Below are positions 1 to 64,000 of a stretch of 64,000 nucleotides of DNA, piece by piece. Source of the stretch: Sphingomonas alba (GTDB lineage Bacteria > Pseudomonadota > Alphaproteobacteria > Sphingomonadales > Sphingomonadaceae); contig NZ_JAMGBD010000001.1 in assembly GCF_023516555.1 (NCBI RefSeq), positions 1,116,001 through 1,180,000 of the forward strand. The letters are read 5' to 3'. The position numbers and the translations under genes were made by a program. The notes under the pieces were generated by a model that was given only the letters and a program-made list of their open reading frames with translations, ran no database searches and was not told where the DNA came from. Every line of letters begins with the position of its first letter. The stretch's first letter is position 1.

Positions 1-1
1 C

Positions 2-133
2 GCCATGGGAAGCTGCCATTCGGCCCTCGTCGAGGCGAAAGACCGGGTTCCGGGCCTGCGCACGACGTCGTTCGGCGACGGCACCGAATGCCCGCCGCAG
101 ACAGGCTTCAGCGACCTCCGCATCGTCGCCTGA
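2..133 (+). CDS. C-terminal end of an unidentified protein (5' truncated by window edge)
   Basis: An open frame runs from the first bases of the window to a TGA at 131-133 and gives about 43 residues, including the stretch GTECPPQTGFSDLRIV. It is followed by the next gene 50 bases later on the same strand. There is no stop upstream in frame inside the window, so this is probably the tail of a longer gene, although an ATG at 5 would allow a very short independent protein. I do not recognise the family and give no function. Confidence 0.4.
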   Translation, partial: AMGSCHSALVEAKDRVPGLRTTSFGDGTECPPQTGFSDLRIVA

Positions 134-183
134 TAAAGGCTTGACCGGGCCGTGTCGAAAGGCATGGTCCGGTCGACTTCCCC

Positions 184-615
184 ATGACCCCTCACCTCTA
201 CTGGACCATCCTGACTCTGACCTGCTTGTACGCAGGGATCGCCGGCGGCAGCGACGAACGCAGTGTGGCAATCGTCTGCCTGGTGGCGAGCGTTGTCACC
301 GCCTTCGTGCTTTCCCCCTGGGGACACCGCTATTCCCAACTCGAAGCCGGCGAAATGGTGGTGGATCTTGCGGTCTTTGCGTCCTTCGTCCTGGTCGCGT
401 TGCGATCCGACCGCTTCTGGCCATTGTGGATCGCGGGTCTGCAGCTGACCTCCAGCCTCGCCCACCTCATGAAGGGGATGAATCTGGACCTCGTGCCGCA
501 GGCATATGCGGCGGCGACCAAGTTCTGGAGCTATCCGATCCTGCTGATCGTCATAATCGGCACCTGGCGCCGGCAGCAGCGCGTACGCCGCGAACACCGC
601 ACTCACACAGCCTAG
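184..615 (+). CDS. Small multi-span membrane protein, unknown function
   Basis: This 143-residue protein is mostly hydrophobic, with about four candidate membrane spans: roughly residues 5-21, 27-45, 58-75 and a last span near 117-130. The tail RRQQRVRREH is strongly basic and probably cytoplasmic. No catalytic motif is visible. It sits 34 bases upstream of the PhoR-like kinase on the same strand and could be co-transcribed with it. Because that kinase has no membrane segment of its own, a partner role is conceivable, but this is speculation. The start at 184 is the first ATG of the hydrophobic frame; an overlapping frame from 141 has arginine-rich shadow composition and is ignored. Confidence 0.65.
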   Translation: MTPHLYWTILTLTCLYAGIAGGSDERSVAIVCLVASVVTAFVLSPWGHRYSQLEAGEMVVDLAVFASFVLVALRSDRFWPLWIAGLQLTSSLAHLMKGMNLDLVPQAYAAATKFWSYPILLIVIIGTWRRQQRVRREHRTHTA

Positions 616-649
616 CCCCAAGACATCAGGCTGGGCTAGAGGACGGCCC

Positions 650-1666
650 ATGCTGCTGTCGATCGACTTGGCCCGTTCACTCATCGGAGTGCTCGACGAG
701 CCTGCACTGATTATAGAGGGCGCGCGAACCGCAGCGGCCAACGACGCAGCGAAGTCCCTTTTGGGACAAAGGATCGAGGACTCGGACCTGCGCTTTGCGA
801 TCAGGCATCCGGAAGCATTACGGACCATCCTTGCAGGCAAGGTAGCAGACGTTGAAGTCGTTGGGATCGGCTCCGCTGATCGTCCCTGGTTGCTGTCGGT
901 GCGACCAATCGAGCGCGGGCTTACACTTGCCCGGCTCATTGATCAGTCGGCGGGCCGCGCCGCCGAGAGGATGCGAGTCGACTTCGTGGCCAATGCCAGC
1001 CACGAATTGCGGACTCCCCTCGCCACCATTGCGGGCTATGCCGAGACGCTTGCTGACGAAGGCGAAGTCGATGAACAGACGCGCCGACGTTTCGGTTCGG
1101 TCATTCAATGCGAAGCTCGGCGCATGCTCCGCATTGTCGAAGATCTGATGAGCCTGTCCCGGATTGAAGCCGAGCGTTTCCTGGCGCCCCGCGAAGCAGT
1201 CGATCTTGGCGAAGTCGCCCGCCTTGCGGCCGACCATGCTGGCCCATTGATCGAGAAGCGCAGCTGCACCGTCGAGCTCAAGATCGAAAGCGGCATGCCG
1301 CCTGTCGCCGGCGACTTTGCCCAGTTGCTGCAGACGGCGGACAATCTTGTCGGCAACGCCATCCGTTATGGCTGCACTCAGGAGAATGCAGCCGTCATCA
1401 TCGAAGTGCGACGCGACGGTGATCGCGCCCTGTTCTCCGTCCATGACTCAGGGGATGGAATAGCCGCCGAACACCTTCCGCGCCTCACCGAGCGGTTTTA
1501 CCGTGTCGATGCCGCTCGCAGTCGCGACAGCGGCGGTACGGGTCTAGGTCTTGCGATCGTAAAACACATCGTCGAGCGGCACCGCGGCCGCCTGACAATT
1601 GAAAGCCAATTGGGTCAAGGCACGACCGTACAGGTTGCGCTGCCATTCGAAGCCGCCGCGCTCTAA
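650..1666 (+). CDS. phoR: PhoR-like sensor histidine kinase without a visible membrane segment
   Basis: This 338-residue kinase should phosphorylate PhoB, encoded at 7736-8425, in response to phosphate limitation sensed through the Pst transporter and PhoU. The sequence shows a PAS-like region (about 10-95), a dimerisation/phosphoacceptor domain with HELRTPL (His118), and an ATPase domain with the N box around Asn236, DSGDG at 266-270, the F box ERFYRVD at 281-287 and GGTGLGL at 295-301. Typical PhoR proteins have one or two N-terminal membrane spans. None is visible here: the N terminus starts directly with a soluble PAS-like sequence. The assignment as PhoR rests on its location just before the pst operon. 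It is followed by a Pho box at 1677. Confidence 0.85.
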   Translation: MLLSIDLARSLIGVLDEPALIIEGARTAAANDAAKSLLGQRIEDSDLRFAIRHPEALRTILAGKVADVEVVGIGSADRPWLLSVRPIERGLTLARLIDQSAGRAAERMRVDFVANASHELRTPLATIAGYAETLADEGEVDEQTRRRFGSVIQCEARRMLRIVEDLMSLSRIEAERFLAPREAVDLGEVARLAADHAGPLIEKRSCTVELKIESGMPPVAGDFAQLLQTADNLVGNAIRYGCTQENAAVIIEVRRDGDRALFSVHDSGDGIAAEHLPRLTERFYRVDAARSRDSGGTGLGLAIVKHIVERHRGRLTIESQLGQGTTVQVALPFEAAAL

Positions 1667-1676
1667 GGCTGGATCG

Positions 1677-1705
1677 GTGTCACATATTTGTAATGACAAC
1701 GTCAC
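1677..1705 (+). promoter_or_regulatory. Pho box, three direct repeats, upstream of the DUF2490 gene
   Basis: Three 7-mers lie exactly 11 bases apart: GTGTCAC at 1677, TTGTAAT at 1688 and ACGTCAC at 1699. This matches the known PhoB recognition pattern of CTGTCAC-like direct repeats separated by 4 bases. The site starts 10 bases after the phoR stop and ends 34 bases before the next ATG. An equally spaced set precedes pstS. Confidence 0.75.
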
Positions 1706-1739
1706 TTCGAAGTCGCGATTGCGTCGTAGACGCGTCGGC

Positions 1740-2426
1740 ATGATCTCATCGACTGCACGGGGCGCGGCAGGCGCCCTTTTTCTCATCCTGCTGGCAAGTC
1801 GCGCGGAAGCTCGTGACGACAACCAGCTGTGGACTGGCGCCACCGCCACCGTCAAAGTCAGCGACAAGTTCCGAATATCGCAGGAGGTCGTTGCCCGCTT
1901 CAGCGACAATCGCAACGGCCTTTACGAAGTCGAGGCGGTGACGATGCTCGGCTACAAGCCGACCAAGAACGTCACGATCGCCGCCGGCTACGTCCACAAC
2001 CCGCTCTATTCAAGCGGTGATTTCACCGCGATGGAGCATCGGGCTCGAGAGCAGGTGCAGGTCGACAATTTCGCCCAGGTCGGCTCCGGACAGCTGAGTG
2101 CGCGACTGAGGTTGGAGCAGAGGTGGCGCGAGCATGCCGACGGCACGGCCTGGCGCGCCCGTCCTTATATCAAATATGCTATTCCGCTGACCAAGGACGG
2201 TAAGACGAACCTCAACCTCAGCAATGAGACCTTCATCAACCTGAAGAACACCGCATTCCAGGCCGCCGACGGCGTCGACCGGATGCGAAACCTGATCTCG
2301 ATCTCGACGCCACTGTCGGGCAAGCTCGGGATCGAAGCCGGCTACCTCAACCAATATGGTTTCGTGAAGCATGGCGACGACACGATGGACCATGTCGCCA
2401 CCGTCACGCTCAGCCTCAACCTGTGA
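1740..2426 (+). CDS. DUF2490 family outer-membrane protein, phosphate-regulated
   Basis: The 228-residue product begins with a cleavable signal peptide ending about residue 24 (LLASRAEA). It continues with alternating amphipathic strands typical of DUF2490 proteins, which are predicted small outer-membrane beta-barrels of unknown role. The ATG at 1740 was chosen because it starts the signal peptide; the open frame extends back to 1599, but that part overlaps phoR and is arginine-rich. The gene lies between two Pho boxes inside the phoR-pst block, so it is probably induced by phosphate starvation. A role as a porin or in envelope remodelling is only inference. Confidence 0.8.
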   Translation: MISSTARGAAGALFLILLASRAEARDDNQLWTGATATVKVSDKFRISQEVVARFSDNRNGLYEVEAVTMLGYKPTKNVTIAAGYVHNPLYSSGDFTAMEHRAREQVQVDNFAQVGSGQLSARLRLEQRWREHADGTAWRARPYIKYAIPLTKDGKTNLNLSNETFINLKNTAFQAADGVDRMRNLISISTPLSGKLGIEAGYLNQYGFVKHGDDTMDHVATVTLSLNL

Positions 2427-2429
2427 TGC

Positions 2430-2458
2430 GTGTCACAAAACTGAAATCATAACGTCAC
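2430..2458 (+). promoter_or_regulatory. Pho box, three direct repeats, upstream of pstS
   Basis: GTGTCAC at 2430, CTGAAAT at 2441 and ACGTCAC at 2452 form three repeats with an 11-base period, the same layout as the box at 1677. The first repeat starts 4 bases after the DUF2490 stop. The site ends 72 bases before the pstS start, consistent with PhoB activation of a promoter in this gap. Confidence 0.8.
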
Positions 2459-2530
2459 AAGCGGGTCCCCATTCGGACGCTAGGGCGTGCCTCAGGGAAT
2501 TGAAAACCCGGCACGGGGAGTAACAGAGCA

Positions 2531-3568
2531 ATGAAGAAGATGATCTTTGCGCTGCCGATGGTAGCGCTCGTCGCCGCATGCGGCGGTAACGATTCCGGCG
2601 GCGCCGCTGGCGCACAGATCAAGATTGTCGGTTCGTCGACGGTCTATCCGTTCACGACCGCGGTCGCCGAGGAATTCCAGCGCGCCAATCCCGGCATCAG
2701 CGTGATCGTCGAATCGACCGGCACTGGCGCCGGCATAAAGCTGTTCTGCCAGGGCATCGGCAAGGACTTCGCCGACATCGTCGACGCCTCGCGGCCGATG
2801 AAGGCCAGTGAATATGCCGACTGCGCGAAAGCAGGCGCCAAGCAGGTGATCGAAGTGCCGATCGGCATCGACGGCCTTACGCTGATCGAAGGCAAGGACG
2901 GCCCGGGCTTGGACCTGACCGTGGCCGATATCTACAAAGCGCTCGCCGCTGACCCGTTCGGCAAGGGCGCGAACACCGCCAAGACCTGGAAGGACGTCAA
3001 CCCGGCCCTTCCCGCGATCAAGATCCGCGTCCTCGGCCCGCCCCCGACGTCCGGAACGCGCGATAGCCTGGCCGACCTCATCCTCACCAAGGGCTGCGAA
3101 AGCGACCCGGCGATGAAGGAACTCAAAAAGTCGGACGATGCCAAGCACAAGGAGCTTTGCACCAAGATCCGCGAAGACGGCGCTTATGTCGAAGCCGGAG
3201 AGAACGACAATTTGCTGGTCCAGAAGGTCGCCGCCGACCCCGATACGCTGGGCGTGCTCGGCTACAGCTTCCTTGAGGAAAATGCGGACAAGGTGAAGCC
3301 GGTGAAGCTTGCCGGCGTGGCTCCGACCGAAGCAACCATCCAGGATCTCAGCTACCCGGGCAGCCGCACGCTCTACATTTATGTGAAGGGCGAGCACATG
3401 GCGGCCAAGCCGTCGATCAAGGCATTCGTGGAAGCTTATTCGAAGGCATGGGTGAAGGACGGTTCGCTCGAGAAGCGTGGACTGGTTCCGTTCGGCGCGG
3501 CGCAGGCGGAGACCGCCAAGGCGCAGGCCGCGGCGCTCAAGCCGCTTGACCCGACGACCCTGAAGTAG
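2531..3568 (+). CDS. pstS: Phosphate ABC transporter substrate-binding lipoprotein PstS
   Basis: PstS captures inorganic phosphate in the periplasm and delivers it to the PstC/PstA channel. The 345-residue protein has a lipoprotein signal with lipobox LVAAC (Cys17). Phosphate-binding loops are GSSTV at 34-38, STGTGAG at 62-68 and SGTRDS at 174-179, the standard PstS anion-binding positions. A GGGGAG ribosome binding site precedes the ATG. It opens the pstSCAB-phoU-phoB series and lies behind a Pho box, so it should be strongly induced when phosphate is scarce. Two cysteines flank an inserted loop near residues 163-215, which may be structural. Confidence 0.95.
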   Translation: MKKMIFALPMVALVAACGGNDSGGAAGAQIKIVGSSTVYPFTTAVAEEFQRANPGISVIVESTGTGAGIKLFCQGIGKDFADIVDASRPMKASEYADCAKAGAKQVIEVPIGIDGLTLIEGKDGPGLDLTVADIYKALAADPFGKGANTAKTWKDVNPALPAIKIRVLGPPPTSGTRDSLADLILTKGCESDPAMKELKKSDDAKHKELCTKIREDGAYVEAGENDNLLVQKVAADPDTLGVLGYSFLEENADKVKPVKLAGVAPTEATIQDLSYPGSRTLYIYVKGEHMAAKPSIKAFVEAYSKAWVKDGSLEKRGLVPFGAAQAETAKAQAAALKPLDPTTLK

Positions 3569-3585
3569 GCTGGAGCGGCGGGCGC

Positions 3586-4965
3586 ATGACGCTCCTCATC
3601 GCGCTCATCGCAATCGGCCTCGTTGCCGTGTCAGCCTGGTGGCTCGCCATCGGCCGGGCACGCGACCTGCGCGGAAAGGGAAGGCTCAACAGCCTTCCCG
3701 CCTACCATGGCGTCCATACCCTCCTGTGGGCCCTCCTCCCGGCGCTTTTGATGCTGGCGGTCTGGGCGCCGATCCAGACGACACTGGTCAACCAGGCGGT
3801 GCTGGCGAGCGCGGAGGGCAAGGCGCTCCCCGCTTTCGACATGCAGCGGGACGCCATCCTCGATGAGGCCCGCCAGATCGCGGCCGGGAACATCGATCAT
3901 GGCTACAACCCGCAATCGGAGCAGCTTGCGCCGCGCTTCAGCGAAGCCGAAAGCCGCTACGGCGCGATCGGCGGCGGCATTGCCCTGCTCCTCACCTTTG
4001 CCGGTGCGGCGCTGGCATTGCGCCGGGTCGTTCCGGAATTCCGCGCACGAGCTGGAGTCGAACGGTGGATTCAGGCACTGCTGGTCGCGGCATCGCTGAT
4101 CGCCATCCTGACGACTCTGGGCATCGTCCTGTCGTTGCTGTTTGAGTCGCTGCGCTTCTTCAAGCTGGTCAGCCCGGTCGAATTCCTGTTTGGCACGAGT
4201 TGGAGCCCGCAGACCGCGTTGCGGGCCGACCAGGCCGGGTCGTCGGGCGCTTTCGGATCGGTGCCGCTCTTCTGGGGCACCGCCTTCATCGGTGCGATCA
4301 TCGCTATGATCGTCGCCATCCCGCTGGGCCTGATGAGCGCGATCTTCCTGACACAATATTCGCCGCCGCGCCTGCGCGCATGGCTGAAACCGATCCTGGA
4401 AATCCTCGCCGGCGTCCCGACCGTCGTTTACGGATATTTCGCCGCGTTGACGGTGGCGCCGATGGTCCGCGACTTCGGCCTCGCCATCGGCATCACCTCC
4501 GCCAGCAGCGAAAGCGCGCTGGCCGCCGGCCTGGTGATGGGCATCATGATCATCCCGTTCGTCAGCTCGATGGCGGACGATAGCATTGCCGCCGTGCCGC
4601 AGGCGATGCGCGACGGCAGCCTTGCGCTCGGCGCGACCAAAGCGGAGACCATCAAGAAGGTGCTGCTTCCCGCCGCGCTCCCCGGTGTCGTCGGCGGCGT
4701 CCTGCTCGCCGTCAGCCGCGCCATCGGCGAAACGATGATCGTCGTCATGGCGGCCGGCCTCTCGGCCAACCTGACCGCGAACCCCTTCGCCAGCGTGACG
4801 ACCGTCACGACCCAGATCGTCCAGCTACTGACTGGCGACCAAGAATTCGACAGCGCCAAGACCCTTGCCGCGTTCGCGCTCGGCCTGGCGCTGTTCGTCA
4901 TCACACTCATTCTCAACCTCATTGGCCTCCGCGTAGTGCGCAAGTACCGGGAAGCATATGAGTAG
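3586..4965 (+). CDS. pstC: Phosphate ABC transporter permease PstC
   Basis: This is one of the two inner-membrane channel subunits of the high-affinity phosphate transporter. The 459-residue protein has two N-terminal spans (about 1-21 and 46-66), a hydrophilic loop of some 55 residues, another span, and then the permease core. The cytoplasmic ABC-coupling loop is visible around MRDGSLALGATKAETIKKVL. It is considerably longer than the roughly 320-residue enterobacterial PstC because of the N-terminal extension. Its last 8 bases overlap pstA, indicating translational coupling. Confidence 0.95.
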   Translation: MTLLIALIAIGLVAVSAWWLAIGRARDLRGKGRLNSLPAYHGVHTLLWALLPALLMLAVWAPIQTTLVNQAVLASAEGKALPAFDMQRDAILDEARQIAAGNIDHGYNPQSEQLAPRFSEAESRYGAIGGGIALLLTFAGAALALRRVVPEFRARAGVERWIQALLVAASLIAILTTLGIVLSLLFESLRFFKLVSPVEFLFGTSWSPQTALRADQAGSSGAFGSVPLFWGTAFIGAIIAMIVAIPLGLMSAIFLTQYSPPRLRAWLKPILEILAGVPTVVYGYFAALTVAPMVRDFGLAIGITSASSESALAAGLVMGIMIIPFVSSMADDSIAAVPQAMRDGSLALGATKAETIKKVLLPAALPGVVGGVLLAVSRAIGETMIVVMAAGLSANLTANPFASVTTVTTQIVQLLTGDQEFDSAKTLAAFALGLALFVITLILNLIGLRVVRKYREAYE

Positions 4966-6211
4966 CTCGTCAGCCAGCCGCTGGACCGACGGGTCGATGG
5001 ATAAGCGCGTACGGCGCCGCTACGCCGCCGAGCGGCGGTTCAGGCTGCTCGGCCTGCTCGCCATCGGCCTCAGCGTCGCCTTTCTCGCCTTCCTGCTGAT
5101 CAATATGGCGGCAAAGGGGCTTGGCGGCTTCAACCAGACCGAGGCGAAGCTGACCATCGACTTCCCGCGGTCGGACATCATCCTCGACCCGGCCACATTG
5201 AAGGGTCCCGAAGCCAAGCGTGCAGTCGCGTCGGCCGACCTCGAAACCGCGCTGAATGCTTCGGCCGTCAGCGAATATGGCACTGGCGCCAGCGACCTGT
5301 TCGGCCCGGCTGCCGCCCGGCAACTTGGCCGCGACCTGATCTCCGACCCGTCGCTGCTTTCCCGGCGTGCTGACCTCTGGCTGCCCGTCGCCAGCGCCTA
5401 TGATGTCGCCGCCAAAGACGAGGGTTCGACGAAAGCCGAGCAGATGGTCGCGGCGATCGGCGCCAAGGGTGCATTGCAGCGCGGCTTCAATTCCGACTTC
5501 CTCGGCGCGTCCGATGCAACCGACCCCGGTGCGGTCGGTGTCTGGGGAGCGCTCAAGGGCAGCTTCCTGACCATAATCGTCACCATTCTCCTGGCTTTCC
5601 CGGTCGGCGTGCTTGCGGCCGTCTATCTTGAGGAATTTGCGCCGAGAAACCGCTGGACCGACCTCATCGAGGTGTCGATCAACAACCTTGCCGCCGTACC
5701 GTCGATCATCTTCGGCCTGCTGGGCCTCGCAGTGTTCCTCAACTTCATGCACCTGCCGCGCTCCGCGCCCTTGGTAGGCGGCCTGACGCTCGCGCTGATG
5801 ACTATGCCGGTCATCGTCATCGCCGGGCGCAACGCCATCAAGTCCGTGCCGCCGTCGATCCGCGATGCAGCTTTGGGTGTCGGCGCGTCGAAAATGCAGG
5901 TGGTCTTCCACCATGTCCTGCCGCTGGCGTTGCCCGGCATTCTTACCGGCACGATCATCGGCATGGCCCGCGCGCTCGGAGAGACCGCGCCGCTGCTGAT
6001 GATCGGCATGCGCGCATTTATCGCCAATCCACCGCAAGGAATTGCCGATCCTGCCACCGTCCTGCCGGTGCAGATCTTCCTTTGGTCGGACGAGGTCGGC
6101 CGTGGCTTCGTCGAGAAGACCAGCGCGGCAATCATTGTCCTGCTCATCTTCATGCTGTTGATGAACGGCATCGCCATCTATCTTCGTAATCGCTTCGAGC
6201 GCCGCTGGTGA
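4958..6211 (+). CDS. pstA: Phosphate ABC transporter permease PstA
   Basis: The second channel subunit has 417 residues. It has a basic N terminus ([11 protein letters not shown]), one span at about 27-50, a large hydrophilic segment to about residue 190 that is absent from short enterobacterial PstA, and then the permease core of five spans. The coupling loop is [20 protein letters not shown]. The start at 4958 overlaps pstC by 8 bases and the end overlaps a GTG start of pstB by 4, so the three genes form one translationally linked unit. The inserted segment matches a periplasmic location by the positive-inside rule. Confidence 0.93.
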
Positions 6212-7035
6212 CACTGATGAACGAAATCCATGCCCCCGTTCCCGCCGACATCGACGAGCCGCCGGCGGACGCGAACCGCGCGCCGAAAATGAGCGCGCGC
6301 GATGTCAGCGTTTTTTATGGCGACAAGCAGGCGCTGAATGGCGTTTCGATCGACATTCGCGACGACCGCGTCACCGCCTTCATCGGCCCATCGGGCTGCG
6401 GCAAGTCGACGTTCCTGCGCTGCCTCAACCGCATGAACGACACGATCCCGAGCGCACGGGTGACGGGCAAGATCTCCCTCGACGGCCAGGACATCTACCA
6501 CTCCAACATGGATGTCGTGCAGCTGCGCGCCCGGGTAGGCATGGTATTCCAGAAGCCGAACCCCTTCCCCAAATCGATCTATGACAATGTCGCTTACGGT
6601 CCCAAGATCCACGGCCTTGCAAGCAGCAAGGGTGAGATGGACGGCATCGTCGAAAAGAGCCTGAAGCGCGCCGGCCTTTGGGACGAAGTGAAGGACCGGC
6701 TGAGCGAAAGCGGCACGGCCTTGTCCGGCGGCCAGCAGCAGCGGCTGTGCATCGCCCGCGCCATCGCCGTCGATCCCGAGGTCATCCTGATGGACGAACC
6801 CTGCTCGGCGCTTGATCCCATCGCCACCGCCAAGATCGAGGAGCTGATCCACGAGCTTCGCGGCCGCTATGCGATCGCCATCGTCACGCATAATATGCAG
6901 CAAGCCGCGCGCGTGTCGCAGCGGACCGCATTCTTCCACCTCGGTGAGATGGTGGAATATGGCAAAACCAGCGAGATCTTCACTAATCCGCGCGAGCGCC
7001 GCACGCAGGATTACATCACCGGCCGCTACGGTTGA
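6208..7035 (+). CDS. pstB: Phosphate ABC transporter ATP-binding protein PstB
   Basis: PstB hydrolyses ATP to drive phosphate import. The 275-residue protein carries Walker [10 protein letters not shown] (60-68), the ABC signature LSGGQQQR, Walker B VILMDEP followed by CSALDP, and a switch histidine in IVTHNMQQA. The first in-frame start is a GTG at 6208 overlapping pstA; an ATG at 6217 is an equally good alternative and changes only three residues. The N-terminal 30 residues before the fold are unusually rich in proline and acidic residues. Confidence 0.95.
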
Positions 7036-7049
7036 TCGGAGCAGCAGCA

Positions 7050-7739
7050 ATGGCGACTTCATCCGGACATACACTCAAGGCCTTCGACGACGATCTCGAT
7101 CGGCTGCGCGCACTTATTAGCGAGATGGGCGGGCTTGCCGAGCATGCGATCCGCGAGGCCATGCGCTGCCTGCAGCAGCGTGACGTCGAAGGCGCGGCGA
7201 AGATCGTCGAGAATGACGCGAAGCTGGACGCGCTTGAGGTCGAGACAGAGCGCCGCGCGGTGCAGCTGATCGCGCTGCGGGCGCCGATGGCGGGCGACCT
7301 TCGCGACGTCGTGGCCGCCCTTAAGATCTCGGGCGTCGTCGAGCGTATCGGCGACTATGCCAAGAACATAGCGAAGCGGGTGCCGCTCCTGGAGACAATG
7401 GGCAATATCGAACCATTGTCGCTCCTTCCCGAGATGGCGCGCATCGCGACAGAGATGGTCCACGACGTGCTGACCGCTTTCGTCGAGCGTGATGCAGACG
7501 CCGCGCTCCGGGTGATGGAGCGCGACCATGCGGTCGACGATTTCTACGATTCCATTTTCCGCACCTTGCTGACGCACATGATGGAAGACCCGCAAAGCAT
7601 CGGCCAGTCCGCGCATCTACTGTTCATCGCCAAGAATATCGAACGTGCCGGCGACCACGCCACCAACATCGCCGAGATGGTCTATTATGCCGCCACCGGG
7701 CAGCACATGACCGAGGCGCAGACGGGTAAGAAGCCATGA
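7050..7739 (+). CDS. phoU: Phosphate signalling protein PhoU
   Basis: PhoU links the Pst transporter to PhoR and keeps the Pho regulon off when phosphate is abundant. The product is an all-helical tandem repeat with the metal-binding signatures of the family: EVETERRAVQLIALRAP in the first half, and the later repeat near RAGDHATNIAE. The ATG at 7050 has a GGAG nine bases upstream and is preferred over an in-frame TTG at 7032 that overlaps pstB; it gives 229 residues. The stop overlaps the phoB start by 4 bases. Confidence 0.93.
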   Translation: MATSSGHTLKAFDDDLDRLRALISEMGGLAEHAIREAMRCLQQRDVEGAAKIVENDAKLDALEVETERRAVQLIALRAPMAGDLRDVVAALKISGVVERIGDYAKNIAKRVPLLETMGNIEPLSLLPEMARIATEMVHDVLTAFVERDADAALRVMERDHAVDDFYDSIFRTLLTHMMEDPQSIGQSAHLLFIAKNIERAGDHATNIAEMVYYAATGQHMTEAQTGKKP

Positions 7740-8425
7740 TGGCCAAGCGCCTCCTGCTTGTCGAAGACGACCGCCAACTCGCCGAGCTGGTCCGCTTCCA
7801 CTTCGACCGCGCCGGATATGAGGTGACGCGGACCGGTGACGGCGACGAAGCGCTGATCCTGGCCGAGGAGGTGCGCCCCGACCTCGTCATCCTCGATTGG
7901 ATGATCGAGGGCATCAGTGGCATCGAGGTCTGCCGCCGCCTGCGCCGCCGCCCGGCGACGGCCAACATGCCGATCATCATGCTGACCGCGCGCGGGGAAG
8001 AGAATGACCGGGTGCGCGGCCTGGAAACTGGCGCCGACGATTATCTCACCAAGCCCTTTTCGCCGAAGGAACTGGTCGCCCGCGCGGGTGCCGTCCTGCG
8101 CCGCGTGCGACCGGCACTCGCGGCGGAGACGCTCGATTACAACGGCATCGAGATGGACCTTGCTGCCCACCGGGTTCGTCGCGACGGCAAGAGCATCCAG
8201 CTCGGCCCCACAGAATATCGGCTGCTGCGCCATTTCCTAGAAAATGCGGGCCGCGTCTTCTCGCGCCAGCAGCTGCTCGAGACGGTCTGGCCGCATAGCG
8301 AGGATATCGAGCTGCGCACGGTCGATGTGCATATCCGGCGCCTGCGGCTGGCGCTCGGCGAGCCGGACATCATTCGGACCGTCCGCAGCGCCGGTTATGC
8401 GCTCGATGCGGAGGGGGTTGCCTAG
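7736..8425 (+). CDS. phoB: Phosphate regulon response regulator PhoB
   Basis: PhoB is the transcription factor that binds Pho boxes when phosphorylated by PhoR. The 229-residue protein has a receiver domain with acidic pocket E10-D12, phosphoacceptor Asp54 (VILDW), Thr84 and Lys106, and then an OmpR-type winged helix with the recognition-helix region RTVDVHIRRLR. Its predicted targets include the two triple-repeat boxes at 1677 and 2430 in this same cluster. The gene overlaps phoU by 4 bases. Confidence 0.95.
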   Translation: MMAKRLLLVEDDRQLAELVRFHFDRAGYEVTRTGDGDEALILAEEVRPDLVILDWMIEGISGIEVCRRLRRRPATANMPIIMLTARGEENDRVRGLETGADDYLTKPFSPKELVARAGAVLRRVRPALAAETLDYNGIEMDLAAHRVRRDGKSIQLGPTEYRLLRHFLENAGRVFSRQQLLETVWPHSEDIELRTVDVHIRRLRLALGEPDIIRTVRSAGYALDAEGVA

Positions 8426-8452
8426 GCAACGCGTCCGCCGCATGGGACGGCC

Positions 8453-9196
8453 ATGTCCCGGCGCAAGAAATCGCACCAGAGCCACGGCAGTCCGAACCGT
8501 CCCCGATTCTGGGGAAAACATGCGGTCGCCGCCGCGCTCTACAATCCCGACCGCAGGGTGGTTCGCGCCTGGGCGACGCGGGAGGCAGCCGGCTTCATGC
8601 AATTTCCGGACAGCGTCCCCGTGACGTTGGCGGACGTCGCCGACCTGGGCCGACTGGTGCCGCACGATGCGCCGCATCAGGGGGTCGTGATCGAGGCCGA
8701 GCCGCTGGAGGATATGTGGCTGGCCGACCTGCTGGCCGAAGCCGGCGAGCGATCGATCCTGCTGGTGCTCGACCAGGTCACCGACCCGCATAATGTCGGC
8801 GCGATTTTACGCTCGGCCGCCGCCTTTGGTGCGCTCGGCATCGTCACGCAGGATCGGCATTCGCCACCGGAGGGAGGGGTTATCGCCAAGGCGGCGTCGG
8901 GCGCACTGGAGCGAGTGCCCTGGGTGCGGGTTGTGAATCTCGCGCGTGCCCTGGAAGAGATGGCCGAGGCGGGCTTCTGGCGCATCGGCCTTGCAGGCGA
9001 TGCGAAGACCGACTTGAAGGACGCGCTGGGACCGCCGCGGGTCGCACTGGTGCTGGGGGCGGAAGGTCCGGGCATGCGTTCGAATACCCGTGAGCATTGC
9101 GACGCGCTTGCGCGGCTGCCGATTACGGATGCGGTCGAGAGTCTGAACGTTTCCAACGCCGCCGCCATTTCGCTCTACGCGGCGAGTATCGCCTGA
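8453..9196 (+). CDS. rlmB: 23S rRNA 2'-O-methyltransferase RlmB (SpoU/TrmH family)
   Basis: This S-adenosylmethionine-dependent enzyme is expected to methylate a ribose in 23S rRNA (the G2251 position in E. coli numbering). The 247-residue sequence shows the basic N terminus and WGKHAV segment of the RlmB substrate-binding domain. It is followed by the three SPOUT motifs: DPHNVGAILRSA, VLGAEGPGM and ESLNVSNAAAISLY. The stop codon overlaps the start of the downstream glycosylase as TGATG. The specific target is inferred from the family; a tRNA target is less likely given the N-terminal domain. Confidence 0.88.
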   Translation: MSRRKKSHQSHGSPNRPRFWGKHAVAAALYNPDRRVVRAWATREAAGFMQFPDSVPVTLADVADLGRLVPHDAPHQGVVIEAEPLEDMWLADLLAEAGERSILLVLDQVTDPHNVGAILRSAAAFGALGIVTQDRHSPPEGGVIAKAASGALERVPWVRVVNLARALEEMAEAGFWRIGLAGDAKTDLKDALGPPRVALVLGAEGPGMRSNTREHCDALARLPITDAVESLNVSNAAAISLYAASIA

Positions 9197-9813
9197 TGGT
9201 CCGCACGGTGAATTCCATCAATGCGGCGGTCGATGAGCTGGCGCGGCGTGAAAAGGCCTTTGCCAAGGTCTTGGAAAAGCACGGCCGGCCTGAGCCGCGA
9301 GTCAGCGAACCCGGCGCGACGACCCTGCTGCGAACGATTGTCGGCCAGCAGGTCAGCGTCGCCGCCGCGCGGTCAATGTGGGCCAAGTTGGAGGCGGGTT
9401 ATGGCTCCCCGCCCGACCTCTCCAAGATCCTGAAAGCGACGGACGAGGAACTGCGCGTGGCAGGCCTGTCGCGGCAGAAGGCGGGCTATGCGCGCAGCCT
9501 TGCCGGCCTCGTGCTGTCGGGTGAGCTCGACCTCGGCAAGCTGCCGGTCGACGATGAGGAGGCCATCGAGCTCCTCACCAAGATCAAGGGCATCGGCCGC
9601 TGGTCGGCGGAGATTTACCTGCTGTTCGCGGAAGGGCGGACGGACGTCTGGCCGGCGGGGGACCTCGCCGTCCAAATTGAGATTGGCAAGCTGCTCGGCC
9701 TCGAAGGCAAGCCGAGCGAGAAGCAATTGCGCGAGCTTGCGGATAAGTGGCGGCCGCATCGCGGCGCCGTCGCCGTGCTCGCCTGGCACAGCTACAATTC
9801 GCAGGTCCTGTAA
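9196..9813 (+). CDS. DNA-3-methyladenine glycosylase II-like (AlkA, HhH-GPD family)
   Basis: This 205-residue base-excision repair enzyme should remove alkylated purines from DNA. The helix-hairpin-helix is visible as TKIKGIGRWSAEIYLLF. The catalytic aspartate lies 21 residues or so later in VWPAGDLAVQ, the standard HhH-GPD arrangement. It lacks the extra N-terminal domain of E. coli AlkA, like many compact bacterial versions. The ATG at 9196 overlaps the rlmB stop and begins MVRTVNSINAAVDEL; the frame continues upstream inside rlmB but with shadow-like composition. It abuts a convergent gene at 9814. Confidence 0.85.
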   Translation: MVRTVNSINAAVDELARREKAFAKVLEKHGRPEPRVSEPGATTLLRTIVGQQVSVAAARSMWAKLEAGYGSPPDLSKILKATDEELRVAGLSRQKAGYARSLAGLVLSGELDLGKLPVDDEEAIELLTKIKGIGRWSAEIYLLFAEGRTDVWPAGDLAVQIEIGKLLGLEGKPSEKQLRELADKWRPHRGAVAVLAWHSYNSQVL

Positions 9814-11058
9814 CTAGCTGCGAATGCCCTTTTCGTAGCGGCGGGCGGCGAGCGCCTTCCAGCCGCGCTTCCCCTGATCGAGACGGAGCGGCGACAGCCG
9901 CGCGCCGTCATTGGCGGCCTTGCCTCCAACCAGGAAGCTCGCGGCGCTCTGCCCCTCGCCGCTCGACCAGCGATAGCGCGAATTCAGCGCGACCATGGGC
10001 ATGAACAATTTGCGGCCCTCGACTTCATATTCGCGCACCGACGCTCGCGGAAGGCGGACGGCGCTCTTGAGCGTGATGCGCGCCATGGGCGCCACCGCCG
10101 GGATCTTGTCCCGAACCTGCGACGGCGCGGTGTAGAATTCGCCCAGCTGCGCGTCCTGCTGGTCACCGGCGTTGATCATACAGGCCTCGACGGCGACGTC
10201 GCGAGCCGGAGCGCTTCCCGAATTGAAGATGGTGACATCGAAGGCGATGGCCGCATGGTCTTCGGTCAGGGTCGCCTGGCTGGGCTCAAGCTCCAGCTCG
10301 ATCCATGGACGAAGGCTGGAGGCCACAACGCCAGCAGGTACTGCTGGCTCGGCGCTGCGTAGGCTGGAGGTGACGACGCCTGAAGGCACCGGAGGCGCCT
10401 GGGGCTCGGGCCGGCGGACAAGCGGCTCCTCAGCCCGGCGCGGCGCTGCAACCGGAGCCGAAGCAGGTTCGGGAGTTGCCTCGAAGTAATCGGATACCCC
10501 GGCTGCCTCGTAACGGCGGCCGCGACGCTGCAGCCCGAAATAGACGGCAGCGCCGGCGGCGAGCAGGAGGATCGCCGCAATCCACGGCAAGGGCGAGAAA
10601 TCTGACGAGGCCTGAGCAGGCAGCGCGACAACTACGGGCGCCACTGCGGCGGGCGCCGTAATGGGCCGCGTTGCCGCCGGTGCTGGCGCGTTGGTCCCAC
10701 CCGGGATGGGATCGATCACGCTGCTCGGCTGGGCCTGAATGGGGCGCGGTTCGCTTGTGGCTGCCCGGACCTGAGCGGGCCGCTCCACAACTGATGTGGC
10801 CGGCGCAGCCGTCCGCGTTGCGGGCTCGCGGGGCGGAGCGGCAGCCGGTTGCTGCTCGGCAGGCTGCGGCTGCGCTTCGCGCGTGACCGTGCCGCTGAGG
10901 CTGAAATTGGATAGCTCGCGCGGGCCAATGTCAGCCGCGGGCTGGGTAGCGGCCGGGGCGGCCGACGTGGAATTGTCCTGAGCAAGCACTGGCGAGCTGG
11001 CGATCAGCAATGCCGCCAGCCCGCAATGTCCAACCAAACCCCTGAACTTATTCACCAA
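9814..11058 (-). CDS. Pro/Ala-rich single-span membrane protein, unknown function
   Basis: The 414-residue protein has a signal peptide ending about residue 26 (SSPVLAQ). A low-complexity Pro/Ala/Gln-rich stretch follows to about 150, then one membrane span (PLPWIAAILLLAAGAAVYF) and a C-terminal domain from about 240 that looks beta-rich. A 16-residue repeat occurs just before that domain: PSGVVTSSLR is followed by PAGVVASSLR, which shows in the DNA as a 48-base repeat at about 10313 and 10361. No enzyme motif is visible. It converges tail to tail with the glycosylase gene with no gap. Confidence 0.75.
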   Translation of the reverse strand: MVNKFRGLVGHCGLAALLIASSPVLAQDNSTSAAPAATQPAADIGPRELSNFSLSGTVTREAQPQPAEQQPAAAPPREPATRTAAPATSVVERPAQVRAATSEPRPIQAQPSSVIDPIPGGTNAPAPAATRPITAPAAVAPVVVALPAQASSDFSPLPWIAAILLLAAGAAVYFGLQRRGRRYEAAGVSDYFEATPEPASAPVAAPRRAEEPLVRRPEPQAPPVPSGVVTSSLRSAEPAVPAGVVASSLRPWIELELEPSQATLTEDHAAIAFDVTIFNSGSAPARDVAVEACMINAGDQQDAQLGEFYTAPSQVRDKIPAVAPMARITLKSAVRLPRASVREYEVEGRKLFMPMVALNSRYRWSSGEGQSAASFLVGGKAANDGARLSPLRLDQGKRGWKALAARRYEKGIRS

Positions 11059-11129
11059 AATCCGAATCCCCGTCGCCGCTGAAACGCGCCTTTGGCCCGC
11101 ATCGTGCCGCGCTTCAAGGCTTCGGCACG

Positions 11130-11831
11130 CTAGGCCGCGTCGACCAGCACCAATTCCGCGTCGTCCTCCGCCTCGATCCGCAGTCCGGTTTCGCCCTTGA
11201 TGGCGATTCCGTCGCGCGGACCGGCGGCGACGCCGTTCACCCGGACCCGCCCGCTCGGCACCAGGTAAAGGTGGCGATCAGGGTCGGCCGCGAGCTCGAT
11301 CGCGTGACCGGCTTTCACCGTTGCACCAAGTACCCTTGCGTCGGCATGAATGGTCAGCGCGCCGTCGTCCGGATTGCCGCTGGCCAGCACCTGGAATTGG
11401 CCCTCGCGCTCCTCTTTCGGGAAAGGCATGGCGCCCCAGCCCGGCTGGACTCCCCGCTCGTCGGTTTCAACCCAAATCTGGAACAAGGTCGTCGCCTCGT
11501 CCTCGAGGTTATACTCGGCATGGACGACGCCCGAACCGGCGCTCATTACCTGGACGTCGCCGGCGCCGGTACGGCCCTTGTTCCCCATCGAATCCTGATG
11601 CGTGATCGCGCCGGTCCGGACGTAGGTGATGATTTCCATGTCGCGGTGGGGGTGCGGCGGAAAACCGGACTGGGCGGCGATCTGGTCGTCGTTCCAGACG
11701 CGAATCCGGCCCCATCCCATGCGGGACGGGTCGTGGTAATTCGCGAAGCTGAAGTGGTGGCGGGCATTGAGCCAGCCGTGGTCGGCGTGACCGAGCGAAT
11801 TGAATGGGCGGATATCGATCATGGCACCCAA
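11130..11831 (-). CDS. Pirin family protein
   Basis: Pirins are bicupin metalloproteins; some bacterial members have quercetin 2,3-dioxygenase activity. This 233-residue protein has the conserved metal site in the N-terminal cupin: PPHPHRDMEIITY supplies two histidines, ITHQDS the third and VVHAEYN the glutamate. The C-terminal cupin lacks obvious ligands, as in E. coli YhhW. It lies 29 bases downstream of the carbonic anhydrase-like gene on the same strand and may be co-transcribed with it. A start four codons in (MIDIRPF) is equally plausible. Confidence 0.87.
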   Translation of the reverse strand: MGAMIDIRPFNSLGHADHGWLNARHHFSFANYHDPSRMGWGRIRVWNDDQIAAQSGFPPHPHRDMEIITYVRTGAITHQDSMGNKGRTGAGDVQVMSAGSGVVHAEYNLEDEATTLFQIWVETDERGVQPGWGAMPFPKEEREGQFQVLASGNPDDGALTIHADARVLGATVKAGHAIELAADPDRHLYLVPSGRVRVNGVAAGPRDGIAIKGETGLRIEAEDDAELVLVDAA

Positions 11832-11860
11832 TTTGGCCGAGTGCCGCCTGCCTTCAAGTG

Positions 11861-12385
11861 TCAGCCATGTAACCTGAGTGCAGCGGCGTAATGAGCGGCC
11901 TTCTCAGCATAGTGAGCCGCGGATAGCTCCAACGCGGACTTTTCCAAATCCGTAAGTGGGCGAAGCGCCCGGGCTGGCGAGCCGACGATCAGCATTCCCG
12001 GCTCAAACACCTTGCCCTCGGTCACGAGCGCACCGGCGCCGACCAGGCATTTGTCGCCGATGACCGCGCCGTTGAGGATACGGGCGCCCATTCCGACCAG
12101 CGCGAGGTCGCCAATTGTGCAGCCGTGCAGGATTGCCTGGTGGCCGACAGTGACCCGCTTGCCTATGGTCAGTGGCGCGCCCGGGTCGCTGTGACCGACG
12201 GCGCCGTCCTGGATATTGCTTTCATCGCCGACGATGATCGGCGTGTTGTCGGCCCGGATGACGGCACCGAACCAGACGCTGGCGCCAGCTCCGAGACGGA
12301 CATCGCCGATCAGGTCCGCGGACGGCGCGGCCCAGGACCCTTCACCAAGCGATGGCGTGAGATCGTCAAGAGCGTAGAGTGGCAT
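11861..12385 (-). CDS. Gamma carbonic anhydrase-like hexapeptide-repeat protein
   Basis: The 174-residue sequence is a left-handed beta-helix of hexapeptide repeats (for example [18 protein letters not shown]) with the three metal-ligand histidines of the gamma carbonic anhydrase/PaaY/YrdA group in [18 protein letters not shown]. It ends with the usual alpha-helical tail. Members are trimers binding zinc or iron; many have weak or unproven hydratase activity, so only the fold and the metal site are certain. A divergent gap of about 100 bases separates it from the PilZ gene. Confidence 0.87.
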
Positions 12386-12489
12386 GGCGCAGCCTTAGCA
12401 AGCTGTCCCATCGCCGGACAGACCGGACTCGCGCGTCGACCGCTTGCGGGGCGGCAATGTAAAGACGGCGCACCAAGCGGAGTGGAATC

Positions 12490-12798
12490 ATGGCTGGGGA
12501 ACAGGAACGACGGCGCGATGAGCGGCTGTCGCTCGACGCGGATGTAGAATTCCGCCGCAAGCGCGAGGCGCATTACACCGTCCGAATGCAGGACCTGACG
12601 CCGCACGGCTGCAAGATCGCGCCGCCGGAAAGAGTCGATGCGGGCGAGATGGTCTGGGTCCAACTGCCCAGCCTTCATTCCATTGTCTCACGTGTGAAAT
12701 GGACAACCGGGTGGCAATCCGGCGTGGAGTTCGAACAGCCCATGCATCCGGCCGTGTTCGATATGCTCGCGGCAAGGCTGGCGCCCGTCGAGGCTTAG
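12490..12798 (+). CDS. PilZ domain protein (probable cyclic di-GMP receptor)
   Basis: The 102-residue product is a stand-alone PilZ domain. The c-di-GMP-binding elements are present: R8xxxR12 in the ERRRDER segment and DLTPHG in place of the consensus D/NxSxxG, with Thr replacing Ser. A GCGGAG ribosome binding site precedes the ATG. Single-domain PilZ proteins usually act as adaptors for motility or surface functions. Nothing in the neighbourhood identifies the target. The Thr substitution could affect affinity. Confidence 0.85.
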   Translation: MAGEQERRRDERLSLDADVEFRRKREAHYTVRMQDLTPHGCKIAPPERVDAGEMVWVQLPSLHSIVSRVKWTTGWQSGVEFEQPMHPAVFDMLAARLAPVEA

Positions 12799-12814
12799 GC
12801 GCTAGGTCGGCCCG

Positions 12815-13804
12815 ATGGCCGACTCCAGCAACGCATTCGCGATCCGATTTCACGAGACGGGCGGGCCCGAGGTCCTGGCCGTCGAGCCGATTCATGTTGG
12901 TGATCCAGGCCCTGGCGAAGTCCGGATCCGCCACAAAGCTGTCGGCCTCAATTTCATCGACACCTATTTCAGGACCGGCCTCTATCCCGTCGAATTGCCC
13001 GGAGGGCTCGGCAATGAAGCCGCCGGCGTTGTCGAGGCAGTCGGCGCCGACGTCACCGGATTCATGGCCGGTGACCGTGTCGGTTATTTCAGCGGGCCGG
13101 TCGGCGCCTATGCGACACACCGCCTCGTCAGGGCGGACTTGCTGGTGAAGCTGCCTGACGGGATCTCCAGCGAACAGGCTGCGGCCGCGATGTTGAAGGG
13201 CTGCACCGCCGAATATCTCATCGAACGCTGCGCCAAGGTTGAACCCGGTCAATGGGTGCTGGTCCACGCCGCGGCCGGCGGTGTCGGCTCCATCGCCGTA
13301 CAATGGCTGAAGGCCATCGGCGCCAAGGTCATCGCCCACAGCGGCAGCGCCGCCAAGGCGGAGCTAGCGACCGGACTGGGTGCGGATATCTCCTTGCACT
13401 GCCCGATGGATGAGCTTGCGGCGAAGGTCCGCGAAGCGACCGGGGGCGAAGGCGTGCCAGTCGTGCTCGACGGCGTCGGCGAAGCAAGCTGGGAGGCATC
13501 GCTTGCGTCGCTCGCGAGGCGCGGCCTGATGGTCACTTATGGCAATGCGTCGGGGCCGGTTCCCGCCTTCGCACCGCTGGAGCTCAGCCGCCGCGGCTCG
13601 CTGTTCGTTACGCGGCCGACCTTGTTCGATTATTGCGCGACGCCTGCCGAAATGCGGTCTTCAGCAGCCCGCTTGTTCGAAATGATGCTGTCTGGCAGTG
13701 TCGAGGTGCAGATCGGTTCGCGCTATCCACTGGCCGACGCCGCCGAGGCCCACCGGGCATTGGAATCGCGGGCGACGACCGGTTCGACGATTCTGATGGC
13801 CTAA
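12815..13804 (+). CDS. NADPH:quinone reductase-like medium-chain dehydrogenase
   Basis: The 329-residue protein belongs to the zinc-independent quinone oxidoreductase branch of the MDR superfamily. An N-terminal GroES-like domain carries GLNFIDTYFRTGLYP, the QOR signature. A Rossmann fold follows, with HAAAGGVGSIAVQWLKAIGA around residues 148-167. No catalytic zinc cysteines are seen. It should reduce quinones or activated alkenes with NADPH; the natural substrate is unknown. It is the last backbone gene before the tRNA-Leu island, whose outer repeat begins 30 bases after its stop. Confidence 0.88.
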   Translation: MADSSNAFAIRFHETGGPEVLAVEPIHVGDPGPGEVRIRHKAVGLNFIDTYFRTGLYPVELPGGLGNEAAGVVEAVGADVTGFMAGDRVGYFSGPVGAYATHRLVRADLLVKLPDGISSEQAAAAMLKGCTAEYLIERCAKVEPGQWVLVHAAAGGVGSIAVQWLKAIGAKVIAHSGSAAKAELATGLGADISLHCPMDELAAKVREATGGEGVPVVLDGVGEASWEASLASLARRGLMVTYGNASGPVPAFAPLELSRRGSLFVTRPTLFDYCATPAEMRSSAARLFEMMLSGSVEVQIGSRYPLADAAEAHRALESRATTGSTILMA

Positions 13805-13834
13805 GCTGTTGCTGGCCCCCCGCTTTGAGCGAGA

Positions 13835-13852
13835 ATGGTGCCCAGGAGAGGA
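13835..13852. repeat. Island attachment site, left copy (displaced tRNA-Leu 3' end)
   Basis: The 18-mer ATGGTGCCCAGGAGAGGA is identical to 20886-20903, where it forms the 3' end of the tRNA-Leu gene including the encoded CCA. The bases just outside differ (A at 13834, G at 20885). This is the direct repeat expected from integration by a tyrosine recombinase into a tRNA 3' end. Confidence 0.9.
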
Positions 13853-13915
13853 ATGGACCCCTCGACCCCAAAAACGGCGGATTCAAGCCAACCACGGCAC
13901 GACCGACCCGCACGA

Positions 13916-13936
13916 TTGTAGCGCCCTTTTGTAGCG
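13916..13936 (+). repeat. Candidate integrase arm-type sites, left end
   Basis: TTGTAGCG occurs twice with a 13-base period, at 13916 and 13929, about 65-80 bases inside the left attachment repeat. The same octamer recurs at 20814 near the right end, with a variant (TTGTAGTTCG) at 20841. Short direct repeats at this distance from the core are the usual layout of integrase arm-binding sites. No binding data exist, so this is inference. Confidence 0.45.
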
Positions 13937-13941
13937 TGTCG

Positions 13942-14604
13942 TCAAGGGATGCGAAACGTTATCCGCCTCTGGTTTTCGCCGCCGCACGCTACGCACGCGC
14001 CCTTCACAAGCTGGGGATCATCTTGCAGGTCGCGCAACAGCTTTGGAGAGGAAGGCAGCGCAAGGAAAGCGGACACTGACACGGCGGCACGTTCACCGCA
14101 CGCGCAACAAACGACCTCAACCTCAATTCCGTCCTGCTCAGCCTGTTCAAGAGTGAACTGTCGCAGCCATTTTTTGGGCAAGTCCTCTTTGGTGATGGGA
14201 GGCCCCGCCTTGTTTTGCAAAGTTGTCTGATTGGCGATGTCATAGCCCCGCGTCCGACACAGGCGGGCATAGTTGGTCTCCGAGAGCAACGATTGGAGGC
14301 GCGTCGGCTGGCGATCCAGCACCTCAAAGTTCGGCACAACTCCAGCATGTAGCAGCTCTTTCAGCCGGTATTTGATTCCCTTCCCCTTTCGGGCGAGCTT
14401 CTCGGACTTGCGCAGATGGTTTCGCACCCGCTGCCCGAACTCGTCCGTTTGGCCGACATAGACAGGCCAACCAGCAGGGTTACCTCGCAAGTCGGGACGC
14501 CGTGGGTCCCGCATCAGGTAGGTTATCCACGTTCCTTCCTGGTTCGCCGCCTGGGCCAAGGCAATCTGGCGCTCTATCGCCGCGTTGACCTCCTTGCCGC
14601 CCAT
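13942..14604 (-). CDS. GIY-YIG-like nuclease with C-terminal zinc ribbon
   Basis: The 220-residue protein has an N-terminal region with the layout of the GIY-YIG nuclease fold: a first strand WITYLMRDP (26-34), VYVGQT (48-53) in place of YIG, an Arg/His helix QRVRNHLRK (R59, H63), and SETNYARL with Glu109 at the metal-binding glutamate position, followed by GYDIANQT. The C terminus has two CxxC pairs, C166/C169 and C204/C207, forming a zinc ribbon likely to bind DNA or RNA. It is the second gene of an operon, 5 bases after the ExoI-like gene. GIY is replaced by TYL, so catalytic activity is probable but unproved. The target is unknown. Confidence 0.65.
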   Translation of the reverse strand: MGGKEVNAAIERQIALAQAANQEGTWITYLMRDPRRPDLRGNPAGWPVYVGQTDEFGQRVRNHLRKSEKLARKGKGIKYRLKELLHAGVVPNFEVLDRQPTRLQSLLSETNYARLCRTRGYDIANQTTLQNKAGPPITKEDLPKKWLRQFTLEQAEQDGIEVEVVCCACGERAAVSVSAFLALPSSPKLLRDLQDDPQLVKGACVACGGENQRRITFRIP

Positions 14605-14609
14605 GACGG

Positions 14610-16010
14610 TTAGCTACCCGCCAGTAGAGCGGATGCCTGCTGGAGCTTTTGGGCGACATATTCACGGTAGCTGCGCAACATATCCGCGTGGGCCGCTTCG
14701 CCTTCTGCCTGCATCTTGGCGGCTTCTTCGTCAGCCGCTGCCAGGGTGAGGAAAGGGGCCTTTTCACAACCGTGTCCAAGCAGCCTCATGGCGACGAGCC
14801 GCGCCCGCTCCGTCCGCATTTCAGAGGGCAGGCTTTCTGGGCAATGCGAATAGATCAGGCGCATAGCCAATGCGCGGAACCTAGCGTCTTGAATCTGCAC
14901 GGCGATGGCAAAACGGTCGCACCAAGGTGCCGCATGAAAACGCAACATGGCAGCATTGTCTGAAGGCGATGCGAACCCGTTGTAGATTTGTTCCTCAACG
15001 TGGTCACTGGGATCGTATGTCTTGCCTGGGGTCAGAGCGATTATCCGAGCAACCAGATCAGGCCGAGACGCGAGAAAGGCCGCACGCTCGGCGAGCGTGG
15101 CATAGGCAATCCCGTCAAATGGTTGCCCGGCCCAGCCAGCTACCAATGGAGCCTTATTCGGCTTGATTGTGCGCAAGGGACTGGTTTTTCGTCGGAGCCA
15201 CACCCCTAGCTGTTCGTCATCTAGACCAACGAGCTGACTCGGATCGACGGTGAGGTCATACGCCAGCACTGCCCCCATACCGTTTAACTGGTTACCCAAC
15301 GTGGTCAGAACGTGTTCCTTGAGGCCACCTTGGTATGAGTAGCTCCGCGCAACGTAGACCGGATTGTCGTGGATGACTGCCAAGGCACGCGACTTGGACG
15401 CGCAGTGGAGGAGTTGCTCCCAGGCGGCGGGCGCCTTCTCCTTGATCTTGCGACAGATGAAAATTGTCGCCTCCACATCCGCCATAGCGTCGTGAGCGTT
15501 GAGGTGAGGAAAGCCATTTGCTGGCGCGAGCTGGGCCAGCCCATAGACTGGCTTACCCTTCTCGTCTCTCGGCAAGGTTAGGACGTCGCTGGCGAACGCT
15601 TCAACGCACTGCGCCAGTTTCAGAATGTCCGCTCTTTGGTTGCCGTTCGTGTTGGTCAGGTAAGGTGGATGGAGGCAACGGTAGAAGGCCTGCTGCAGGA
15701 GCGGTTCATCATAGCCGATCGTGTTCCAGCCGACGAACGTAGTCGGGCACCAGGCGGCGATACGATCTCGGACCTGGCAGATCATCTCATAGTGGCTGGG
15801 AAGTGCTGGGTCGGTGATCCGCTCGATCGTCATACCCGTTACACGGAGAGCACCCGCTGAAGGGACTGTGTGCTCGTCCAGTCGGCAGCGAATCTCAAAC
15901 CGATCGATCTCGTTTAAGTCGTCGTCAGTTAGGATGGCGCCGAACTGTAGGATTTGGTCAAAGAACTTGTTCTTGCCGGTAGTTTCGGTGTCATAGAAAA
16001 CGAAGCTCAT
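14610..16010 (-). CDS. Exonuclease I (SbcB)-like DEDDh 3'-5' exonuclease
   Basis: The 466-residue protein matches the architecture of exonuclease I, which degrades single-stranded DNA from the 3' end. The DEDDh catalytic set is complete: Asp7 and Glu9 in FYDTETTG, Asp101 in GWNTIGYDEPLL, His173 and Asp178 in NAHDAMADVEAT, the last almost identical to E. coli SbcB. The length is close to the 475 residues of SbcB, so the SH3-like and helical C-terminal regions are probably present, although their sequence is divergent. SbcB is mainly gammaproteobacterial, and this copy sits on an island coupled to a GIY-YIG-like protein. A role in defence, anti-plasmid activity or element processing is inference. 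Confidence 0.82.
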   Translation of the reverse strand: MSFVFYDTETTGKNKFFDQILQFGAILTDDDLNEIDRFEIRCRLDEHTVPSAGALRVTGMTIERITDPALPSHYEMICQVRDRIAAWCPTTFVGWNTIGYDEPLLQQAFYRCLHPPYLTNTNGNQRADILKLAQCVEAFASDVLTLPRDEKGKPVYGLAQLAPANGFPHLNAHDAMADVEATIFICRKIKEKAPAAWEQLLHCASKSRALAVIHDNPVYVARSYSYQGGLKEHVLTTLGNQLNGMGAVLAYDLTVDPSQLVGLDDEQLGVWLRRKTSPLRTIKPNKAPLVAGWAGQPFDGIAYATLAERAAFLASRPDLVARIIALTPGKTYDPSDHVEEQIYNGFASPSDNAAMLRFHAAPWCDRFAIAVQIQDARFRALAMRLIYSHCPESLPSEMRTERARLVAMRLLGHGCEKAPFLTLAAADEEAAKMQAEGEAAHADMLRSYREYVAQKLQQASALLAGS

Positions 16011-16124
16011 CGGAAAACACCCCGCGGCGATTCGGCAAGGTCTATCGTCATTTAATTGACGTTAATGCGCAAGGTTGCACGCTCCCTCTCGCCTTTCGTC
16101 GGACCCAACCAACAACAACAGCCG

Positions 16125-16145
16125 AGGGCCTTTAGCCCTTTTTTT
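16125..16145 (+). terminator. Rho-independent terminator in the exonuclease-recombinase gap
   Basis: AGGGC, loop CTTTA, GCCCT (16125-16139) form a short perfect hairpin followed by a run of seven T residues on the plus strand. It terminates rightward transcription. The genes on its left are on the minus strand, so no annotated gene ends here; see the findings for what it might serve. Confidence 0.6.
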
Positions 16146-16223
16146 GAATCGCCCGAGCCTTGGTAGCTGGGACCCTCATGGGCGAACAAATGGGGCCCAA
16201 TGGCTGCTTGCGTCTCCGTATAA

Positions 16224-16249
16224 AATGGCCTAACGAACGTTACGCCATT
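16224..16249. promoter_or_regulatory. 26-bp palindrome upstream of the serine recombinase (candidate crossover site or operator)
   Basis: The left arm AATGGCCTAACG and right arm CGTTACGCCATT are inverted repeats with one mismatch in 12 positions and a central AA. The length and 2-base centre are those of serine recombinase crossover sites such as hix or res site I. It begins at the end of a TATAAA (16219-16224) and ends 16 bases before the recombinase ATG, so it could also be an autoregulatory operator. Confidence 0.55.
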
Positions 16250-16265
16250 CGATACAGGGGCATCC

Positions 16266-16946
16266 ATGATGAAAGTCGTCATCTACTACCGCGTTTCCAC
16301 TGTCGCGCAGGGACGTTCGGGATTGGGCCTCGACGCCCAGCGAATTGCGGTCGAGCAATACTGTCGTGGACGCTCCTGTGAGGTCCTCGACGAGTTCGTG
16401 GAGGTGGAGAGTGGTAAATACAACGACCGTCCGAAGCTCGCAGAAGCGCTTCACCTCGCCAAGGTGACAGGGGCGACGATGCTGGTAGCCAAAATGGACA
16501 GACTCTCCCGCAATGCCGCCTTTCTCCTGACACTTAGGGACAGCGGGGCCAAGCTGGTTGCGGCAGACCAGCCCGATGTGAACGATATGACCGTGGGTAT
16601 CTTGGCGGTAGTTGCTGAGGAGGAGCGCAAGGCGATCTCCGCTAGGACCTCAGCGGCTCTTCAAGCGGCGAAGGCAAAGGGCCGTAAGCTGGGCAACCCG
16701 AACGGCGCGGCGGCGCTACGTCGAGCCGGAAAAGGCAACAGCGCGTCCGTGAAAGCAATCAAGGAGGCGGCGGACCGCCACGCCAACGATATCGCTCCCA
16801 TCATCCGACACTTGCGCGACCAAGGCCGCGTTTCGTTACGCGAGTTGGCGGCTGGCTTGAATGAGCGCCACATACGGACCCCGCGTGGCGGCGCATGGCA
16901 TCCTACGTCCGTCAAGAACCTTCTCAATCGCGTCGGATTTGGCTAA
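16266..16946 (+). CDS. Serine recombinase (resolvase/invertase type)
   Basis: The 226-residue protein carries out site-specific DNA recombination through a covalent serine-DNA intermediate. The N-terminal catalytic domain shows YYRVS with Ser11, the MDRLSRN motif (Asp78, Arg79, Arg82) and the long E helix around EEERKAISARTSAAL. The C terminus (about 188-224, LRELAAGLNERHIRTPRGGAWHP in two parts) is the start of a recombinase-type DNA-binding domain, as in large serine recombinases but cut short. In IS607 transposases the DNA-binding domain comes first, so this is not a standard IS607 TnpA. It is 9 bases upstream of tnpB and immediately downstream of a 26-bp palindrome. A second ATG at 16269 is an alternative start. 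Confidence 0.87.
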   Translation: MMKVVIYYRVSTVAQGRSGLGLDAQRIAVEQYCRGRSCEVLDEFVEVESGKYNDRPKLAEALHLAKVTGATMLVAKMDRLSRNAAFLLTLRDSGAKLVAADQPDVNDMTVGILAVVAEEERKAISARTSAALQAAKAKGRKLGNPNGAAALRRAGKGNSASVKAIKEAADRHANDIAPIIRHLRDQGRVSLRELAAGLNERHIRTPRGGAWHPTSVKNLLNRVGFG

Positions 16947-16955
16947 CAACAAACG

Positions 16956-18116
16956 GTGATTAACCGAGGCTTCCGCTTCCGGCTCTATCCGACCGAAGAA
17001 CAGGCTGTCAGGCTGAGTCAGTTCGCGGGCGCAACTCGTTTCGTTTACAATCTTGCCCTGGAGCAGCGCTCGACGTTCTGGCGTCCAGGCCGCCGTTTCA
17101 ATTACGTTACCCAAAACAGAGAAGTGACCCAGCTCCGCGCGGAAGTGCCTTGGCTGGCGGAAGTTTCGGCGGCTTCGTTGACGAATGCGCTGCGGGATTT
17201 GGATCAAGCCTTTGCGGCATTTTTCGCCCATCGTTCCGGCTATCCGACCATGCGGACTCGGGAGCGCAACAGCAGTTTCCGTGTCAAAGGCGAAGAAATC
17301 GCCGCCAAGAAACTGAACCGCCGTTGGGCGGCTGTTCGCATCCCTAAGATTGGCTGGGTTCGTTACCGCGACACGCGCCCTTTGCGGGGCCGAACCCTGA
17401 ACGCCACGATTGGCCGGGATGCCCTTGGATGGCATGTCTGTTTCGCCTGCGAAATCGAACACGAAGCGCAGCCGTCAGCGTTGCCCTCGGTCGGCATAGA
17501 CAGAGGCGTTGCGAATACGATTGCGCTCTCGACTGGCGAATTGCTCTCGACGCCCGCTACGAAAACCCTGGAGCGCCGCAAGAAACGCGCCCAGCGCATC
17601 CTCGCCCGCCGCCAGCGCGGCTCCGCGCGCTATCGCAAGCAGCGCCAGCGCCTCAGCCGCATCACCTCCAAGATCGCCCGCGTCCGCGCAGATTGGCGAC
17701 ACAAGGCCACGACAGGCATTGCCGATCGCTTCGGCCTGGCCGCAATCGAGGATTTGAACACCAAGGGCATGACCGCAAAGGGGCGCGGCAAGCGCGGCCT
17801 CAATCGGTCGATCCTGGAGCACGGCTGGCACCGTTTCGAGACGACACTGGCCTACAAATTGGAAGAGCGCGGCGGGACGCTGGTTAAGATCAATCCCGCT
17901 TATACGAGCCAAGAATGCTCGGCGTGTGGTGTCACCGACAAAGCGAGCAGAGAGAGCCAATCGCGCTACGCTTGTCGACATTGTGGCACCACGATCCACG
18001 CCGACACGAATGCGGCAATCAATATCCTCCGGCGAAGCTCGCCGGCTATGCTCGTGGAGGGCGCCGGTTACGGCCCCGCTGAAGCGAGAACCGTCAATCA
18101 TGCGCTGGTCGCATGA
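16956..18116 (+). CDS. tnpB: TnpB-family RNA-guided endonuclease (IS200/IS605/IS607 type)
   Basis: TnpB proteins are transposon-encoded RNA-guided DNA nucleases that help the element persist, and are relatives of Cas12. This 386-residue protein is of full length. The RuvC triad is intact: Asp182 in GIDRGV, Glu265 in AAIEDLNTKGM and Asp350 in HADTNAAINI. The zinc ribbon has C321, C324, C340 and C343. The N-terminal RLYPTEEQ and the bridge-like arginine-rich segment around 205-245 are also typical. The start is a GTG 9 bases after the recombinase stop, suggesting co-transcription. A perfect 6-bp hairpin overlaps the stop codon, as expected for the guide RNA region at a tnpB 3' end. No IS605-type TnpA is present. 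Confidence 0.9.
   Translation: MINRGFRFRLYPTEEQAVRLSQFAGATRFVYNLALEQRSTFWRPGRRFNYVTQNREVTQLRAEVPWLAEVSAASLTNALRDLDQAFAAFFAHRSGYPTMRTRERNSSFRVKGEEIAAKKLNRRWAAVRIPKIGWVRYRDTRPLRGRTLNATIGRDALGWHVCFACEIEHEAQPSALPSVGIDRGVANTIALSTGELLSTPATKTLERRKKRAQRILARRQRGSARYRKQRQRLSRITSKIARVRADWRHKATTGIADRFGLAAIEDLNTKGMTAKGRGKRGLNRSILEHGWHRFETTLAYKLEERGGTLVKINPAYTSQECSACGVTDKASRESQSRYACRHCGTTIHADTNAAINILRRSSPAMLVEGAGYGPAEARTVNHALVA
18099..18115 (+). other. Hairpin at the tnpB 3' end (possible omega-RNA element)
   Basis: CATGCG, loop CTGGT, CGCATG forms a perfect 6-bp stem covering the last codons and the start of the stop codon of tnpB. A further GC-rich stem lies just upstream around 18059-18078. TnpB guide RNAs are normally processed from the 3' part of the tnpB transcript and end at the element boundary. 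The assignment is inference from position and structure only. Confidence 0.35.
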
Positions 18117-18178
18117 GGAAGCTGATCCACACATGGGTTAGTTGGTCATCAGTTCTTGGGTTCGCGCCCTCGCATGAC

Positions 18179-18928
18179 TTAAACGTCCAACATCTTCTCC
18201 CTGTCTAACGGGAGGTTCGACCGGTAGATTGCCTCCATGTATCGCGTTTCGCCGTTCGCCAGACGGTCAGCTACGCCCAACAGCCGATACATCGCCTCCG
18301 GCTGTTCGCCCTCGTCCAACTGGAGAAACAACTCCTCGGCATAGGCTAGCGCCTCCTCGAACTCGTCGAGGCCAGGACTAATAAAGCGCTTGTCGGGTTC
18401 GGGTGGGCCTTGCGCGTCATCGGGGTCTTCGGCGGGCGTGATGCCTTCGGCCTTGAGCCAATTCCTGACTGTCGCGTGGGAGACAATGTAGTGGAGGTCG
18501 CTCGCCATCCGCCGAAGGGACTTTGGAGACCCGTCGCGACCCAAGTGGTCGCCGCGCTCCAGGTAGATGCGGAAGATGTTCCGCTTGTCCTTCCGGTTCA
18601 GATTGAGGCCGTGGTCAACGTTCGCCTTGAAGGCCTCGCGGACGGCGGCCTGTTCGCTTAGCTTGGCTATCTTGGCGTTGAGGGCGGGAAGGCCCGCCTG
18701 GAGCGCCGCCTCCACGCGGTGGAAACCGTCCAAGATGTAGAGGCGTCCGTCAACGCTCGCGACGGTGATAGCCGGAAACCCATCACCTCGGCGCATGTCG
18801 TAGACGTATTTCTTGACCCGCTTTGCATCCAGGCCCTCGGCGCGAATTTGGAAACGCTGGTCGATGTTCAGGGCCTTCAAACCGACTGACTTGTAGCGCC
18901 AGTTGGGGCCGTCGTTTGATTTCGGAAT
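18179..18928 (-). CDS. ParB N-terminal-like domain protein, probable ATT start
   Basis: The 249-residue product has a ParB/sulfiredoxin-like core: a strand-helix region LDAKRVKKYV, then GFPAITVASVDGRLYILDG and the nucleotide-site motif GFHRVEAAL, followed by helical DNA-binding-like sequence (HATVRNWLKAEG) and an acidic tail. ParB-type folds bind CTP or act as nucleases; which applies here is not visible. An AAGGAG at 18936-18941 sits 7 bases before an ATT codon (18926-18928), and no ATG, GTG or TTG is correctly spaced to that site, so an ATT start is proposed. Earlier ATG starts in the frame (19057) give an unlikely arginine- and proline-rich leader; a TTG at IIe-distal position GLKAL is the other option. 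It follows the integrase on the same strand. Confidence 0.7.
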   Translation of the reverse strand: MPKSNDGPNWRYKSVGLKALNIDQRFQIRAEGLDAKRVKKYVYDMRRGDGFPAITVASVDGRLYILDGFHRVEAALQAGLPALNAKIAKLSEQAAVREAFKANVDHGLNLNRKDKRNIFRIYLERGDHLGRDGSPKSLRRMASDLHYIVSHATVRNWLKAEGITPAEDPDDAQGPPEPDKRFISPGLDEFEEALAYAEELFLQLDEGEQPEAMYRLLGVADRLANGETRYMEAIYRSNLPLDREKMLDV

Positions 18929-19074
18929 TGCTCTTCTCCTTGTAAAGTTTGAACAGTTGGGGAGGACGTTTTTCAGAGGGAAAGTTGGGGTGGGCCGTCC
19001 ACCCGGCCGGACACGATATTGAATTGGGTCGCGCTCTCGGGAGCGGGCTGTCGCCATCTGCTTCGGTGACCCCG

Positions 19075-20775
19075 CTAAAGAGGAGGCTCCCAGTGGCGGA
19101 CCTTCTCCAGGCCCCAGCCGACGAACGACAGCTTCAGCATCTCGCGGCTCAGCGGCTCGCGCGAGCCATACCTCGCGTTCATGTCGTTAGCCTTGGGCGC
19201 GTGACCCATCAGATAATCTTGAGCCTCGCGACTTACGCCGCTCTCGCGAGCAATCGTTGCCCAAGTTGGCCGGAACTCGCGAGCGGGCCGCTTCCCCTTC
19301 AAGCCGACGCCGCTCTCGCCGAGATAGTTGCTCCACCATTCGCCGAAACTCGCGAACAGTTCGCGTCGTTCGCCCTTGGGGCGCAGCGCCGGAAATAATG
19401 CGATTTCGCCACGGCTCTTCAGCCACGCGACGTAGCGGTCGAACCCAAGGTCCGTAAGGACAGAGGGCAAGGGGATGATGCGCTCGGCGCTCGGCGACTT
19501 GAGCTTCCTTGGTCCCTTGTGGGGATGCTCGCCGAGCATGGTGATGGCGAGGGTCCAGCTTCCGCTTTCGTTGTCATGGGCGACGTCGGCGACGAGCGTC
19601 TGAGCCAGCTCCTCGGGCCTGGCCCCTGTCGTCAGAAGAAGCAACGGCAACCAGTAAGAAGCGTCCCCCCTCCCCCGCGCAGGCCGCTCTCCGGCTACAA
19701 AGATTGGAAGGCCAAAGACGGCCTTTGCCTCGTCGCGGGTCAACCCATGGTTCTTGCGGGTCGCGGGAGCCTTGCCCAGCATCGGGCGGGTAAACGGATT
19801 GCCCAGCGCATCGGCGATGCGACCGGAGCGCTGACACTTGCTCCAAGCGGCCTGGAGCGCGCCGATGATAGTAGCGCGCGTCTTGTGGGATAACCGGTCA
19901 ACCTGATCCCCGTCATAAGCCTCGACGAGCCTCCGCAAGGTCCATCCGCGCCGACTTTGCGGCACAGCCCTCTTGAGAGGCGAGAGAGCCAACAGGTCGG
20001 CTAGGTCGCTGACATGGCGGCGGGTGATTTGTTCAGGCGCAAGATCGCCGTGGGCCTCGGTGAAGTAGCGCAAGGCCGTGTTCCAGCTTTGCTTCGTGGA
20101 CGGCCCTCCCGAAAACGTCGGCCTCGTCATCTCCTCGCGGACGAGAGCCGCGAATGAGTTGGCTTCTGCGCGCGTCGCCACCTCGCGCTTGGTCGGCGGC
20201 GGCTCGGGGACAATCGGCGTCAAGATTGGATTGCCCCTGTCGCGCTCCATGCGGGCGCTGTTGGCGCGAATGGTGGCGCGCAAAAGGTCCAAGCAAAGAG
20301 CCGAGAAGGCGTCGGTGGACGTATCGAACACCCAACCTTGTTTCGCCGCGAGCGCAATCGCGTCGCTCTCGAACATCTCCCGAATGAGAGGAATATTGTT
20401 CCGGTAGAGGGTCTCCCTCAATCCGTCGTCGGCGGCGTCGTGACAGTCGGGGTCGGCGGTCCCCGCGACCCTCGCGGCGTCGTCGGCCTTGAGGCAAGCG
20501 GCCTCGTGGCTCTCCACCAGCCACGCACTCCGGCTTTCGTCCAAAGTATCAAACGAGCGGGAGGTGACCTTACGCGCTTGAAGGAGGAGCCGTTCGTAAC
20601 CTGTGAGGGCTGAACGATAGCGCTCGATCGCCCCAGCTTCGCTGAGACAGCGAGCCTCAAGGGTTACAATATGCTCACGGCGACGAATGTAGTGTCTGAC
20701 GTCGCTGGGATAGGCGCGACGGAACTCAAGGCGGCCCGATTTAAGCCGCCGAACGAACTTCCCTGTAATCGGCAT
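19075..20775 (-). CDS. int: Tyrosine-type site-specific integrase of the island
   Basis: The 566-residue integrase should catalyse insertion and excision at the tRNA-Leu 3' end. Visible elements are an N-terminal MPITGKFVRRLKSGRLEFRR segment, a SAM-like core-binding region near the middle, box I TTGARPEEL with the first arginine, the beta-hairpin lysine in KLKSPSAERIIPL, a box II reading REFRPTWAT, LMGHAP, and the nucleophile Tyr at about 536 in NARYG. Box II normally reads HxLRHTWAT, so the His of HxxR is Arg and the following His is Pro. The ATG at 20775 has an AGGAG eight bases upstream; a start at 20874 would lie inside the attachment region and is rejected. Confidence 0.88.
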   Translation of the reverse strand: MPITGKFVRRLKSGRLEFRRAYPSDVRHYIRRREHIVTLEARCLSEAGAIERYRSALTGYERLLLQARKVTSRSFDTLDESRSAWLVESHEAACLKADDAARVAGTADPDCHDAADDGLRETLYRNNIPLIREMFESDAIALAAKQGWVFDTSTDAFSALCLDLLRATIRANSARMERDRGNPILTPIVPEPPPTKREVATRAEANSFAALVREEMTRPTFSGGPSTKQSWNTALRYFTEAHGDLAPEQITRRHVSDLADLLALSPLKRAVPQSRRGWTLRRLVEAYDGDQVDRLSHKTRATIIGALQAAWSKCQRSGRIADALGNPFTRPMLGKAPATRKNHGLTRDEAKAVFGLPIFVAGERPARGRGDASYWLPLLLLTTGARPEELAQTLVADVAHDNESGSWTLAITMLGEHPHKGPRKLKSPSAERIIPLPSVLTDLGFDRYVAWLKSRGEIALFPALRPKGERRELFASFGEWWSNYLGESGVGLKGKRPAREFRPTWATIARESGVSREAQDYLMGHAPKANDMNARYGSREPLSREMLKLSFVGWGLEKVRHWEPPL

Positions 20776-20813
20776 TCCACACACTCCTGCTGGCGGCGCT
20801 GTGGAGCGCCGAT

Positions 20814-20850
20814 TTGTAGCGTCGGAGTGGATGGAAGTGCTTGTAGTTCG
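20814..20850 (+). repeat. Candidate integrase arm-type sites, right end
   Basis: TTGTAGCG at 20814-20821 repeats the octamer seen twice at the left end, and TTGTAGTTCG at 20841-20850 is a partial copy. They lie between the integrase start codon and the right attachment repeat, the usual place for arm sites. Confidence 0.4.
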
Positions 20851-20885
20851 CCATTTTTCTTGTCGCCCAATCACTTAGGCGGCTG

Positions 20886-20903
20886 ATGGTGCCCAGGAGA
20901 GGA
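20886..20903. repeat. Island attachment site, right copy, within tRNA-Leu
   Basis: This copy of the 18-mer covers the T-arm distal strand, acceptor strand, discriminator base and CCA end of tRNA-Leu plus one base beyond it. Integration therefore restored a complete tRNA gene. Confidence 0.9.
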
Positions 20904-20973
20904 CTCGAACCTCCACGCCCTTGCGAGCGCCAGCACCTGAAGCTGGTGCGTCTACCAATTCCGCCACCTGGGC
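20887..20973 (-). tRNA. tRNA-Leu(CAG)
   Basis: Read on the minus strand, the acceptor strands GCCCAGG and CCTGGGC pair perfectly. The D arm has GGCGGAATTGGTAGACGC. The anticodon stem CCAGC/GCTGG encloses the loop TTCAGGT, giving anticodon CAG. A long variable arm and the T loop GGTTCGAGTCC follow. The CCA end is encoded. The length of 87 bases suits a class II leucine tRNA. It is the integration target of the island on its 3' side. Confidence 0.96.
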
Positions 20974-21067
20974 ACAGATGATTTGGAAATCAGTTAGGTA
21001 GGGCGCGGCCAATGGCGTCCGCGTGAGCGCTTGTCAATGTGCCGTCGCGAGGGCAAAGGGCGGGCCC

Positions 21068-22018
21068 ATGTACGACAAGCGAAACGGGCTGGTGACGGTC
21101 TTCGGCGGCGGCGGATTCATCGGCCGTTATGTCTGCGAGCAGCTGTTCAAGACGGGCGTTCGCGTCCGGGTTGCCGAGCGCCATCCGCGCCGCGCCTATT
21201 TCCTCCAGCCCTTGGCCGCGGTTGGCCAGCTCGACCTCATGCAGGCCGATATCACCCGCCGCGATTCGGTTGCCCGAGCGGTCGATGGGGCCGATGCGGT
21301 CATCAATCTCGTCGGCACGCTGAAGGGCGATTTCGAAGCCCTGCAGGCCGATGGCGCCGGCATCGTCGCGGAGGAGGCGAAGAAAGCCGGAGCGGGTGCG
21401 CTGGTCCATGTCAGCGCCATCGGCGCCGATCCCGAGAGCCCCTCGCGCTATGGCGCGAGCAAGGGCCACGGCGAGGCCAAGGTCCGCTCAGCTTTTCGTA
21501 ACGCAACGGTGATCCGTCCGAGCTTGGTGTTCGGGCCCGAAGACCAGCTTACGAACCGCTTCGCGACCCTGATGAGCCGCCTTCCGGTCTATCCGGTGAT
21601 TGCGCCCAGGACCCGATTCCAGCCCGTTTACGTCCGCGACCTCGCCAAGGCGATTGCGGCCTCGGCACTCGACCCCACGGCCCATGCCGGCAAGACATAT
21701 GAGATTGGCGGCCCGGAAGTCCTGACCATGCGGCAGCTTTCGGAAGAAATCGCGTCGATCGCGGAGCTGTCGCCGAGCATGGTCGACATGCCGAACCTTG
21801 CCGCCAATGGCCTGTCCTACCTCGGCTTCCTGCCGGGAGCGCCGCTGACGCGCGACCAATGGCTGATGCTGCAAACCGACAATATCACGGGCAAAAAGTC
21901 GGCAGGGTTGAGCGCGTTCGGCATAGAACCGACGCCGATGACCGCCGCCGCGCCCGAATGGCTGGCGCGCTTCCGCGAAGGCGGCCGCTTCGCTGCCCGC
22001 AATCAAGCCGCCGCCTAA
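21068..22018 (+). CDS. Complex I NDUFA9-like NAD(P)-binding protein
   Basis: The 316-residue protein is an atypical short-chain dehydrogenase of the group related to the NDUFA9 accessory subunit of respiratory complex I. The nucleotide-binding motif VFGGGGFIGRYV is at the N terminus. NLVGTLKGDFEALQADG and VHVSAIGADPESPSRYGASKGHGE follow, the latter with Tyr and Lys in the SDR positions. The ATG at 21068 starts directly at the Rossmann strand; the open frame extends to 21023 but the extra residues are not family-like. The downstream gene uppP starts at the base after the stop, giving TAAATG. A role in complex I stability is known for the mitochondrial relative only. Confidence 0.85.
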   Translation: MYDKRNGLVTVFGGGGFIGRYVCEQLFKTGVRVRVAERHPRRAYFLQPLAAVGQLDLMQADITRRDSVARAVDGADAVINLVGTLKGDFEALQADGAGIVAEEAKKAGAGALVHVSAIGADPESPSRYGASKGHGEAKVRSAFRNATVIRPSLVFGPEDQLTNRFATLMSRLPVYPVIAPRTRFQPVYVRDLAKAIAASALDPTAHAGKTYEIGGPEVLTMRQLSEEIASIAELSPSMVDMPNLAANGLSYLGFLPGAPLTRDQWLMLQTDNITGKKSAGLSAFGIEPTPMTAAAPEWLARFREGGRFAARNQAAA

Positions 22019-22819
22019 ATGCCGGTCCTCCTGCTCGTCATCATCCTCGGCATCGTCGAGGGCGTCACCGAATATCTGCCGGTCTCGTCAACCGGGCATT
22101 TGATCCTCGCCACCGAGCTAATGGGCTATGACGCGGATCGCTGGGCCTTGTTCAACATCGCCATTCAGCCCGGGGCGATCCTCGCCATCGTCATCCTCTA
22201 TTGGCGGACATTCTGGGACGTGCTGACCGGCCTATTCCAGCGCAGCCCCAGCGCCTGGGCGTTCACGCGCAACCTGCTGGTGGCGTTCGTCCCCGCCGTC
22301 GTGCTCGGGCTTGCTCTTGGCGACCAGATCGAAGGCCTGCTCGGCAATGCCACCGTCGTTGCTGTGGCCTTGATCCTCGGCGGGTTCGCTATCCTCGCCG
22401 TCGAACGCTTCGCAAAGCCGGAATATTCAGGCGGCGTCGCGGCCATGAGCCTGAAGCAGTCGGTCCTGGTCGGCATCGTCCAGTGCCTGGCGATGATACC
22501 GGGCGTCAGCCGCTCCGGCGCGACCATCCTCGGCGCCATGAGCCTCGGCGTCGATCGCCGAACGGCGGCCGAGTTCAGCTTCTTCCTCGCGGTGCCGACG
22601 CTGGCCGGCGCGACCGTGCTCCAGCTGTACAAGCATGGCGCCGGCATCGGCGGCGACATGATCGGCTACATTCTCTTGGGCGCGCTGATCTCGTTCATCG
22701 TGGCGATCATCGTCGTCAAAGCCTTCCTGGCCATCATCACTCGCTATGGCTTCGGACCCTTCGCCTGGTACCGGATCATTGCCGGCGGCGCGGCATTGAT
22801 CTGGCTCACGGCGCGCTAA
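22019..22819 (+). CDS. uppP: Undecaprenyl-diphosphatase UppP (BacA)
   Basis: UppP dephosphorylates undecaprenyl diphosphate so the lipid carrier can be reused in peptidoglycan and polysaccharide synthesis; overproduction gives bacitracin resistance. The 266-residue integral membrane protein shows the two signature blocks: EGVTEYLPVSSTGH (14-27), with the catalytic glutamates, and PGVSRSG (161-167) with Arg165. Seven or eight hydrophobic segments are evident. The start abuts the upstream stop codon, suggesting translational coupling. Confidence 0.95.
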   Translation: MPVLLLVIILGIVEGVTEYLPVSSTGHLILATELMGYDADRWALFNIAIQPGAILAIVILYWRTFWDVLTGLFQRSPSAWAFTRNLLVAFVPAVVLGLALGDQIEGLLGNATVVAVALILGGFAILAVERFAKPEYSGGVAAMSLKQSVLVGIVQCLAMIPGVSRSGATILGAMSLGVDRRTAAEFSFFLAVPTLAGATVLQLYKHGAGIGGDMIGYILLGALISFIVAIIVVKAFLAIITRYGFGPFAWYRIIAGGAALIWLTAR

Positions 22820-22880
22820 GCCTTTCCATCCCCACGGCTATTGCCGATAATGGCCGTCAGTGATTCGAAAGGACGCGGCT

Positions 22881-23333
22881 ATGCGTGCAATTGCCCTCCT
22901 GCTTCCGTTTGCCCTTACGGCGACGCCGGCTCTTGCCGCGGAGCCCGCCGCAAAGGGCGGCCAAATCCAGATCCCGCATGAGCTGACGGATCCTGCGACC
23001 GGCGAGAAACTGGGCAGGATGGCGGGCGTGCTAGCGCGGGCGCTGATGGACATGCCGGTGGGCGAGCTCCAAGCCGCCGTCGAGGGCCGCGACGCCACCG
23101 CCGCGGACCGCAGGCGCACCGTGCGAGACATTGCAGGCGGCGACCGTAACCTGGATCACAAGGTCGAAACCCAGGTCGCGGAGGCGATGCCGCGGCTTCA
23201 GGCGGGAATGCAGGCAATGGCAGCCTCATTGCCTGCCATCATGGCGACGCTGCAGCAGGCGGCCGAGCAGATGGAAGGCACCATCGACCGCGCAAGGGCG
23301 AACTTGCCCGATCCAACCTATCCCAAGCGCTAG
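22881..23333 (+). CDS. Small secreted protein, unknown function
   Basis: The 150-residue product has a signal peptide ending about residue 19 (ATPALAA). The mature part is alanine-rich and helical, with methionine-rich segments such as MPRLQAGMQAMAASLPAIMATL. The ATG at 22881 is preferred over one at 22860 because it follows an AAAGGA and starts the signal peptide. No family is recognised. The helical, amphipathic mature region suggests a periplasmic or membrane-associated protein. Confidence 0.7.
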   Translation: MRAIALLLPFALTATPALAAEPAAKGGQIQIPHELTDPATGEKLGRMAGVLARALMDMPVGELQAAVEGRDATAADRRRTVRDIAGGDRNLDHKVETQVAEAMPRLQAGMQAMAASLPAIMATLQQAAEQMEGTIDRARANLPDPTYPKR

Positions 23334-23367
23334 ACGCGTCGGCCAATGGCGCTAAAGCTGCCCCGAC

Positions 23368-24039
23368 ATGTGGCAGCTCTATCAATTTTCACTGTGTCCC
23401 TTTTCCCGCAAGGTCCGGCTGGTCCTGGGCGAGAAAGGCGTCGCCCATGAGCTTGTCCGTGAGTATCCGTGGGAACGTCGCGACGAGTTCATCGACCTCA
23501 ACCCGGCTGGCGAAACGCCGGTATTGGTCGACAGCGAGGCTGGGACGACCCTGATCGGCAGCCAGCCGATCTGCGAATATTTCGACGAAACCAACGCCAA
23601 GATGCCGATGATCCACGGCGATGCGGCGCTGCGTGCGGAGATCCGGCGGCTCACGCAATGGTTCGATGAAAAGCTGTTCCGCGAAGTCGTCGAACCCTTG
23701 ATGCACGAACGGATGCGCAAGCGGCTGGTATCGAACGCCTCACCCGACACGCGTGTGCTGCGTGAGGCGATGCGGATCGGCAACGGCCACCTCGACTACA
23801 TGGACTTTCTGCTGGATCACCGCCGCTGGCTTGCCGGTGCGGGCCTCAGCCTGGCCGATTTCACCGCGGCGGCGCATCTTAGCGTGATCGACTATCTCGG
23901 CGCTCTCGACTGGCGCGGACACAAGCAGACCAAGGACTGGTATGCGGTCATGAAATCACGCCCCGCTTTCCGGCCGCTGCTCGGCGAACGGATGGAGGTC
24001 ATCGTGCCGCCGTCCCATTACGACAAAGTCGACTTTTAA
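23368..24039 (+). CDS. fzlA: GST-fold protein, probably the FtsZ-binding division protein FzlA
   Basis: The 223-residue protein has a thioredoxin-like N-terminal domain (YQFSLCPFSRKVRLVL, NPAGETPVL, SQPICEYFDE) and an all-helical C-terminal domain. Elements recalled from alphaproteobacterial FzlA are the WFDEKL segment, MRKRL, and the terminal PPSHYDKVDF tail. FzlA binds and bundles FtsZ filaments and is needed for constriction in Caulobacter. The family assignment is from memory of conserved features; a general glutathione S-transferase is the alternative. The next gene, mreB, is also a shape-related cytoskeleton gene. Confidence 0.7.
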   Translation: MWQLYQFSLCPFSRKVRLVLGEKGVAHELVREYPWERRDEFIDLNPAGETPVLVDSEAGTTLIGSQPICEYFDETNAKMPMIHGDAALRAEIRRLTQWFDEKLFREVVEPLMHERMRKRLVSNASPDTRVLREAMRIGNGHLDYMDFLLDHRRWLAGAGLSLADFTAAAHLSVIDYLGALDWRGHKQTKDWYAVMKSRPAFRPLLGERMEVIVPPSHYDKVDF

Positions 24040-25846
<1,807 letters not shown>

Positions 25847-25861
25847 AACCGCTCCTCATGG

Positions 25862-26050
25862 TTAGACTCGCAGGAACGCACGCCCCGCGAAATAGAACAC
25901 AAAAGCCAAGGCGGCGAGCACCACGACGCCACCGACGCGCCCGATATCAGTCGTCTGCCGCTGCAAATCACGCCAGGCAACAATGATGAAAGCCGCGGCC
26001 GCAGCAGTGTCCAGAAAGAGGATGATGCGTTCCGCGAGGTCCAGCGTCAT
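25862..26050 (-). CDS. Two-span small membrane protein downstream of pit
   Basis: The 62-residue product has two candidate spans, about 8-24 and 41-58, joined by a short basic loop (WRDLQRQTTDIGR). It starts 13 bases after the pit stop and has the same orientation, so it is probably the third gene of the DUF47-pit operon. No family is recognised. The tight spacing supports it being real despite its size. Confidence 0.55.
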   Translation of the reverse strand: MTLDLAERIILFLDTAAAAAFIIVAWRDLQRQTTDIGRVGGVVVLAALAFVFYFAGRAFLRV

Positions 26051-26063
26051 CGCCGCACCCCGA

Positions 26064-27077
26064 TCAGAATGCCGACGCGATCCAATAGAAGATCGCGGCG
26101 ACTGTCGCCGAAGCGGGAATGGTGATCAGCCAAGCGATCATGACATTGCCGGCGATGCCCCAACGCACCGCCGATGCGCGGCGCGCCACGCCGGCGCCGA
26201 TGACGCAGCCAGTGATGGTGTGCGTGGTCGAGACGGGGATGCCGAGCCAGGACGCGGTAATGAGCATGACCGATCCGCCAAGCGAGGCGCTGAAGCCCTG
26301 GTGCTGCGACAATTTGGTAATCCGCGTGCCCATGGTCTCGATGATCTTCCAGCCGCCGGACAGGGTCCCGAGGCCAATCGCGATGTAGCAACTGATCGCA
26401 ACCCAGTGCGGGACCGCGAACTCGCCGTGCAGATAGCCGGTCGAGTAAAGCAGGACGGTAATGATACCCATCGTCTTCTGGGCGTCGTTCAGGCCGTGGC
26501 CAAGAGAGTAGGTCGCTGCCGATATCAGATGGAGCGACCGGAATGTCCGCTCCGCTCCCCGGGCGCTGGCCCTCCGCCCGAGCCAGCTCGTCACCAGCAT
26601 GATCAGCATCGTGAGCAGCAGGCCCAGGGTGGGCGACAGGACGATGGCGATCAGGGTCTTGTTGAGGCCTGTCCACTGTACGCCGGTCATACCGGCATGG
26701 GCCACGCCCGCGCCGATAATGCCGCCGACCAACGCGTGGCTGGATGACGAGGGAATGCCCTTCAGCCAGGTGACGACGTTCCAGAACATGGCGCCGACAA
26801 GGGCGCCAAACACGACCGCCGGCGTCACCAGGTCCTTGTCGATGAGGCCCTTGCCGATCGTGTCGGCCACCTTGTGCAGTTCTGGCACCGCCAGCGAGAG
26901 GAAGTAGGCCGCGAAATTGAAGAAGGCGGCGAACAGCACGGCCCAGCCGGGCGAGATCAGTCGCGTTCCAACGACCGTCGCGATCGAATTGGCCGCGTCG
27001 TGCAGACCGTTGAGGAAATCGAAGGCGAGCGCCACCATGATCAGTCCGATCAACAGCGGCAGTGCGAGTTCATGCAT
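26064..27077 (-). CDS. pit: Inorganic phosphate transporter of the PiT family
   Basis: PiT carriers import metal-phosphate with protons at low affinity. The 337-residue protein has the duplicated PiT signature: FDFLNGLHDAANSIATVVGTR is seen near the N terminus (residues 19-39), and GHGLNDAQKTMGII in the second half. About ten hydrophobic spans are evident. IPSSSSHALVGG and IPVSTTHTITG are the two hairpin-like repeats. It is preceded by the DUF47 gene 14 bases upstream, a common pairing. Together with pstSCAB it gives the cell both low- and high-affinity phosphate uptake. Confidence 0.93.
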   Translation of the reverse strand: MHELALPLLIGLIMVALAFDFLNGLHDAANSIATVVGTRLISPGWAVLFAAFFNFAAYFLSLAVPELHKVADTIGKGLIDKDLVTPAVVFGALVGAMFWNVVTWLKGIPSSSSHALVGGIIGAGVAHAGMTGVQWTGLNKTLIAIVLSPTLGLLLTMLIMLVTSWLGRRASARGAERTFRSLHLISAATYSLGHGLNDAQKTMGIITVLLYSTGYLHGEFAVPHWVAISCYIAIGLGTLSGGWKIIETMGTRITKLSQHQGFSASLGGSVMLITASWLGIPVSTTHTITGCVIGAGVARRASAVRWGIAGNVMIAWLITIPASATVAAIFYWIASAF

Positions 27078-27091
27078 GGGGTTTCAGACCC

Positions 27092-27739
27092 TCAGGCGTG
27101 ATCGATGACGATGCCGTCGATCTCATTGGCGACATCCTCGAAGGCGTCGGCCACGCGCTCTAGATGCTTGAAGATCTCGCGGGCGACGATGAACCTGATG
27201 GCGCTGGTCTCGCCATATTCCTGGAAGGCCTTTTTGAGGCCGGCGGCGTGGATGTCGTCGGCGACGCCCTCGAGCTGGACGAGGCGTTCGGTCAATTCGT
27301 GGATGCGGGCGCCGTTGCGGGTGATGTCGCGGAGCAAAGGCATGGCCTCGACGGTGATCGCCGCCGATTCCTGCGTGATCGCGGTCATCTTCTTCATCTC
27401 ATCCTGGAGATGCTTGAGCTCGTAGAGGTCGATGGCGCGGGCGGCGGCCTGCATCTCATCGATCGCATCGTCCATGGCCCCGATGAGCGAGGTAATGGCG
27501 CCCCGGTCGAACGGCGTCAGGAAGGTCCTGCGGACGCTGCGCAGCACCTCGCGGATGATGTCGTCAGCTTCATGCTCGCGCTGCTCGACAATGCTCAATT
27601 GCTCTTTGGTCGAGGAATCATCATCGGCAAGCCGGTTAAGCGCCTCCGCGGCCGCCAAAATGGTCGCCGCATGAGCCTCGAACATGCCGAAAAAGTCGCC
27701 CGTTTGCGGGAGCAGGCGCTGAAACCAACCGAACATCAA
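27092..27739 (-). CDS. DUF47 (PhoU-like) partner of the Pit transporter
   Basis: The 215-residue all-helical protein belongs to the DUF47/YkaA group, distantly related to PhoU. Acidic-basic helices such as EQREHEADDIIREVLRSV resemble PhoU metal-binding repeats, with the FDRGAITSLIGAMDDAIDEM segment (in two pieces here) typical of DUF47. Genes of this family nearly always precede pit, and the product is thought to modulate Pit activity. It is the first gene of the operon. Confidence 0.88.
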   Translation of the reverse strand: MMFGWFQRLLPQTGDFFGMFEAHAATILAAAEALNRLADDDSSTKEQLSIVEQREHEADDIIREVLRSVRRTFLTPFDRGAITSLIGAMDDAIDEMQAAARAIDLYELKHLQDEMKKMTAITQESAAITVEAMPLLRDITRNGARIHELTERLVQLEGVADDIHAAGLKKAFQEYGETSAIRFIVAREIFKHLERVADAFEDVANEIDGIVIDHA

Positions 27740-27824
27740 TGAATCCCCTGCGTCGGGGTTCGGGCGTTAGTTTAGGCGTCCGGCATTAGCAATATGACGC
27801 TTTGGTTACAGCGCTCGGGGCGTA

Positions 27825-27853
27825 ACGGGCGGCGCCAGTCCAACGCCGCCCGT
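27825..27853 (-). terminator. GC-rich hairpin after the epoxide hydrolase gene
   Basis: ACGGGCGGCG at 27825-27834 and CGCCGCCCGT at 27844-27853 form a perfect 10-bp stem with a 9-base loop. It begins 10 bases beyond the minus-strand stop at 27863. No T run follows on either strand, so it may be a weak or Rho-assisted terminator, or an mRNA 3'-end stabiliser. Confidence 0.5.
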
Positions 27854-27862
27854 ATCGAAGCG

Positions 27863-29149
27863 CTAGTTCCGAAGCTGCCGGAACCCTTGCCGCATGTCGT
27901 CGACCAGGGCTTCAGGCTGTTCCCAGGCAGCGAAATGCGCACCCTCCGGATGCTGCCGATAGTAGATCAGGTTCGAGTAAGCCTTCTCCGCCCACTTCCT
28001 TGGGATCGGGCAGATCTCCTCCGGGAAGGCGCTGACGACGGTCGGTACCTTGACGCCCTTCGGAGCGAAGAAGACCAGCTTGTTCTCCCAATAGAGCCGG
28101 GCCGAGGACACGCCCGTCCGCGTGAGCCAGTAGAGCGTGATATTGTCGACAATGTCTTCGCGCGTCAGGCCGAGTTGCTCGCTGTCGAATACCCGTGTGA
28201 TCTGCCGATACGTCCAGATGTCATGATCGATGATCCAGGCGGCGAGGCCAACCGGGGAGTCCTCGATGCCATATAGCGTCTGCGGCCGGTTCCCCATCTC
28301 GTTCGCATAGCCAAGGCCATGTTTATAGAAGAAGGAGACATGGTCGAACGACCGGCGCTCCTCTTCGTCGAGGCCGTCGGGCGGCGGCGCACCGGCAAAT
28401 GCGGCGGCATCCACTTCAGGCGGAATGGCGCCGGCCATGTTGGTGTGGATGCCCAGCAGCCCAGCCGGCGCCTGGACGCCCAACTGGTCAGTGATGATGG
28501 CGCCCCAGTCGCCGCCTTGCGCGACATAGCTTGCATAGCCGAGGCGGCTCATCAGCTTATCCCAGACTCGCGCGATTTTTTCCGGCGTCCACCCAACTTC
28601 CGCCGGCTTCCCGGAGAAGCCGTAACCGGGCATCGACGGGATGACGACGTCGAACGCGTCCGCCTCCGAACCGCCATGCGCGGTTGGGTCGACAAGGCGA
28701 TCGATGATCTTCAGTTGCTCGATGACCGAGCCGGGCCAGCCGTGGGTGACAATGACCGGGAGCGCGCCCTCGTGTTTTGACTTCACATGAATGAAGTGGA
28801 TGTCGCCGCCGTCGATATTGGTGATGAAGTTAGGGTAGGAGTTGATTCTGGCCTCGATCTTTCGCCAGTCGTGCTCGTTCAACCAGAAGTCGGCGAGTTT
28901 CTGGATCGTCGCCAGTCGCACACCTTGTGTGTCGTCATCGACGAGTTCGCGGTCGGGCCATCGTGTTGCGGCGATCCGGCGTTTCAGGTCCGCGAGTTGC
29001 TCGTCCGATGCGCGAAAGCTGAAGGGCCTGATCGACTCATCGACGGCGCCAATGATGAATGTTTCAGTGGCGCCTGAATCGGAAACAGGCGGAGCCGCGG
29101 CCGGCGCTTTGGAAATGGTTTCAAGCTCGGGTGTTTTGGTGTCGGCCAT
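27863..29149 (-). CDS. Epoxide hydrolase-like alpha/beta hydrolase
   Basis: The 428-residue protein carries the N-terminal EHN domain typical of microsomal-type epoxide hydrolases, followed by an alpha/beta hydrolase fold. The oxyanion HGWPGSVIE, the nucleophile Asp in GGDWGAIITDQ and the catalytic His in PEGAHFAAWEQP are present. The ATG at 29149 (MADTKTPELE) has a GGAG six bases upstream; the longer frame to 29275 has no family similarity. The first 50 residues before EHN are proline- and alanine-rich without a clear signal peptide. The natural substrate is unknown. Confidence 0.86.
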   Translation of the reverse strand: MADTKTPELETISKAPAAAPPVSDSGATETFIIGAVDESIRPFSFRASDEQLADLKRRIAATRWPDRELVDDDTQGVRLATIQKLADFWLNEHDWRKIEARINSYPNFITNIDGGDIHFIHVKSKHEGALPVIVTHGWPGSVIEQLKIIDRLVDPTAHGGSEADAFDVVIPSMPGYGFSGKPAEVGWTPEKIARVWDKLMSRLGYASYVAQGGDWGAIITDQLGVQAPAGLLGIHTNMAGAIPPEVDAAAFAGAPPPDGLDEEERRSFDHVSFFYKHGLGYANEMGNRPQTLYGIEDSPVGLAAWIIDHDIWTYRQITRVFDSEQLGLTREDIVDNITLYWLTRTGVSSARLYWENKLVFFAPKGVKVPTVVSAFPEEICPIPRKWAEKAYSNLIYYRQHPEGAHFAAWEQPEALVDDMRQGFRQLRN

Positions 29150-29277
29150 GGAGGTCTCCAGCGTTCGAGGTGCACGCGGACACGGCCGAAGATAATGCTG
29201 GTGCGCAACCTGACAGGCGGCCCGCGAGCGCCCTGCGCTCCCGGAAACGAGTCGGTCAATCGGCCGACTCGGCAAAT

Positions 29278-30003
29278 TTATGCGTGGCGGGCGGCGATCA
29301 GATAATTGAGGCTGAGGTCGTCGCTGAGATGCAGTCCTCGCGTCGCTGAGAAGGCAATGCCTTCGCAGTCGATGACCGACAGTCCGGCCACCGCCATCAT
29401 TGGCTTCATTTCATCGGGCGTGATGAACTTGCTGTGATCGTGCGTCCCCTTGGGAATCTGGCCAATCCCCTCGGCGATGGTGATCATCAGCAGGCGCGAT
29501 TTCGCCGTACGATTGGGGGTCGAGAGGACCAGCAACCCACCCGGAGCGAGCCGGGCAACGAGCGAATTGAGGAACGCCTGCGGTTCGGCGACATGTTCGA
29601 TCACTTCCATCGAGGTGACGAGGTCGAACTGGCCGTCGAGCGCTTCGACTGCCGAGTGGCGATAGTCGATCTCCAGACCCTGCCCTTCGGCATGCGACTT
29701 GGCAGCCTCGATCAGCGGAGCGGCCGCGTCGATCGCCGTGACGTTCGCGCCCAGCCGGGAGAGCGGCTCTGCCAGCAGGCCGGCGCCGCAACCAACATCG
29801 AGCGCGGTCTTGCCTTCCAGAGGACGCAGGCTGTGTTCGTCCGCCTGCCAATGCTGGTCGACCATGTCGCGGACATAGGCGAGACGGACCGGATTGAGCT
29901 TGTGCAGCATCCGTTCCGAGCCGTCCGGATCCCACCAATCGGCGGCCTGCGCACCGAACTGAGCAATCTCTTCCGGAACGACGCTGCTTCTTGTGTCCGC
30001 CAT
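29278..30003 (-). CDS. ubiG: Ubiquinone biosynthesis O-methyltransferase UbiG
   Basis: UbiG performs both O-methylation steps of ubiquinone synthesis with S-adenosylmethionine. The 241-residue protein has the UbiG N-terminal block FGAQAADWWDPDG and LHKLNPVRLAYV. Motif I is ALDVGCGAGLLAEPL, then TAIDAA, and TSMEVIEHV with STPNRT, all characteristic. It diverges from lysC with a gap of 54 bases. A demethoxyubiquinone hydroxylase for the same pathway is at 45989. Confidence 0.94.
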   Translation of the reverse strand: MADTRSSVVPEEIAQFGAQAADWWDPDGSERMLHKLNPVRLAYVRDMVDQHWQADEHSLRPLEGKTALDVGCGAGLLAEPLSRLGANVTAIDAAAPLIEAAKSHAEGQGLEIDYRHSAVEALDGQFDLVTSMEVIEHVAEPQAFLNSLVARLAPGGLLVLSTPNRTAKSRLLMITIAEGIGQIPKGTHDHSKFITPDEMKPMMAVAGLSVIDCEGIAFSATRGLHLSDDLSLNYLIAARHA

Positions 30004-30057
30004 GCGCGCCCCCTAACAGTGCGCCGCTTTTCAACCAAGGATGAAGCTCACTCTCAC

Positions 30058-31311
30058 ATGGCCCGCATCGTCATGAAATTCGGCGGCACGTCGATGGCGG
30101 GCATCGAGCGCATCCGCAATGTCGCCGGCCGCGTGAAGCGGGAGGCCGAAGCCGGAAACCAGGTCGCGGTGGTGGTCTCGGCCATGGCCGGTGAGACCGA
30201 CCGGCTAGTACAGCTCTGCCGCGAGGCGGCGCCGCTCTATGACCCGCGCGAATATGACGTGGTTGTCGCCAGCGGCGAGCAGGTCACCGCGGGCCTTTTG
30301 GCGATGACGCTGCAGGGCATGGGCCTCAACGCCCGCTCGTACATGGGCTGGCAGTTGCCGATCCGGGCTTCGGGTCACGCCGCCGCGCTGATCGAAGGCA
30401 TCGATGTCGCCGTACTGGAACGCGTGTTCGACGATGATGGCATAGCTGTCATCCCCGGCTTCCAGGGCGTCACCAGCGATGGCGCGGTCGCGACACTGGG
30501 CCGCGGAGGATCGGACACGTCTGCAGTGGCACTGGCGGCGGCGATGAAGGCTGACCGCTGCGACATCTATACCGACGTCGACGGCGTCTACACGACCGAC
30601 CCGAGGATCGTCCCCAAGGCGAAGAAGCTCGACTTCGTCACCTATGAGGAAATGCTGGAGCTGGCTTCGGTCGGCGCCAAGGTGCTGCAGACACGCTCGG
30701 TTGGGCTCGCCATGCGCACGAAAATGCCGGTGCAGGTGCTCTCCTCTTTCGAAGACCGGCCCGGAACATTGATCGCCGACGAGGCGGCCATTGAAGGACA
30801 GATTATGGAACGCAACGTCATCACGGGCATCGCCCACGACCGCAATGAGGCGCTGATCACTCTGGTCGACCTACCCGACACGCCGGGCACGGTCGCGGCA
30901 ATCTTCGGACCGCTGGCCAAGGCCAACATCAACGTCGACATGATCGTCCAGTCGGTGCGCCAGGCGGGCGAGGCTAGCGACCTGACCTTCACCGTTCCAA
31001 ATGCCTCGCTGGCTCAGGCGGTGGCGGAGCTGGAAAAGGCCAAGGGGAAGATCGGCTTCAAAGAGATCATCACCAACATGGAGATCGCCAAGGTCAGCGC
31101 CGTCGGCGTCGGCATGCGCTCCAACGCAGGCATCGCCGCGCAGATGTTCGAGGCGCTCGCCGAGCGCCGCATCAACATCCTCGCAATCACGACGTCGGAA
31201 ATCAAAGTGAGCGTCCTTATCCCCGAAGAATATACCGAGCTGGCGGTGAGAGTGCTGCACAGCGCCTTCGGCCTGGACGCCGAGGCCGACAGCGCGGGAG
31301 CGGCGGCATGA
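30058..31311 (+). CDS. lysC: Aspartate kinase
   Basis: Aspartate kinase catalyses the first step towards lysine, threonine, methionine and diaminopimelate. The 417-residue protein begins with the kinase motif KFGGTSMAG. It has [13 protein letters not shown] and [12 protein letters not shown] in the catalytic half and two ACT domains in the C-terminal 150 residues ([13 protein letters not shown] and [17 protein letters not shown] [14 protein letters not shown]), which bind lysine or threonine for feedback control. The ATG at 30058 is chosen because it starts the conserved domain; the frame stays open far upstream across ubiG but is not homologous there. The stop overlaps the next start by 4 bases. 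Confidence 0.95.
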
Positions 31312-32366
31312 GCGGCGAAGGGATGATCGCCGAGCCTCGCTCGGTCCATGGCAGCGAGGGCCATGCCAAGCTTAAGGAACTGATGCATCGCGGCACCGCA
31401 TTCCTCGGCTGCGAATATGCTATTCTCGGCGGCGCGATGAGCTGGGTATCCGAGCGCAACCTCGTCTCCGCCATCTCCAATGCCGGCGGCTTCGGGGTGA
31501 TTGCCTGCGGTGCGATGAACCCCGAACTGCTCGATACCGAAATCGCCGAGACAAAGAAGCGGACCGAGAGGCCGTTCGGCGTCAACCTCATCACCATGCA
31601 TCCGCAGCTAAGCGAACTTATCGATACTTGCGCGAAGCATGGGGTCAGCCACGTCGTGCTTGCCGGCGGCCTGCCGCCGGGCGGCGCCATTGAGCGCATC
31701 AAGGCGAGCGGCGCCAAGCTCATCTGCTTTTCGCCGGCCTTGGCCTTGGCGAAGAAGCTGATGCGGTCGGGCGCAGACGCACTCGTCATCGAAGGCATGG
31801 AGGCAGGCGGCCATATCGGCCCGGTTTCGACGTCGGTGCTGTGCCAGGAAATCCTGCCCCACGTCGCGAAGGACATTCCGGTTTTCGTCGCCGGGGGAAT
31901 CGGCCGCGGCGAGGCGATCGCGGCTTATCTCGAAATGGGCGCGGTCGGCGTGCAACTCGGCACGCGCTTCGTCTGCGCGCACGAGAGCATTGCGCATGCC
32001 AACTTCAAGAAAGCCTTCATCCGCGCCTCGGCGCGCGAGGCCATTCCCTCGGTCCAAATCGACCCGCGGCTGCCGGTCATCCCGGTGCGGGCGCTCAAGA
32101 ACCGCGAAATGGAGAATTTCGCCGCGAAGCAGCGCGAGGTTGCCCAACAGCTAGACGACGGCGCGATCGAAATGGCCGAGGCCCAGCTGCAGATCGAGCA
32201 TTATTGGGCCGGCGCGCTCCGCCGCGCAGTCATCGACGGCGACGTCGAAAGCGGCAGCGTCATGGCCGGTCAGTCCGTAGGTATGGTGAACCGCGAGGAG
32301 CCAGTCACCGATATCATTCAGGAGCTGGTCGACGAGGCAGCGGCGGCGCTCGAGAGCCGAGGCTGA
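31308..32366 (+). CDS. Nitronate monooxygenase-like FMN enzyme
   Basis: The 352-residue TIM-barrel flavoprotein resembles 2-nitropropane dioxygenase/nitronate monooxygenase and related FabK-type enzymes. Visible FMN-site elements are ISNAGGFGVIACG, VIEGMEAGGHIG with the catalytic-position His, PVFVAGGIGRGEAIAAYLEMGAVG (in two halves) and QLGTRF. It overlaps lysC by ATGA and is probably translated with it, an unusual pairing that does not reveal a substrate. Confidence 0.86.
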   Translation: MSGEGMIAEPRSVHGSEGHAKLKELMHRGTAFLGCEYAILGGAMSWVSERNLVSAISNAGGFGVIACGAMNPELLDTEIAETKKRTERPFGVNLITMHPQLSELIDTCAKHGVSHVVLAGGLPPGGAIERIKASGAKLICFSPALALAKKLMRSGADALVIEGMEAGGHIGPVSTSVLCQEILPHVAKDIPVFVAGGIGRGEAIAAYLEMGAVGVQLGTRFVCAHESIAHANFKKAFIRASAREAIPSVQIDPRLPVIPVRALKNREMENFAAKQREVAQQLDDGAIEMAEAQLQIEHYWAGALRRAVIDGDVESGSVMAGQSVGMVNREEPVTDIIQELVDEAAAALESRG

Positions 32367-32462
32367 AAGTTCCAGTCCTTACGAGCGCGAAATCGTTGAA
32401 ACGGATCGCGAAATTGTGCGTTCCGGCGGGAAATGGGGAAATCGGCAACATTTGTTAAAACC

Positions 32463-32639
32463 ATGACCGCACCAACAAACGACCCAGAATTTAACGACCT
32501 CGACGATGCCCGCAGCGACCTTCGGGAAGGGCTCGCAAACAGCCGGGCGATTGTCCGCCAATCGCGCCTTCTGATCGAATTGTCGGAAAGCGACAGCGCG
32601 CTGCCTGCGAACGACGATTTGGGCCCGATCGCCAACTAG
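32463..32639 (+). CDS. Possible small hydrophilic protein, unknown
   Basis: An open frame from ATG 32463 to TAG 32639 gives 58 acidic, helix-prone residues (FNDLDDARSDLREGLANSRAIVRQSRLLIEL in overlapping segments). An earlier ATG at 32433 would add ten residues. Ribosome binding sites are weak for both. The composition is protein-like rather than shadow-like, and the surrounding 320 bases hold no other gene, so it is listed with moderate doubt. Confidence 0.45.
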   Translation: MTAPTNDPEFNDLDDARSDLREGLANSRAIVRQSRLLIELSESDSALPANDDLGPIAN

Positions 32640-32686
32640 ACTTTGACATCTTGGATAAGCGCGACGCTTTCTGATAGCGCTGCGCC

Positions 32687-34951
32687 ATGCCGCTGACCGC
32701 CGCCAAGTCCGCCCGCGAAATCCTGACCGGGCTGCACGACCTGATGGCGAGGCGCGCTTCGGCGCAAGCCAAGCTCGACCATGTCGTCGACCTGATCGCC
32801 GAGGCGATGCAGAGCGAGGTCTGCTCGATCTACCTCTTGCGCAACAACAAGCTGGAGCTGTCGGCGACGCACGGCCTTCGCAAGGAAGCCGTGCACGTCA
32901 CGCGGCTGGCAATGGGAGAAGGACTGGTTGGCACCATTGCCGCCGAAGGCCGCATCCTCAACCTTGCCGAAGCCGACAGCCACCCGGCCTTCGCCTACCG
33001 CCCGGAAACCGGCGAAGAGAGCTTCCACAGTTTCGCTGGCGTGCCAATCGTTCGCCGCGAAAGCGCCATCGGCGTGCTTGCCGTCCAGCATGCCGATCCG
33101 CGACGCTACGAAGAAGTCGAGATCGAGGCGCTGCAGACGGTGGCGATGGTGCTCAGCGAGCTCATCGCCAATTCGCGGTTGGTCGATGGCGGGCGGACGG
33201 TGCGCACCGACAGCGGACCGGTGCGCATGGCCGGCCTCAAGCTGGTCACCGGCATGGCGCGTGGCGCCGCTGTGTTCCACGAACCGCGCGTCAGTATCGA
33301 ACATACTGTCGCCGACGACACGGAGGCCGAGCGCGCGCGCGTCTATTCCGCCTTCCGGCGCATGCGGGAACAAATCGAGGCGATGACCCGGGAGGCCGAG
33401 TTCGGCACCGCGGGCGAACATCAGGAGATCCTCGAGACCTACAAGATGTTCGCCTACGACGAGGGCTGGTCCCGGCGCATCAACGAGGCGATCGACAGCG
33501 GCCTGACCGCCGAAGCAGCCATCGAACGCGTCCAGCAGCGCACCCGCGCCCGCATGCAGGAGATTGACGATCCGCTGCTGCAGGAGCGGATGCACGACCT
33601 TGAAGACCTGTCGAACCGGCTGCTGCGCATCGTTTCCGGTCGCATGGGCACCGCCGCCCAGACCGGCCTTGCCCGCGACAGCGTCCTCATCGCACGCAAC
33701 CTCGGGCCGGCTGAACTGCTGGAATATGATCGGCGGCGGTTGAAAGGCGTGGTGCTGGAGGAGGGCTCGCTCACCGCGCACATGACGATTGTCGCACGCG
33801 CCATGGGCGTGCCCGTGGTCGGCCGCGTCGGCGACATCCGCCACGTCGCTTCCGAAGGCGACACGATCCTGGTCGATGGGGACCACGGCACGGTCGTTGT
33901 CCGCCCGACCCGTGCCCTGACCAACGCTTTCGAACAGCGCATGGCGCTGAGCCAGAAGCGGCGCGCCGAATATGCGTCGCTCAAGAACCTCCCATCCGTC
34001 ACTACTGACGGCGAACGGATGACGCTGATGGTCAACGCGGGCCTGGCCGAAGATGCGGCTGCACTCCACCTCGCCGGCGCCGACGGCATCGGCCTTTTCC
34101 GCACCGAATTCCAGTTTCTGATCGCCGCGCAGCTGCCGGGCCGCGAAAGCCAGCTCCGGCTCTACAAGCAGGTGCTGGACGCGGCGGGCGACAAGCCGGT
34201 CGTCTTCCGAACCGTCGACATCGGCGGCGACAAGGCCCTGCCCTACCTGACCGACGAAAAGGACGAGGCCGAGAACCCGGCCATGGGCTGGCGGGCGCTG
34301 CGCCTCAGCCTCGAGCGCACGACCCTGATGAAGGCACAGGCGCGCGCGTTGATCGAAGCATCGAAGGGCCGTGTGCTGCGGGTCATGTTTCCGATGGTCA
34401 GCGAGCCGTGGGAATATGAGGAGGCACGCGCTTTGTTCGAAGAACAGCTTGCCTGGTCGAAGCGGGCAAAGAAGCCGGTTCCGAAGAGCATCGAGTTCGG
34501 CGCCATGTTGGAGGTGCCAAGCCTCGCCGAAATGCTCGACGAACTGCTTCCCCGGGTCGATTTCCTTTCGATTGGCACCAATGACCTGACCCAATTCCTG
34601 TTCGCCGCCGATCGCGCCGACCCGCGCCTGGCCGAGCGCTACGACTGGCTGAGCCCGGCGATCCTGCGCTTCTTGCGCCGCGTCGTGCGACAGGCGGACG
34701 CCGCCGGCGTACCGGTGCGCGTCTGCGGCGAGATGGGCGGCAGGCCCCTGGAAGCCATGGCGCTGATCGGCGTCGGCATCGGCAATTTCTCGATCACGCC
34801 GGCCGCCGTCGGCCCGGTCAAAGCGATGATTCGCTCGCTCGATGCCGGCGCCGCCAGGGCACGAATGGAGAAGCTGTTGGCCAAGCCGCCGCGCGACATG
34901 CGCAAGGCCCTGCACGATTGGGCAAAAAGGCATTCGGTGGCGCTCGGCTGA
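32687..34951 (+). CDS. ptsP: Nitrogen PTS enzyme I, PtsP (EI-Ntr)
   Basis: PtsP autophosphorylates with phosphoenolpyruvate and passes the phosphate to NPr in the nitrogen-related regulatory PTS. The 754-residue protein has an N-terminal GAF domain (about 20-160, QSEVCSIYLLRNN), then the EI N domain, the phospho-His365 in GSLTAHMTIVARAMG, and the PEP-binding barrel with GIGLFRTEFQFL, FRTVDIGGDKALPY and the catalytic cysteine in RVCGEMGG. The GAF domain is the sensor of glutamine-related signals in PtsP. In alphaproteobacteria it influences stringent response and storage. It is a single gene here; the NPr and EIIA partners are not nearby. Confidence 0.95.
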   Translation: MPLTAAKSAREILTGLHDLMARRASAQAKLDHVVDLIAEAMQSEVCSIYLLRNNKLELSATHGLRKEAVHVTRLAMGEGLVGTIAAEGRILNLAEADSHPAFAYRPETGEESFHSFAGVPIVRRESAIGVLAVQHADPRRYEEVEIEALQTVAMVLSELIANSRLVDGGRTVRTDSGPVRMAGLKLVTGMARGAAVFHEPRVSIEHTVADDTEAERARVYSAFRRMREQIEAMTREAEFGTAGEHQEILETYKMFAYDEGWSRRINEAIDSGLTAEAAIERVQQRTRARMQEIDDPLLQERMHDLEDLSNRLLRIVSGRMGTAAQTGLARDSVLIARNLGPAELLEYDRRRLKGVVLEEGSLTAHMTIVARAMGVPVVGRVGDIRHVASEGDTILVDGDHGTVVVRPTRALTNAFEQRMALSQKRRAEYASLKNLPSVTTDGERMTLMVNAGLAEDAAALHLAGADGIGLFRTEFQFLIAAQLPGRESQLRLYKQVLDAAGDKPVVFRTVDIGGDKALPYLTDEKDEAENPAMGWRALRLSLERTTLMKAQARALIEASKGRVLRVMFPMVSEPWEYEEARALFEEQLAWSKRAKKPVPKSIEFGAMLEVPSLAEMLDELLPRVDFLSIGTNDLTQFLFAADRADPRLAERYDWLSPAILRFLRRVVRQADAAGVPVRVCGEMGGRPLEAMALIGVGIGNFSITPAAVGPVKAMIRSLDAGAARARMEKLLAKPPRDMRKALHDWAKRHSVALG

Positions 34952-35023
34952 CGGTTGACAGACCGCCCAGCGGCCCCGACAACCACCAGGGATTTTCGAA
35001 GTGTTTGGCCCCGGGGAGTGGCG

Positions 35024-35947
35024 ATGGGCGACGCTGAATTTGTCGAAGAAGAAGGCGCACAGAGTAGCGTCGGACAACGCCTGCGCGAGGCTCGCGAAGC
35101 ATCCGGCCTTAGCCTGGAGGACATAGCCACCCAGACGCGGATTCCGACCCGCCACCTGGAAAGCCTTGAAGCCGGGGATTTCAGCCGACTGCCGGCGCCC
35201 ACCTACAGCATCGGCTTCGCCAAGAATTTCGCCGGCGCCGTTGGGCTCGACCGGACGGAAATCGGCGAGCAGTTGCGTGCCGAAATGGGCGGCACGCGGC
35301 CAACCTACACCAATACCGACGTCTTCGAACCGTCGGACCCGGCCCGGGCCATGCCGAAATGGCTGATCCTGGGAGGCATCGTCGCGATCGTCCTGGCCGT
35401 GCTGATCTTCAACTGGTTGAACAATCGCTCGCTGTCCGAGCCTGACCAGGTTGCCACGGCGAACGAGGCAGGTGCGGCTCCGGCCACGCCGAAGCAGGCC
35501 CCGCCTGCGCAGCCGCAAGCGCAGGGTCCAGTAGTCATCGCCGCCAGCGACACCGCATGGCTCCAGATCAAGGATGGCACGGTCATCCTGAAGCAGGGCA
35601 TGATGCAGCCGGGCGAGACGTTTGAAGTTCCGGCGAACGCCGCCGCGCCGACACTGACCACCGGCAAGCCTGAAGCATTGCGGATCACCGTCGGCACCAC
35701 CGTCGCGCCATCGATCGGCGAACCTGCCAAGAAGGTGACAGTCAGCCTCAAAGGCGCGGATTTGCTGCGTCCGGGCGCCGCTCCACCGGCAGCCTCCCAG
35801 CCCGCCGTGGCTCCGCCGCCAGCCCAATCGGCTCCGGCCCGCGTTCGTCCGGCTCCACGCAAGACCGCGCCCGTTACGACGACGAACGCGCCGCCGCCAG
35901 CCGAGCCGCCCGCGAACACGACCGCGCCGGCCACCAACACGCAGTGA
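35024..35947 (+). CDS. RodZ-like helix-turn-helix membrane protein (DUF4115)
   Basis: The 307-residue protein has a cytoplasmic HTH_25 domain (about 15-85; VGQRLREAREASGLSLEDIA), one membrane span at about 113-131, a periplasmic DUF4115 domain with the SDTAWLQIKDG strand, and a Pro/Ala-rich tail. This is the architecture of RodZ, which links MreB to the cell-wall machinery. The ATG at 35024 follows GGGGAG and starts the acidic leader; the frame opens earlier at 34955 without support. MreB is encoded 10 kb upstream. Confidence 0.82.
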   Translation: MGDAEFVEEEGAQSSVGQRLREAREASGLSLEDIATQTRIPTRHLESLEAGDFSRLPAPTYSIGFAKNFAGAVGLDRTEIGEQLRAEMGGTRPTYTNTDVFEPSDPARAMPKWLILGGIVAIVLAVLIFNWLNNRSLSEPDQVATANEAGAAPATPKQAPPAQPQAQGPVVIAASDTAWLQIKDGTVILKQGMMQPGETFEVPANAAAPTLTTGKPEALRITVGTTVAPSIGEPAKKVTVSLKGADLLRPGAAPPAASQPAVAPPPAQSAPARVRPAPRKTAPVTTTNAPPPAEPPANTTAPATNTQ

Positions 35948-36017
35948 TGTTCATCGCCGGGAAAGCCCGTTCGGGCGAACCTCCAAACTTCGTCAATTCA
36001 GTATCTTAGGACTTCAA

Positions 36018-36965
36018 ATGCGATCCCTAAAGTTCGCCTGCCTGACCGCCCTTGCATTGATCGCCGTCGCGCCGGCCGACGCCCAGCGCCGCCAGGCCAC
36101 TCCTGAGGAGCGGATCGAACGGCTGGAGAAGCAGGTCCGCCAGGTCCAGAAGCAGGTCTTTCCCAAGGGCCAGCCCGCCGACACCGCCGGCTTCAGCGAC
36201 GATCCGGCCGCGACTTTGACCCTCACCAACCAGCTTTCGAACCGCCTCGATGCGATCGAACAGGAAATGGCGCAGATCACCCGCGCCTCCGAAGAGAATG
36301 GCAATCGACTGGCGACGATGGAGGCGGAGCTCGCGCGGCTTCGCGCCGACCAGGACCGTCGCCTGCGCGCGCTGGAGACGAACAGCGGCGGATCCGGCAC
36401 TTCGGCCAACGATGGTGCGACGGGCAACGACGACCAAACCGACGATCAGGCAGCGCCGCCGCCAGAAACCCGAGACAGCGGGCCACTGGTTTCCAAACCA
36501 AAAGTCGAGAAGCCGAAGCCCAAGCCCAACGCGCCCGTAATTGCTTCCGCCAAGCCGGGAGACGCCAATTTCGATGCGACCGGCGAGGAAGCCTATGACC
36601 GGGGCTACCAGTTGTGGAGCACCGGCCGGTACGACGAGGCGATCACGACGCTGCGCGCCTTCTCCTCCTCGTTCCCCGGTCATCGCCGTGTCAGCTGGGC
36701 CAACAACCTCGTTGGCCGCTCCTTGCTCGACAAGGGGCAGGCGCGCGCCGCCGCCGAGGCGCTCCTCGCCAATTATCGCGGCAACCCCAAGGGCGAGCGA
36801 GCGCCCGACAGCCTCTATTACCTTGGCCAGGCCCTGATGAAGCTCAACCAGCCTGCCCAGGCCTGCAAGGCCTATGGCGAGCTGGAGGATGTCTACGGTT
36901 CGACCATGCGCGCCGAATTGAAGAAGATGCTGCCCGCGGCCCGCACCGCGGCAAAATGCGGCTAA
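36018..36965 (+). CDS. cpoB: Tol-Pal system protein YbgF/CpoB-like
   Basis: The 315-residue secreted protein has a signal peptide to about residue 22 (APADAQ), an N-terminal coiled coil (about 28-125, with EERIERLEKQVRQVQKQ), a Lys/Pro-rich linker, and a C-terminal block of TPR repeats starting about 195 (YDRGYQLWSTGRYDEAIT). This is the layout of CpoB, which coordinates Tol-Pal with peptidoglycan synthesis. The tol-pal genes are not next to it in this window. It is followed 18 bases later by tilS, a pairing often seen in alphaproteobacteria. Confidence 0.85.
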   Translation: MRSLKFACLTALALIAVAPADAQRRQATPEERIERLEKQVRQVQKQVFPKGQPADTAGFSDDPAATLTLTNQLSNRLDAIEQEMAQITRASEENGNRLATMEAELARLRADQDRRLRALETNSGGSGTSANDGATGNDDQTDDQAAPPPETRDSGPLVSKPKVEKPKPKPNAPVIASAKPGDANFDATGEEAYDRGYQLWSTGRYDEAITTLRAFSSSFPGHRRVSWANNLVGRSLLDKGQARAAAEALLANYRGNPKGERAPDSLYYLGQALMKLNQPAQACKAYGELEDVYGSTMRAELKKMLPAARTAAKCG

Positions 36966-36983
36966 TCTGCTAAGCTTGGGCGC

Positions 36984-37946
36984 GTGACCGACGCGCTCAT
37001 CCCCCGCCCGGACCTCGTCGCCCGTTTCGAGGCGGACCTAAAGCCGCTCGTCGGCAAAAAGGCGAAGCTCGGCATTGCCGTCTCCGGAGGGCCGGACAGC
37101 CTGGCGCTGCTGCTGCTGGCTGCCGCATCCCGGAAGGATCGAATCGAGGCGGCGACGGTGGATCACGGCCTGCGGCCGGAGAGCGCTGGTGAGGCCGCGT
37201 TCGTACAGTCGGTCTGTGAGCAACTCGGCGTTCCCCATGTCACATTGCCGGTGAAGGTCGCCCCCGGCTCCAGCATCCAGGCACAAGCACGGCGCGCGCG
37301 TTATGACGCGCTTGGCGAATGGGCCATCGCCCGCGACCTGGGTGCCGTCGCCACTGGTCATCACGTCGACGACCAGGCCGAGACGCTGCTCATGCGCATG
37401 GCGCGCGGTGCCGGCCTCGGAGGATTGGTCGGCGTCCGTTATTCGCGGCCACTGGAGCCGGGGGTCGACCTTGTCCGCCCGCTCCTGGAATGGCGTCGCG
37501 ACGAGTTGGGGGCGATTGTCGCCGCAAGCGGCGTCACGCCGGTCGACGACCCCGCCAACCGTGACCCTCGGCACGACCGCAGCCGGTTCCGAACGACGCT
37601 GGCCGAAGCCGACTGGGCTGATGCCGAGAGGCTAGCGGCCTCCGCGAGATGGCTCGCGGACGCTGATGAGGCGCTCGAATGGACTCTCAAGTCCTTACTG
37701 GAAACGCGCCTTGGACGAAGCGAAGGCGCCCTCACCATCGACGCCGAAGGCCTGCCTCGCGAGTTCCAGCGCCGGCTGCTCGTTGCCGGCTTCGATCGCA
37801 TGGGCGCGCACCGCCCGCGCGGGCCCGAGCTCGACCGGGCGAGGAAAGCGTTGCGGGCTGGCAAGGCGGCGACCTTGGCTGGCCTGAAGCTCGACCCCGG
37901 CCCCCCTTGGAAGCTGTCAGTTGCCCCGCCGAGGCGGCGGAACTGA
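36984..37946 (+). CDS. tilS: tRNA(Ile)-lysidine synthase TilS
   Basis: TilS converts the wobble C of the minor isoleucine tRNA (CAU anticodon) to lysidine, making it read AUA. The 320-residue protein has the PP-loop SGGPDS (34-39), VDHGLRPES, ATGHHVDDQAETLLMRM and the PVDDPANRDPRHDRSRFR motif, all diagnostic. The C-terminal domain is short compared with E. coli TilS (432 residues). The start is a GTG at 36984, 18 bases after cpoB. Confidence 0.93.
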   Translation: MTDALIPRPDLVARFEADLKPLVGKKAKLGIAVSGGPDSLALLLLAAASRKDRIEAATVDHGLRPESAGEAAFVQSVCEQLGVPHVTLPVKVAPGSSIQAQARRARYDALGEWAIARDLGAVATGHHVDDQAETLLMRMARGAGLGGLVGVRYSRPLEPGVDLVRPLLEWRRDELGAIVAASGVTPVDDPANRDPRHDRSRFRTTLAEADWADAERLAASARWLADADEALEWTLKSLLETRLGRSEGALTIDAEGLPREFQRRLLVAGFDRMGAHRPRGPELDRARKALRAGKAATLAGLKLDPGPPWKLSVAPPRRRN

Positions 37947-38007
37947 GCCTGTTCCATTGTTATTAAGGCCAGGAAGCTTATTTTAAGCGCTTCAAACAAG
38001 GTGACGA

Positions 38008-39957
<1,950 letters not shown>

Positions 39958-39983
39958 TCTTCGTTCAAACGGCGTTCATTCCG

Positions 39984-40021
39984 CTCCCGCTCAATTCGAA
40001 ACGGATTGAGCGGGAGTTTTT
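39984..40021 (+). terminator. Strong ftsH terminator overlapping the next gene's ribosome binding site
   Basis: CTCCCGCTCAAT (39984-39995) and ATTGAGCGGGAG (40005-40016) form a perfect 12-bp stem with a 9-base loop, followed by TTTTT at 40017-40021. The GGGAG at the end of the 3' arm lies 7 bases before the ATG at 40024, so the terminator stem includes that gene's Shine-Dalgarno sequence. Confidence 0.92.
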
Positions 40022-40023
40022 GC

Positions 40024-40401
40024 ATGAAATTTGGAATCGCGGCGGTGCTGGCAGTGGTGTCATTTCCGGCCACGGCGCAGACCATGAACGCCGAGGCCTT
40101 CAACCAGCGCATTCAGGCGCTGAAGGCCAAGGGTGCCATGGCCATGTTCTCGCCGGGCGAAATCAAGGCGCTGACCGCAGAAGGGCAGGCCGCCGGCAAG
40201 GCCGCTCGCGCCCAGCAGACGGCGGCCGTCAAGGCAGGCAAGACACCTCGCTTCTGCGCGCCCGATGGGCCACAAAAGATGAAAAGCGACGAGTTCATGA
40301 CCCGGCTCGCGGCCATCCCGCAGGCGGAGCGTCAGAAAATCGACATGACCGAAGCCATGACCCGCATGCTCGCGGTCAAATTCCCCTGCAAGACAAGCTA
40401 G
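40024..40401 (+). CDS. Small secreted protein of unknown function
   Basis: The 125-residue product has a signal peptide ending about residue 19 (FPATAQ), a helical alanine-rich middle, and two cysteines (in RFCAPDG and KFPCKTS) that may form a disulfide. The C-terminal part (DEFMTRLAAIPQAER) resembles short periplasmic proteins of the Rap1a/Tai kind only loosely. The ATG at 40024 lies 3 bases after the ftsH terminator T run, so expression depends on read-through or on a promoter within the terminator region. Confidence 0.7.
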   Translation: MKFGIAAVLAVVSFPATAQTMNAEAFNQRIQALKAKGAMAMFSPGEIKALTAEGQAAGKAARAQQTAAVKAGKTPRFCAPDGPQKMKSDEFMTRLAAIPQAERQKIDMTEAMTRMLAVKFPCKTS

Positions 40402-40404
40402 CGC

Positions 40405-41439
40405 CTAGGCCACTCCGACGGCAGCGACGACCACGAAGAACAGCGCGCCGGCGATGAACGCGAATGTAGTGAGGAACAGGGTGCGGACGATCGCGCTGAA
40501 GCGACCGAGCTGGTAGGCGCCCTTCAGCTGCCGGTACATATGGATGGGCGGAACAAAGAACAGGAAGGCCGCCACCGCCGTCATGTTGAACTCAATGAGC
40601 GCGTCGGCAAGGATGACCAGCATCATCATGAACGACAGCGAATAAGTCACGAACACCGTGTGGTCGTAGAGATAGTATTTCCGGCTGAACGGGAACAGCA
40701 GCCACATGAAGGGCAGCGACAGCGGGATCAGCAGCCAGCTGTACTTGGATGCCGCATCCTGCATGTTGGTGACGACCAGTTGCGGGTTCTTTTGAACCCT
40801 TTCGACCACGCCGCGGACCCATTGCGGAGTGTCGTCGTCTGGGTCGGCTTTCGTGAAATTGCCTCGGCCTACCTTCTCCAATGCTTCAAGGCCCTTGCGG
40901 TCGTCGGCCAGCCGCTTGTCGATGGCGGCGACCGGCTTGCCTGCCTTGACCGCGGCCGCGCGCTTCGTCTCGAGTTTGGCGATCTCTTCCTTCTGCTTGT
41001 CGGTGACAAAACTGATGTTGGCGTTGCCTTCACCCACCTTGCCGGGATCGAGTGCGCCAGTGAAGTTGAGCACCGCGAAGGTCAGGAAGACGCTGAACAG
41101 GTAAAGCGCGATCGGCGAGATGAAGGTGGCGCGCTCGCCAGCGATGTAACGCCGGGTCAGTTCGCCCGGGCGCCAGGCCAGCATCGGCAGCGTCTTCCAG
41201 AATTTCCCTTCAAAATTGAGCACGCCGGCGACGAAATCGCCCATGAATGCCCGAAGCGAGCGATGGACATGCGCCTTCTGGCCGCAATTCGAACAATAGC
41301 GGCCAACCAGCGGCGCCCCGCAATTGAGGCAATTGGCCTCATGCGTGTGCCCGTCCTTGCCAACGCCCGTGCGCGGCTCAACCGCCGCCGCCAGCATTCC
41401 GCCGGTCACCGCGTCGCCGATCGCATCGAATTCGCCCAT
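40405..41439 (-). CDS. DUF3667 membrane protein with N-terminal zinc ribbon
   Basis: The 344-residue protein starts with a zinc ribbon (CLNCG at 37-41 and CSNCGQ at 49-54). The DUF3667 region follows (LRAFMGDFVAGVLNFEGKFWKTLPML in parts, TRRYIAGERATFISPI), with an early span, a long charged coiled-coil-like stretch around 150-200, and four C-terminal spans. The function of this family is unknown. It ends 3 bases from the preceding convergent gene and diverges from nadD. Confidence 0.82.
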   Translation of the reverse strand: MGEFDAIGDAVTGGMLAAAVEPRTGVGKDGHTHEANCLNCGAPLVGRYCSNCGQKAHVHRSLRAFMGDFVAGVLNFEGKFWKTLPMLAWRPGELTRRYIAGERATFISPIALYLFSVFLTFAVLNFTGALDPGKVGEGNANISFVTDKQKEEIAKLETKRAAAVKAGKPVAAIDKRLADDRKGLEALEKVGRGNFTKADPDDDTPQWVRGVVERVQKNPQLVVTNMQDAASKYSWLLIPLSLPFMWLLFPFSRKYYLYDHTVFVTYSLSFMMMLVILADALIEFNMTAVAAFLFFVPPIHMYRQLKGAYQLGRFSAIVRTLFLTTFAFIAGALFFVVVAAVGVA

Positions 41440-41497
41440 TGCTCCTCCCTTCCCGATTGTGGCGCAGGGAGGCCGCGGATGCTAGCCATTTGGCAGC

Positions 41498-42112
41498 ATG
41501 AAAAAGATTGGCCTTCTCGGCGGCTCCTTCAATCCGGCGCATCGCGGCCACCGGCGGATCAGCCTGGCGGCAATGGCGGCGCTGGGCCTGGACGAGGTCT
41601 GGTGGTTGGTCTCGCCCGGCAATCCGCTGAAGCCCGCCAAGGGCATGGCGCCCTATGAAGCCCGGTTAGCTTCGGCACGCGAAGAGGCAAGAGGCACCCG
41701 TATCAAGGTTAGCGATTTCGAACGCGAGGCCGGTACGCGCTACACGGTGGATACTCTTGCCGCGATCAAACGGCGCTACCCCAATGACCGCTTCATCTGG
41801 CTGATGGGCGCCGACACTGTGGCCCAATTCCATCAGTGGCGGCGCTGGCGTGAGCTGTCGGCAATGGTTCCAATTGCGGTGATTCACCGCCCCGGCTATG
41901 ATGCACCTGCCCGCGCGGCGTCCGCGATGGGCTGGCTCAGGTGGTTCGTCCGCCCCCTGAGCCAGGCGAAACGATGGACGGACTGGAGTGCACCGGCGAT
42001 TTTCTTTCTTCGCCTGCCGCCCGACCCGACGTCCGCTACTCGCCTTCGCGCGCTAGACCCCAATTGGCACCGCCGTTTCACCGGTTCGAACCGGCGGGCC
42101 CTGTCGTCATAG
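41498..42112 (+). CDS. nadD: Nicotinate-nucleotide adenylyltransferase NadD
   Basis: NadD adenylates nicotinate mononucleotide in NAD synthesis. The 204-residue protein has the nucleotidyltransferase motif GGSFNPAHRGH near the N terminus, WWLVSPGNPLKP, TRYTVDTLA and WLMGADTVAQFHQWRRW, which are family-specific. The usual C-terminal ISSTxIR motif reads TSATRLRAL, a partly divergent form. Its stop overlaps the ribosome binding site of rsfS, in a conserved nadD-rsfS-rlmH block. Confidence 0.92.
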   Translation: MKKIGLLGGSFNPAHRGHRRISLAAMAALGLDEVWWLVSPGNPLKPAKGMAPYEARLASAREEARGTRIKVSDFEREAGTRYTVDTLAAIKRRYPNDRFIWLMGADTVAQFHQWRRWRELSAMVPIAVIHRPGYDAPARAASAMGWLRWFVRPLSQAKRWTDWSAPAIFFLRLPPDPTSATRLRALDPNWHRRFTGSNRRALSS

Positions 42113-42120
42113 GAGCAATC

Positions 42121-42510
42121 TTGGCCAACCCAAGCCCAGCGACCGAAAAATCGAACCAACCGATCGACGTAGAAGCGCTTCACGCGCTGGTGATGCAATC
42201 CCTCGATGACGACCAGGCGGTCGAGCTCGTCTCGATCCCGCTGACCGGCAAGTCGAGCATCGCCGATCATATGATCATCGCCAGCGGCAAGTCGTCGCGC
42301 CAGGTGGCGTCGATGGCGAACAAGCTTGCGGATCGCATAAAGGAGCAGTTCGGCAAGATCGTTCGCGTCGAAGGGTTGCCAACCGCGGATTGGGTGTTGG
42401 TCGATGCCGACGACGTCATCGTCCACCTGTTCCGGCCCGAAGTCCGGACCTTTTACAACCTAGAGCGGATGTGGGCCTTCGGCGACGAAGCCAAGAGCGG
42501 CACGGCCTGA
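42121..42510 (+). CDS. rsfS: Ribosomal silencing factor RsfS
   Basis: RsfS binds ribosomal protein uL14 and blocks subunit joining when nutrients are short. The product has the RsfS core: LVSIPLTGKSSIADHMIIASGKSSRQV and the signature WVLVDADDVIVHLFRPEVRTFYNLE (given here by first and last parts). The proposed start is a TTG at 42121, 6 bases after AGGAG at 42111-42115, giving 129 residues. The open frame extends back to 41941 but lies inside nadD with non-family sequence. Confidence 0.88.
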   Translation: MANPSPATEKSNQPIDVEALHALVMQSLDDDQAVELVSIPLTGKSSIADHMIIASGKSSRQVASMANKLADRIKEQFGKIVRVEGLPTADWVLVDADDVIVHLFRPEVRTFYNLERMWAFGDEAKSGTA

Positions 42511-42517
42511 CGGGGCA

Positions 42518-42940
42518 GTGCTCCTCCACATCATTGCCCGCGGCAAGATCGGCCGCTCGCCCGAAGCCGAGCTTACCGACCGTTACCTGAAACGCATCGC
42601 CTGGCCTGTGAAGGTGACCGAGCTACCAGACCGCGGCGGCAATATGCCGGCGCCGCCGGCCGGGAGCATCACGGTGCTGCTCGACGAGCGCGGTGAGCCG
42701 ATGAGTTCGACGGCGCTGGCGAAGATTCTCGAGAAATGGCGCGACGGCGGCAAGCGCGAGGCGCGTTTCATGATTGGCGCGGCAGACGGTCATGACGACA
42801 AAGCGCGCGGCGAAGCCGATTTATTGCTGTCCTTCGGGCCGGCGACCTGGCCGCATCTTCTCGCCCGAGCGATGCTGGCCGAGCAATTGTTCCGCGCCAC
42901 GTCGATCCTTGCGAACCACCCCTATCATCGCGAAGGATAG
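42518..42940 (+). CDS. rlmH: 23S rRNA (pseudouridine1915-N3)-methyltransferase RlmH
   Basis: RlmH methylates pseudouridine 1915 in helix 69 of 23S rRNA on assembled ribosomes. The 140-residue SPOUT protein shows LLHIIARGKI, ITVLLDERGEPMSS, FMIGAADGHD and the knotted C terminus LLARAMLAEQLFRATSILANHPYHRE (segments). It starts with GTG at 42518, 7 bases after rsfS. It is a normal-length member, although the usual GG of IGGAxG is GA. Confidence 0.93.
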   Translation: MLLHIIARGKIGRSPEAELTDRYLKRIAWPVKVTELPDRGGNMPAPPAGSITVLLDERGEPMSSTALAKILEKWRDGGKREARFMIGAADGHDDKARGEADLLLSFGPATWPHLLARAMLAEQLFRATSILANHPYHREG

Positions 42941-42943
42941 GGT

Positions 42944-44122
42944 ATGCGCCGCCTCGTTCCGCTAATCGCTGTCTTGCCACTGATGATGGCGGCCGCGAGC
43001 GCGCCCGTAACAGCGGAGACGGAGCCGGTCGACACTGAACTCGCGCGTGCCCGGGTCGAGGCGAAGGCGGCCGAGGCGGATGTCCAGAGGTTTGAACAGG
43101 CCGCGGCCAAGGCGCGCGACGAGGCGGAGAAGCTGGCGGCGGAACGGCAGGCGGCGGCCTCGGCTATTACTGCCTCCGAGGCGCAGATCAGCGCCGCCGA
43201 CGCCCAGGTTCGATTGACCGAAGCCTTGGTCGCCGAACGCCGACAGCGTCTGGCTGAGCGGCAGGCGCCGGTCGCGGCCCTCCTCGCGGGCATCGTCAGC
43301 ATGGGACGGCGGCCGCCGTTGCTGAGCTTCGCCGATTCTTCTTCGCTCGACGAATTCGTCCGCGTCCGCGCGCTGCTTGATACGACAATGCCGCTCATCC
43401 GCCAGCGAAGTGCCGCGCTCTCCGGTGACCTGGAGCAGAGCCGCAGGTTGCAGGCCTCCGCAGCGGCGGCACGGAAACAGCTGACAGCCGCGCATGAACA
43501 GCTGAAACAGAGGCAACAGAGGTTTGCCGCACTTGAGGACAAAGCGTCCCAGCAAGCGGCCAGACTTGGCGCGAGCGCGGTTGGCGCCGGCGATGTCCTG
43601 ACCGCAACCGGCGAAAACGAGGCAATATTGGTCGGCGAGGCAAAGCAGCGCCGCTCGTCACTGGCCCTTGCCGCAGACCTCGGCGCGCTGCCTCCAGCGA
43701 TTGCCCGACCCGGCAAGGCAGGGGCTGGCAAGCCTCCTATCGCTTACTCGCTACCCGTCGCCGCGCCGGTCGTGGAAGGCATGGGCGCGGTCAGCGACAA
43801 CGGCATCCGCTCGCGCGGCATCACGATCAAGGCCTATGCCGGCGCCGACGTCCGGGCGCCCGCCGATGGCACGATATCCTTTGCCGGGCCGTTCAGGCGC
43901 CATGACGGCGTCGTCATTATCGATCATGGCCATGGGTGGATGACCCTGATGACGGGAGTGCGGACAGATTTGCGGAAAGGCGCCCGCGTCCGGATCGGCG
44001 ATCCGCTCGGTCGGGCATTGGGTCCGGTCGGGGTCGAATTGTCTACGAACGGGACGCCCGTTTCGGCAGCCCTCATCGCCGGTTCATCTCAAATAGTGTC
44101 CAATGGACGGAAGAGCGGCTAA
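42944..44122 (+). CDS. EnvC-like murein hydrolase activator with degenerate M23 domain
   Basis: The 392-residue secreted protein has a signal peptide to about residue 25, a long coiled coil (about 28-215), and a C-terminal LytM/M23 fold from about 285. The zinc ligands of active M23 peptidases are not in place: RGITIKAYAG stands where H-x(3)-D is expected, and VGVELSTNG stands where HLHFE occurs. This matches EnvC, which has no peptidase activity but activates amidases during division. It is followed 30 bases later by the ctpA-like protease gene, as in many alphaproteobacteria. Confidence 0.85.
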   Translation: MRRLVPLIAVLPLMMAAASAPVTAETEPVDTELARARVEAKAAEADVQRFEQAAAKARDEAEKLAAERQAAASAITASEAQISAADAQVRLTEALVAERRQRLAERQAPVAALLAGIVSMGRRPPLLSFADSSSLDEFVRVRALLDTTMPLIRQRSAALSGDLEQSRRLQASAAAARKQLTAAHEQLKQRQQRFAALEDKASQQAARLGASAVGAGDVLTATGENEAILVGEAKQRRSSLALAADLGALPPAIARPGKAGAGKPPIAYSLPVAAPVVEGMGAVSDNGIRSRGITIKAYAGADVRAPADGTISFAGPFRRHDGVVIIDHGHGWMTLMTGVRTDLRKGARVRIGDPLGRALGPVGVELSTNGTPVSAALIAGSSQIVSNGRKSG

Positions 44123-44152
44123 ATACGCCGTAGATTTGCAGGGATTCGTAGA

Positions 44153-45487
44153 ATGAAAGCCTTCGTCGCCAAGCTGCTTCCGCCCCTCGCCGTGGTGGGC
44201 GCGCTGACCCTGATCCCGCTGACGACCAGTTCGGTTGCGGCCGCCGATGCGGATACCATGAAGGAGCTGGATACCTTCATGGACGTCTTCAACCAGGTGC
44301 GCGCGACCTACGTCGACCCGGTCGACGACCACACGCTCATCAAGGGTGCGATCGACGGCATGCTGGCGGCGCTCGACCCGCACTCCTCCTACATGGAGGG
44401 CACCGATTATTCGCAGTTGAAGACGACGACCGACGGCAATTACGGCGGCGTCGGGCTTTCGGTGACTATCGAGGATGGCGCGGTAAAGGTCATCACCCCG
44501 ACCGAAGACACGCCTGCCGACAAGGCCGGGATCAAGGCCGGCGACTACATCACGCATGTCGACGGCGAACTGCTCTACGGCCTCGACCTCGACGAAGCGG
44601 TCGATAAGATGCGCGGCAATCCGGGTACGCAGACGACGCTGACCATCGTCCGGCCGGGCCGCGACAAGCCGTTCGACGTCAAACTGACCCGCGCCCGCAT
44701 TGAGCTCCGGCCGGTGAAATGGGAGGTCAAGGACGGCATCGGCATCGTCAACATTAACACCTTCGCCGGCAACACCGGCCAGGCGACCGAGGCGGCGCTG
44801 ACGGCGATCGACAAGGCGACCGGCGGACACCCGCTCGGCTATGTCGTCGACCTGCGCTCTAACCCGGGCGGCCTGCTCAATGAGGCCGTTCGCGTCAGTG
44901 ACGCCTTCCTCGACCGCGGGGAAATCGTCTCCGAGCGCGGCCGCGACAAGAAGGACGTCGAGAATTGGTATGCCAAGCCAGGCGACATGTCGCACGGCCT
45001 GCCGATCATCGTCCTCACTGACGTCGGCACCGCCTCGGCGGCGGAAATCGTCGCTGGCGCCCTGCAAGACCACCGCCGTGCGATCGTCATGGGCGAGCGC
45101 AGCTTCGGCAAGGGATCGGTCCAGGGCGTTTCGGAACTGACGCCGAACAGCGCTCTCAGGCTCACCATCGCTCGATACTACACCCCGTCGGGCCGCTCGG
45201 TTCAGGCCGGCGGAATCGAGCCGGACATCGTCGTCCCGCAGCTGTCGGATCCGGATTACAAGACCCGTCCGGCCGTGCGCGAAGCCGACCTTCGCCGCCA
45301 TCTGCTGAGCCAGGCCGCGGTCAAGGAAGACGTGCTTGAAAACGACTCGACGCCCGACCCGCGCTTCTCGGCGACGTCCGAGGAACTGGAGAAAAAGGGC
45401 ATCAAGGACTTCCAGCTGGATTATGCGATCAAGACGCTGAAGCGGCTGGCGCCGGGCACGCCGTCGACCGTCGCCAAGTCGCGCTAA
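44153..45487 (+). CDS. ctpA: Carboxy-terminal processing protease CtpA (S41 family)
   Basis: This 444-residue periplasmic serine protease cleaves C termini of envelope proteins and regulators of wall hydrolases. It has a signal peptide to about residue 29, a PDZ domain (about 95-175, GLSVTIEDGAVKVI), and the S41 catalytic core with Ser in GTASAAEIVAGALQDH and Lys in GERSFGKGSVQ, forming the Ser-Lys dyad. The final SRY may be a tail only. It lies in the nadD-rsfS-rlmH-envC-ctpA block. Confidence 0.93.
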   Translation: MKAFVAKLLPPLAVVGALTLIPLTTSSVAAADADTMKELDTFMDVFNQVRATYVDPVDDHTLIKGAIDGMLAALDPHSSYMEGTDYSQLKTTTDGNYGGVGLSVTIEDGAVKVITPTEDTPADKAGIKAGDYITHVDGELLYGLDLDEAVDKMRGNPGTQTTLTIVRPGRDKPFDVKLTRARIELRPVKWEVKDGIGIVNINTFAGNTGQATEAALTAIDKATGGHPLGYVVDLRSNPGGLLNEAVRVSDAFLDRGEIVSERGRDKKDVENWYAKPGDMSHGLPIIVLTDVGTASAAEIVAGALQDHRRAIVMGERSFGKGSVQGVSELTPNSALRLTIARYYTPSGRSVQAGGIEPDIVVPQLSDPDYKTRPAVREADLRRHLLSQAAVKEDVLENDSTPDPRFSATSEELEKKGIKDFQLDYAIKTLKRLAPGTPSTVAKSR

Positions 45488-45503
45488 GGACGTCCGTCAG
45501 CTT

Positions 45504-45992
45504 ATGGCTTCGGCCGCACAGCGAGGTTCTGCACCCATGCCCGGCAGCGCGCTGGCGCGCCTGATCGCGCTCATCGTGCCGGTTGCGCTGCTCGGCGGCG
45601 CTCTTGGCTCCCAGTATGTTGGCGGACTTCACCCCTGCGAGATGTGCTACTGGCAGCGCTGGCCGCATGGCGCAGCGATCCTGCTCGCCGCGGCCGCCTT
45701 CGCAATGCCGGCAAGGTCGCGGACCCTGACCGCGCTGGCGTCCTTGGCCATCGCCATTTCCGGTGCGATCGGCGTCTATCATGCCGGCGTGGAAATCGGT
45801 TGGTGGCAAGGCATAACGACCTGCACTGCAGGCGGCGCGCTCAGCCTCGACCAGCTGATGAAGGTACCGCTGGTACGCTGCGACCAGATCCAGTGGTCGC
45901 TGTTCGGCATATCAATGGCGGGCTGGAACGCAATCATCTCGCTGGGCGCTTTTGCGGCGATCTCGGCGCTTCTCATCCGGAGCAGGCCGTGA
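45504..45992 (+). CDS. DsbB-like disulfide bond formation protein
   Basis: DsbB reoxidises periplasmic DsbA with quinones. The 162-residue protein has four hydrophobic spans, with the first cysteine pair C45/C48 in HPCEMCYWQRWPH and the second pair C107 and C126 in the second periplasmic loop, plus IQWSLFGISMAGWN. A DsbA-like partner is encoded at 56684-57445. A start at 45537 (MPGSALARL) would remove 11 hydrophilic residues and is possible. The stop overlaps the following GTG start by 4 bases. Confidence 0.9.
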   Translation: MASAAQRGSAPMPGSALARLIALIVPVALLGGALGSQYVGGLHPCEMCYWQRWPHGAAILLAAAAFAMPARSRTLTALASLAIAISGAIGVYHAGVEIGWWQGITTCTAGGALSLDQLMKVPLVRCDQIQWSLFGISMAGWNAIISLGAFAAISALLIRSRP

Positions 45993-46525
45993 GCCGCTGG
46001 AAGCCCGGCGACGCCCGTCCGGACGCGACCAGCATGCTGCGGGTCGACCAGGCCGGCGAATATGGCGCCACTCGAATCTATGCTGGCCAGCTAGCCGTCA
46101 TCGGTCAGGACCGACCCGCCGGGCGCGTGATCGCCCGCATGGCCAATCAGGAGCGCCGCCACCTGGAGCGCTTCGATGCTCTGATGGAGGAGCGGGGTGT
46201 CCGGCCGACGGCTCTGCAGCCTTTGTGGAAAGTCGCGGGCTTCGCGCTCGGGGCGGCCACCGCCCTGATGTCGGAGCGGGCGGCGATGGCCTGCACCGAT
46301 GCGATCGAAACGGAAATCGACCGCCATTACTCCAGGCAGCTCGCCGAACTGGGCGACAGCGATCCTGAATTATCGGCCGACATCGAAGCCTTTCGCGCCG
46401 AGGAATTGGAGCATCGGGACACTGCCCGCGAGCATGGCGCAGCCGAGACGCTGGGATATCCCCTATTGACCGCAGCCATCCGTGCGGGATGTAGGGTGGC
46501 AATCGGCCTGTCGAAGCGAATCTGA
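45989..46525 (+). CDS. coq7: COQ7-type demethoxyubiquinone hydroxylase
   Basis: This diiron enzyme hydroxylates demethoxyubiquinone in the penultimate step of ubiquinone synthesis. The 178-residue product has the ligand set E24 in DQAGEYGA, E55 and H58 in NQERRHLERF, then EIDRHY and EELEHRDTA. The GTG start at 45989 overlaps dsbB by 4 bases; the frame is open further upstream but inside dsbB. UbiG at 29278 acts in the same pathway. Confidence 0.93.
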   Translation: MSRWKPGDARPDATSMLRVDQAGEYGATRIYAGQLAVIGQDRPAGRVIARMANQERRHLERFDALMEERGVRPTALQPLWKVAGFALGAATALMSERAAMACTDAIETEIDRHYSRQLAELGDSDPELSADIEAFRAEELEHRDTAREHGAAETLGYPLLTAAIRAGCRVAIGLSKRI

Positions 46526-46585
46526 GTGAATTTGAGGAACCTGAGGGGCGGCCGGGCCGCTGAACCGATCGAAAGGACGCCTGTA

Positions 46586-46993
46586 ATGTCGAAGCTGCCC
46601 CTGGCCCTTGCAGCCGCCGCCACCGGCCTCGCCGCGCTGGCCCTCCCGTCCGCGCCCGCGCTGGCGCAGAATAACAACGGCAAGGTGAGCGAGATTATCG
46701 TTTACGGCACCGACCCGTGCCCGCGCTCGACTGACGATGAAATCGTCGTTTGCGCGCGCAAGCCGGAGAGCGAGCGCTATCGCATTCCCGAAAGGCTCCG
46801 TCAGGGCGGTTCGTTGCAGTCGCGCCAGTCCTGGGCCGCGCGCGCCAAACAGTTCGAAACGGTTGGCCGGACCGGCGTCAACAGTTGCTCGGCGGTTGGG
46901 CCGGGCGGCTATACCGGTTGCGAGCAGCAGCTGATCAACCAGGCGTTCAACGAGCGCGAGGAGCAGGTCTCCAACGAAAGCTCGCCTCGCTAG
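46586..46993 (+). CDS. Small secreted protein of unknown function
   Basis: The 135-residue product has a signal peptide to about residue 27 (APALAQ). The mature part starts with a beta strand (VSEIIVYGTDPCP), then DEIVVCARKPESERYRIPERLR and several cysteines (CP, VCAR, NSCS, GCEQQ) that could make two disulfides. The ATG at 46586 follows AAAGGA and is preferred to 46526. I know of similar short exported proteins in sphingomonads but no function. Confidence 0.75.
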   Translation: MSKLPLALAAAATGLAALALPSAPALAQNNNGKVSEIIVYGTDPCPRSTDDEIVVCARKPESERYRIPERLRQGGSLQSRQSWAARAKQFETVGRTGVNSCSAVGPGGYTGCEQQLINQAFNEREEQVSNESSPR

Positions 46994-46999
46994 GCCAAG

Positions 47000-48757
47000 C
47001 TAGGCCCTCGATTTTTCGGCCTGAATCCACGCATTGATCTGCGCATCCAACGCATCCAGCGGCACCGCGCCCTGCCCGATCACCGCATCATGGAAGCGGC
47101 GGAGGTCGAATTTCGGCCCCAGTTCCTTCTCTGCCCGGGTCCGAAGTTCGCGGATCTTTAGCTCGCCAAGCTTGTAGGCGAGTGCCTGGCCGGGGTTGGA
47201 GATGTAGCGGTTGACCTCGGAATCGATGTTCTTGTCGGTCAACGCCGTATTGTCCTTCATGAAGGCGACGGCCTGCTCCTTGGTCCAGCCCTTCGAATGG
47301 ATGCCGGTGTCGACCACCAGCCGGCAGGCGCGCCACATCTCGTAGCTCAGGCGCCCCATGTCCTTCTGCGGCGTGTCGTAAATGCCAAGCTCGATGCCCA
47401 GCCGTTCCGAATAAAGTCCCCAGCCTTCGACAAAGGCGGTGAAGAAGGCCCCGTATTTGCGCCAGGCGGGCATGTCCAGCTCTTGCTGGGTCGCAACCTG
47501 CATATGGTGTCCCGGAACGGCTTCATGGACGGTCAGCGCCGGCAATTCCCAAAGCGGCCGCTGATCGAGATGGGTCGTGTTGACGAAATAGGTGCCCGCG
47601 ACGCCTGCGTCGGGGCTGCCGTCCATATAATAGGCCGTTGTATTGCCCTCCGCCGTTTCCAGCGGAATGGGTTTCACGCCATAAGGCAGGCGCGGGAGCT
47701 TGGTGAAAAGGGTCGGCATCTTGCCGTCGATAGTCTTTGCCATCAGCGCCGCGGCCCCCATCAGCTCTTCGGGCGTCTTGGCGAAATATTTGGGATTGGT
47801 CCGCATGTCCGCGATCATCGCCTCGCGGCTGGCGAAGCCCGACTTTTTGGCGAGCGCATCCATCTCGGCGCGAATGCGAGCCACTTCGCCGAGGCCGAGC
47901 TGGTGGATTTCGTCCGGCGTGCGATTGGTCGTCGTCTGCTGTCGAACGAGGAAGGCGTAATATTCCTTGCCCTGCGGAAGCGCCGAAATGCCGACGCTCT
48001 GGCGACATTTGCCGGCGAGTTCCTTGTGATAGACGTCGGCCCAATTCTGGTAGGACGGATTGAGCTTGTCAGTGATCAGTGCCTTGGCCCGCGCCTGCAG
48101 GTCGGCCCATTGCGCGTCAGTCACGCTCGCCGGTTTCGGCGCAGCGAACGGCGCGTAAAAGCGGGACTTAGTTGGATCGGCGGCGATCACGCCAGTGATG
48201 GTCGGCTCGAACGTGGTCAGCGTCACGCACGGCTGAACGAAGCCTTCTTTGGCGGCCTTGCGGCTGATGTCGGCCATGTTCGCCATCTGCGCCGGAACTT
48301 GGCCGATACGGGCGAGGTAATTGTCATAGTCGGCATAGGTGCGGACGGGCTGCATTTCACCCAGCCCTGCCCAGAACTGATGCAGGCTGCCGAGTGTCGA
48401 GAACAGCATCTGCCGTTCGCCGAATCGGTTGCCGGCAATGGCATCGGACAGCGTACGCCTGAGGATTGCATAATTGGTCTGGTCGGCGGGCGACAGCGAA
48501 GCCTCCGGAATCGCCTCGAGCCGCTTTAGGTCGGCTGCGGCCTCGGCGGTCTGCCGGTCCATCTCCGCCAGTGTGAAGACACCGAGCTCACGATCGTATG
48601 TGGTAACACCCGTCTGGGTGGCGAGGATCGGAGAATCCTTCAGGTTCGCCGCCCAATAATCGTCCATTAGCTTGTGAAAATCCTCGGTCGGACCCGCCAG
48701 CGCCGGCGCGGCGATCGACAGGCAGGTGGCGGCAAGCGCAATCTTCAGGTGACGCAT
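47000..48757 (-). CDS. Secreted DUF885 family protein (putative zinc peptidase)
   Basis: The 585-residue protein has a signal peptide to about residue 21 (APALAG), then the DUF885 fold. The motif HEAVPGHHMQ contains the HExxH-like metal site of this family, with ENGWALYSE represented here as EGWGLYSERLG. Family members are thought to be metallopeptidases, usually exported. The ATG at 48757 starts the signal peptide; a longer frame to 48949 is not supported. It diverges from the POT transporter at 48876, and a shared role in peptide use is plausible. Confidence 0.87.
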   Translation of the reverse strand: MRHLKIALAATCLSIAAPALAGPTEDFHKLMDDYWAANLKDSPILATQTGVTTYDRELGVFTLAEMDRQTAEAAADLKRLEAIPEASLSPADQTNYAILRRTLSDAIAGNRFGERQMLFSTLGSLHQFWAGLGEMQPVRTYADYDNYLARIGQVPAQMANMADISRKAAKEGFVQPCVTLTTFEPTITGVIAADPTKSRFYAPFAAPKPASVTDAQWADLQARAKALITDKLNPSYQNWADVYHKELAGKCRQSVGISALPQGKEYYAFLVRQQTTTNRTPDEIHQLGLGEVARIRAEMDALAKKSGFASREAMIADMRTNPKYFAKTPEELMGAAALMAKTIDGKMPTLFTKLPRLPYGVKPIPLETAEGNTTAYYMDGSPDAGVAGTYFVNTTHLDQRPLWELPALTVHEAVPGHHMQVATQQELDMPAWRKYGAFFTAFVEGWGLYSERLGIELGIYDTPQKDMGRLSYEMWRACRLVVDTGIHSKGWTKEQAVAFMKDNTALTDKNIDSEVNRYISNPGQALAYKLGELKIRELRTRAEKELGPKFDLRRFHDAVIGQGAVPLDALDAQINAWIQAEKSRA

Positions 48758-48875
48758 GTGATTGACCCCCTCGTTAGGGCGGCAAACTAATCCCGCCTCG
48801 ACAGGGCGCAAGTGCCTTCGACGGACGGCAGCGGCGGAACTTCCAATCCCGCCATGCGCTGCTGCCTCCGGTGCC

Positions 48876-50279
48876 ATGACAGTCGCCGACACAACTCCGG
48901 ACTTCGAGCCCGCTCCGCCGCACGACCGGGCCTTCCTCGGCCATCCCAAGGGCCTTGGCTATCTGAGCTTCACCGAGGCTTGCGAGCGCTTTTCCTATTA
49001 TTCCATGCAGACGCTGCTGGTGCTCTACATGGTGCAGTATCTGCTGCATCCCGGGCACGTCGAGAATGTCGTCGGCCTGCAGTGGCTGAGGACGCATTTC
49101 TATGCGGGGCTCGACGGCCAGCCGCTCGCGTCTGCAATATTCGGCACGTACACAGCTCTCGTCTATGCGACGCCAATCCTCGGCGGCATCATCGCCGACA
49201 AGTGGCTGGGCCGCCACAAGACTCTGATCCTCGGCGGCATCTTCATGGCGATCGGCCATTTCCTGATGGCGTTCGAAGGCAGTTTCCTGCTCGCCTTGTT
49301 CGCGCTCGTCGTCGGCGTCGGCCTCTTCAAAGGCAATATCGCAACCCAGGTCGGCGCGCTTTACGGTGACGAGGACAACCGCCGGGCGATGGCCTTCCAG
49401 ATCTTCTACATCGCCATCAACGCCAGCGTCATCGTCGCGCCGCTGATCACAGGCACGCTTGGCCAGAAAATAGGCTGGCACTGGGGCTTCGGCACGGCTG
49501 GCGTCGTCATGGTTTTGGGGCTTTTCATTTACATCTCAGGCAAGAGATGGCTGCCGGCCGACACCGTCCATCCGAACAGCGTCACTGACGAGCCGGCACC
49601 CCCTCTCGACAAGATGGACGGCAACGATTGGACGCGTGTGATTGCGCTGATGCTGCTGATCCCGGTGATGGCGGTTTCGCTCCTGACCAATCAGGAGATA
49701 TTCAATGCCTATCTGGTTTGGGGCGATGAGCATTTCGCGCTCAGCTTCATGGGCACCCAAATCCCCAGCACCTGGCTAATCACCCTTGATGCGGCCTTGA
49801 GCTTTTCCATGCTCGTCGGCGTCGCCCTCTTTTGGAAATGGTGGGGCACGAAGCGCCGCGAGCCCGATGAGCTCGGAAAGATGATCATCGGATCATGCTT
49901 CACGATCGCCGGCGGCCTCTGCCTGTTCATGGCAGCGCTCACGCAGCCCGCGGCCGGCAAGATCGGCCTGTTCTGGCCGTTCATGTTCCACCTGCTGAAC
50001 AGCATCGGCTTCGCCAACATCCTGCCGGTCAGCCTGGCGCTCTTCACCAAAGTTGCGCCGCGGCAGATCACCGCGACCGTGGTCGGGCTCTATTACCTGG
50101 CCTTCTTCGCGGCAAACGCCGTCGTCGGTTATGTCGGCGGCCTCTACTCGTCGCTGCCGACCACGACCTTCTGGCTGCTCCACGTCGCCAGCGCCGCCTT
50201 CGGCCTCGTCTGCTTCATCATCTTCAAGGTGACCATGGCCAGCCGCATGCATCACAGGACCGAGCCGGCGACGGCCTGA
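48876..50279 (+). CDS. Proton-dependent oligopeptide transporter (POT/PTR family)
   Basis: The 467-residue inner-membrane carrier imports di- and tripeptides with protons. The POT signature is clear: FTEACERFSYYSMQTLLVLY (the ExxER-F-YY motif) in the first span, then GGIIADKWLGRHKTLILGG, and FQIFYIAINASV in the PTR2 region. About 12 to 14 spans are visible. The ATG at 48876 begins a hydrophilic leader ahead of the first span. It diverges from a secreted peptidase-like gene. Confidence 0.93.
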   Translation: MTVADTTPDFEPAPPHDRAFLGHPKGLGYLSFTEACERFSYYSMQTLLVLYMVQYLLHPGHVENVVGLQWLRTHFYAGLDGQPLASAIFGTYTALVYATPILGGIIADKWLGRHKTLILGGIFMAIGHFLMAFEGSFLLALFALVVGVGLFKGNIATQVGALYGDEDNRRAMAFQIFYIAINASVIVAPLITGTLGQKIGWHWGFGTAGVVMVLGLFIYISGKRWLPADTVHPNSVTDEPAPPLDKMDGNDWTRVIALMLLIPVMAVSLLTNQEIFNAYLVWGDEHFALSFMGTQIPSTWLITLDAALSFSMLVGVALFWKWWGTKRREPDELGKMIIGSCFTIAGGLCLFMAALTQPAAGKIGLFWPFMFHLLNSIGFANILPVSLALFTKVAPRQITATVVGLYYLAFFAANAVVGYVGGLYSSLPTTTFWLLHVASAAFGLVCFIIFKVTMASRMHHRTEPATA

Positions 50280-50313
50280 CGACACCAACCTTGCCCCGCC
50301 GCGTTGTAGCGGC

Positions 50314-50994
50314 ATGAGCGATCGAGCCATTGCCGAGCACGGCCTTTCCGACGCGCTCCAAGCCGAACGGGGCCTCCAGCCGGGCGGCAACCTGCGCCGC
50401 GCCTGGGAGGAACTGCTGGCCGAAGCCCGCAGATGCACGCGCTGCGACCTTTATAGATGCGCGACGCAGACCGTGTTCGGCGAGGGCCCGCTGGACGCGA
50501 AAATCCTGTTCGTGGGCGAGCAGCCGGGCGACCAGGAAGACGTGGCTGGCCGCCCGTTCGTCGGCCCCGCCGGCCAATTGTTCAACGAGGCCTTAAAAAG
50601 GGCCGGCATCGATCGCGTCGAGACCTACGTCACCAATGCCGTCAAGCATTTCAAGTTCGAGCTCCGCGGGAAGAAGCGCATTCATAATTCGCCCAACGCC
50701 GGCGAGATCACCGCTTGCCGCTGGTGGCAGGAGCAGGAGCGCGCATTGATCAGGCCGCCGCTGACCGTGGCGCTCGGCGGCACGGCTGCCCGGTCCCTGT
50801 TCGGGAAGGCCATGACGATTTCAAAACTCCGCGGCGCTCCGCACGAGCTACCGGATGGCAGCGAATGCTGGGTGACGGTGCACCCGAGCTTCCTGCTGCG
50901 CATGCCCGAAGAAGTCCGCCGCCGCGAAGAACGCGCGCGCTTCGTCGAAGACCTCATCGCGATCCGCAAGCGAGCGGCGAAGCTGGCGGGCTAG
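50314..50994 (+). CDS. udgX: UdgX-type uracil-DNA glycosylase with 4Fe-4S site
   Basis: The 226-residue protein is a family 4-like uracil-DNA glycosylase. Motif A is GEQPGDQEDVAGRPFVGPAG (69-88). The segment KKRIHNSP around His124 corresponds to the KRRIH loop specific to UdgX, in which the histidine forms a covalent bond with the abasic product. Cluster cysteines are C41, C44, C135 and C185. Motif B reads HPSFLLR. UdgX is known from mycobacteria and other groups. The covalent activity here is inferred from the loop only. It overlaps the convergent receptor gene by 4 bases. Confidence 0.88.
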   Translation: MSDRAIAEHGLSDALQAERGLQPGGNLRRAWEELLAEARRCTRCDLYRCATQTVFGEGPLDAKILFVGEQPGDQEDVAGRPFVGPAGQLFNEALKRAGIDRVETYVTNAVKHFKFELRGKKRIHNSPNAGEITACRWWQEQERALIRPPLTVALGGTAARSLFGKAMTISKLRGAPHELPDGSECWVTVHPSFLLRMPEEVRRREERARFVEDLIAIRKRAAKLAG

Positions 50995-53138
50995 AATCCG
51001 AAACGGAGCTGGGCCCGAATTGACCGGGGGGCGCCCGGCGCAATGTTGTTATCGCCATTGGTCATCGGGAAATAGTCGACGTTGAAGATGTTCTCCAAAT
51101 TGACCTGCGCCTCCACTCCCTTGAGCAGCTTGTAATAAGCGGCAGCGTCAACGCGAGTGTAGCCGGGAAGCGTCACACTGTTGCCGATCGACGCATAGGA
51201 CTTCGACCGGGCGACCACGCCAAGGCCAAGCCCAAGCGATTTCGAAACGTCATAGCGGTTCCAGAGCGAGAAGCTGTGCCTGGGCACGTTTGGCACGTTG
51301 CAATCGCCGCTCGCGCAGGCCGTCGTCGCCTCGGTCACCTCCGCCTTCTGCCATGCGTACCCTGCCGAAACCTGCCAGCGTGGGCTGAGGCTCCGCTCCA
51401 ACCCGAGTTCCAGGCCACGGCTGCGCTGTTCTCCCGAAAGGAGGAAAGTCCCGCTGCCGTCCGGATTCGCGACGCGCGTGTTGGTGCGATCGAGGCGATA
51501 GATTGCCGCGGTCGCAAGCAGCCCGTTGATAGGCTCCCATTTCGCACCGAGCTCGTAATTGTCGAAGCGTTCCGGCTTCAGCGAAGACGTGTTGATGTCG
51601 AGGCCGCTGAACTGGTCACCCGACTGCGGAAGGTACGAACGGCTGTAGCTTGCATAGATTGACAGATTTTCGCCCGGCTTGAGGACGAGGCCGAAACGTG
51701 GCGACAACAGCTCATCTCGGCGGCTGAAACTGCGATCCACGGCGGGCCTTAAGTCGTCGACTTCCAGTTTGAAGCTGTCGAAGCGCAGGCCGGCGACGAT
51801 CTCGAGCCATTCCGTCGGCCGGATCTGGTCCTGAACATACAGAGCACCGATGCTCGCCTTCGTTCGGTTGTTCGCGTCGGTGGGGAGCGGCGCGAAGACG
51901 GTGATCGTATCGACGGTCGGATCGCTTAGCGGCACGGAGCCATCGGGCAGGATTCCGGTCCCGGATACAGCGCCGGTCAGGCGGTGGTTGCGAGTCTTCT
52001 GCCGCCCGACCTCGAAGCCAAGCAGGAGCGTCTGGTCGACACCGCCCAATCGGCTCTCCCAGATCAGGTCGGTTTCGCTCAACAGGTTTCGACGGTCGTT
52101 GCGATTGTTATAGGCGCCGAGCTTGACTCGCTCAGGCAGCGTCGAGGTTGCGGCAAGGACGGCGCCGTTCGGGAAGATGTTCTGATAGAATTTGTTGAAG
52201 TCGCCGAAGATCGTGTGGTTCCTGATCGTCAGGCCCGGCGCAATCTCGTGCTCGGCGCCGAACCGAGCGATGTTGGCGTCTACCTTCGCGTAACTCTGAT
52301 CGGGATCGCCGAAGAAGGTCCGGTCGAAGCCTTCCAGCGGCTCGCCTACCTTCGACGGCACGCCGCGGTCGGCGGTCCTGCGGTCGTGGAAAAATTCGTA
52401 GCCGAAATCGAGCCGCGTAGCTTCGCCAGCCTGGAAGGCGAGCGTCGGGTTGATGCCGTAGCGCTCCAGGTCGACATGACGGCGGAAGCTATCCCCGTCT
52501 TCGTACATACCGGTAAGGCGGACGGCGACATTGTTGCCAAGCAGCTGGTCGGCATCGCCCGAAAATCGAACGCTGCCGTAGTTATCGGTCGAAACCAGCG
52601 CTTCGCGATGTGAACCGAAGGTGGGCCGTTTGATGACGCGGTTGACGATGCCGCCGCCCCCGCCGCGGCCGAAAATCATGGCGTTGGGTCCCTTGAGGAC
52701 TTCCACTCGGTCGACGTTGTAGAAATCGCGGAAATACTGAACGTCGTCGCGGAGGCCATCGGCGAAGAAATCCGCTGTCGAGCTGTTGCCGCGCAGCGTG
52801 AAGGTGTCGCGATTGCCTTCGCCAGTGGCGGGGCTCGCTCCGGGCACGAAGGTCAGCAGGTCGCCGACGGACCGAATTGCCTGATCCTCGATCTGCTTTT
52901 CCGAGATGACGGTCAAAGCCTGCGGGATGTTGCGGACCTCGGTATTTGTCTTCGTCGCCGTTGAAGTGCTCTTGGCGCCATATTCGGCGCGCTGGCCTGT
53001 GACGGTGATCGATTCGGCCCCGGCCGCCGCGGCTGTCGCCGCCAAAGTTTCACTATCCGCCGCCGCTTCCGCGGCTAAGGCCGGCGTAGCGAACGCAAGC
53101 AGCGACACGGCGGATAGTTGAACCGAAACCGAACGCAT
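50991..53138 (-). CDS. TonB-dependent siderophore receptor
   Basis: The 715-residue outer-membrane receptor imports an iron chelate using TonB energy. It has a signal peptide to about residue 22, a TonB-box-like SITVTGQ at about 43-49, a plug domain (RNIPQALTVISEKQI, DGLRDDVQYFRDFYNVDRVEVLKGP in parts), and a 22-strand barrel ending in the terminal phenylalanine (LRFGF). The plug resembles the Fiu/catecholate type. A Fur-box-like site lies 39 bases upstream, so iron limitation probably induces it. The ligand is unknown. Confidence 0.93.
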   Translation of the reverse strand: MRSVSVQLSAVSLLAFATPALAAEAAADSETLAATAAAAGAESITVTGQRAEYGAKSTSTATKTNTEVRNIPQALTVISEKQIEDQAIRSVGDLLTFVPGASPATGEGNRDTFTLRGNSSTADFFADGLRDDVQYFRDFYNVDRVEVLKGPNAMIFGRGGGGGIVNRVIKRPTFGSHREALVSTDNYGSVRFSGDADQLLGNNVAVRLTGMYEDGDSFRRHVDLERYGINPTLAFQAGEATRLDFGYEFFHDRRTADRGVPSKVGEPLEGFDRTFFGDPDQSYAKVDANIARFGAEHEIAPGLTIRNHTIFGDFNKFYQNIFPNGAVLAATSTLPERVKLGAYNNRNDRRNLLSETDLIWESRLGGVDQTLLLGFEVGRQKTRNHRLTGAVSGTGILPDGSVPLSDPTVDTITVFAPLPTDANNRTKASIGALYVQDQIRPTEWLEIVAGLRFDSFKLEVDDLRPAVDRSFSRRDELLSPRFGLVLKPGENLSIYASYSRSYLPQSGDQFSGLDINTSSLKPERFDNYELGAKWEPINGLLATAAIYRLDRTNTRVANPDGSGTFLLSGEQRSRGLELGLERSLSPRWQVSAGYAWQKAEVTEATTACASGDCNVPNVPRHSFSLWNRYDVSKSLGLGLGVVARSKSYASIGNSVTLPGYTRVDAAAYYKLLKGVEAQVNLENIFNVDYFPMTNGDNNIAPGAPRSIRAQLRFGF

Positions 53139-53176
53139 TCCCTTGGACCCCTTACTCTCGTTGAGGCCCGGTTAGC

Positions 53177-53195
53177 GTTACTGATAATCATTCGC
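53177..53195 (-). promoter_or_regulatory. Fur-box-like site upstream of the siderophore receptor
   Basis: The 19 bases match the classic Fur consensus at about 15 positions when read by eye, including the unbroken GATAATCATT at 53183-53192. The site lies between smc and the receptor gene, close to where its promoter should be. Confidence 0.65.
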
Positions 53196-53229
53196 AATAG
53201 CGATGACAGCAATTGTTTCGGTCAGTCGC

Positions 53230-56200
53230 TCATTCAGCGGCCAACAGGGTTTCCGCACCGCCAAGGTCGACCGAGACGAGGCGGCTGACGCCCTTTTCCA
53301 CCATGGTCACACCATAGAGCCGGTGCATCCGGCTCATCGTCACGGCATTGTGGGTGACGATCAGGTAGCGGGTGTCGGTTTCCTGCGTCATCCGCATCAA
53401 GAGGTCGCAGAAGCGTTCGACATTGGCATCGTCCAGCGGCGCGTCGACCTCGTCGAGCACGCAGATCGGCGCCGGATTGGTCAGGAACAAAGCAAAGATC
53501 AGCGCGACCGCCGTCAGGGCCTGCTCGCCGCCGGAGAGCAGGGTCAAAGCGCTCAGGCGCTTGCCTGGCGGCTGGGCCATGATCTCCAGCCCCGCCTCCA
53601 GCGGGTCGTCGCTTTCGACCAGCTCCAGGTGCGCCTGGCCACCATCGAATAGGGTCGTGAACAGGCTGCGGAAGTGGGCGTCCACTTTCTCATAGGCCTC
53701 GAGCAACCGCACCCGGCCCTCGCGGTTGAGGCTGCCGATCGATCCGCGCAGGCGATTGATCGCCTCCTGCAACTCGTCGCGCTCGGCGGCTCCGGCCAAC
53801 CGGCTTTCCTCGAGCTCCGCCAGTTCCTGCTCGGCGACGAGGTTCACTGGCCCCAGGCGCTCGCGCTCGGCGGTCATGCGGTCGAGGTTGGATTTCTCCG
53901 CGTCGGCATCGTCGAGCGCTTCGGAATCGAAGCCGATGCGCTCCGGCAGCAGGGGCGGCGGACATTCGAACTGCTCGCCGCATTCCCGCGCCAGCTCCGC
54001 ACGCCGCGCTTCCTGGCCCTCGGCGCGGGCGACCGCCCCGGCACGCATTTCGCGGGCTCCCGCGAAGGCTTCGCCGGCCTCGGCCAGCTTGCGGGCGGCG
54101 GCAACGCCGCTGGCCTCCGCCTGCGCCTCGGCGGAGGCTGCCTGCGCCGTCCAGGCGTCGCTCGCCTGATTGTCCTTTTCGATCCGCGCGATTTCCCCGG
54201 CCAAGCGGTCCGGCTCCCCGGACATTTCCTGCCGCTCGCTCGCCAGCTCCTCGGCCCGGCTAGCCGTTTCCAGCAAGCGGGCTTCGGCGTCCTTGGCGCG
54301 CGTCCGCCATTCGCCCTGTTCGCGCTGGGCGGCGGCGTCGCGTTCCCGATCGGACGCCATTTCACGGGCGCGCGTCGCGGCAGCGGCGCGGATTTCCGCA
54401 ACCGCTTGGCCGGCGGCACTCGCCGCCTCGCGCGCAGTGTCGATTTCACCGGCCAGCTGGGCCGGGTCCGCGAGCGCATCCAGCGTGCCCTGTGCGGCCG
54501 TCACCGAATCCCGTGACGCGGCCAGCAAAGGCTCGAGGTCGGCGCGGCGCTCGGCCAATGCCGTGCGCTGCGCTTCGAGCCTCTCCAAGGCCCCGGCGGC
54601 GGCGTCGGCGGCGCGGGCCGCATCACGTCCCTGACGCTCGGCCGCCGTCGCGGCGGCACGGGCTGCTTCCGCATCGCGGCGATGCTGCTCGACCGCCTCG
54701 GTCGCCCGGTTTCGGCCCATCGCCGCCTCGTCGACAGCCGATTGCAACGCCGGCAATAAGCGCTCGATTTCGGCCAAGCGATTGGCGCGGATCAGCCGCT
54801 CAGCCGCCGCCGCGCCCCCTGCCTCCGCGACAAAGCCATCCCAACGCCGCATGCGGCCGTCACGGGTCACCAGCCGCTGGCCAATCGCCAACGGCTGGCC
54901 AGTGTCATCATCGGCAACGCCCACCTGGGCCAGGCGCCGTGCCAGCTCCTTCGGCGTGGTTGCATGCGCCGCCAGCGATTGCAGGCCCTCAGCCAACGCG
55001 GGATCACCCGCCCGGGCATCGCTTCCCACCCAGCGCCGCGGGCCGTCGCCGCCGATCGCGGCTTCAAGGTCGTCGCCCAGAGCCGCCGCCAGGGCCCGCT
55101 CGTAACCCGGTTCGGCGCGGACTTCGACAAGCGCCGCGCCGCCGCCCTGCGCTAGCGCCTTGCTCAAGGCATCGCGTTCGGACGTCGCCGCCGCCAACGC
55201 CGCGCGTGCCGCCGCCAGTTCGCTTTCATAACGGTCGCGGGTCTCGGCGGCCTCGGTCCGGCCATGCTCCGCATCCGTCAGCGCCGCTTCGGCGCTGGCC
55301 AACGCCTTCGTTGCTTCGGCTGTCGTCCTTTCGGCTTCGGCCTTGGCGTCGACATGCTCGGCGCCATCCCCCAATTCCTCGATTTGTCGCGCCAGCTTGG
55401 CGGCCTCGGCCTCAGTCCGCTCGGCTTGGGTGCGCGCCGACTCCAGCGCCGCCTCGGCAACCCGGCGCTCCGCGCGCATCGCCGCTTCGCGAGCTAGCAA
55501 AGCAGCAAGGTCCGCCTCTGCCTGCCGCGATGCGGCTTCGGCGGCCGTCAAATCCGTCGCAATCCGTCCAGCCTGCGCCTCGCCGTCGGCAAGGCGGGAC
55601 TCGATCTGACCGCGCTCCGTCTCCAGCGCGGCGATGGCTTTGGCGGCATCCTCGCGCAGCGCTTCCTCGCGCGCGGTCTCGACCTGCAACGCATCCTGCA
55701 GCCGATCGAGCTCGGCGAGCCTGCGAACCACTGTGTCTCGCCGCGCCCGCGCGGTCGCCAGCTCATGCGCCAGCGTCCGTCCACGGTCCCGGGCATCGGC
55801 CAGTGCCGACCGCCGGGCCGATAGCTCGGACGCCTCCTGCTCCTGCGCCAGCTGCGCGTCCTGCATGCCCTGCTGCAGCGCCGCCACGGCAGCGGCCGCG
55901 CGGCGCGCTTCCTCGGATGCTGCCTTGGCCGCCCGGTCGGCCTCGCGCCACCGCGCGTAGAGCAGGCGTGCTTCGGCGGCGCGGATCTTCTCCGACAGCT
56001 GGCGGTAGCGCTCGGCCGCTCGCGCCTGCCGCTTGAGCGCCGATGCCCGCGCTTCCTGGTCGCCAAGCAATTCATTGAGGCGGGTGAGGTTGGTCTCGGT
56101 CGCCCTGAGCTTCTGCTCGGCATCCTTGCGGCGTGCGTGAAGCCCGGAAATCCCGGCCGCTTCTTCCAGCATTTGCCGGCGCTCCACCGGCTTGGCGGCG

Positions 56201-56655
56201 ATGACCGCGCCGATGCGCCCCTGGCTGACCAGCGCCGGCGAATGGGCGCCCGTCGCCGCGTCGGCGAACAGCAAGGCGACGTCCTTCTGACGAACGTCGC
56301 GGCCGTCGATCCGATAGGCGGACCCGGCCCCGCGCTCGATACGCCGCGTGACCTCGCTTTCGCCATCGGCATCTTCGTCACCGCCGTCGCCGGCCTGCCG
56401 TTCGATCAACAAAGAGACTTCGGCGAAATCGCGCGGGGGGCGCGTCGCCGTCCCGGCGAAGATGACGTCCTCCATGCCGCCGCCGCGCAGCGACTTGGGG
56501 CTGCCTTCGCCCATCACCCAGCGAATGGCTTCGAGGAGGTTGGATTTGCCGCAGCCGTTTGGGCCGACCACGCCGGTCAGCCCTGGCTCGATCCTCAGTT
56601 CAGCCGGCTCGACGAAGCTCTTGAACCCACCGAGCTTGAGCCTGCGAATTCTCAA
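53230..56655 (-). CDS. smc: Chromosome segregation ATPase SMC
   Basis: SMC compacts and segregates the chromosome with ScpA and ScpB. The 1141-residue protein has Walker A GPNGCGKSN (31-39), long coiled-coil arms, a hinge region at about 500-640 with TRDGRMRRWDGFV, and the C-terminal head with signature LLSGGEQALTAVAL and Walker B ICVLDEVDAPLDD. The arms are extremely alanine-rich, as is common in this group. It follows dciA and a dsbA-like gene on the same strand. Confidence 0.95.
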   Translation of the reverse strand: MRIRRLKLGGFKSFVEPAELRIEPGLTGVVGPNGCGKSNLLEAIRWVMGEGSPKSLRGGGMEDVIFAGTATRPPRDFAEVSLLIERQAGDGGDEDADGESEVTRRIERGAGSAYRIDGRDVRQKDVALLFADAATGAHSPALVSQGRIGAVIAAKPVERRQMLEEAAGISGLHARRKDAEQKLRATETNLTRLNELLGDQEARASALKRQARAAERYRQLSEKIRAAEARLLYARWREADRAAKAASEEARRAAAAVAALQQGMQDAQLAQEQEASELSARRSALADARDRGRTLAHELATARARRDTVVRRLAELDRLQDALQVETAREEALREDAAKAIAALETERGQIESRLADGEAQAGRIATDLTAAEAASRQAEADLAALLAREAAMRAERRVAEAALESARTQAERTEAEAAKLARQIEELGDGAEHVDAKAEAERTTAEATKALASAEAALTDAEHGRTEAAETRDRYESELAAARAALAAATSERDALSKALAQGGGAALVEVRAEPGYERALAAALGDDLEAAIGGDGPRRWVGSDARAGDPALAEGLQSLAAHATTPKELARRLAQVGVADDDTGQPLAIGQRLVTRDGRMRRWDGFVAEAGGAAAAERLIRANRLAEIERLLPALQSAVDEAAMGRNRATEAVEQHRRDAEAARAAATAAERQGRDAARAADAAAGALERLEAQRTALAERRADLEPLLAASRDSVTAAQGTLDALADPAQLAGEIDTAREAASAAGQAVAEIRAAAATRAREMASDRERDAAAQREQGEWRTRAKDAEARLLETASRAEELASERQEMSGEPDRLAGEIARIEKDNQASDAWTAQAASAEAQAEASGVAAARKLAEAGEAFAGAREMRAGAVARAEGQEARRAELARECGEQFECPPPLLPERIGFDSEALDDADAEKSNLDRMTAERERLGPVNLVAEQELAELEESRLAGAAERDELQEAINRLRGSIGSLNREGRVRLLEAYEKVDAHFRSLFTTLFDGGQAHLELVESDDPLEAGLEIMAQPPGKRLSALTLLSGGEQALTAVALIFALFLTNPAPICVLDEVDAPLDDANVERFCDLLMRMTQETDTRYLIVTHNAVTMSRMHRLYGVTMVEKGVSRLVSVDLGGAETLLAAE

Positions 56656-56683
56656 CGCGCCCCTCCCCTAGCGCGCCCGGCCA

Positions 56684-57445
56684 TTACCCGCCGAGCGCCG
56701 CCTTGATCTTGCCTTCCAGCTGGTTCCAGACGGTCGAGCTGTTGTCCATTTTCACCAGCTCGCCGTTGAGCAGGAAGCCCGGTGTGCCCGGAATGTTATA
56801 AGCCGACACGGCGTCGTTCTGCATCTGCACCAGCCGGTCGACCTCGGCCTGGTTGGCAAGGCAGGCGTTGGTCTTCTCCGCCGGCAGGCCGCGCAGAGCC
56901 GCCCAATCCTGGAAGCCGGCGATCTTGGCCAACTCGACGAATTGCTGGTTGGGCGGCAAATTCTGGATGGTCTGAAGCTTGCTCTGGTCAGCAGCCTGGA
57001 TCTTGGAGACCCAATCGCGCTGGTCGGCATAGAAGCCCCGCGTCAGCCCAAAGAAGCTGGCCGGGCCGCCGCAGCGCGCCACCAGCGACGCGGCTACATC
57101 ATAGGGATCGCGGACGAAGTTGCGGAATTCGTAGCTGACCTTGCCGGCCTTCACGTAATTCTCGATGAGCGGCTTGGCGCCGGTCTCGTCGAATTCGGCA
57201 CAGTGCGGGCAGGTCAGGGATCCGAACTCGACGATCTTCACCTTGGCATTGGGGTCGCCCATCAGGAAGCCGCCTTCGGGCGTTTGGCTGACGACCGTCG
57301 TCCAGTCGCCGTTCTTCGGCGGCGCGACGGGTTTCACCGGACCGGATGCGGCCGTGCTGCTCTTGTTGCCGGCCTTTTCGGCATTGCAGGCGGCGGTCGC
57401 GAAGCTGGCGGCGGCAAGCGCCAGGAAAAGTGTGCGGGTTTTCAC
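56684..57445 (-). CDS. DsbA-like thiol:disulfide protein, probably a lipoprotein
   Basis: The 253-residue exported protein has a thioredoxin-fold domain with the active-site CPHC in FGSLTCPHCAEFDE, and the cis-Pro loop in GTPGFLLNG. The N terminus is a signal sequence ending ATAAC, a lipobox-like site, so it may be lipid-anchored. The GTG start at 57445 overlaps the dciA stop by 4 bases and starts the signal; the open frame extends to 57547 without family features. It probably forms or isomerises disulfides with the DsbB-like protein at 45504. Confidence 0.88.
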   Translation of the reverse strand: MKTRTLFLALAAASFATAACNAEKAGNKSSTAASGPVKPVAPPKNGDWTTVVSQTPEGGFLMGDPNAKVKIVEFGSLTCPHCAEFDETGAKPLIENYVKAGKVSYEFRNFVRDPYDVAASLVARCGGPASFFGLTRGFYADQRDWVSKIQAADQSKLQTIQNLPPNQQFVELAKIAGFQDWAALRGLPAEKTNACLANQAEVDRLVQMQNDAVSAYNIPGTPGFLLNGELVKMDNSSTVWNQLEGKIKAALGG

Positions 57446-57996
57446 TTTGGCAGGCTCCGAATGATGGGAATGGGTTTCTCGTCCACAGGAGTGACAACCG
57501 GTGGCCCGGTCGTCGCGGCGATATGCCCGGCAAGCGAGGTGAGGCAAGCGAGAAGTTCCGGGTCGGCGATGGCGCGCAGGCCCTCGCCAAGCTCAGTCGG
57601 CACGTCGGACGGTTCCCGCCGCTGCCGCTTCGGCGTCGAACTCGGCACCTTGCCCTGGCGGAACGCGACCTTGTTGATCGCCTCATAGCCGAAGAAGCGA
57701 TTGACCCTTTCGATGATCATCGGGCCCAGATGCTGGATCAGGGGCGCATGGGCACCTTCGACCAAAAGTGTAAGCGTGCCGCCCGATTTCTTGCCCGTCG
57801 GGAAGCGGATTGATTCGGGTACGGAGACATGGCCGTAGCGGTCCCCGACGATTTCCTTCCAGCGGCTGACGATGCTCGCCTGGACAAACCCGAACCGCTT
57901 CAAGGTCGTACCGCCGATGTCACCCACCAGGTCCCCGCACGACCGGGCATGGCCGCGGCGCGGAGAATCGTCGTTGGTGGGCTTTCGCTTCGACAT
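57442..57996 (-). CDS. dciA: DciA-like (DUF721) replicative helicase loader
   Basis: DciA assists loading of the replicative helicase DnaB in bacteria without DnaC. The 184-residue protein has the DUF721 core: FVQASIVSRWKEIVGDRYGHVSVPESIRFP is seen in order (about 37-66), followed by LTLLVEGAHAPLIQHLGPMIIERVN. The C-terminal half is a low-complexity extension. It diverges from mutY with a gap of 27 bases and overlaps the dsbA-like gene. The dciA-dsbA-smc order on one strand is characteristic of sphingomonads as far as I recall. Confidence 0.86.
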   Translation of the reverse strand: MSKRKPTNDDSPRRGHARSCGDLVGDIGGTTLKRFGFVQASIVSRWKEIVGDRYGHVSVPESIRFPTGKKSGGTLTLLVEGAHAPLIQHLGPMIIERVNRFFGYEAINKVAFRQGKVPSSTPKRQRREPSDVPTELGEGLRAIADPELLACLTSLAGHIAATTGPPVVTPVDEKPIPIIRSLPK

Positions 57997-58023
57997 TCGC
58001 CTTGGTCATGCCATAGCGCTTCC

Positions 58024-59013
58024 ATGAGCGCCAATGCCGCAAGCCGGCTTTTGCAACATTATGTGGATAACTTCAGGCGCTTGCCGTGGCGCTCGCCACC
58101 CGGCTCGCCGCCACCCGAGCCCTACCGGGTGTGGCTCAGCGAGGTGATGTTGCAGCAAACGACGGTTGCGGCCGTGACTCCACGCTTCGAACGCTTCCTG
58201 GAGCGCTGGCCGACCATCGAGGCATTGGCCGCCGCCCCCGAAGCGGATGTCATGCAAGAATGGGCAGGCCTCGGCTATTACGCCCGGGCTCGCAACCTCA
58301 TTGCCTGCGCCCGTGCCGTCGCGGCAATGGGAGGCTTTCCAGCTTCCGAGGCCGAGCTCCGCAAGCTGCCCGGCATTGGCGCCTACACATCGGCTGCCGT
58401 TGCCGCGATTGCCTTCGGCGAGGCGGAGGTCCCCGTCGACACCAATGTCGAACGCGTCGTCGCCCGCCTGCATGCGCTGACCGACAAGTCCGCGGTCCCT
58501 GCATTCGCTAAGGCCATGATGCCCGAAGGCCGGCCCGGCGATTTTGCGCAGGCGATGATGGACCTGGGCGCCAGCATCTGCAGGCCCAGGGCTCCCCTGT
58601 GCACGCAGTGTCCGCTCGCCGCCGATTGCAGGGCCTTTGCGCTGGGCACGCCCGAAGCCTTCCCGACGCCAAAGCCGAAGACAATCCGCCCCCAGCGCTA
58701 CGGCATCGCCTGGTGGATCGAACGCGACGGCCTTGTCTGGCTGGTCCGCCGTCCCGCCAAAGGCATGCTTGGCGGCATGGCGGCGCTGCCCGGTCCGGAT
58801 TGGCAGGACGAGCCCGTCACGGCGAACGCCATCGCCTGGGTGACGCATGTCTTCACCCATTTCGCCCTCGACCTCACCATTGTCCCCGTGGCCGAGCCAT
58901 GCGGCGAAGGCTGGTGGCAACCCATCGACCGGCTGTCCGAAGCCGGCCTGCCAACGCTTTATCGCCGCGCTGCCGAGGCCGCGCTTGCCGGGATGACCGC
59001 CCTTGCCGCCTGA
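58024..59013 (+). CDS. mutY: A/G-specific adenine glycosylase MutY
   Basis: MutY removes adenine mispaired with 8-oxoguanine. The 329-residue protein has Glu40 in WLSEVMLQQTT, the helix-hairpin-helix LPGIGAYTSAAV, catalytic Asp139 in VPVDTNVERV, and the iron-sulfur loop C196-x6-C203-x2-C206-x5-C212. The C-terminal NUDIX-like domain for 8-oxoguanine recognition is shorter than usual. The ATG at 58024 is the first start of the conserved domain; the frame is open into dciA. The 3' end overlaps nudC by 11 bases. Confidence 0.94.
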   Translation: MSANAASRLLQHYVDNFRRLPWRSPPGSPPPEPYRVWLSEVMLQQTTVAAVTPRFERFLERWPTIEALAAAPEADVMQEWAGLGYYARARNLIACARAVAAMGGFPASEAELRKLPGIGAYTSAAVAAIAFGEAEVPVDTNVERVVARLHALTDKSAVPAFAKAMMPEGRPGDFAQAMMDLGASICRPRAPLCTQCPLAADCRAFALGTPEAFPTPKPKTIRPQRYGIAWWIERDGLVWLVRRPAKGMLGGMAALPGPDWQDEPVTANAIAWVTHVFTHFALDLTIVPVAEPCGEGWWQPIDRLSEAGLPTLYRRAAEAALAGMTALAA

Positions 59014-59845
59014 CGTTTTCTTCGGCGGCCTCGGCCTCGACCGCGCCGATGTGCTGCGCGCCCAGCCCGAACGGATTGCCGAGCTTGCCACGCGGCCCGA
59101 TGCCCGCCAGCTGCAGTGGGCCGAAGGCTTGCCCTTGCTGGACAGCGAAGGCCGTCTCAATTGGGGAGATCTCCAGGACCCGCAGGTCTTCCTGGGCCTC
59201 GATGGCGATTCCCCGCGATTCTCGTCCCTGCCCAGGGTGGACGCCGGCCGCTCCGCCTTTGGCTTGCTAGCCGACCTCAACGACAAGGACGCGCCGCTCT
59301 TTGCCTGCGCCTTGAGCCTCGCCAATTGGCACTCGCGGCATCCCCATTGTTCTGTGTGCGGCCATGCCAGCGACATCGTCCGCGGCGGCTGGTCGCGGCG
59401 TTGTCCGGACTGCGGCGCCGAGCATTTCCCGCGCTCCGACCCGGTCGTCATCATGCTTGCCGAGCATGACGGGCGCCTGCTGCTGGGGCGCCAGCCCCAC
59501 TATCCGCCGGACCGCTATTCAGCCCTCGCCGGGTTCGTCGAGCCGGGGGAAAACATCGAGGCCGCCGTCGCGCGCGAAATATCGGAGGAGGCAGGCATCG
59601 CCGTCACCGATGTCCGCTATATCGCCAGCCAGCCGTGGCCCTTCCCTTCGACATTGATGATCGGTTGCCAGGCACATGCACTCAGCGACGAATTGACCAT
59701 CGATTTCACCGAACTCGAAGACGCGCGGTGGTTCACCCGCGACGAGGTCGCCGCAGCGCTTGCCCGCGTCGAAAATCCGCCATTCCTGCCACCGCCGCGC
59801 CACGCCATCGCCCGCACATTGCTCGAGCATTGGCTGGCCGCTTGA
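59003..59845 (+). CDS. nudC: NAD(+) diphosphatase NudC
   Basis: NudC hydrolyses NADH and removes NAD caps from RNA. The 280-residue protein has the zinc ribbon C116, C119, C134 and C137, the NUDIX box starting at Gly177 (GFVEPGENIEAAVAREISEE in the sequence) and the NADH-specific SQPWPFPS. The N-terminal domain is divergent, as in other members. The proposed start is a TTG at 59003 inside the mutY tail, giving an 11-base overlap. An ATG much further in would lose the N-terminal domain. Confidence 0.92.
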   Translation: MPPDVFFGGLGLDRADVLRAQPERIAELATRPDARQLQWAEGLPLLDSEGRLNWGDLQDPQVFLGLDGDSPRFSSLPRVDAGRSAFGLLADLNDKDAPLFACALSLANWHSRHPHCSVCGHASDIVRGGWSRRCPDCGAEHFPRSDPVVIMLAEHDGRLLLGRQPHYPPDRYSALAGFVEPGENIEAAVAREISEEAGIAVTDVRYIASQPWPFPSTLMIGCQAHALSDELTIDFTELEDARWFTRDEVAAALARVENPPFLPPPRHAIARTLLEHWLAA

Positions 59846-59910
59846 TGAACTGATTGGCGCGCCTTAAAGGATGCGCCAATTCACCGCTCCAATCGTCGGA
59901 AAAGACCTTC

Positions 59911-60627
59911 ATGCAAGATCGCCAGAACACCATTAACGGCTGGGTGCTGTTCGCCGGAATCGTCGCCCTGGGCGGCACGATCGTCTTCGGCGAAGTGTTC
60001 CATGCGGAGCGCCCTGAACATATGGGCTATCCGATCGAAGGCGTGGTCGAGGAAGGCGCCGGCGCTGCCGAGGCGGAGAAGCCGATCGAGTTCTACCTCG
60101 CGTCGGCAGATGCGGTGAAGGGCGAGCAGGTCTTCAAGAAGTGCGCTGCCTGCCACAATGCCGACAAGGGCGGCGCCAATGCGCTCGGCCCGAACCTGTG
60201 GGGCGTGCTTGGCGAACCGATCGGCAAGGGTGCCAATGGCTTCGCCTTCTCCGACGCTTTGTCCGGCAAGGGCGGCAATTGGGACTGGGACTCGCTCGGC
60301 CAATGGCTGCACAGCCCGAAGAAGTTCGCGCCCGGCACCAAGATGACCTTCGCCGGCCTTTCCAATCCGGAAGACCGTGCCAACGTCATCGCCTTCCTGA
60401 ATGCGCATAGCGACGCTCCGAGGCCGCTGCCTGCGGCTCCGGCTGAGGCCGCACCGGCGGCTGGCGACAAGGCGGCTGCAGAAGCCGCGGGCGCCGGCGC
60501 TCAGAAGGCCGAGAACGAGCCTGTGCTCAACGAGCAGCAGGCGGCCAAGGGCGGCCAGAAGAACGTCGGCGGCGAAGGCGCGCCGAAACTGACCGGTACC
60601 GATCCGACCGCCAAGCCGAAGCAGTGA
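59911..60627 (+). CDS. Membrane-anchored class I cytochrome c
   Basis: The 238-residue protein has an uncleaved N-terminal anchor (about 8-28), then a cytochrome c domain with the haem site CAACH (C78, C81, H82) and the methionine ligand in TKMTFAGL, and ends with a low-complexity Ala/Pro/Glu/Lys tail of about 65 residues. It resembles the cycM/c552 type that shuttles electrons from the bc1 complex to terminal oxidases. The ATG at 59911 follows GGAAAAG and is preferred to one at 59854. Confidence 0.92.
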   Translation: MQDRQNTINGWVLFAGIVALGGTIVFGEVFHAERPEHMGYPIEGVVEEGAGAAEAEKPIEFYLASADAVKGEQVFKKCAACHNADKGGANALGPNLWGVLGEPIGKGANGFAFSDALSGKGGNWDWDSLGQWLHSPKKFAPGTKMTFAGLSNPEDRANVIAFLNAHSDAPRPLPAAPAEAAPAAGDKAAAEAAGAGAQKAENEPVLNEQQAAKGGQKNVGGEGAPKLTGTDPTAKPKQ

Positions 60628-60636
60628 GCCAGGCCG

Positions 60637-61092
60637 GTGGTGAGCAGCAAAGCCGCCACCGTCGCCGACTATCTCGCTGAGCTACCGGCCGACCGCCGGG
60701 CAGAAATCGAGAAGGTACGTGACCTGGTTAACGCTGCGCTGCCCGCCGGATATCGCGAAGGCATGGCCTGGGGATTGATTGGCTGGGTCGTTCCGCTCGA
60801 AGTGCATCCCGACACATACAACAAGCAGCCTTTGCTGTACGCAGGGCTGGGCGCGCACAAGAACTACAATTCGCTCTATCTAACCTGCGTCTACGCCTCG
60901 AAGGAGCGAACCGAGCGCCTTAAGGCAGCAGCAGCCGAAGCCGGCAAAAAACTCGACATGGGCAAGAGCTGCATACACTTCCGACGCGCCGAAGACCTGC
61001 CGCTCGATCACATCCATGACGAGATCGCCTCGACCGCACCGGATAAATTCATCAAATTTTACGAGGAAGCCCGCCGCAGCGGCAGCTGTTAG
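60637..61092 (+). CDS. DUF1801 family protein
   Basis: The 151-residue cytoplasmic protein has a DUF1801/YdhG-like fold: VADYLAELPADRRAEIEKVRDLV at the N terminus (residues 8-30) and KSCIHFRRAEDLPLDHIHDEI near the end. No catalytic residues are known for the family. Two GTG codons at 60637 and 60640 are possible starts. The stop overlaps the convergent LOG-family gene by 4 bases. Confidence 0.82.
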   Translation: MVSSKAATVADYLAELPADRRAEIEKVRDLVNAALPAGYREGMAWGLIGWVVPLEVHPDTYNKQPLLYAGLGAHKNYNSLYLTCVYASKERTERLKAAAAEAGKKLDMGKSCIHFRRAEDLPLDHIHDEIASTAPDKFIKFYEEARRSGSC

Positions 61093-61952
61093 TCGTTTTC
61101 GTAATAGTCGCGGACGAACTTCCAGGCTTCGTCGGCATCCTCGCACCAGTGGAACAGGTCGACGTCTCCCGGCGAGATCACGCCTTCCTCGGCCAGCGCC
61201 TCGAAATCGATAACCCGGGTCCAGAAATCCTTGCCGAACAGCAGGATCGGCAGCGGCCGGACCTTGCCGGTCTGGATGAGCGTTAGCAGCTCGAAGAATT
61301 CGTCGAATGTGCCGAAGCCGCCAGGGAACACCGCTACCGCCCGCGCGCGCAGCAGGAAGTGCATCTTCCTCAGCGCGAAATAGTGGAACTGGAAGCTGAG
61401 ATCCGGCGTGACATAGCTATTGGGCAGCTGCTCGTGCGGCAGGACGATGTTGAGCCCGATCGACTCCTTGCCCTCATCCTGGGCGCCGCGGTTGGCGGCT
61501 TCCATGACCGACGGGCCGCCGCCCGAGCAGACGACAAAATGCTTCTTGCCTTCCTCATCGCAATCGCAGCGGCTGGCATGGCGGGCGAGTTGCCTCGCGA
61601 TGTCGTAATAATGCGACTTGGCCTTCAGCCGCTCGGCGACCTTGCGCTGATAATCTGTCTGCGCGCCGGCGAGCAAAGCATCGGCCTTGGCTGGTTCCGG
61701 GATGCGGGCGGATCCGTAGAAGACGAAGGTCGAGCCGATATTGGCTTCGTTCATCAGCAACTCGGGCTTCAGCAGCTCGAGCTGGAAGCGCACCGGCCTC
61801 AGGTCCTGCCTCAACAGGAAGTCCGTGTCCTGGTACGCGAGCTTGTAGGCCGCGCTCTCTGTTTGCGGGCTGGACGGCACATGCTTGGCGGCCTGTGCGT
61901 CGACCTTGGCTTCAGGGAAGATACGCTTGGGAGGGATATGGTCAGCAGTCAT
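61089..61952 (-). CDS. LOG family protein (putative nucleotide 5'-monophosphate phosphoribohydrolase)
   Basis: The 287-residue protein belongs to the LOG/lysine-decarboxylase-like family, which cleaves the N-glycosidic bond of nucleotide monophosphates. Rossmann elements are FYGSARIPEP, SGGGPSVMEAANRGA and the signature PGGFGTFDEFFELLTLIQTGK (21 residues here described by its first PGGFGT and Glu), with the catalytic Arg/Glu region LRKMHFL. The N-terminal 75 residues are an extension before the core. It does not show the plant LOG cytokinin context. Confidence 0.87.
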   Translation of the reverse strand: MTADHIPPKRIFPEAKVDAQAAKHVPSSPQTESAAYKLAYQDTDFLLRQDLRPVRFQLELLKPELLMNEANIGSTFVFYGSARIPEPAKADALLAGAQTDYQRKVAERLKAKSHYYDIARQLARHASRCDCDEEGKKHFVVCSGGGPSVMEAANRGAQDEGKESIGLNIVLPHEQLPNSYVTPDLSFQFHYFALRKMHFLLRARAVAVFPGGFGTFDEFFELLTLIQTGKVRPLPILLFGKDFWTRVIDFEALAEEGVISPGDVDLFHWCEDADEAWKFVRDYYEND

Positions 61953-61995
61953 AGGCGGCTGGCCTTAGCCGACCATATCCCAAAGCCCAAGCGGC

Positions 61996-63387
61996 TCAGG
62001 CCGTCACCTCCTCGCGGCGTCCGCCCCAATCGATGTGGCGGGTGGCGTACATGACGCCGGCCAGCGCCGCGAAGAGCAGCAGCGAACCGATCAGCAACGA
62101 GAAGGCCTCGAGGCTGAGCAGGATGTAGAGGACCGCATAAAGGCCGATCAGCAGCCCGCCGATAAACGTCGCGCGACGCCAGCTCTTCAGCACCGCTGCC
62201 GAATAGGCCGTGTTGAGACCGGCGATTGCCGCCGACGCCAGCACATAAGCAGGCGTGAAGCCGATGACCTCGGCGAAGGCCAGCAACAGGACGAAGAACA
62301 GCACCAGCGCCGCGCCCATCAGCAAATATTCCACCGCCGATACGCGAACGCCGCCGATGACATCGAACAATAGCAGCGCGAGAAACGTGAAGCCGATGAA
62401 CAGGAAACCGTATTTCACCGACCTGTTGACCTGCGAATAGAGGTCGACGGTCTGGATCAGGCTGATCTGGGCAGACTGCGCCTGGCCGGCATCCTGCATG
62501 ACCACCGGCGCCGGCTTCATGGTCGGGGCGGGCGTATCCGCGACCGCGCCCGCGTCGGCGGTCGAGATCAGCGAGCGGCCAAGCGCCAGGTTGCCAATGT
62601 CATAGCTGGCGGTGAAACCCTTGCCGGTGACACTGCGGTTGCCGGGAATGAACGACCCTCCGAAGCTCGGGCTCGGCCAGTTGGAGGTCACCGCCCATTT
62701 GGTGTCCCCGGCCTGCGGGGCCAGGCTGAGGGCGCCGTTGCCGCGCACCTCATAGGCATAATTGACCGCGATATTGCCGCCACTGGCCAGCGATGCCGCG
62801 TCGATGAATGCGAAAAAGCCGCGCCCGCCGCTGCTGCCGCCGCCGGGTTGGAGCCGCAGCGGCGTGCCTTGTGCAAGGACCTTGGGATTGGCGCCGAGGC
62901 CGCGCGGATCGCTGAGCGAGAAGCGCAGTTCGGCGCGGTCGAACTTGAGGTCGGGCAAGCTAATTCCGAAACGGGCTAGGTCGGGCGGCAGCACGAATCG
63001 CGCTCGGCCTTCCATCTTCGCATTGTAAATCACCGCCTCGTAAATCGAGCGCTTCCGGTGCTGCGACTGTATGTCGGTCTTGAGCTCGACGGTTTCGGGA
63101 GCGAGGGTCAACTCCCGCACCACGTCGCGTGCCACCGTCGTGCTCTTCCCTGCCTGGACGACCGTGTCCGTGGCGGTGGCGCGATAGGGGATGACCAGTA
63201 CCGGCCCGGCCATCGCCTGTGGGCCGCCCCAGCCTTCGGTGATCGAGGCTTGGGCCTGCTCCGACTGGTTCTGGCGGTCATAGACCAGCGCCCAGACCAT
63301 GAAGGTCGGAATCGCCAGCGCCGCGGCAATGAGTATCGCCATCAGCAATTTGAAACCCGGTGACCGCTCACCGCCCGATTTGATCAT
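61996..63387 (-). CDS. creD: Cell envelope integrity protein CreD
   Basis: CreD is an inner-membrane protein linked to the CreBC response and beta-lactam tolerance in gammaproteobacteria. The 463-residue protein has an N-terminal span (about 13-34), a large extracytoplasmic domain with GPVLVIPYRATATD, and a block of about six C-terminal spans after SLIQTVDLYSQVNRSVKYG. No creBC genes are nearby. Function in this organism is unknown. Confidence 0.9.
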   Translation of the reverse strand: MIKSGGERSPGFKLLMAILIAAALAIPTFMVWALVYDRQNQSEQAQASITEGWGGPQAMAGPVLVIPYRATATDTVVQAGKSTTVARDVVRELTLAPETVELKTDIQSQHRKRSIYEAVIYNAKMEGRARFVLPPDLARFGISLPDLKFDRAELRFSLSDPRGLGANPKVLAQGTPLRLQPGGGSSGGRGFFAFIDAASLASGGNIAVNYAYEVRGNGALSLAPQAGDTKWAVTSNWPSPSFGGSFIPGNRSVTGKGFTASYDIGNLALGRSLISTADAGAVADTPAPTMKPAPVVMQDAGQAQSAQISLIQTVDLYSQVNRSVKYGFLFIGFTFLALLLFDVIGGVRVSAVEYLLMGAALVLFFVLLLAFAEVIGFTPAYVLASAAIAGLNTAYSAAVLKSWRRATFIGGLLIGLYAVLYILLSLEAFSLLIGSLLLFAALAGVMYATRHIDWGGRREEVTA

Positions 63388-63478
63388 GCTCCATCCCCTT
63401 GCTTGTCATGGCTGCACATTGCCGGCCTGACCGGCAAGGGGTCATGAGCGGAGGGTGAGCAATTGCTGAATTGAGCGC

Positions 63479-64000
63479 TCAGCGGTTGAGCGGCTTGCAA
63501 TAATGCTGCTGCTCTTCGGGTGACGAACGCAGGCGGGTCGTCACATAATATTCCGCCGCTTGGCTCGCATAGTCGCGATGCGCATCGTCGATGAAGGGCG
63601 CCGCGTCCTTCAACCATCCGGCGAAGCATTCCGCGACCGGTTTTGTCGAATGCCCGCAGTCAACGAAGTTCCCGTAGGCGGACTTCCATTGCAAGAAACG
63701 CGCGCGATCCATGGGTTCGCCGTGACCGGGAATCAGAGTCTCGAACCGGGTCGCCGCCACCTCGTCTATCGCCTTACGCCAGCCGTCCGGGCAGGCCGTG
63801 TCCATGAAGGGCACAAGGCCGACGACGAGGTCACCGACAATGGCCAGCCTCGCCTTGGGATCGTAAAGCCACAAGTCCGCCTCGGTTGCCGCAAAATGCG
63901 CAACATGGACGTCGAGCCTGCGACCGCCGATTGTGAGGCTCCGAGATTCCTTGACGACATCAGTCGGTCGCAACGTGTCGGGGTGATCCATCACATAAAA
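63479..64000 (-). CDS. Metallo-beta-lactamase-fold hydrolase, 5' truncated by window end
   Basis: The visible 174 residues are the C-terminal part of an MBL-fold protein: DVHVAHFAATEADLWLYDP, then AIVGDLVVGLVPFMDT with the metal-bridging Asp, and TLIPGHGEP with the last histidine. The reading frame continues beyond 64000, where the HxHxDH motif would be expected. Internal starts at 63994 and 63991 exist but would leave out half of the metal site. The tail with two cysteines (DCGHSTKPVAECF) is not typical of glyoxalases. Confidence 0.82.
   Translation of the reverse strand, partial: FYVMDHPDTLRPTDVVKESRSLTIGGRRLDVHVAHFAATEADLWLYDPKARLAIVGDLVVGLVPFMDTACPDGWRKAIDEVAATRFETLIPGHGEPMDRARFLQWKSAYGNFVDCGHSTKPVAECFAGWLKDAAPFIDDAHRDYASQAAEYYVTTRLRSSPEEQQHYCKPLNR

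What the first reader, a model, noticed from the sequence alone, without database searches (positions are those of the whole stretch)
13942..16010. Two-gene operon pairing an ExoI-like DEDDh exonuclease with a GIY-YIG/zinc-ribbon protein
Two nuclease-type proteins, 5 bases apart, are the main cargo of a mobile island. The ExoI-like protein has all five catalytic residues but belongs to a family rare in alphaproteobacteria. The partner combines a GIY-YIG-like fold with a double-CxxC ribbon. An endonuclease that nicks plus a 3'-5' single-strand exonuclease that resects would make a plausible defence or anti-plasmid system. I know no described system with this pair. This is the best candidate for something new in the window.
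Basis: partly seen in the sequence, partly recalled or inferred. Interest (0 to 1): 0.75.

Follow-up and report, generated by a model that had tools for sequence, protein, structure and literature searches.

The report
Two-nuclease cargo of a tRNA island
A small mobile DNA island in a bacterium related to Sphingomonas carries two intact-looking nuclease genes side by side, one of a kind that elsewhere often travels with bacterial immune systems, so the pair is probably anti-phage or anti-plasmid cargo, but the pairing itself is rare and its joint function is unproven.

Summary

The specific pair is not a conserved operon: of 397 family genomes 7 have the exonuclease and 10 the GIY-YIG protein (own genome counted in both); only this one has both. 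One metagenome contig (178,126 bp) appears to hold both.

The exonuclease branch is the more telling part. In 10 of 26 fetched neighbourhoods it is the third gene of an HTH-ImmA/IrrE-exonuclease operon (CapH-CapP type), some beside CBASS or ubiquitin-like operons; single loci sit with Thoeris, DRT-UG6 or a NotI system; 15 show neither arrangement. A different exonuclease, Cap18, is already reported with CapH-CapP. I read the window pair as probable defence cargo: a GIY-YIG endonuclease with an ssDNA exonuclease. New variant of a known kind; joint action is inferred.

The parts
14610..16010 (-). ExoI/SbcB-type DEDDh 3'-5' exonuclease, 466 aa; D7, E9, D101, H173, D178 intact
13942..14604 (-). 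GIY-YIG endonuclease-like protein with C-terminal four-cysteine ribbon, 220 aa; Y29, Y49, R59, E109, N125 intact
14605..14609 (-). 5-nt gap between the two genes (operon-like, possible translational coupling)
13835..13860 (.). distal att-like repeat of the island (88% to the tRNA-Leu 3' end; on the - strand it shares TCCATTCCTCTCCTGGGCACCAT with the distal end of sister island L172)
20887..20973 (-). tRNA-Leu (CAG), integration site
19075..20874 (-). integrase of the island (PHROG phrog_1 integrase)
18179..19057 (-). ParB-like island backbone protein (closest homologues of 205-257 aa suggest a later start)
16266..16946 (+). serine resolvase (IS607-like by eye), also present in sister island L172
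16956..18116 (+). TnpB-type protein next to the resolvase

Best explanation
The two genes are cargo of a small integrase-driven island at tRNA-Leu(CAG). Most likely they serve defence against incoming DNA. The GIY-YIG protein would be the cutter: an endonuclease whose C-terminal cysteine ribbon helps it choose or hold DNA (domain roles inferred from fold and residues). The ExoI-type protein would then eat 3' ends of the single strands that cutting, nicking or phage replication produce, making the damage irreversible or clearing ssDNA. Shown: presence, order, conserved active sites, GIY-YIG fold (by model), mobility, and that this exonuclease branch sits repeatedly beside immune genes. Inferred: catalytic activity, co-expression, defence role, cooperation of the two.
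For: Active sites conserved in both families. GIY-YIG fold with PD-T4-3/CMoRE, a single-component anti-phage GIY-YIG nuclease, among the best structural matches (PMC12923530, passages). Exonuclease relatives: HTH-CapP-exonuclease operon in 10 of 26 loci, exonuclease match starting 11-82 bp after the end of the peptidase match (capP model E 1e-27 for the L003 peptidase; M78 domains in L007 and L035); neighbours CBASS cyclase plus SLATT effector (L007), genes annotated multiubiquitin and ThiF (L005, L006), Thoeris ThsA/ThsB (L037), DRT-UG6 (L038), C5-MTase plus NotI (L033). All 7 plasmid records with this CapP subfamily at E <= 1e-20 are the 7 records H2-H8 with the exonuclease; three of them are near-copies. 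The window protein nests inside the CapP-containing part of the tree. Same island backbone with different cargo in L172. A GIY-YIG homologue (34%) in congener G145 (L026) lies beside a related resolvase (47%). The pair may persist on one metagenome contig.
Against: Pair adjacency is not conserved. 15 of 26 exonuclease loci have no HTH-CapP pair, and some copies look like core genes. No methyltransferase or transcription regulator among the seven island ORFs scanned. The window exonuclease has no CapH-CapP neighbour, and the neighbours of its own clade could not be read. The GIY-YIG protein has only weak PADLOC matches (E 0.018 and 0.05). The L005 multiubiquitin protein has no PADLOC match. The simple promoter scan found no site upstream of the exonuclease (sigma-70 consensus only).
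Confidence: 0.45

Rival explanations
1. Two independent cargo genes that landed side by side: a stand-alone GIY-YIG nuclease (type IV restriction-like) and a stand-alone accessory exonuclease, each perhaps defensive, with no joint function.
For: Each family is mostly found without the other (7 and 10 of 397 genomes, own included, only the own genome with both; no exonuclease in 20 GIY-YIG neighbourhoods). GIY-YIG homologues sit in varied contexts. Of 16 exonuclease clusters at 54-63% identity on contigs of 7.5 kb or more, one shares a contig length with a listed GIY-YIG cluster.
Against: 5-nt operon-like spacing and the apparent co-occurrence on a second, diverged contig that is not among the contig lengths of the 15 ParB-like hits.
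Confidence: 0.35
2. The exonuclease is a signal-clearing enzyme, as proposed for Cap18: it removes ssDNA that would activate CapP-type regulators or build up as damage; in this island it only restrains or protects against the GIY-YIG nuclease.
For: HTH-CapP-exonuclease operons. A review states that Cap18, a 3'-5' exonuclease, coexists with CapW or CapH+CapP and may remove the ssDNA or ssRNA linked to them (PMC10419184, passage). ExoI keeps DRT9 poly-dA in check in E. coli (PMC12483538, passages).
Against: No CapH-CapP genes among the island ORFs scanned. Direction of effect untested.
Confidence: 0.12
3. The pair serves the island itself (excision, integration, copy repair) and is not defence.
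For: Genes lie in the element; GIY-YIG nucleases drive intron homing (established knowledge).
Against: The sister island L172 with the same backbone lacks the pair; among the exonuclease loci the window integrase matches only L085, at 26%, so the exonuclease does not travel with this integrase.
Confidence: 0.07
4. Remnant of a DRT (reverse transcriptase) system: PADLOC calls the exonuclease RTasSbcB.
For: RTasSbcB hit, 367 bits.
Against: The model is not specific: a copy in a DRT-UG6 locus scores 767 bits, while a core-like copy (L088) scores 314 and two CapP-linked copies 310 and 378. No RT among the island ORFs scanned.
Confidence: 0.01

Closest known systems
E. coli exonuclease I (SbcB; NCBIfam PRK11779)
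   Same: Same two-part architecture (DEDDh plus ExoI C-terminal region) and catalytic residues
   Different: About 29-30% identical over 76% of the length; 193 bits against the equivalog cut-off of 260; on an island, in a genome with no second copy at E <= 1e-3
PADLOC RTasSbcB (DRT-UG6-associated SbcB)
   Same: Same broad alphaproteobacterial SbcB family
   Different: No reverse transcriptase, primase-like or nitrilase gene among the island ORFs scanned; score 367 against 767 bits for a DRT-linked copy
Cap18 with CapW or CapH+CapP (Liang et al. 2022, seen only as described in a passage of PMC10419184)
   Same: 3'-5' exonuclease genomically tied to ssDNA-responsive immune regulators
   Different: No chain under a Cap18 name came up for the window exonuclease; the strong structural relatives are all ExoI. 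I could not read the Cap18 paper
PD-T4-3 / CMoRE GIY-YIG type IV nuclease
   Different: Lacks the third tyrosine (GIYxY) said to mark CMoRE; C-terminal part is a four-cysteine ribbon; here it follows an exonuclease gene, while CMoRE is single-component
UvrC / I-TevI GIY-YIG domains
   Same: Fold and catalytic residues (roles recalled)
   Different: No UvrC or intron context; ribbon domain

Membership tests
ExoI/SbcB superfamily (DEDDh plus Exonuc_X-T_C) | Both Pfam domains and five catalytic residues | tested here: met
   Pfam above cut-offs; residues aligned to ExoI, invariant in 16 rows
Housekeeping exodeoxyribonuclease I equivalog (PRK11779) | Score above curated cut-off | tested here: not met
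   193 against 260 bits
GIY-YIG nuclease superfamily | GIY-YIG fold | tested here: met
GIY-YIG nuclease superfamily | Catalytic Tyr, Tyr, Arg, Glu, Asn | tested here: met
   Y29, Y49, R59, E109, N125 invariant in 11 chosen rows; R59 at 90% or more in 26 rows; assignment of roles is by motif order, recalled from I-TevI/UvrC
CMoRE (PD-T4-3) | Third tyrosine, GIYxY-YIG | tested here: not met
   Window motif is ITYLM...YVG
DRT with SbcB | Reverse transcriptase gene beside the exonuclease | tested here: not met
   No RT among the seven island ORFs scanned
CapH-CapP-exonuclease operon | HTH and ImmA/IrrE genes upstream in the operon | tested here: not met
   None among the island ORFs; 10 of 26 relatives have them
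Cap18 | Membership by sequence in the Cap18 exonuclease family | tested here: inconclusive
   No Cap18-named chain among hits; Cap18 paper not held
tRNA-targeted integrative island | Integrase beside tRNA, direct repeat of the tRNA 3' end, empty site in a relative | tested here: met
   the fully syntenic empty site was seen in 1 genome (G456)
Conserved two-gene defence system | Adjacency kept across genomes | tested here: not met
   one possible second case

The most novel reading that the evidence does not exclude
An SbcB/ExoI-type exonuclease is a transferable third component of CapH-CapP immune control modules in alphaproteobacteria (a counterpart, of another family, of the reported Cap18), which clears the ssDNA that switches these modules on; and in this island the same exonuclease has been coupled to a GIY-YIG endonuclease to make a minimal two-gene defence system.
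Probability: 0.2. Interest if true: 0.62.

Novelty: new variant of a known kind. Interest (0 to 1): 0.4.

Why it matters
If the pair defends, it shows a very small cut-and-resect defence unit carried by a 7-kb island. More generally, the tight HTH-CapP-exonuclease linkage makes a testable point: does an ExoI-type enzyme end, or feed, the ssDNA signal that turns on CBASS and ubiquitin-like immune operons? It also warns that the PADLOC RTasSbcB model marks a broad family, not only reverse-transcriptase systems.

Full report

The island. A tRNA-Leu(CAG) at 20887-20973 has an integrase beside it, and its 3' end recurs at 13835-13860 (26 nt, 88%), bounding about 7.05 kb. G+C is 0.56-0.61 over the pair, up to 0.645 over the integrase, and mostly 0.64-0.69 outside. 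In the congener G456 the pirin, gamma-carbonic-anhydrase and PilZ genes of the left flank lie directly beside the tRNA and the epimerase gene (L152/L175): the island is absent, and so is the oxidoreductase 12815-13804, which lies outside the repeat. In G448 (L172) the same site carries an integrase (58%), ParB-like protein (74%) and serine resolvase (74%) in the same order, then other genes, and ends at a copy of the same att variant. Its contig length, 2,463,131, equals that of the Sphingomonas sp. LY29 contig behind P0187. G438 and G439 have related integrases (about 49%) at the same tRNA. So exonuclease plus GIY-YIG occupy what looks like a swappable cargo slot. In congener G145 (L026) a GIY-YIG homologue (34%) lies about 0.2 kb from a related resolvase (47%) and some 5 kb from an integrase match (39% over 192 aa), so GIY-YIG genes may be recurrent cargo of such elements.

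Is the pair conserved? In 397 family genomes the GIY-YIG search hit 10 (E <= 1e-3) and the exonuclease search 7 (E <= 1e-20), the own genome counted in both; only the own genome is in both lists. In 71 genus genomes the exonuclease is found once, in the own genome (E <= 1e-15). In 396 order genomes GIY-YIG hits 13, own included, at E <= 1e-10. Twenty neighbourhoods with GIY-YIG homologues (8 fetched, 9, L039 and L040, plasmid L002) show no exonuclease at E <= 1e-3. None of 26 exonuclease neighbourhoods shows GIY-YIG; four of these end close to the exonuclease on one side. In the protein database, P0002 (GIY-YIG, 73%) and P0069 (exonuclease, 63%) both list a 178,126-bp longest contig from the same sources; I infer one contig with both, order unknown. 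Of 16 close exonucleases (54-63%) on contigs of 7.5 kb or more, 15 share no contig length with a listed GIY-YIG protein. The lists show one longest contig per cluster and only 120 of 1344 exonuclease hits, so this is indirect.

What the exonuclease branch does elsewhere. Five plasmid relatives (35-38%) all read HTH - ImmA/IrrE - exonuclease. HTH and peptidase of L007 and L035 match HTH_3 and Peptidase_M78, and the peptidase of L003 matches PADLOC capP (E 1e-27). The same order is in L034, L035, L079, L083, L086: 10 of 26 loci in all, the exonuclease match starting 11-82 bp after the peptidase match. In L037 HTH and peptidase lie about 2.5-3.4 kb beyond the exonuclease's end, with Thoeris ThsA (E 1e-180) and ThsB (E 2e-65) between. 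L007 stands beside a CBASS cyclase and SLATT effector; L005 and L006 beside genes annotated multiubiquitin and ThiF (the L005 protein has no PADLOC match). L038 is a DRT-UG6 locus; L033 has a C5-methyltransferase and a NotI-type enzyme downstream. Searching plasmids with the CapP of L007 gave 7 records, the same 7 as the exonuclease records H2-H8; three are near-copies, so five lineages. Against this: 15 of 26 loci show neither arrangement, the loci were taken from the best-scoring hits, and L088, L090, L092 look by eye like chromosomal core copies. The tree (75 rows) places the window protein inside the CapP-containing part, in a clade of metagenomic proteins (22 rows, SH-aLRT 100) whose neighbours I could not read.

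Mechanism. CapP is reported to be activated on binding ssDNA and to cleave CapH, and 219 of 544 Bub operons were found with CapW or CapH+CapP (PMC13373217, passages). A review describes Cap18, a 3'-5' exonuclease, with CapW or CapH+CapP, possibly removing ssDNA or ssRNA (PMC10419184, passage). E. coli ExoI degrades the poly-dA made by DRT9 (PMC12483538, passages). So ssDNA exonucleases as accessories of immunity are known; an SbcB-type one in CapH-CapP operons I did not find in print in the held library (searches: listings, with passages of three listed papers), which lacks the Cap18 paper itself. For the window, the regulators are absent and a GIY-YIG protein sits where an effector might. PD-T4-3/CMoRE shows that a lone GIY-YIG protein with an added sensing domain can be a complete defence (PMC12923530, passages); the window protein lacks its third tyrosine. 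I therefore favour cut-and-resect defence cargo (0.45), with two independent cargo genes close behind (0.35).

Novelty. The families are known. The pairing is not described in anything I saw, but only one narrow search was made for it (GIY-YIG, exonuclease and 'defence islands': no paper), and the pairing is rare. The more general point, an SbcB-type third gene in CapH-CapP operons, is a variant of the Cap18 idea.

Noticed in passing
L003-L007, L034, L035, L079, L083, L086: HTH - CapP-type ImmA/IrrE - SbcB-type exonuclease operons, some divergent from CBASS or multiubiquitin/ThiF operons; all 7 plasmid records with this CapP subfamily also have the exonuclease.
   Followed up: partly
L037 (G356) 1519-6256: Thoeris ThsA/ThsB pair lies between an HTH-CapP pair and an SbcB-type exonuclease.
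   Followed up: partly
L033 (G095) 6328-10446: SbcB-type exonuclease followed on the same strand by a C5-methyltransferase and a NotI-type restriction enzyme.
   Followed up: partly
L091 (G546) 3563-5990: Exonuclease overlaps a 352-aa gene with a sub-threshold HATPase match and a STAS-like start by eye; might be a CapK-like kinase. No PADLOC match.
   Followed up: no
window 20887-20973 and L172, L173, L174: tRNA-Leu(CAG) is an integration site in this genus with related integrases and different cargo; the three L172 cargo ORFs (5603-7566) have no Pfam family above cut-off.
   Followed up: partly
L026 (G145) 4051-9822: A GIY-YIG homologue (34%) lies beside a resolvase (47%) and near an integrase stretch (39%) related to those of the window island.
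   Followed up: partly
window 16266-18116: Serine resolvase plus TnpB inside the island; the sister island L172 has the resolvase at the matching place, and no TnpB was noticed there by eye (not searched).
   Followed up: partly
window 12815-13804: Quinone oxidoreductase-like gene just outside the att repeat is also missing from the empty site of G456.
   Followed up: no
PADLOC model PDLC03817 (RTasSbcB): The model scores core-like, CapP-linked and other alphaproteobacterial SbcB proteins at about 300-425 bits, so a hit does not imply a reverse-transcriptase system.
   Followed up: yes
L027 (G264) 8389-10085: A GIY-YIG homologue directly follows a gene that looks by eye like a DNA methyltransferase.
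   Followed up: no
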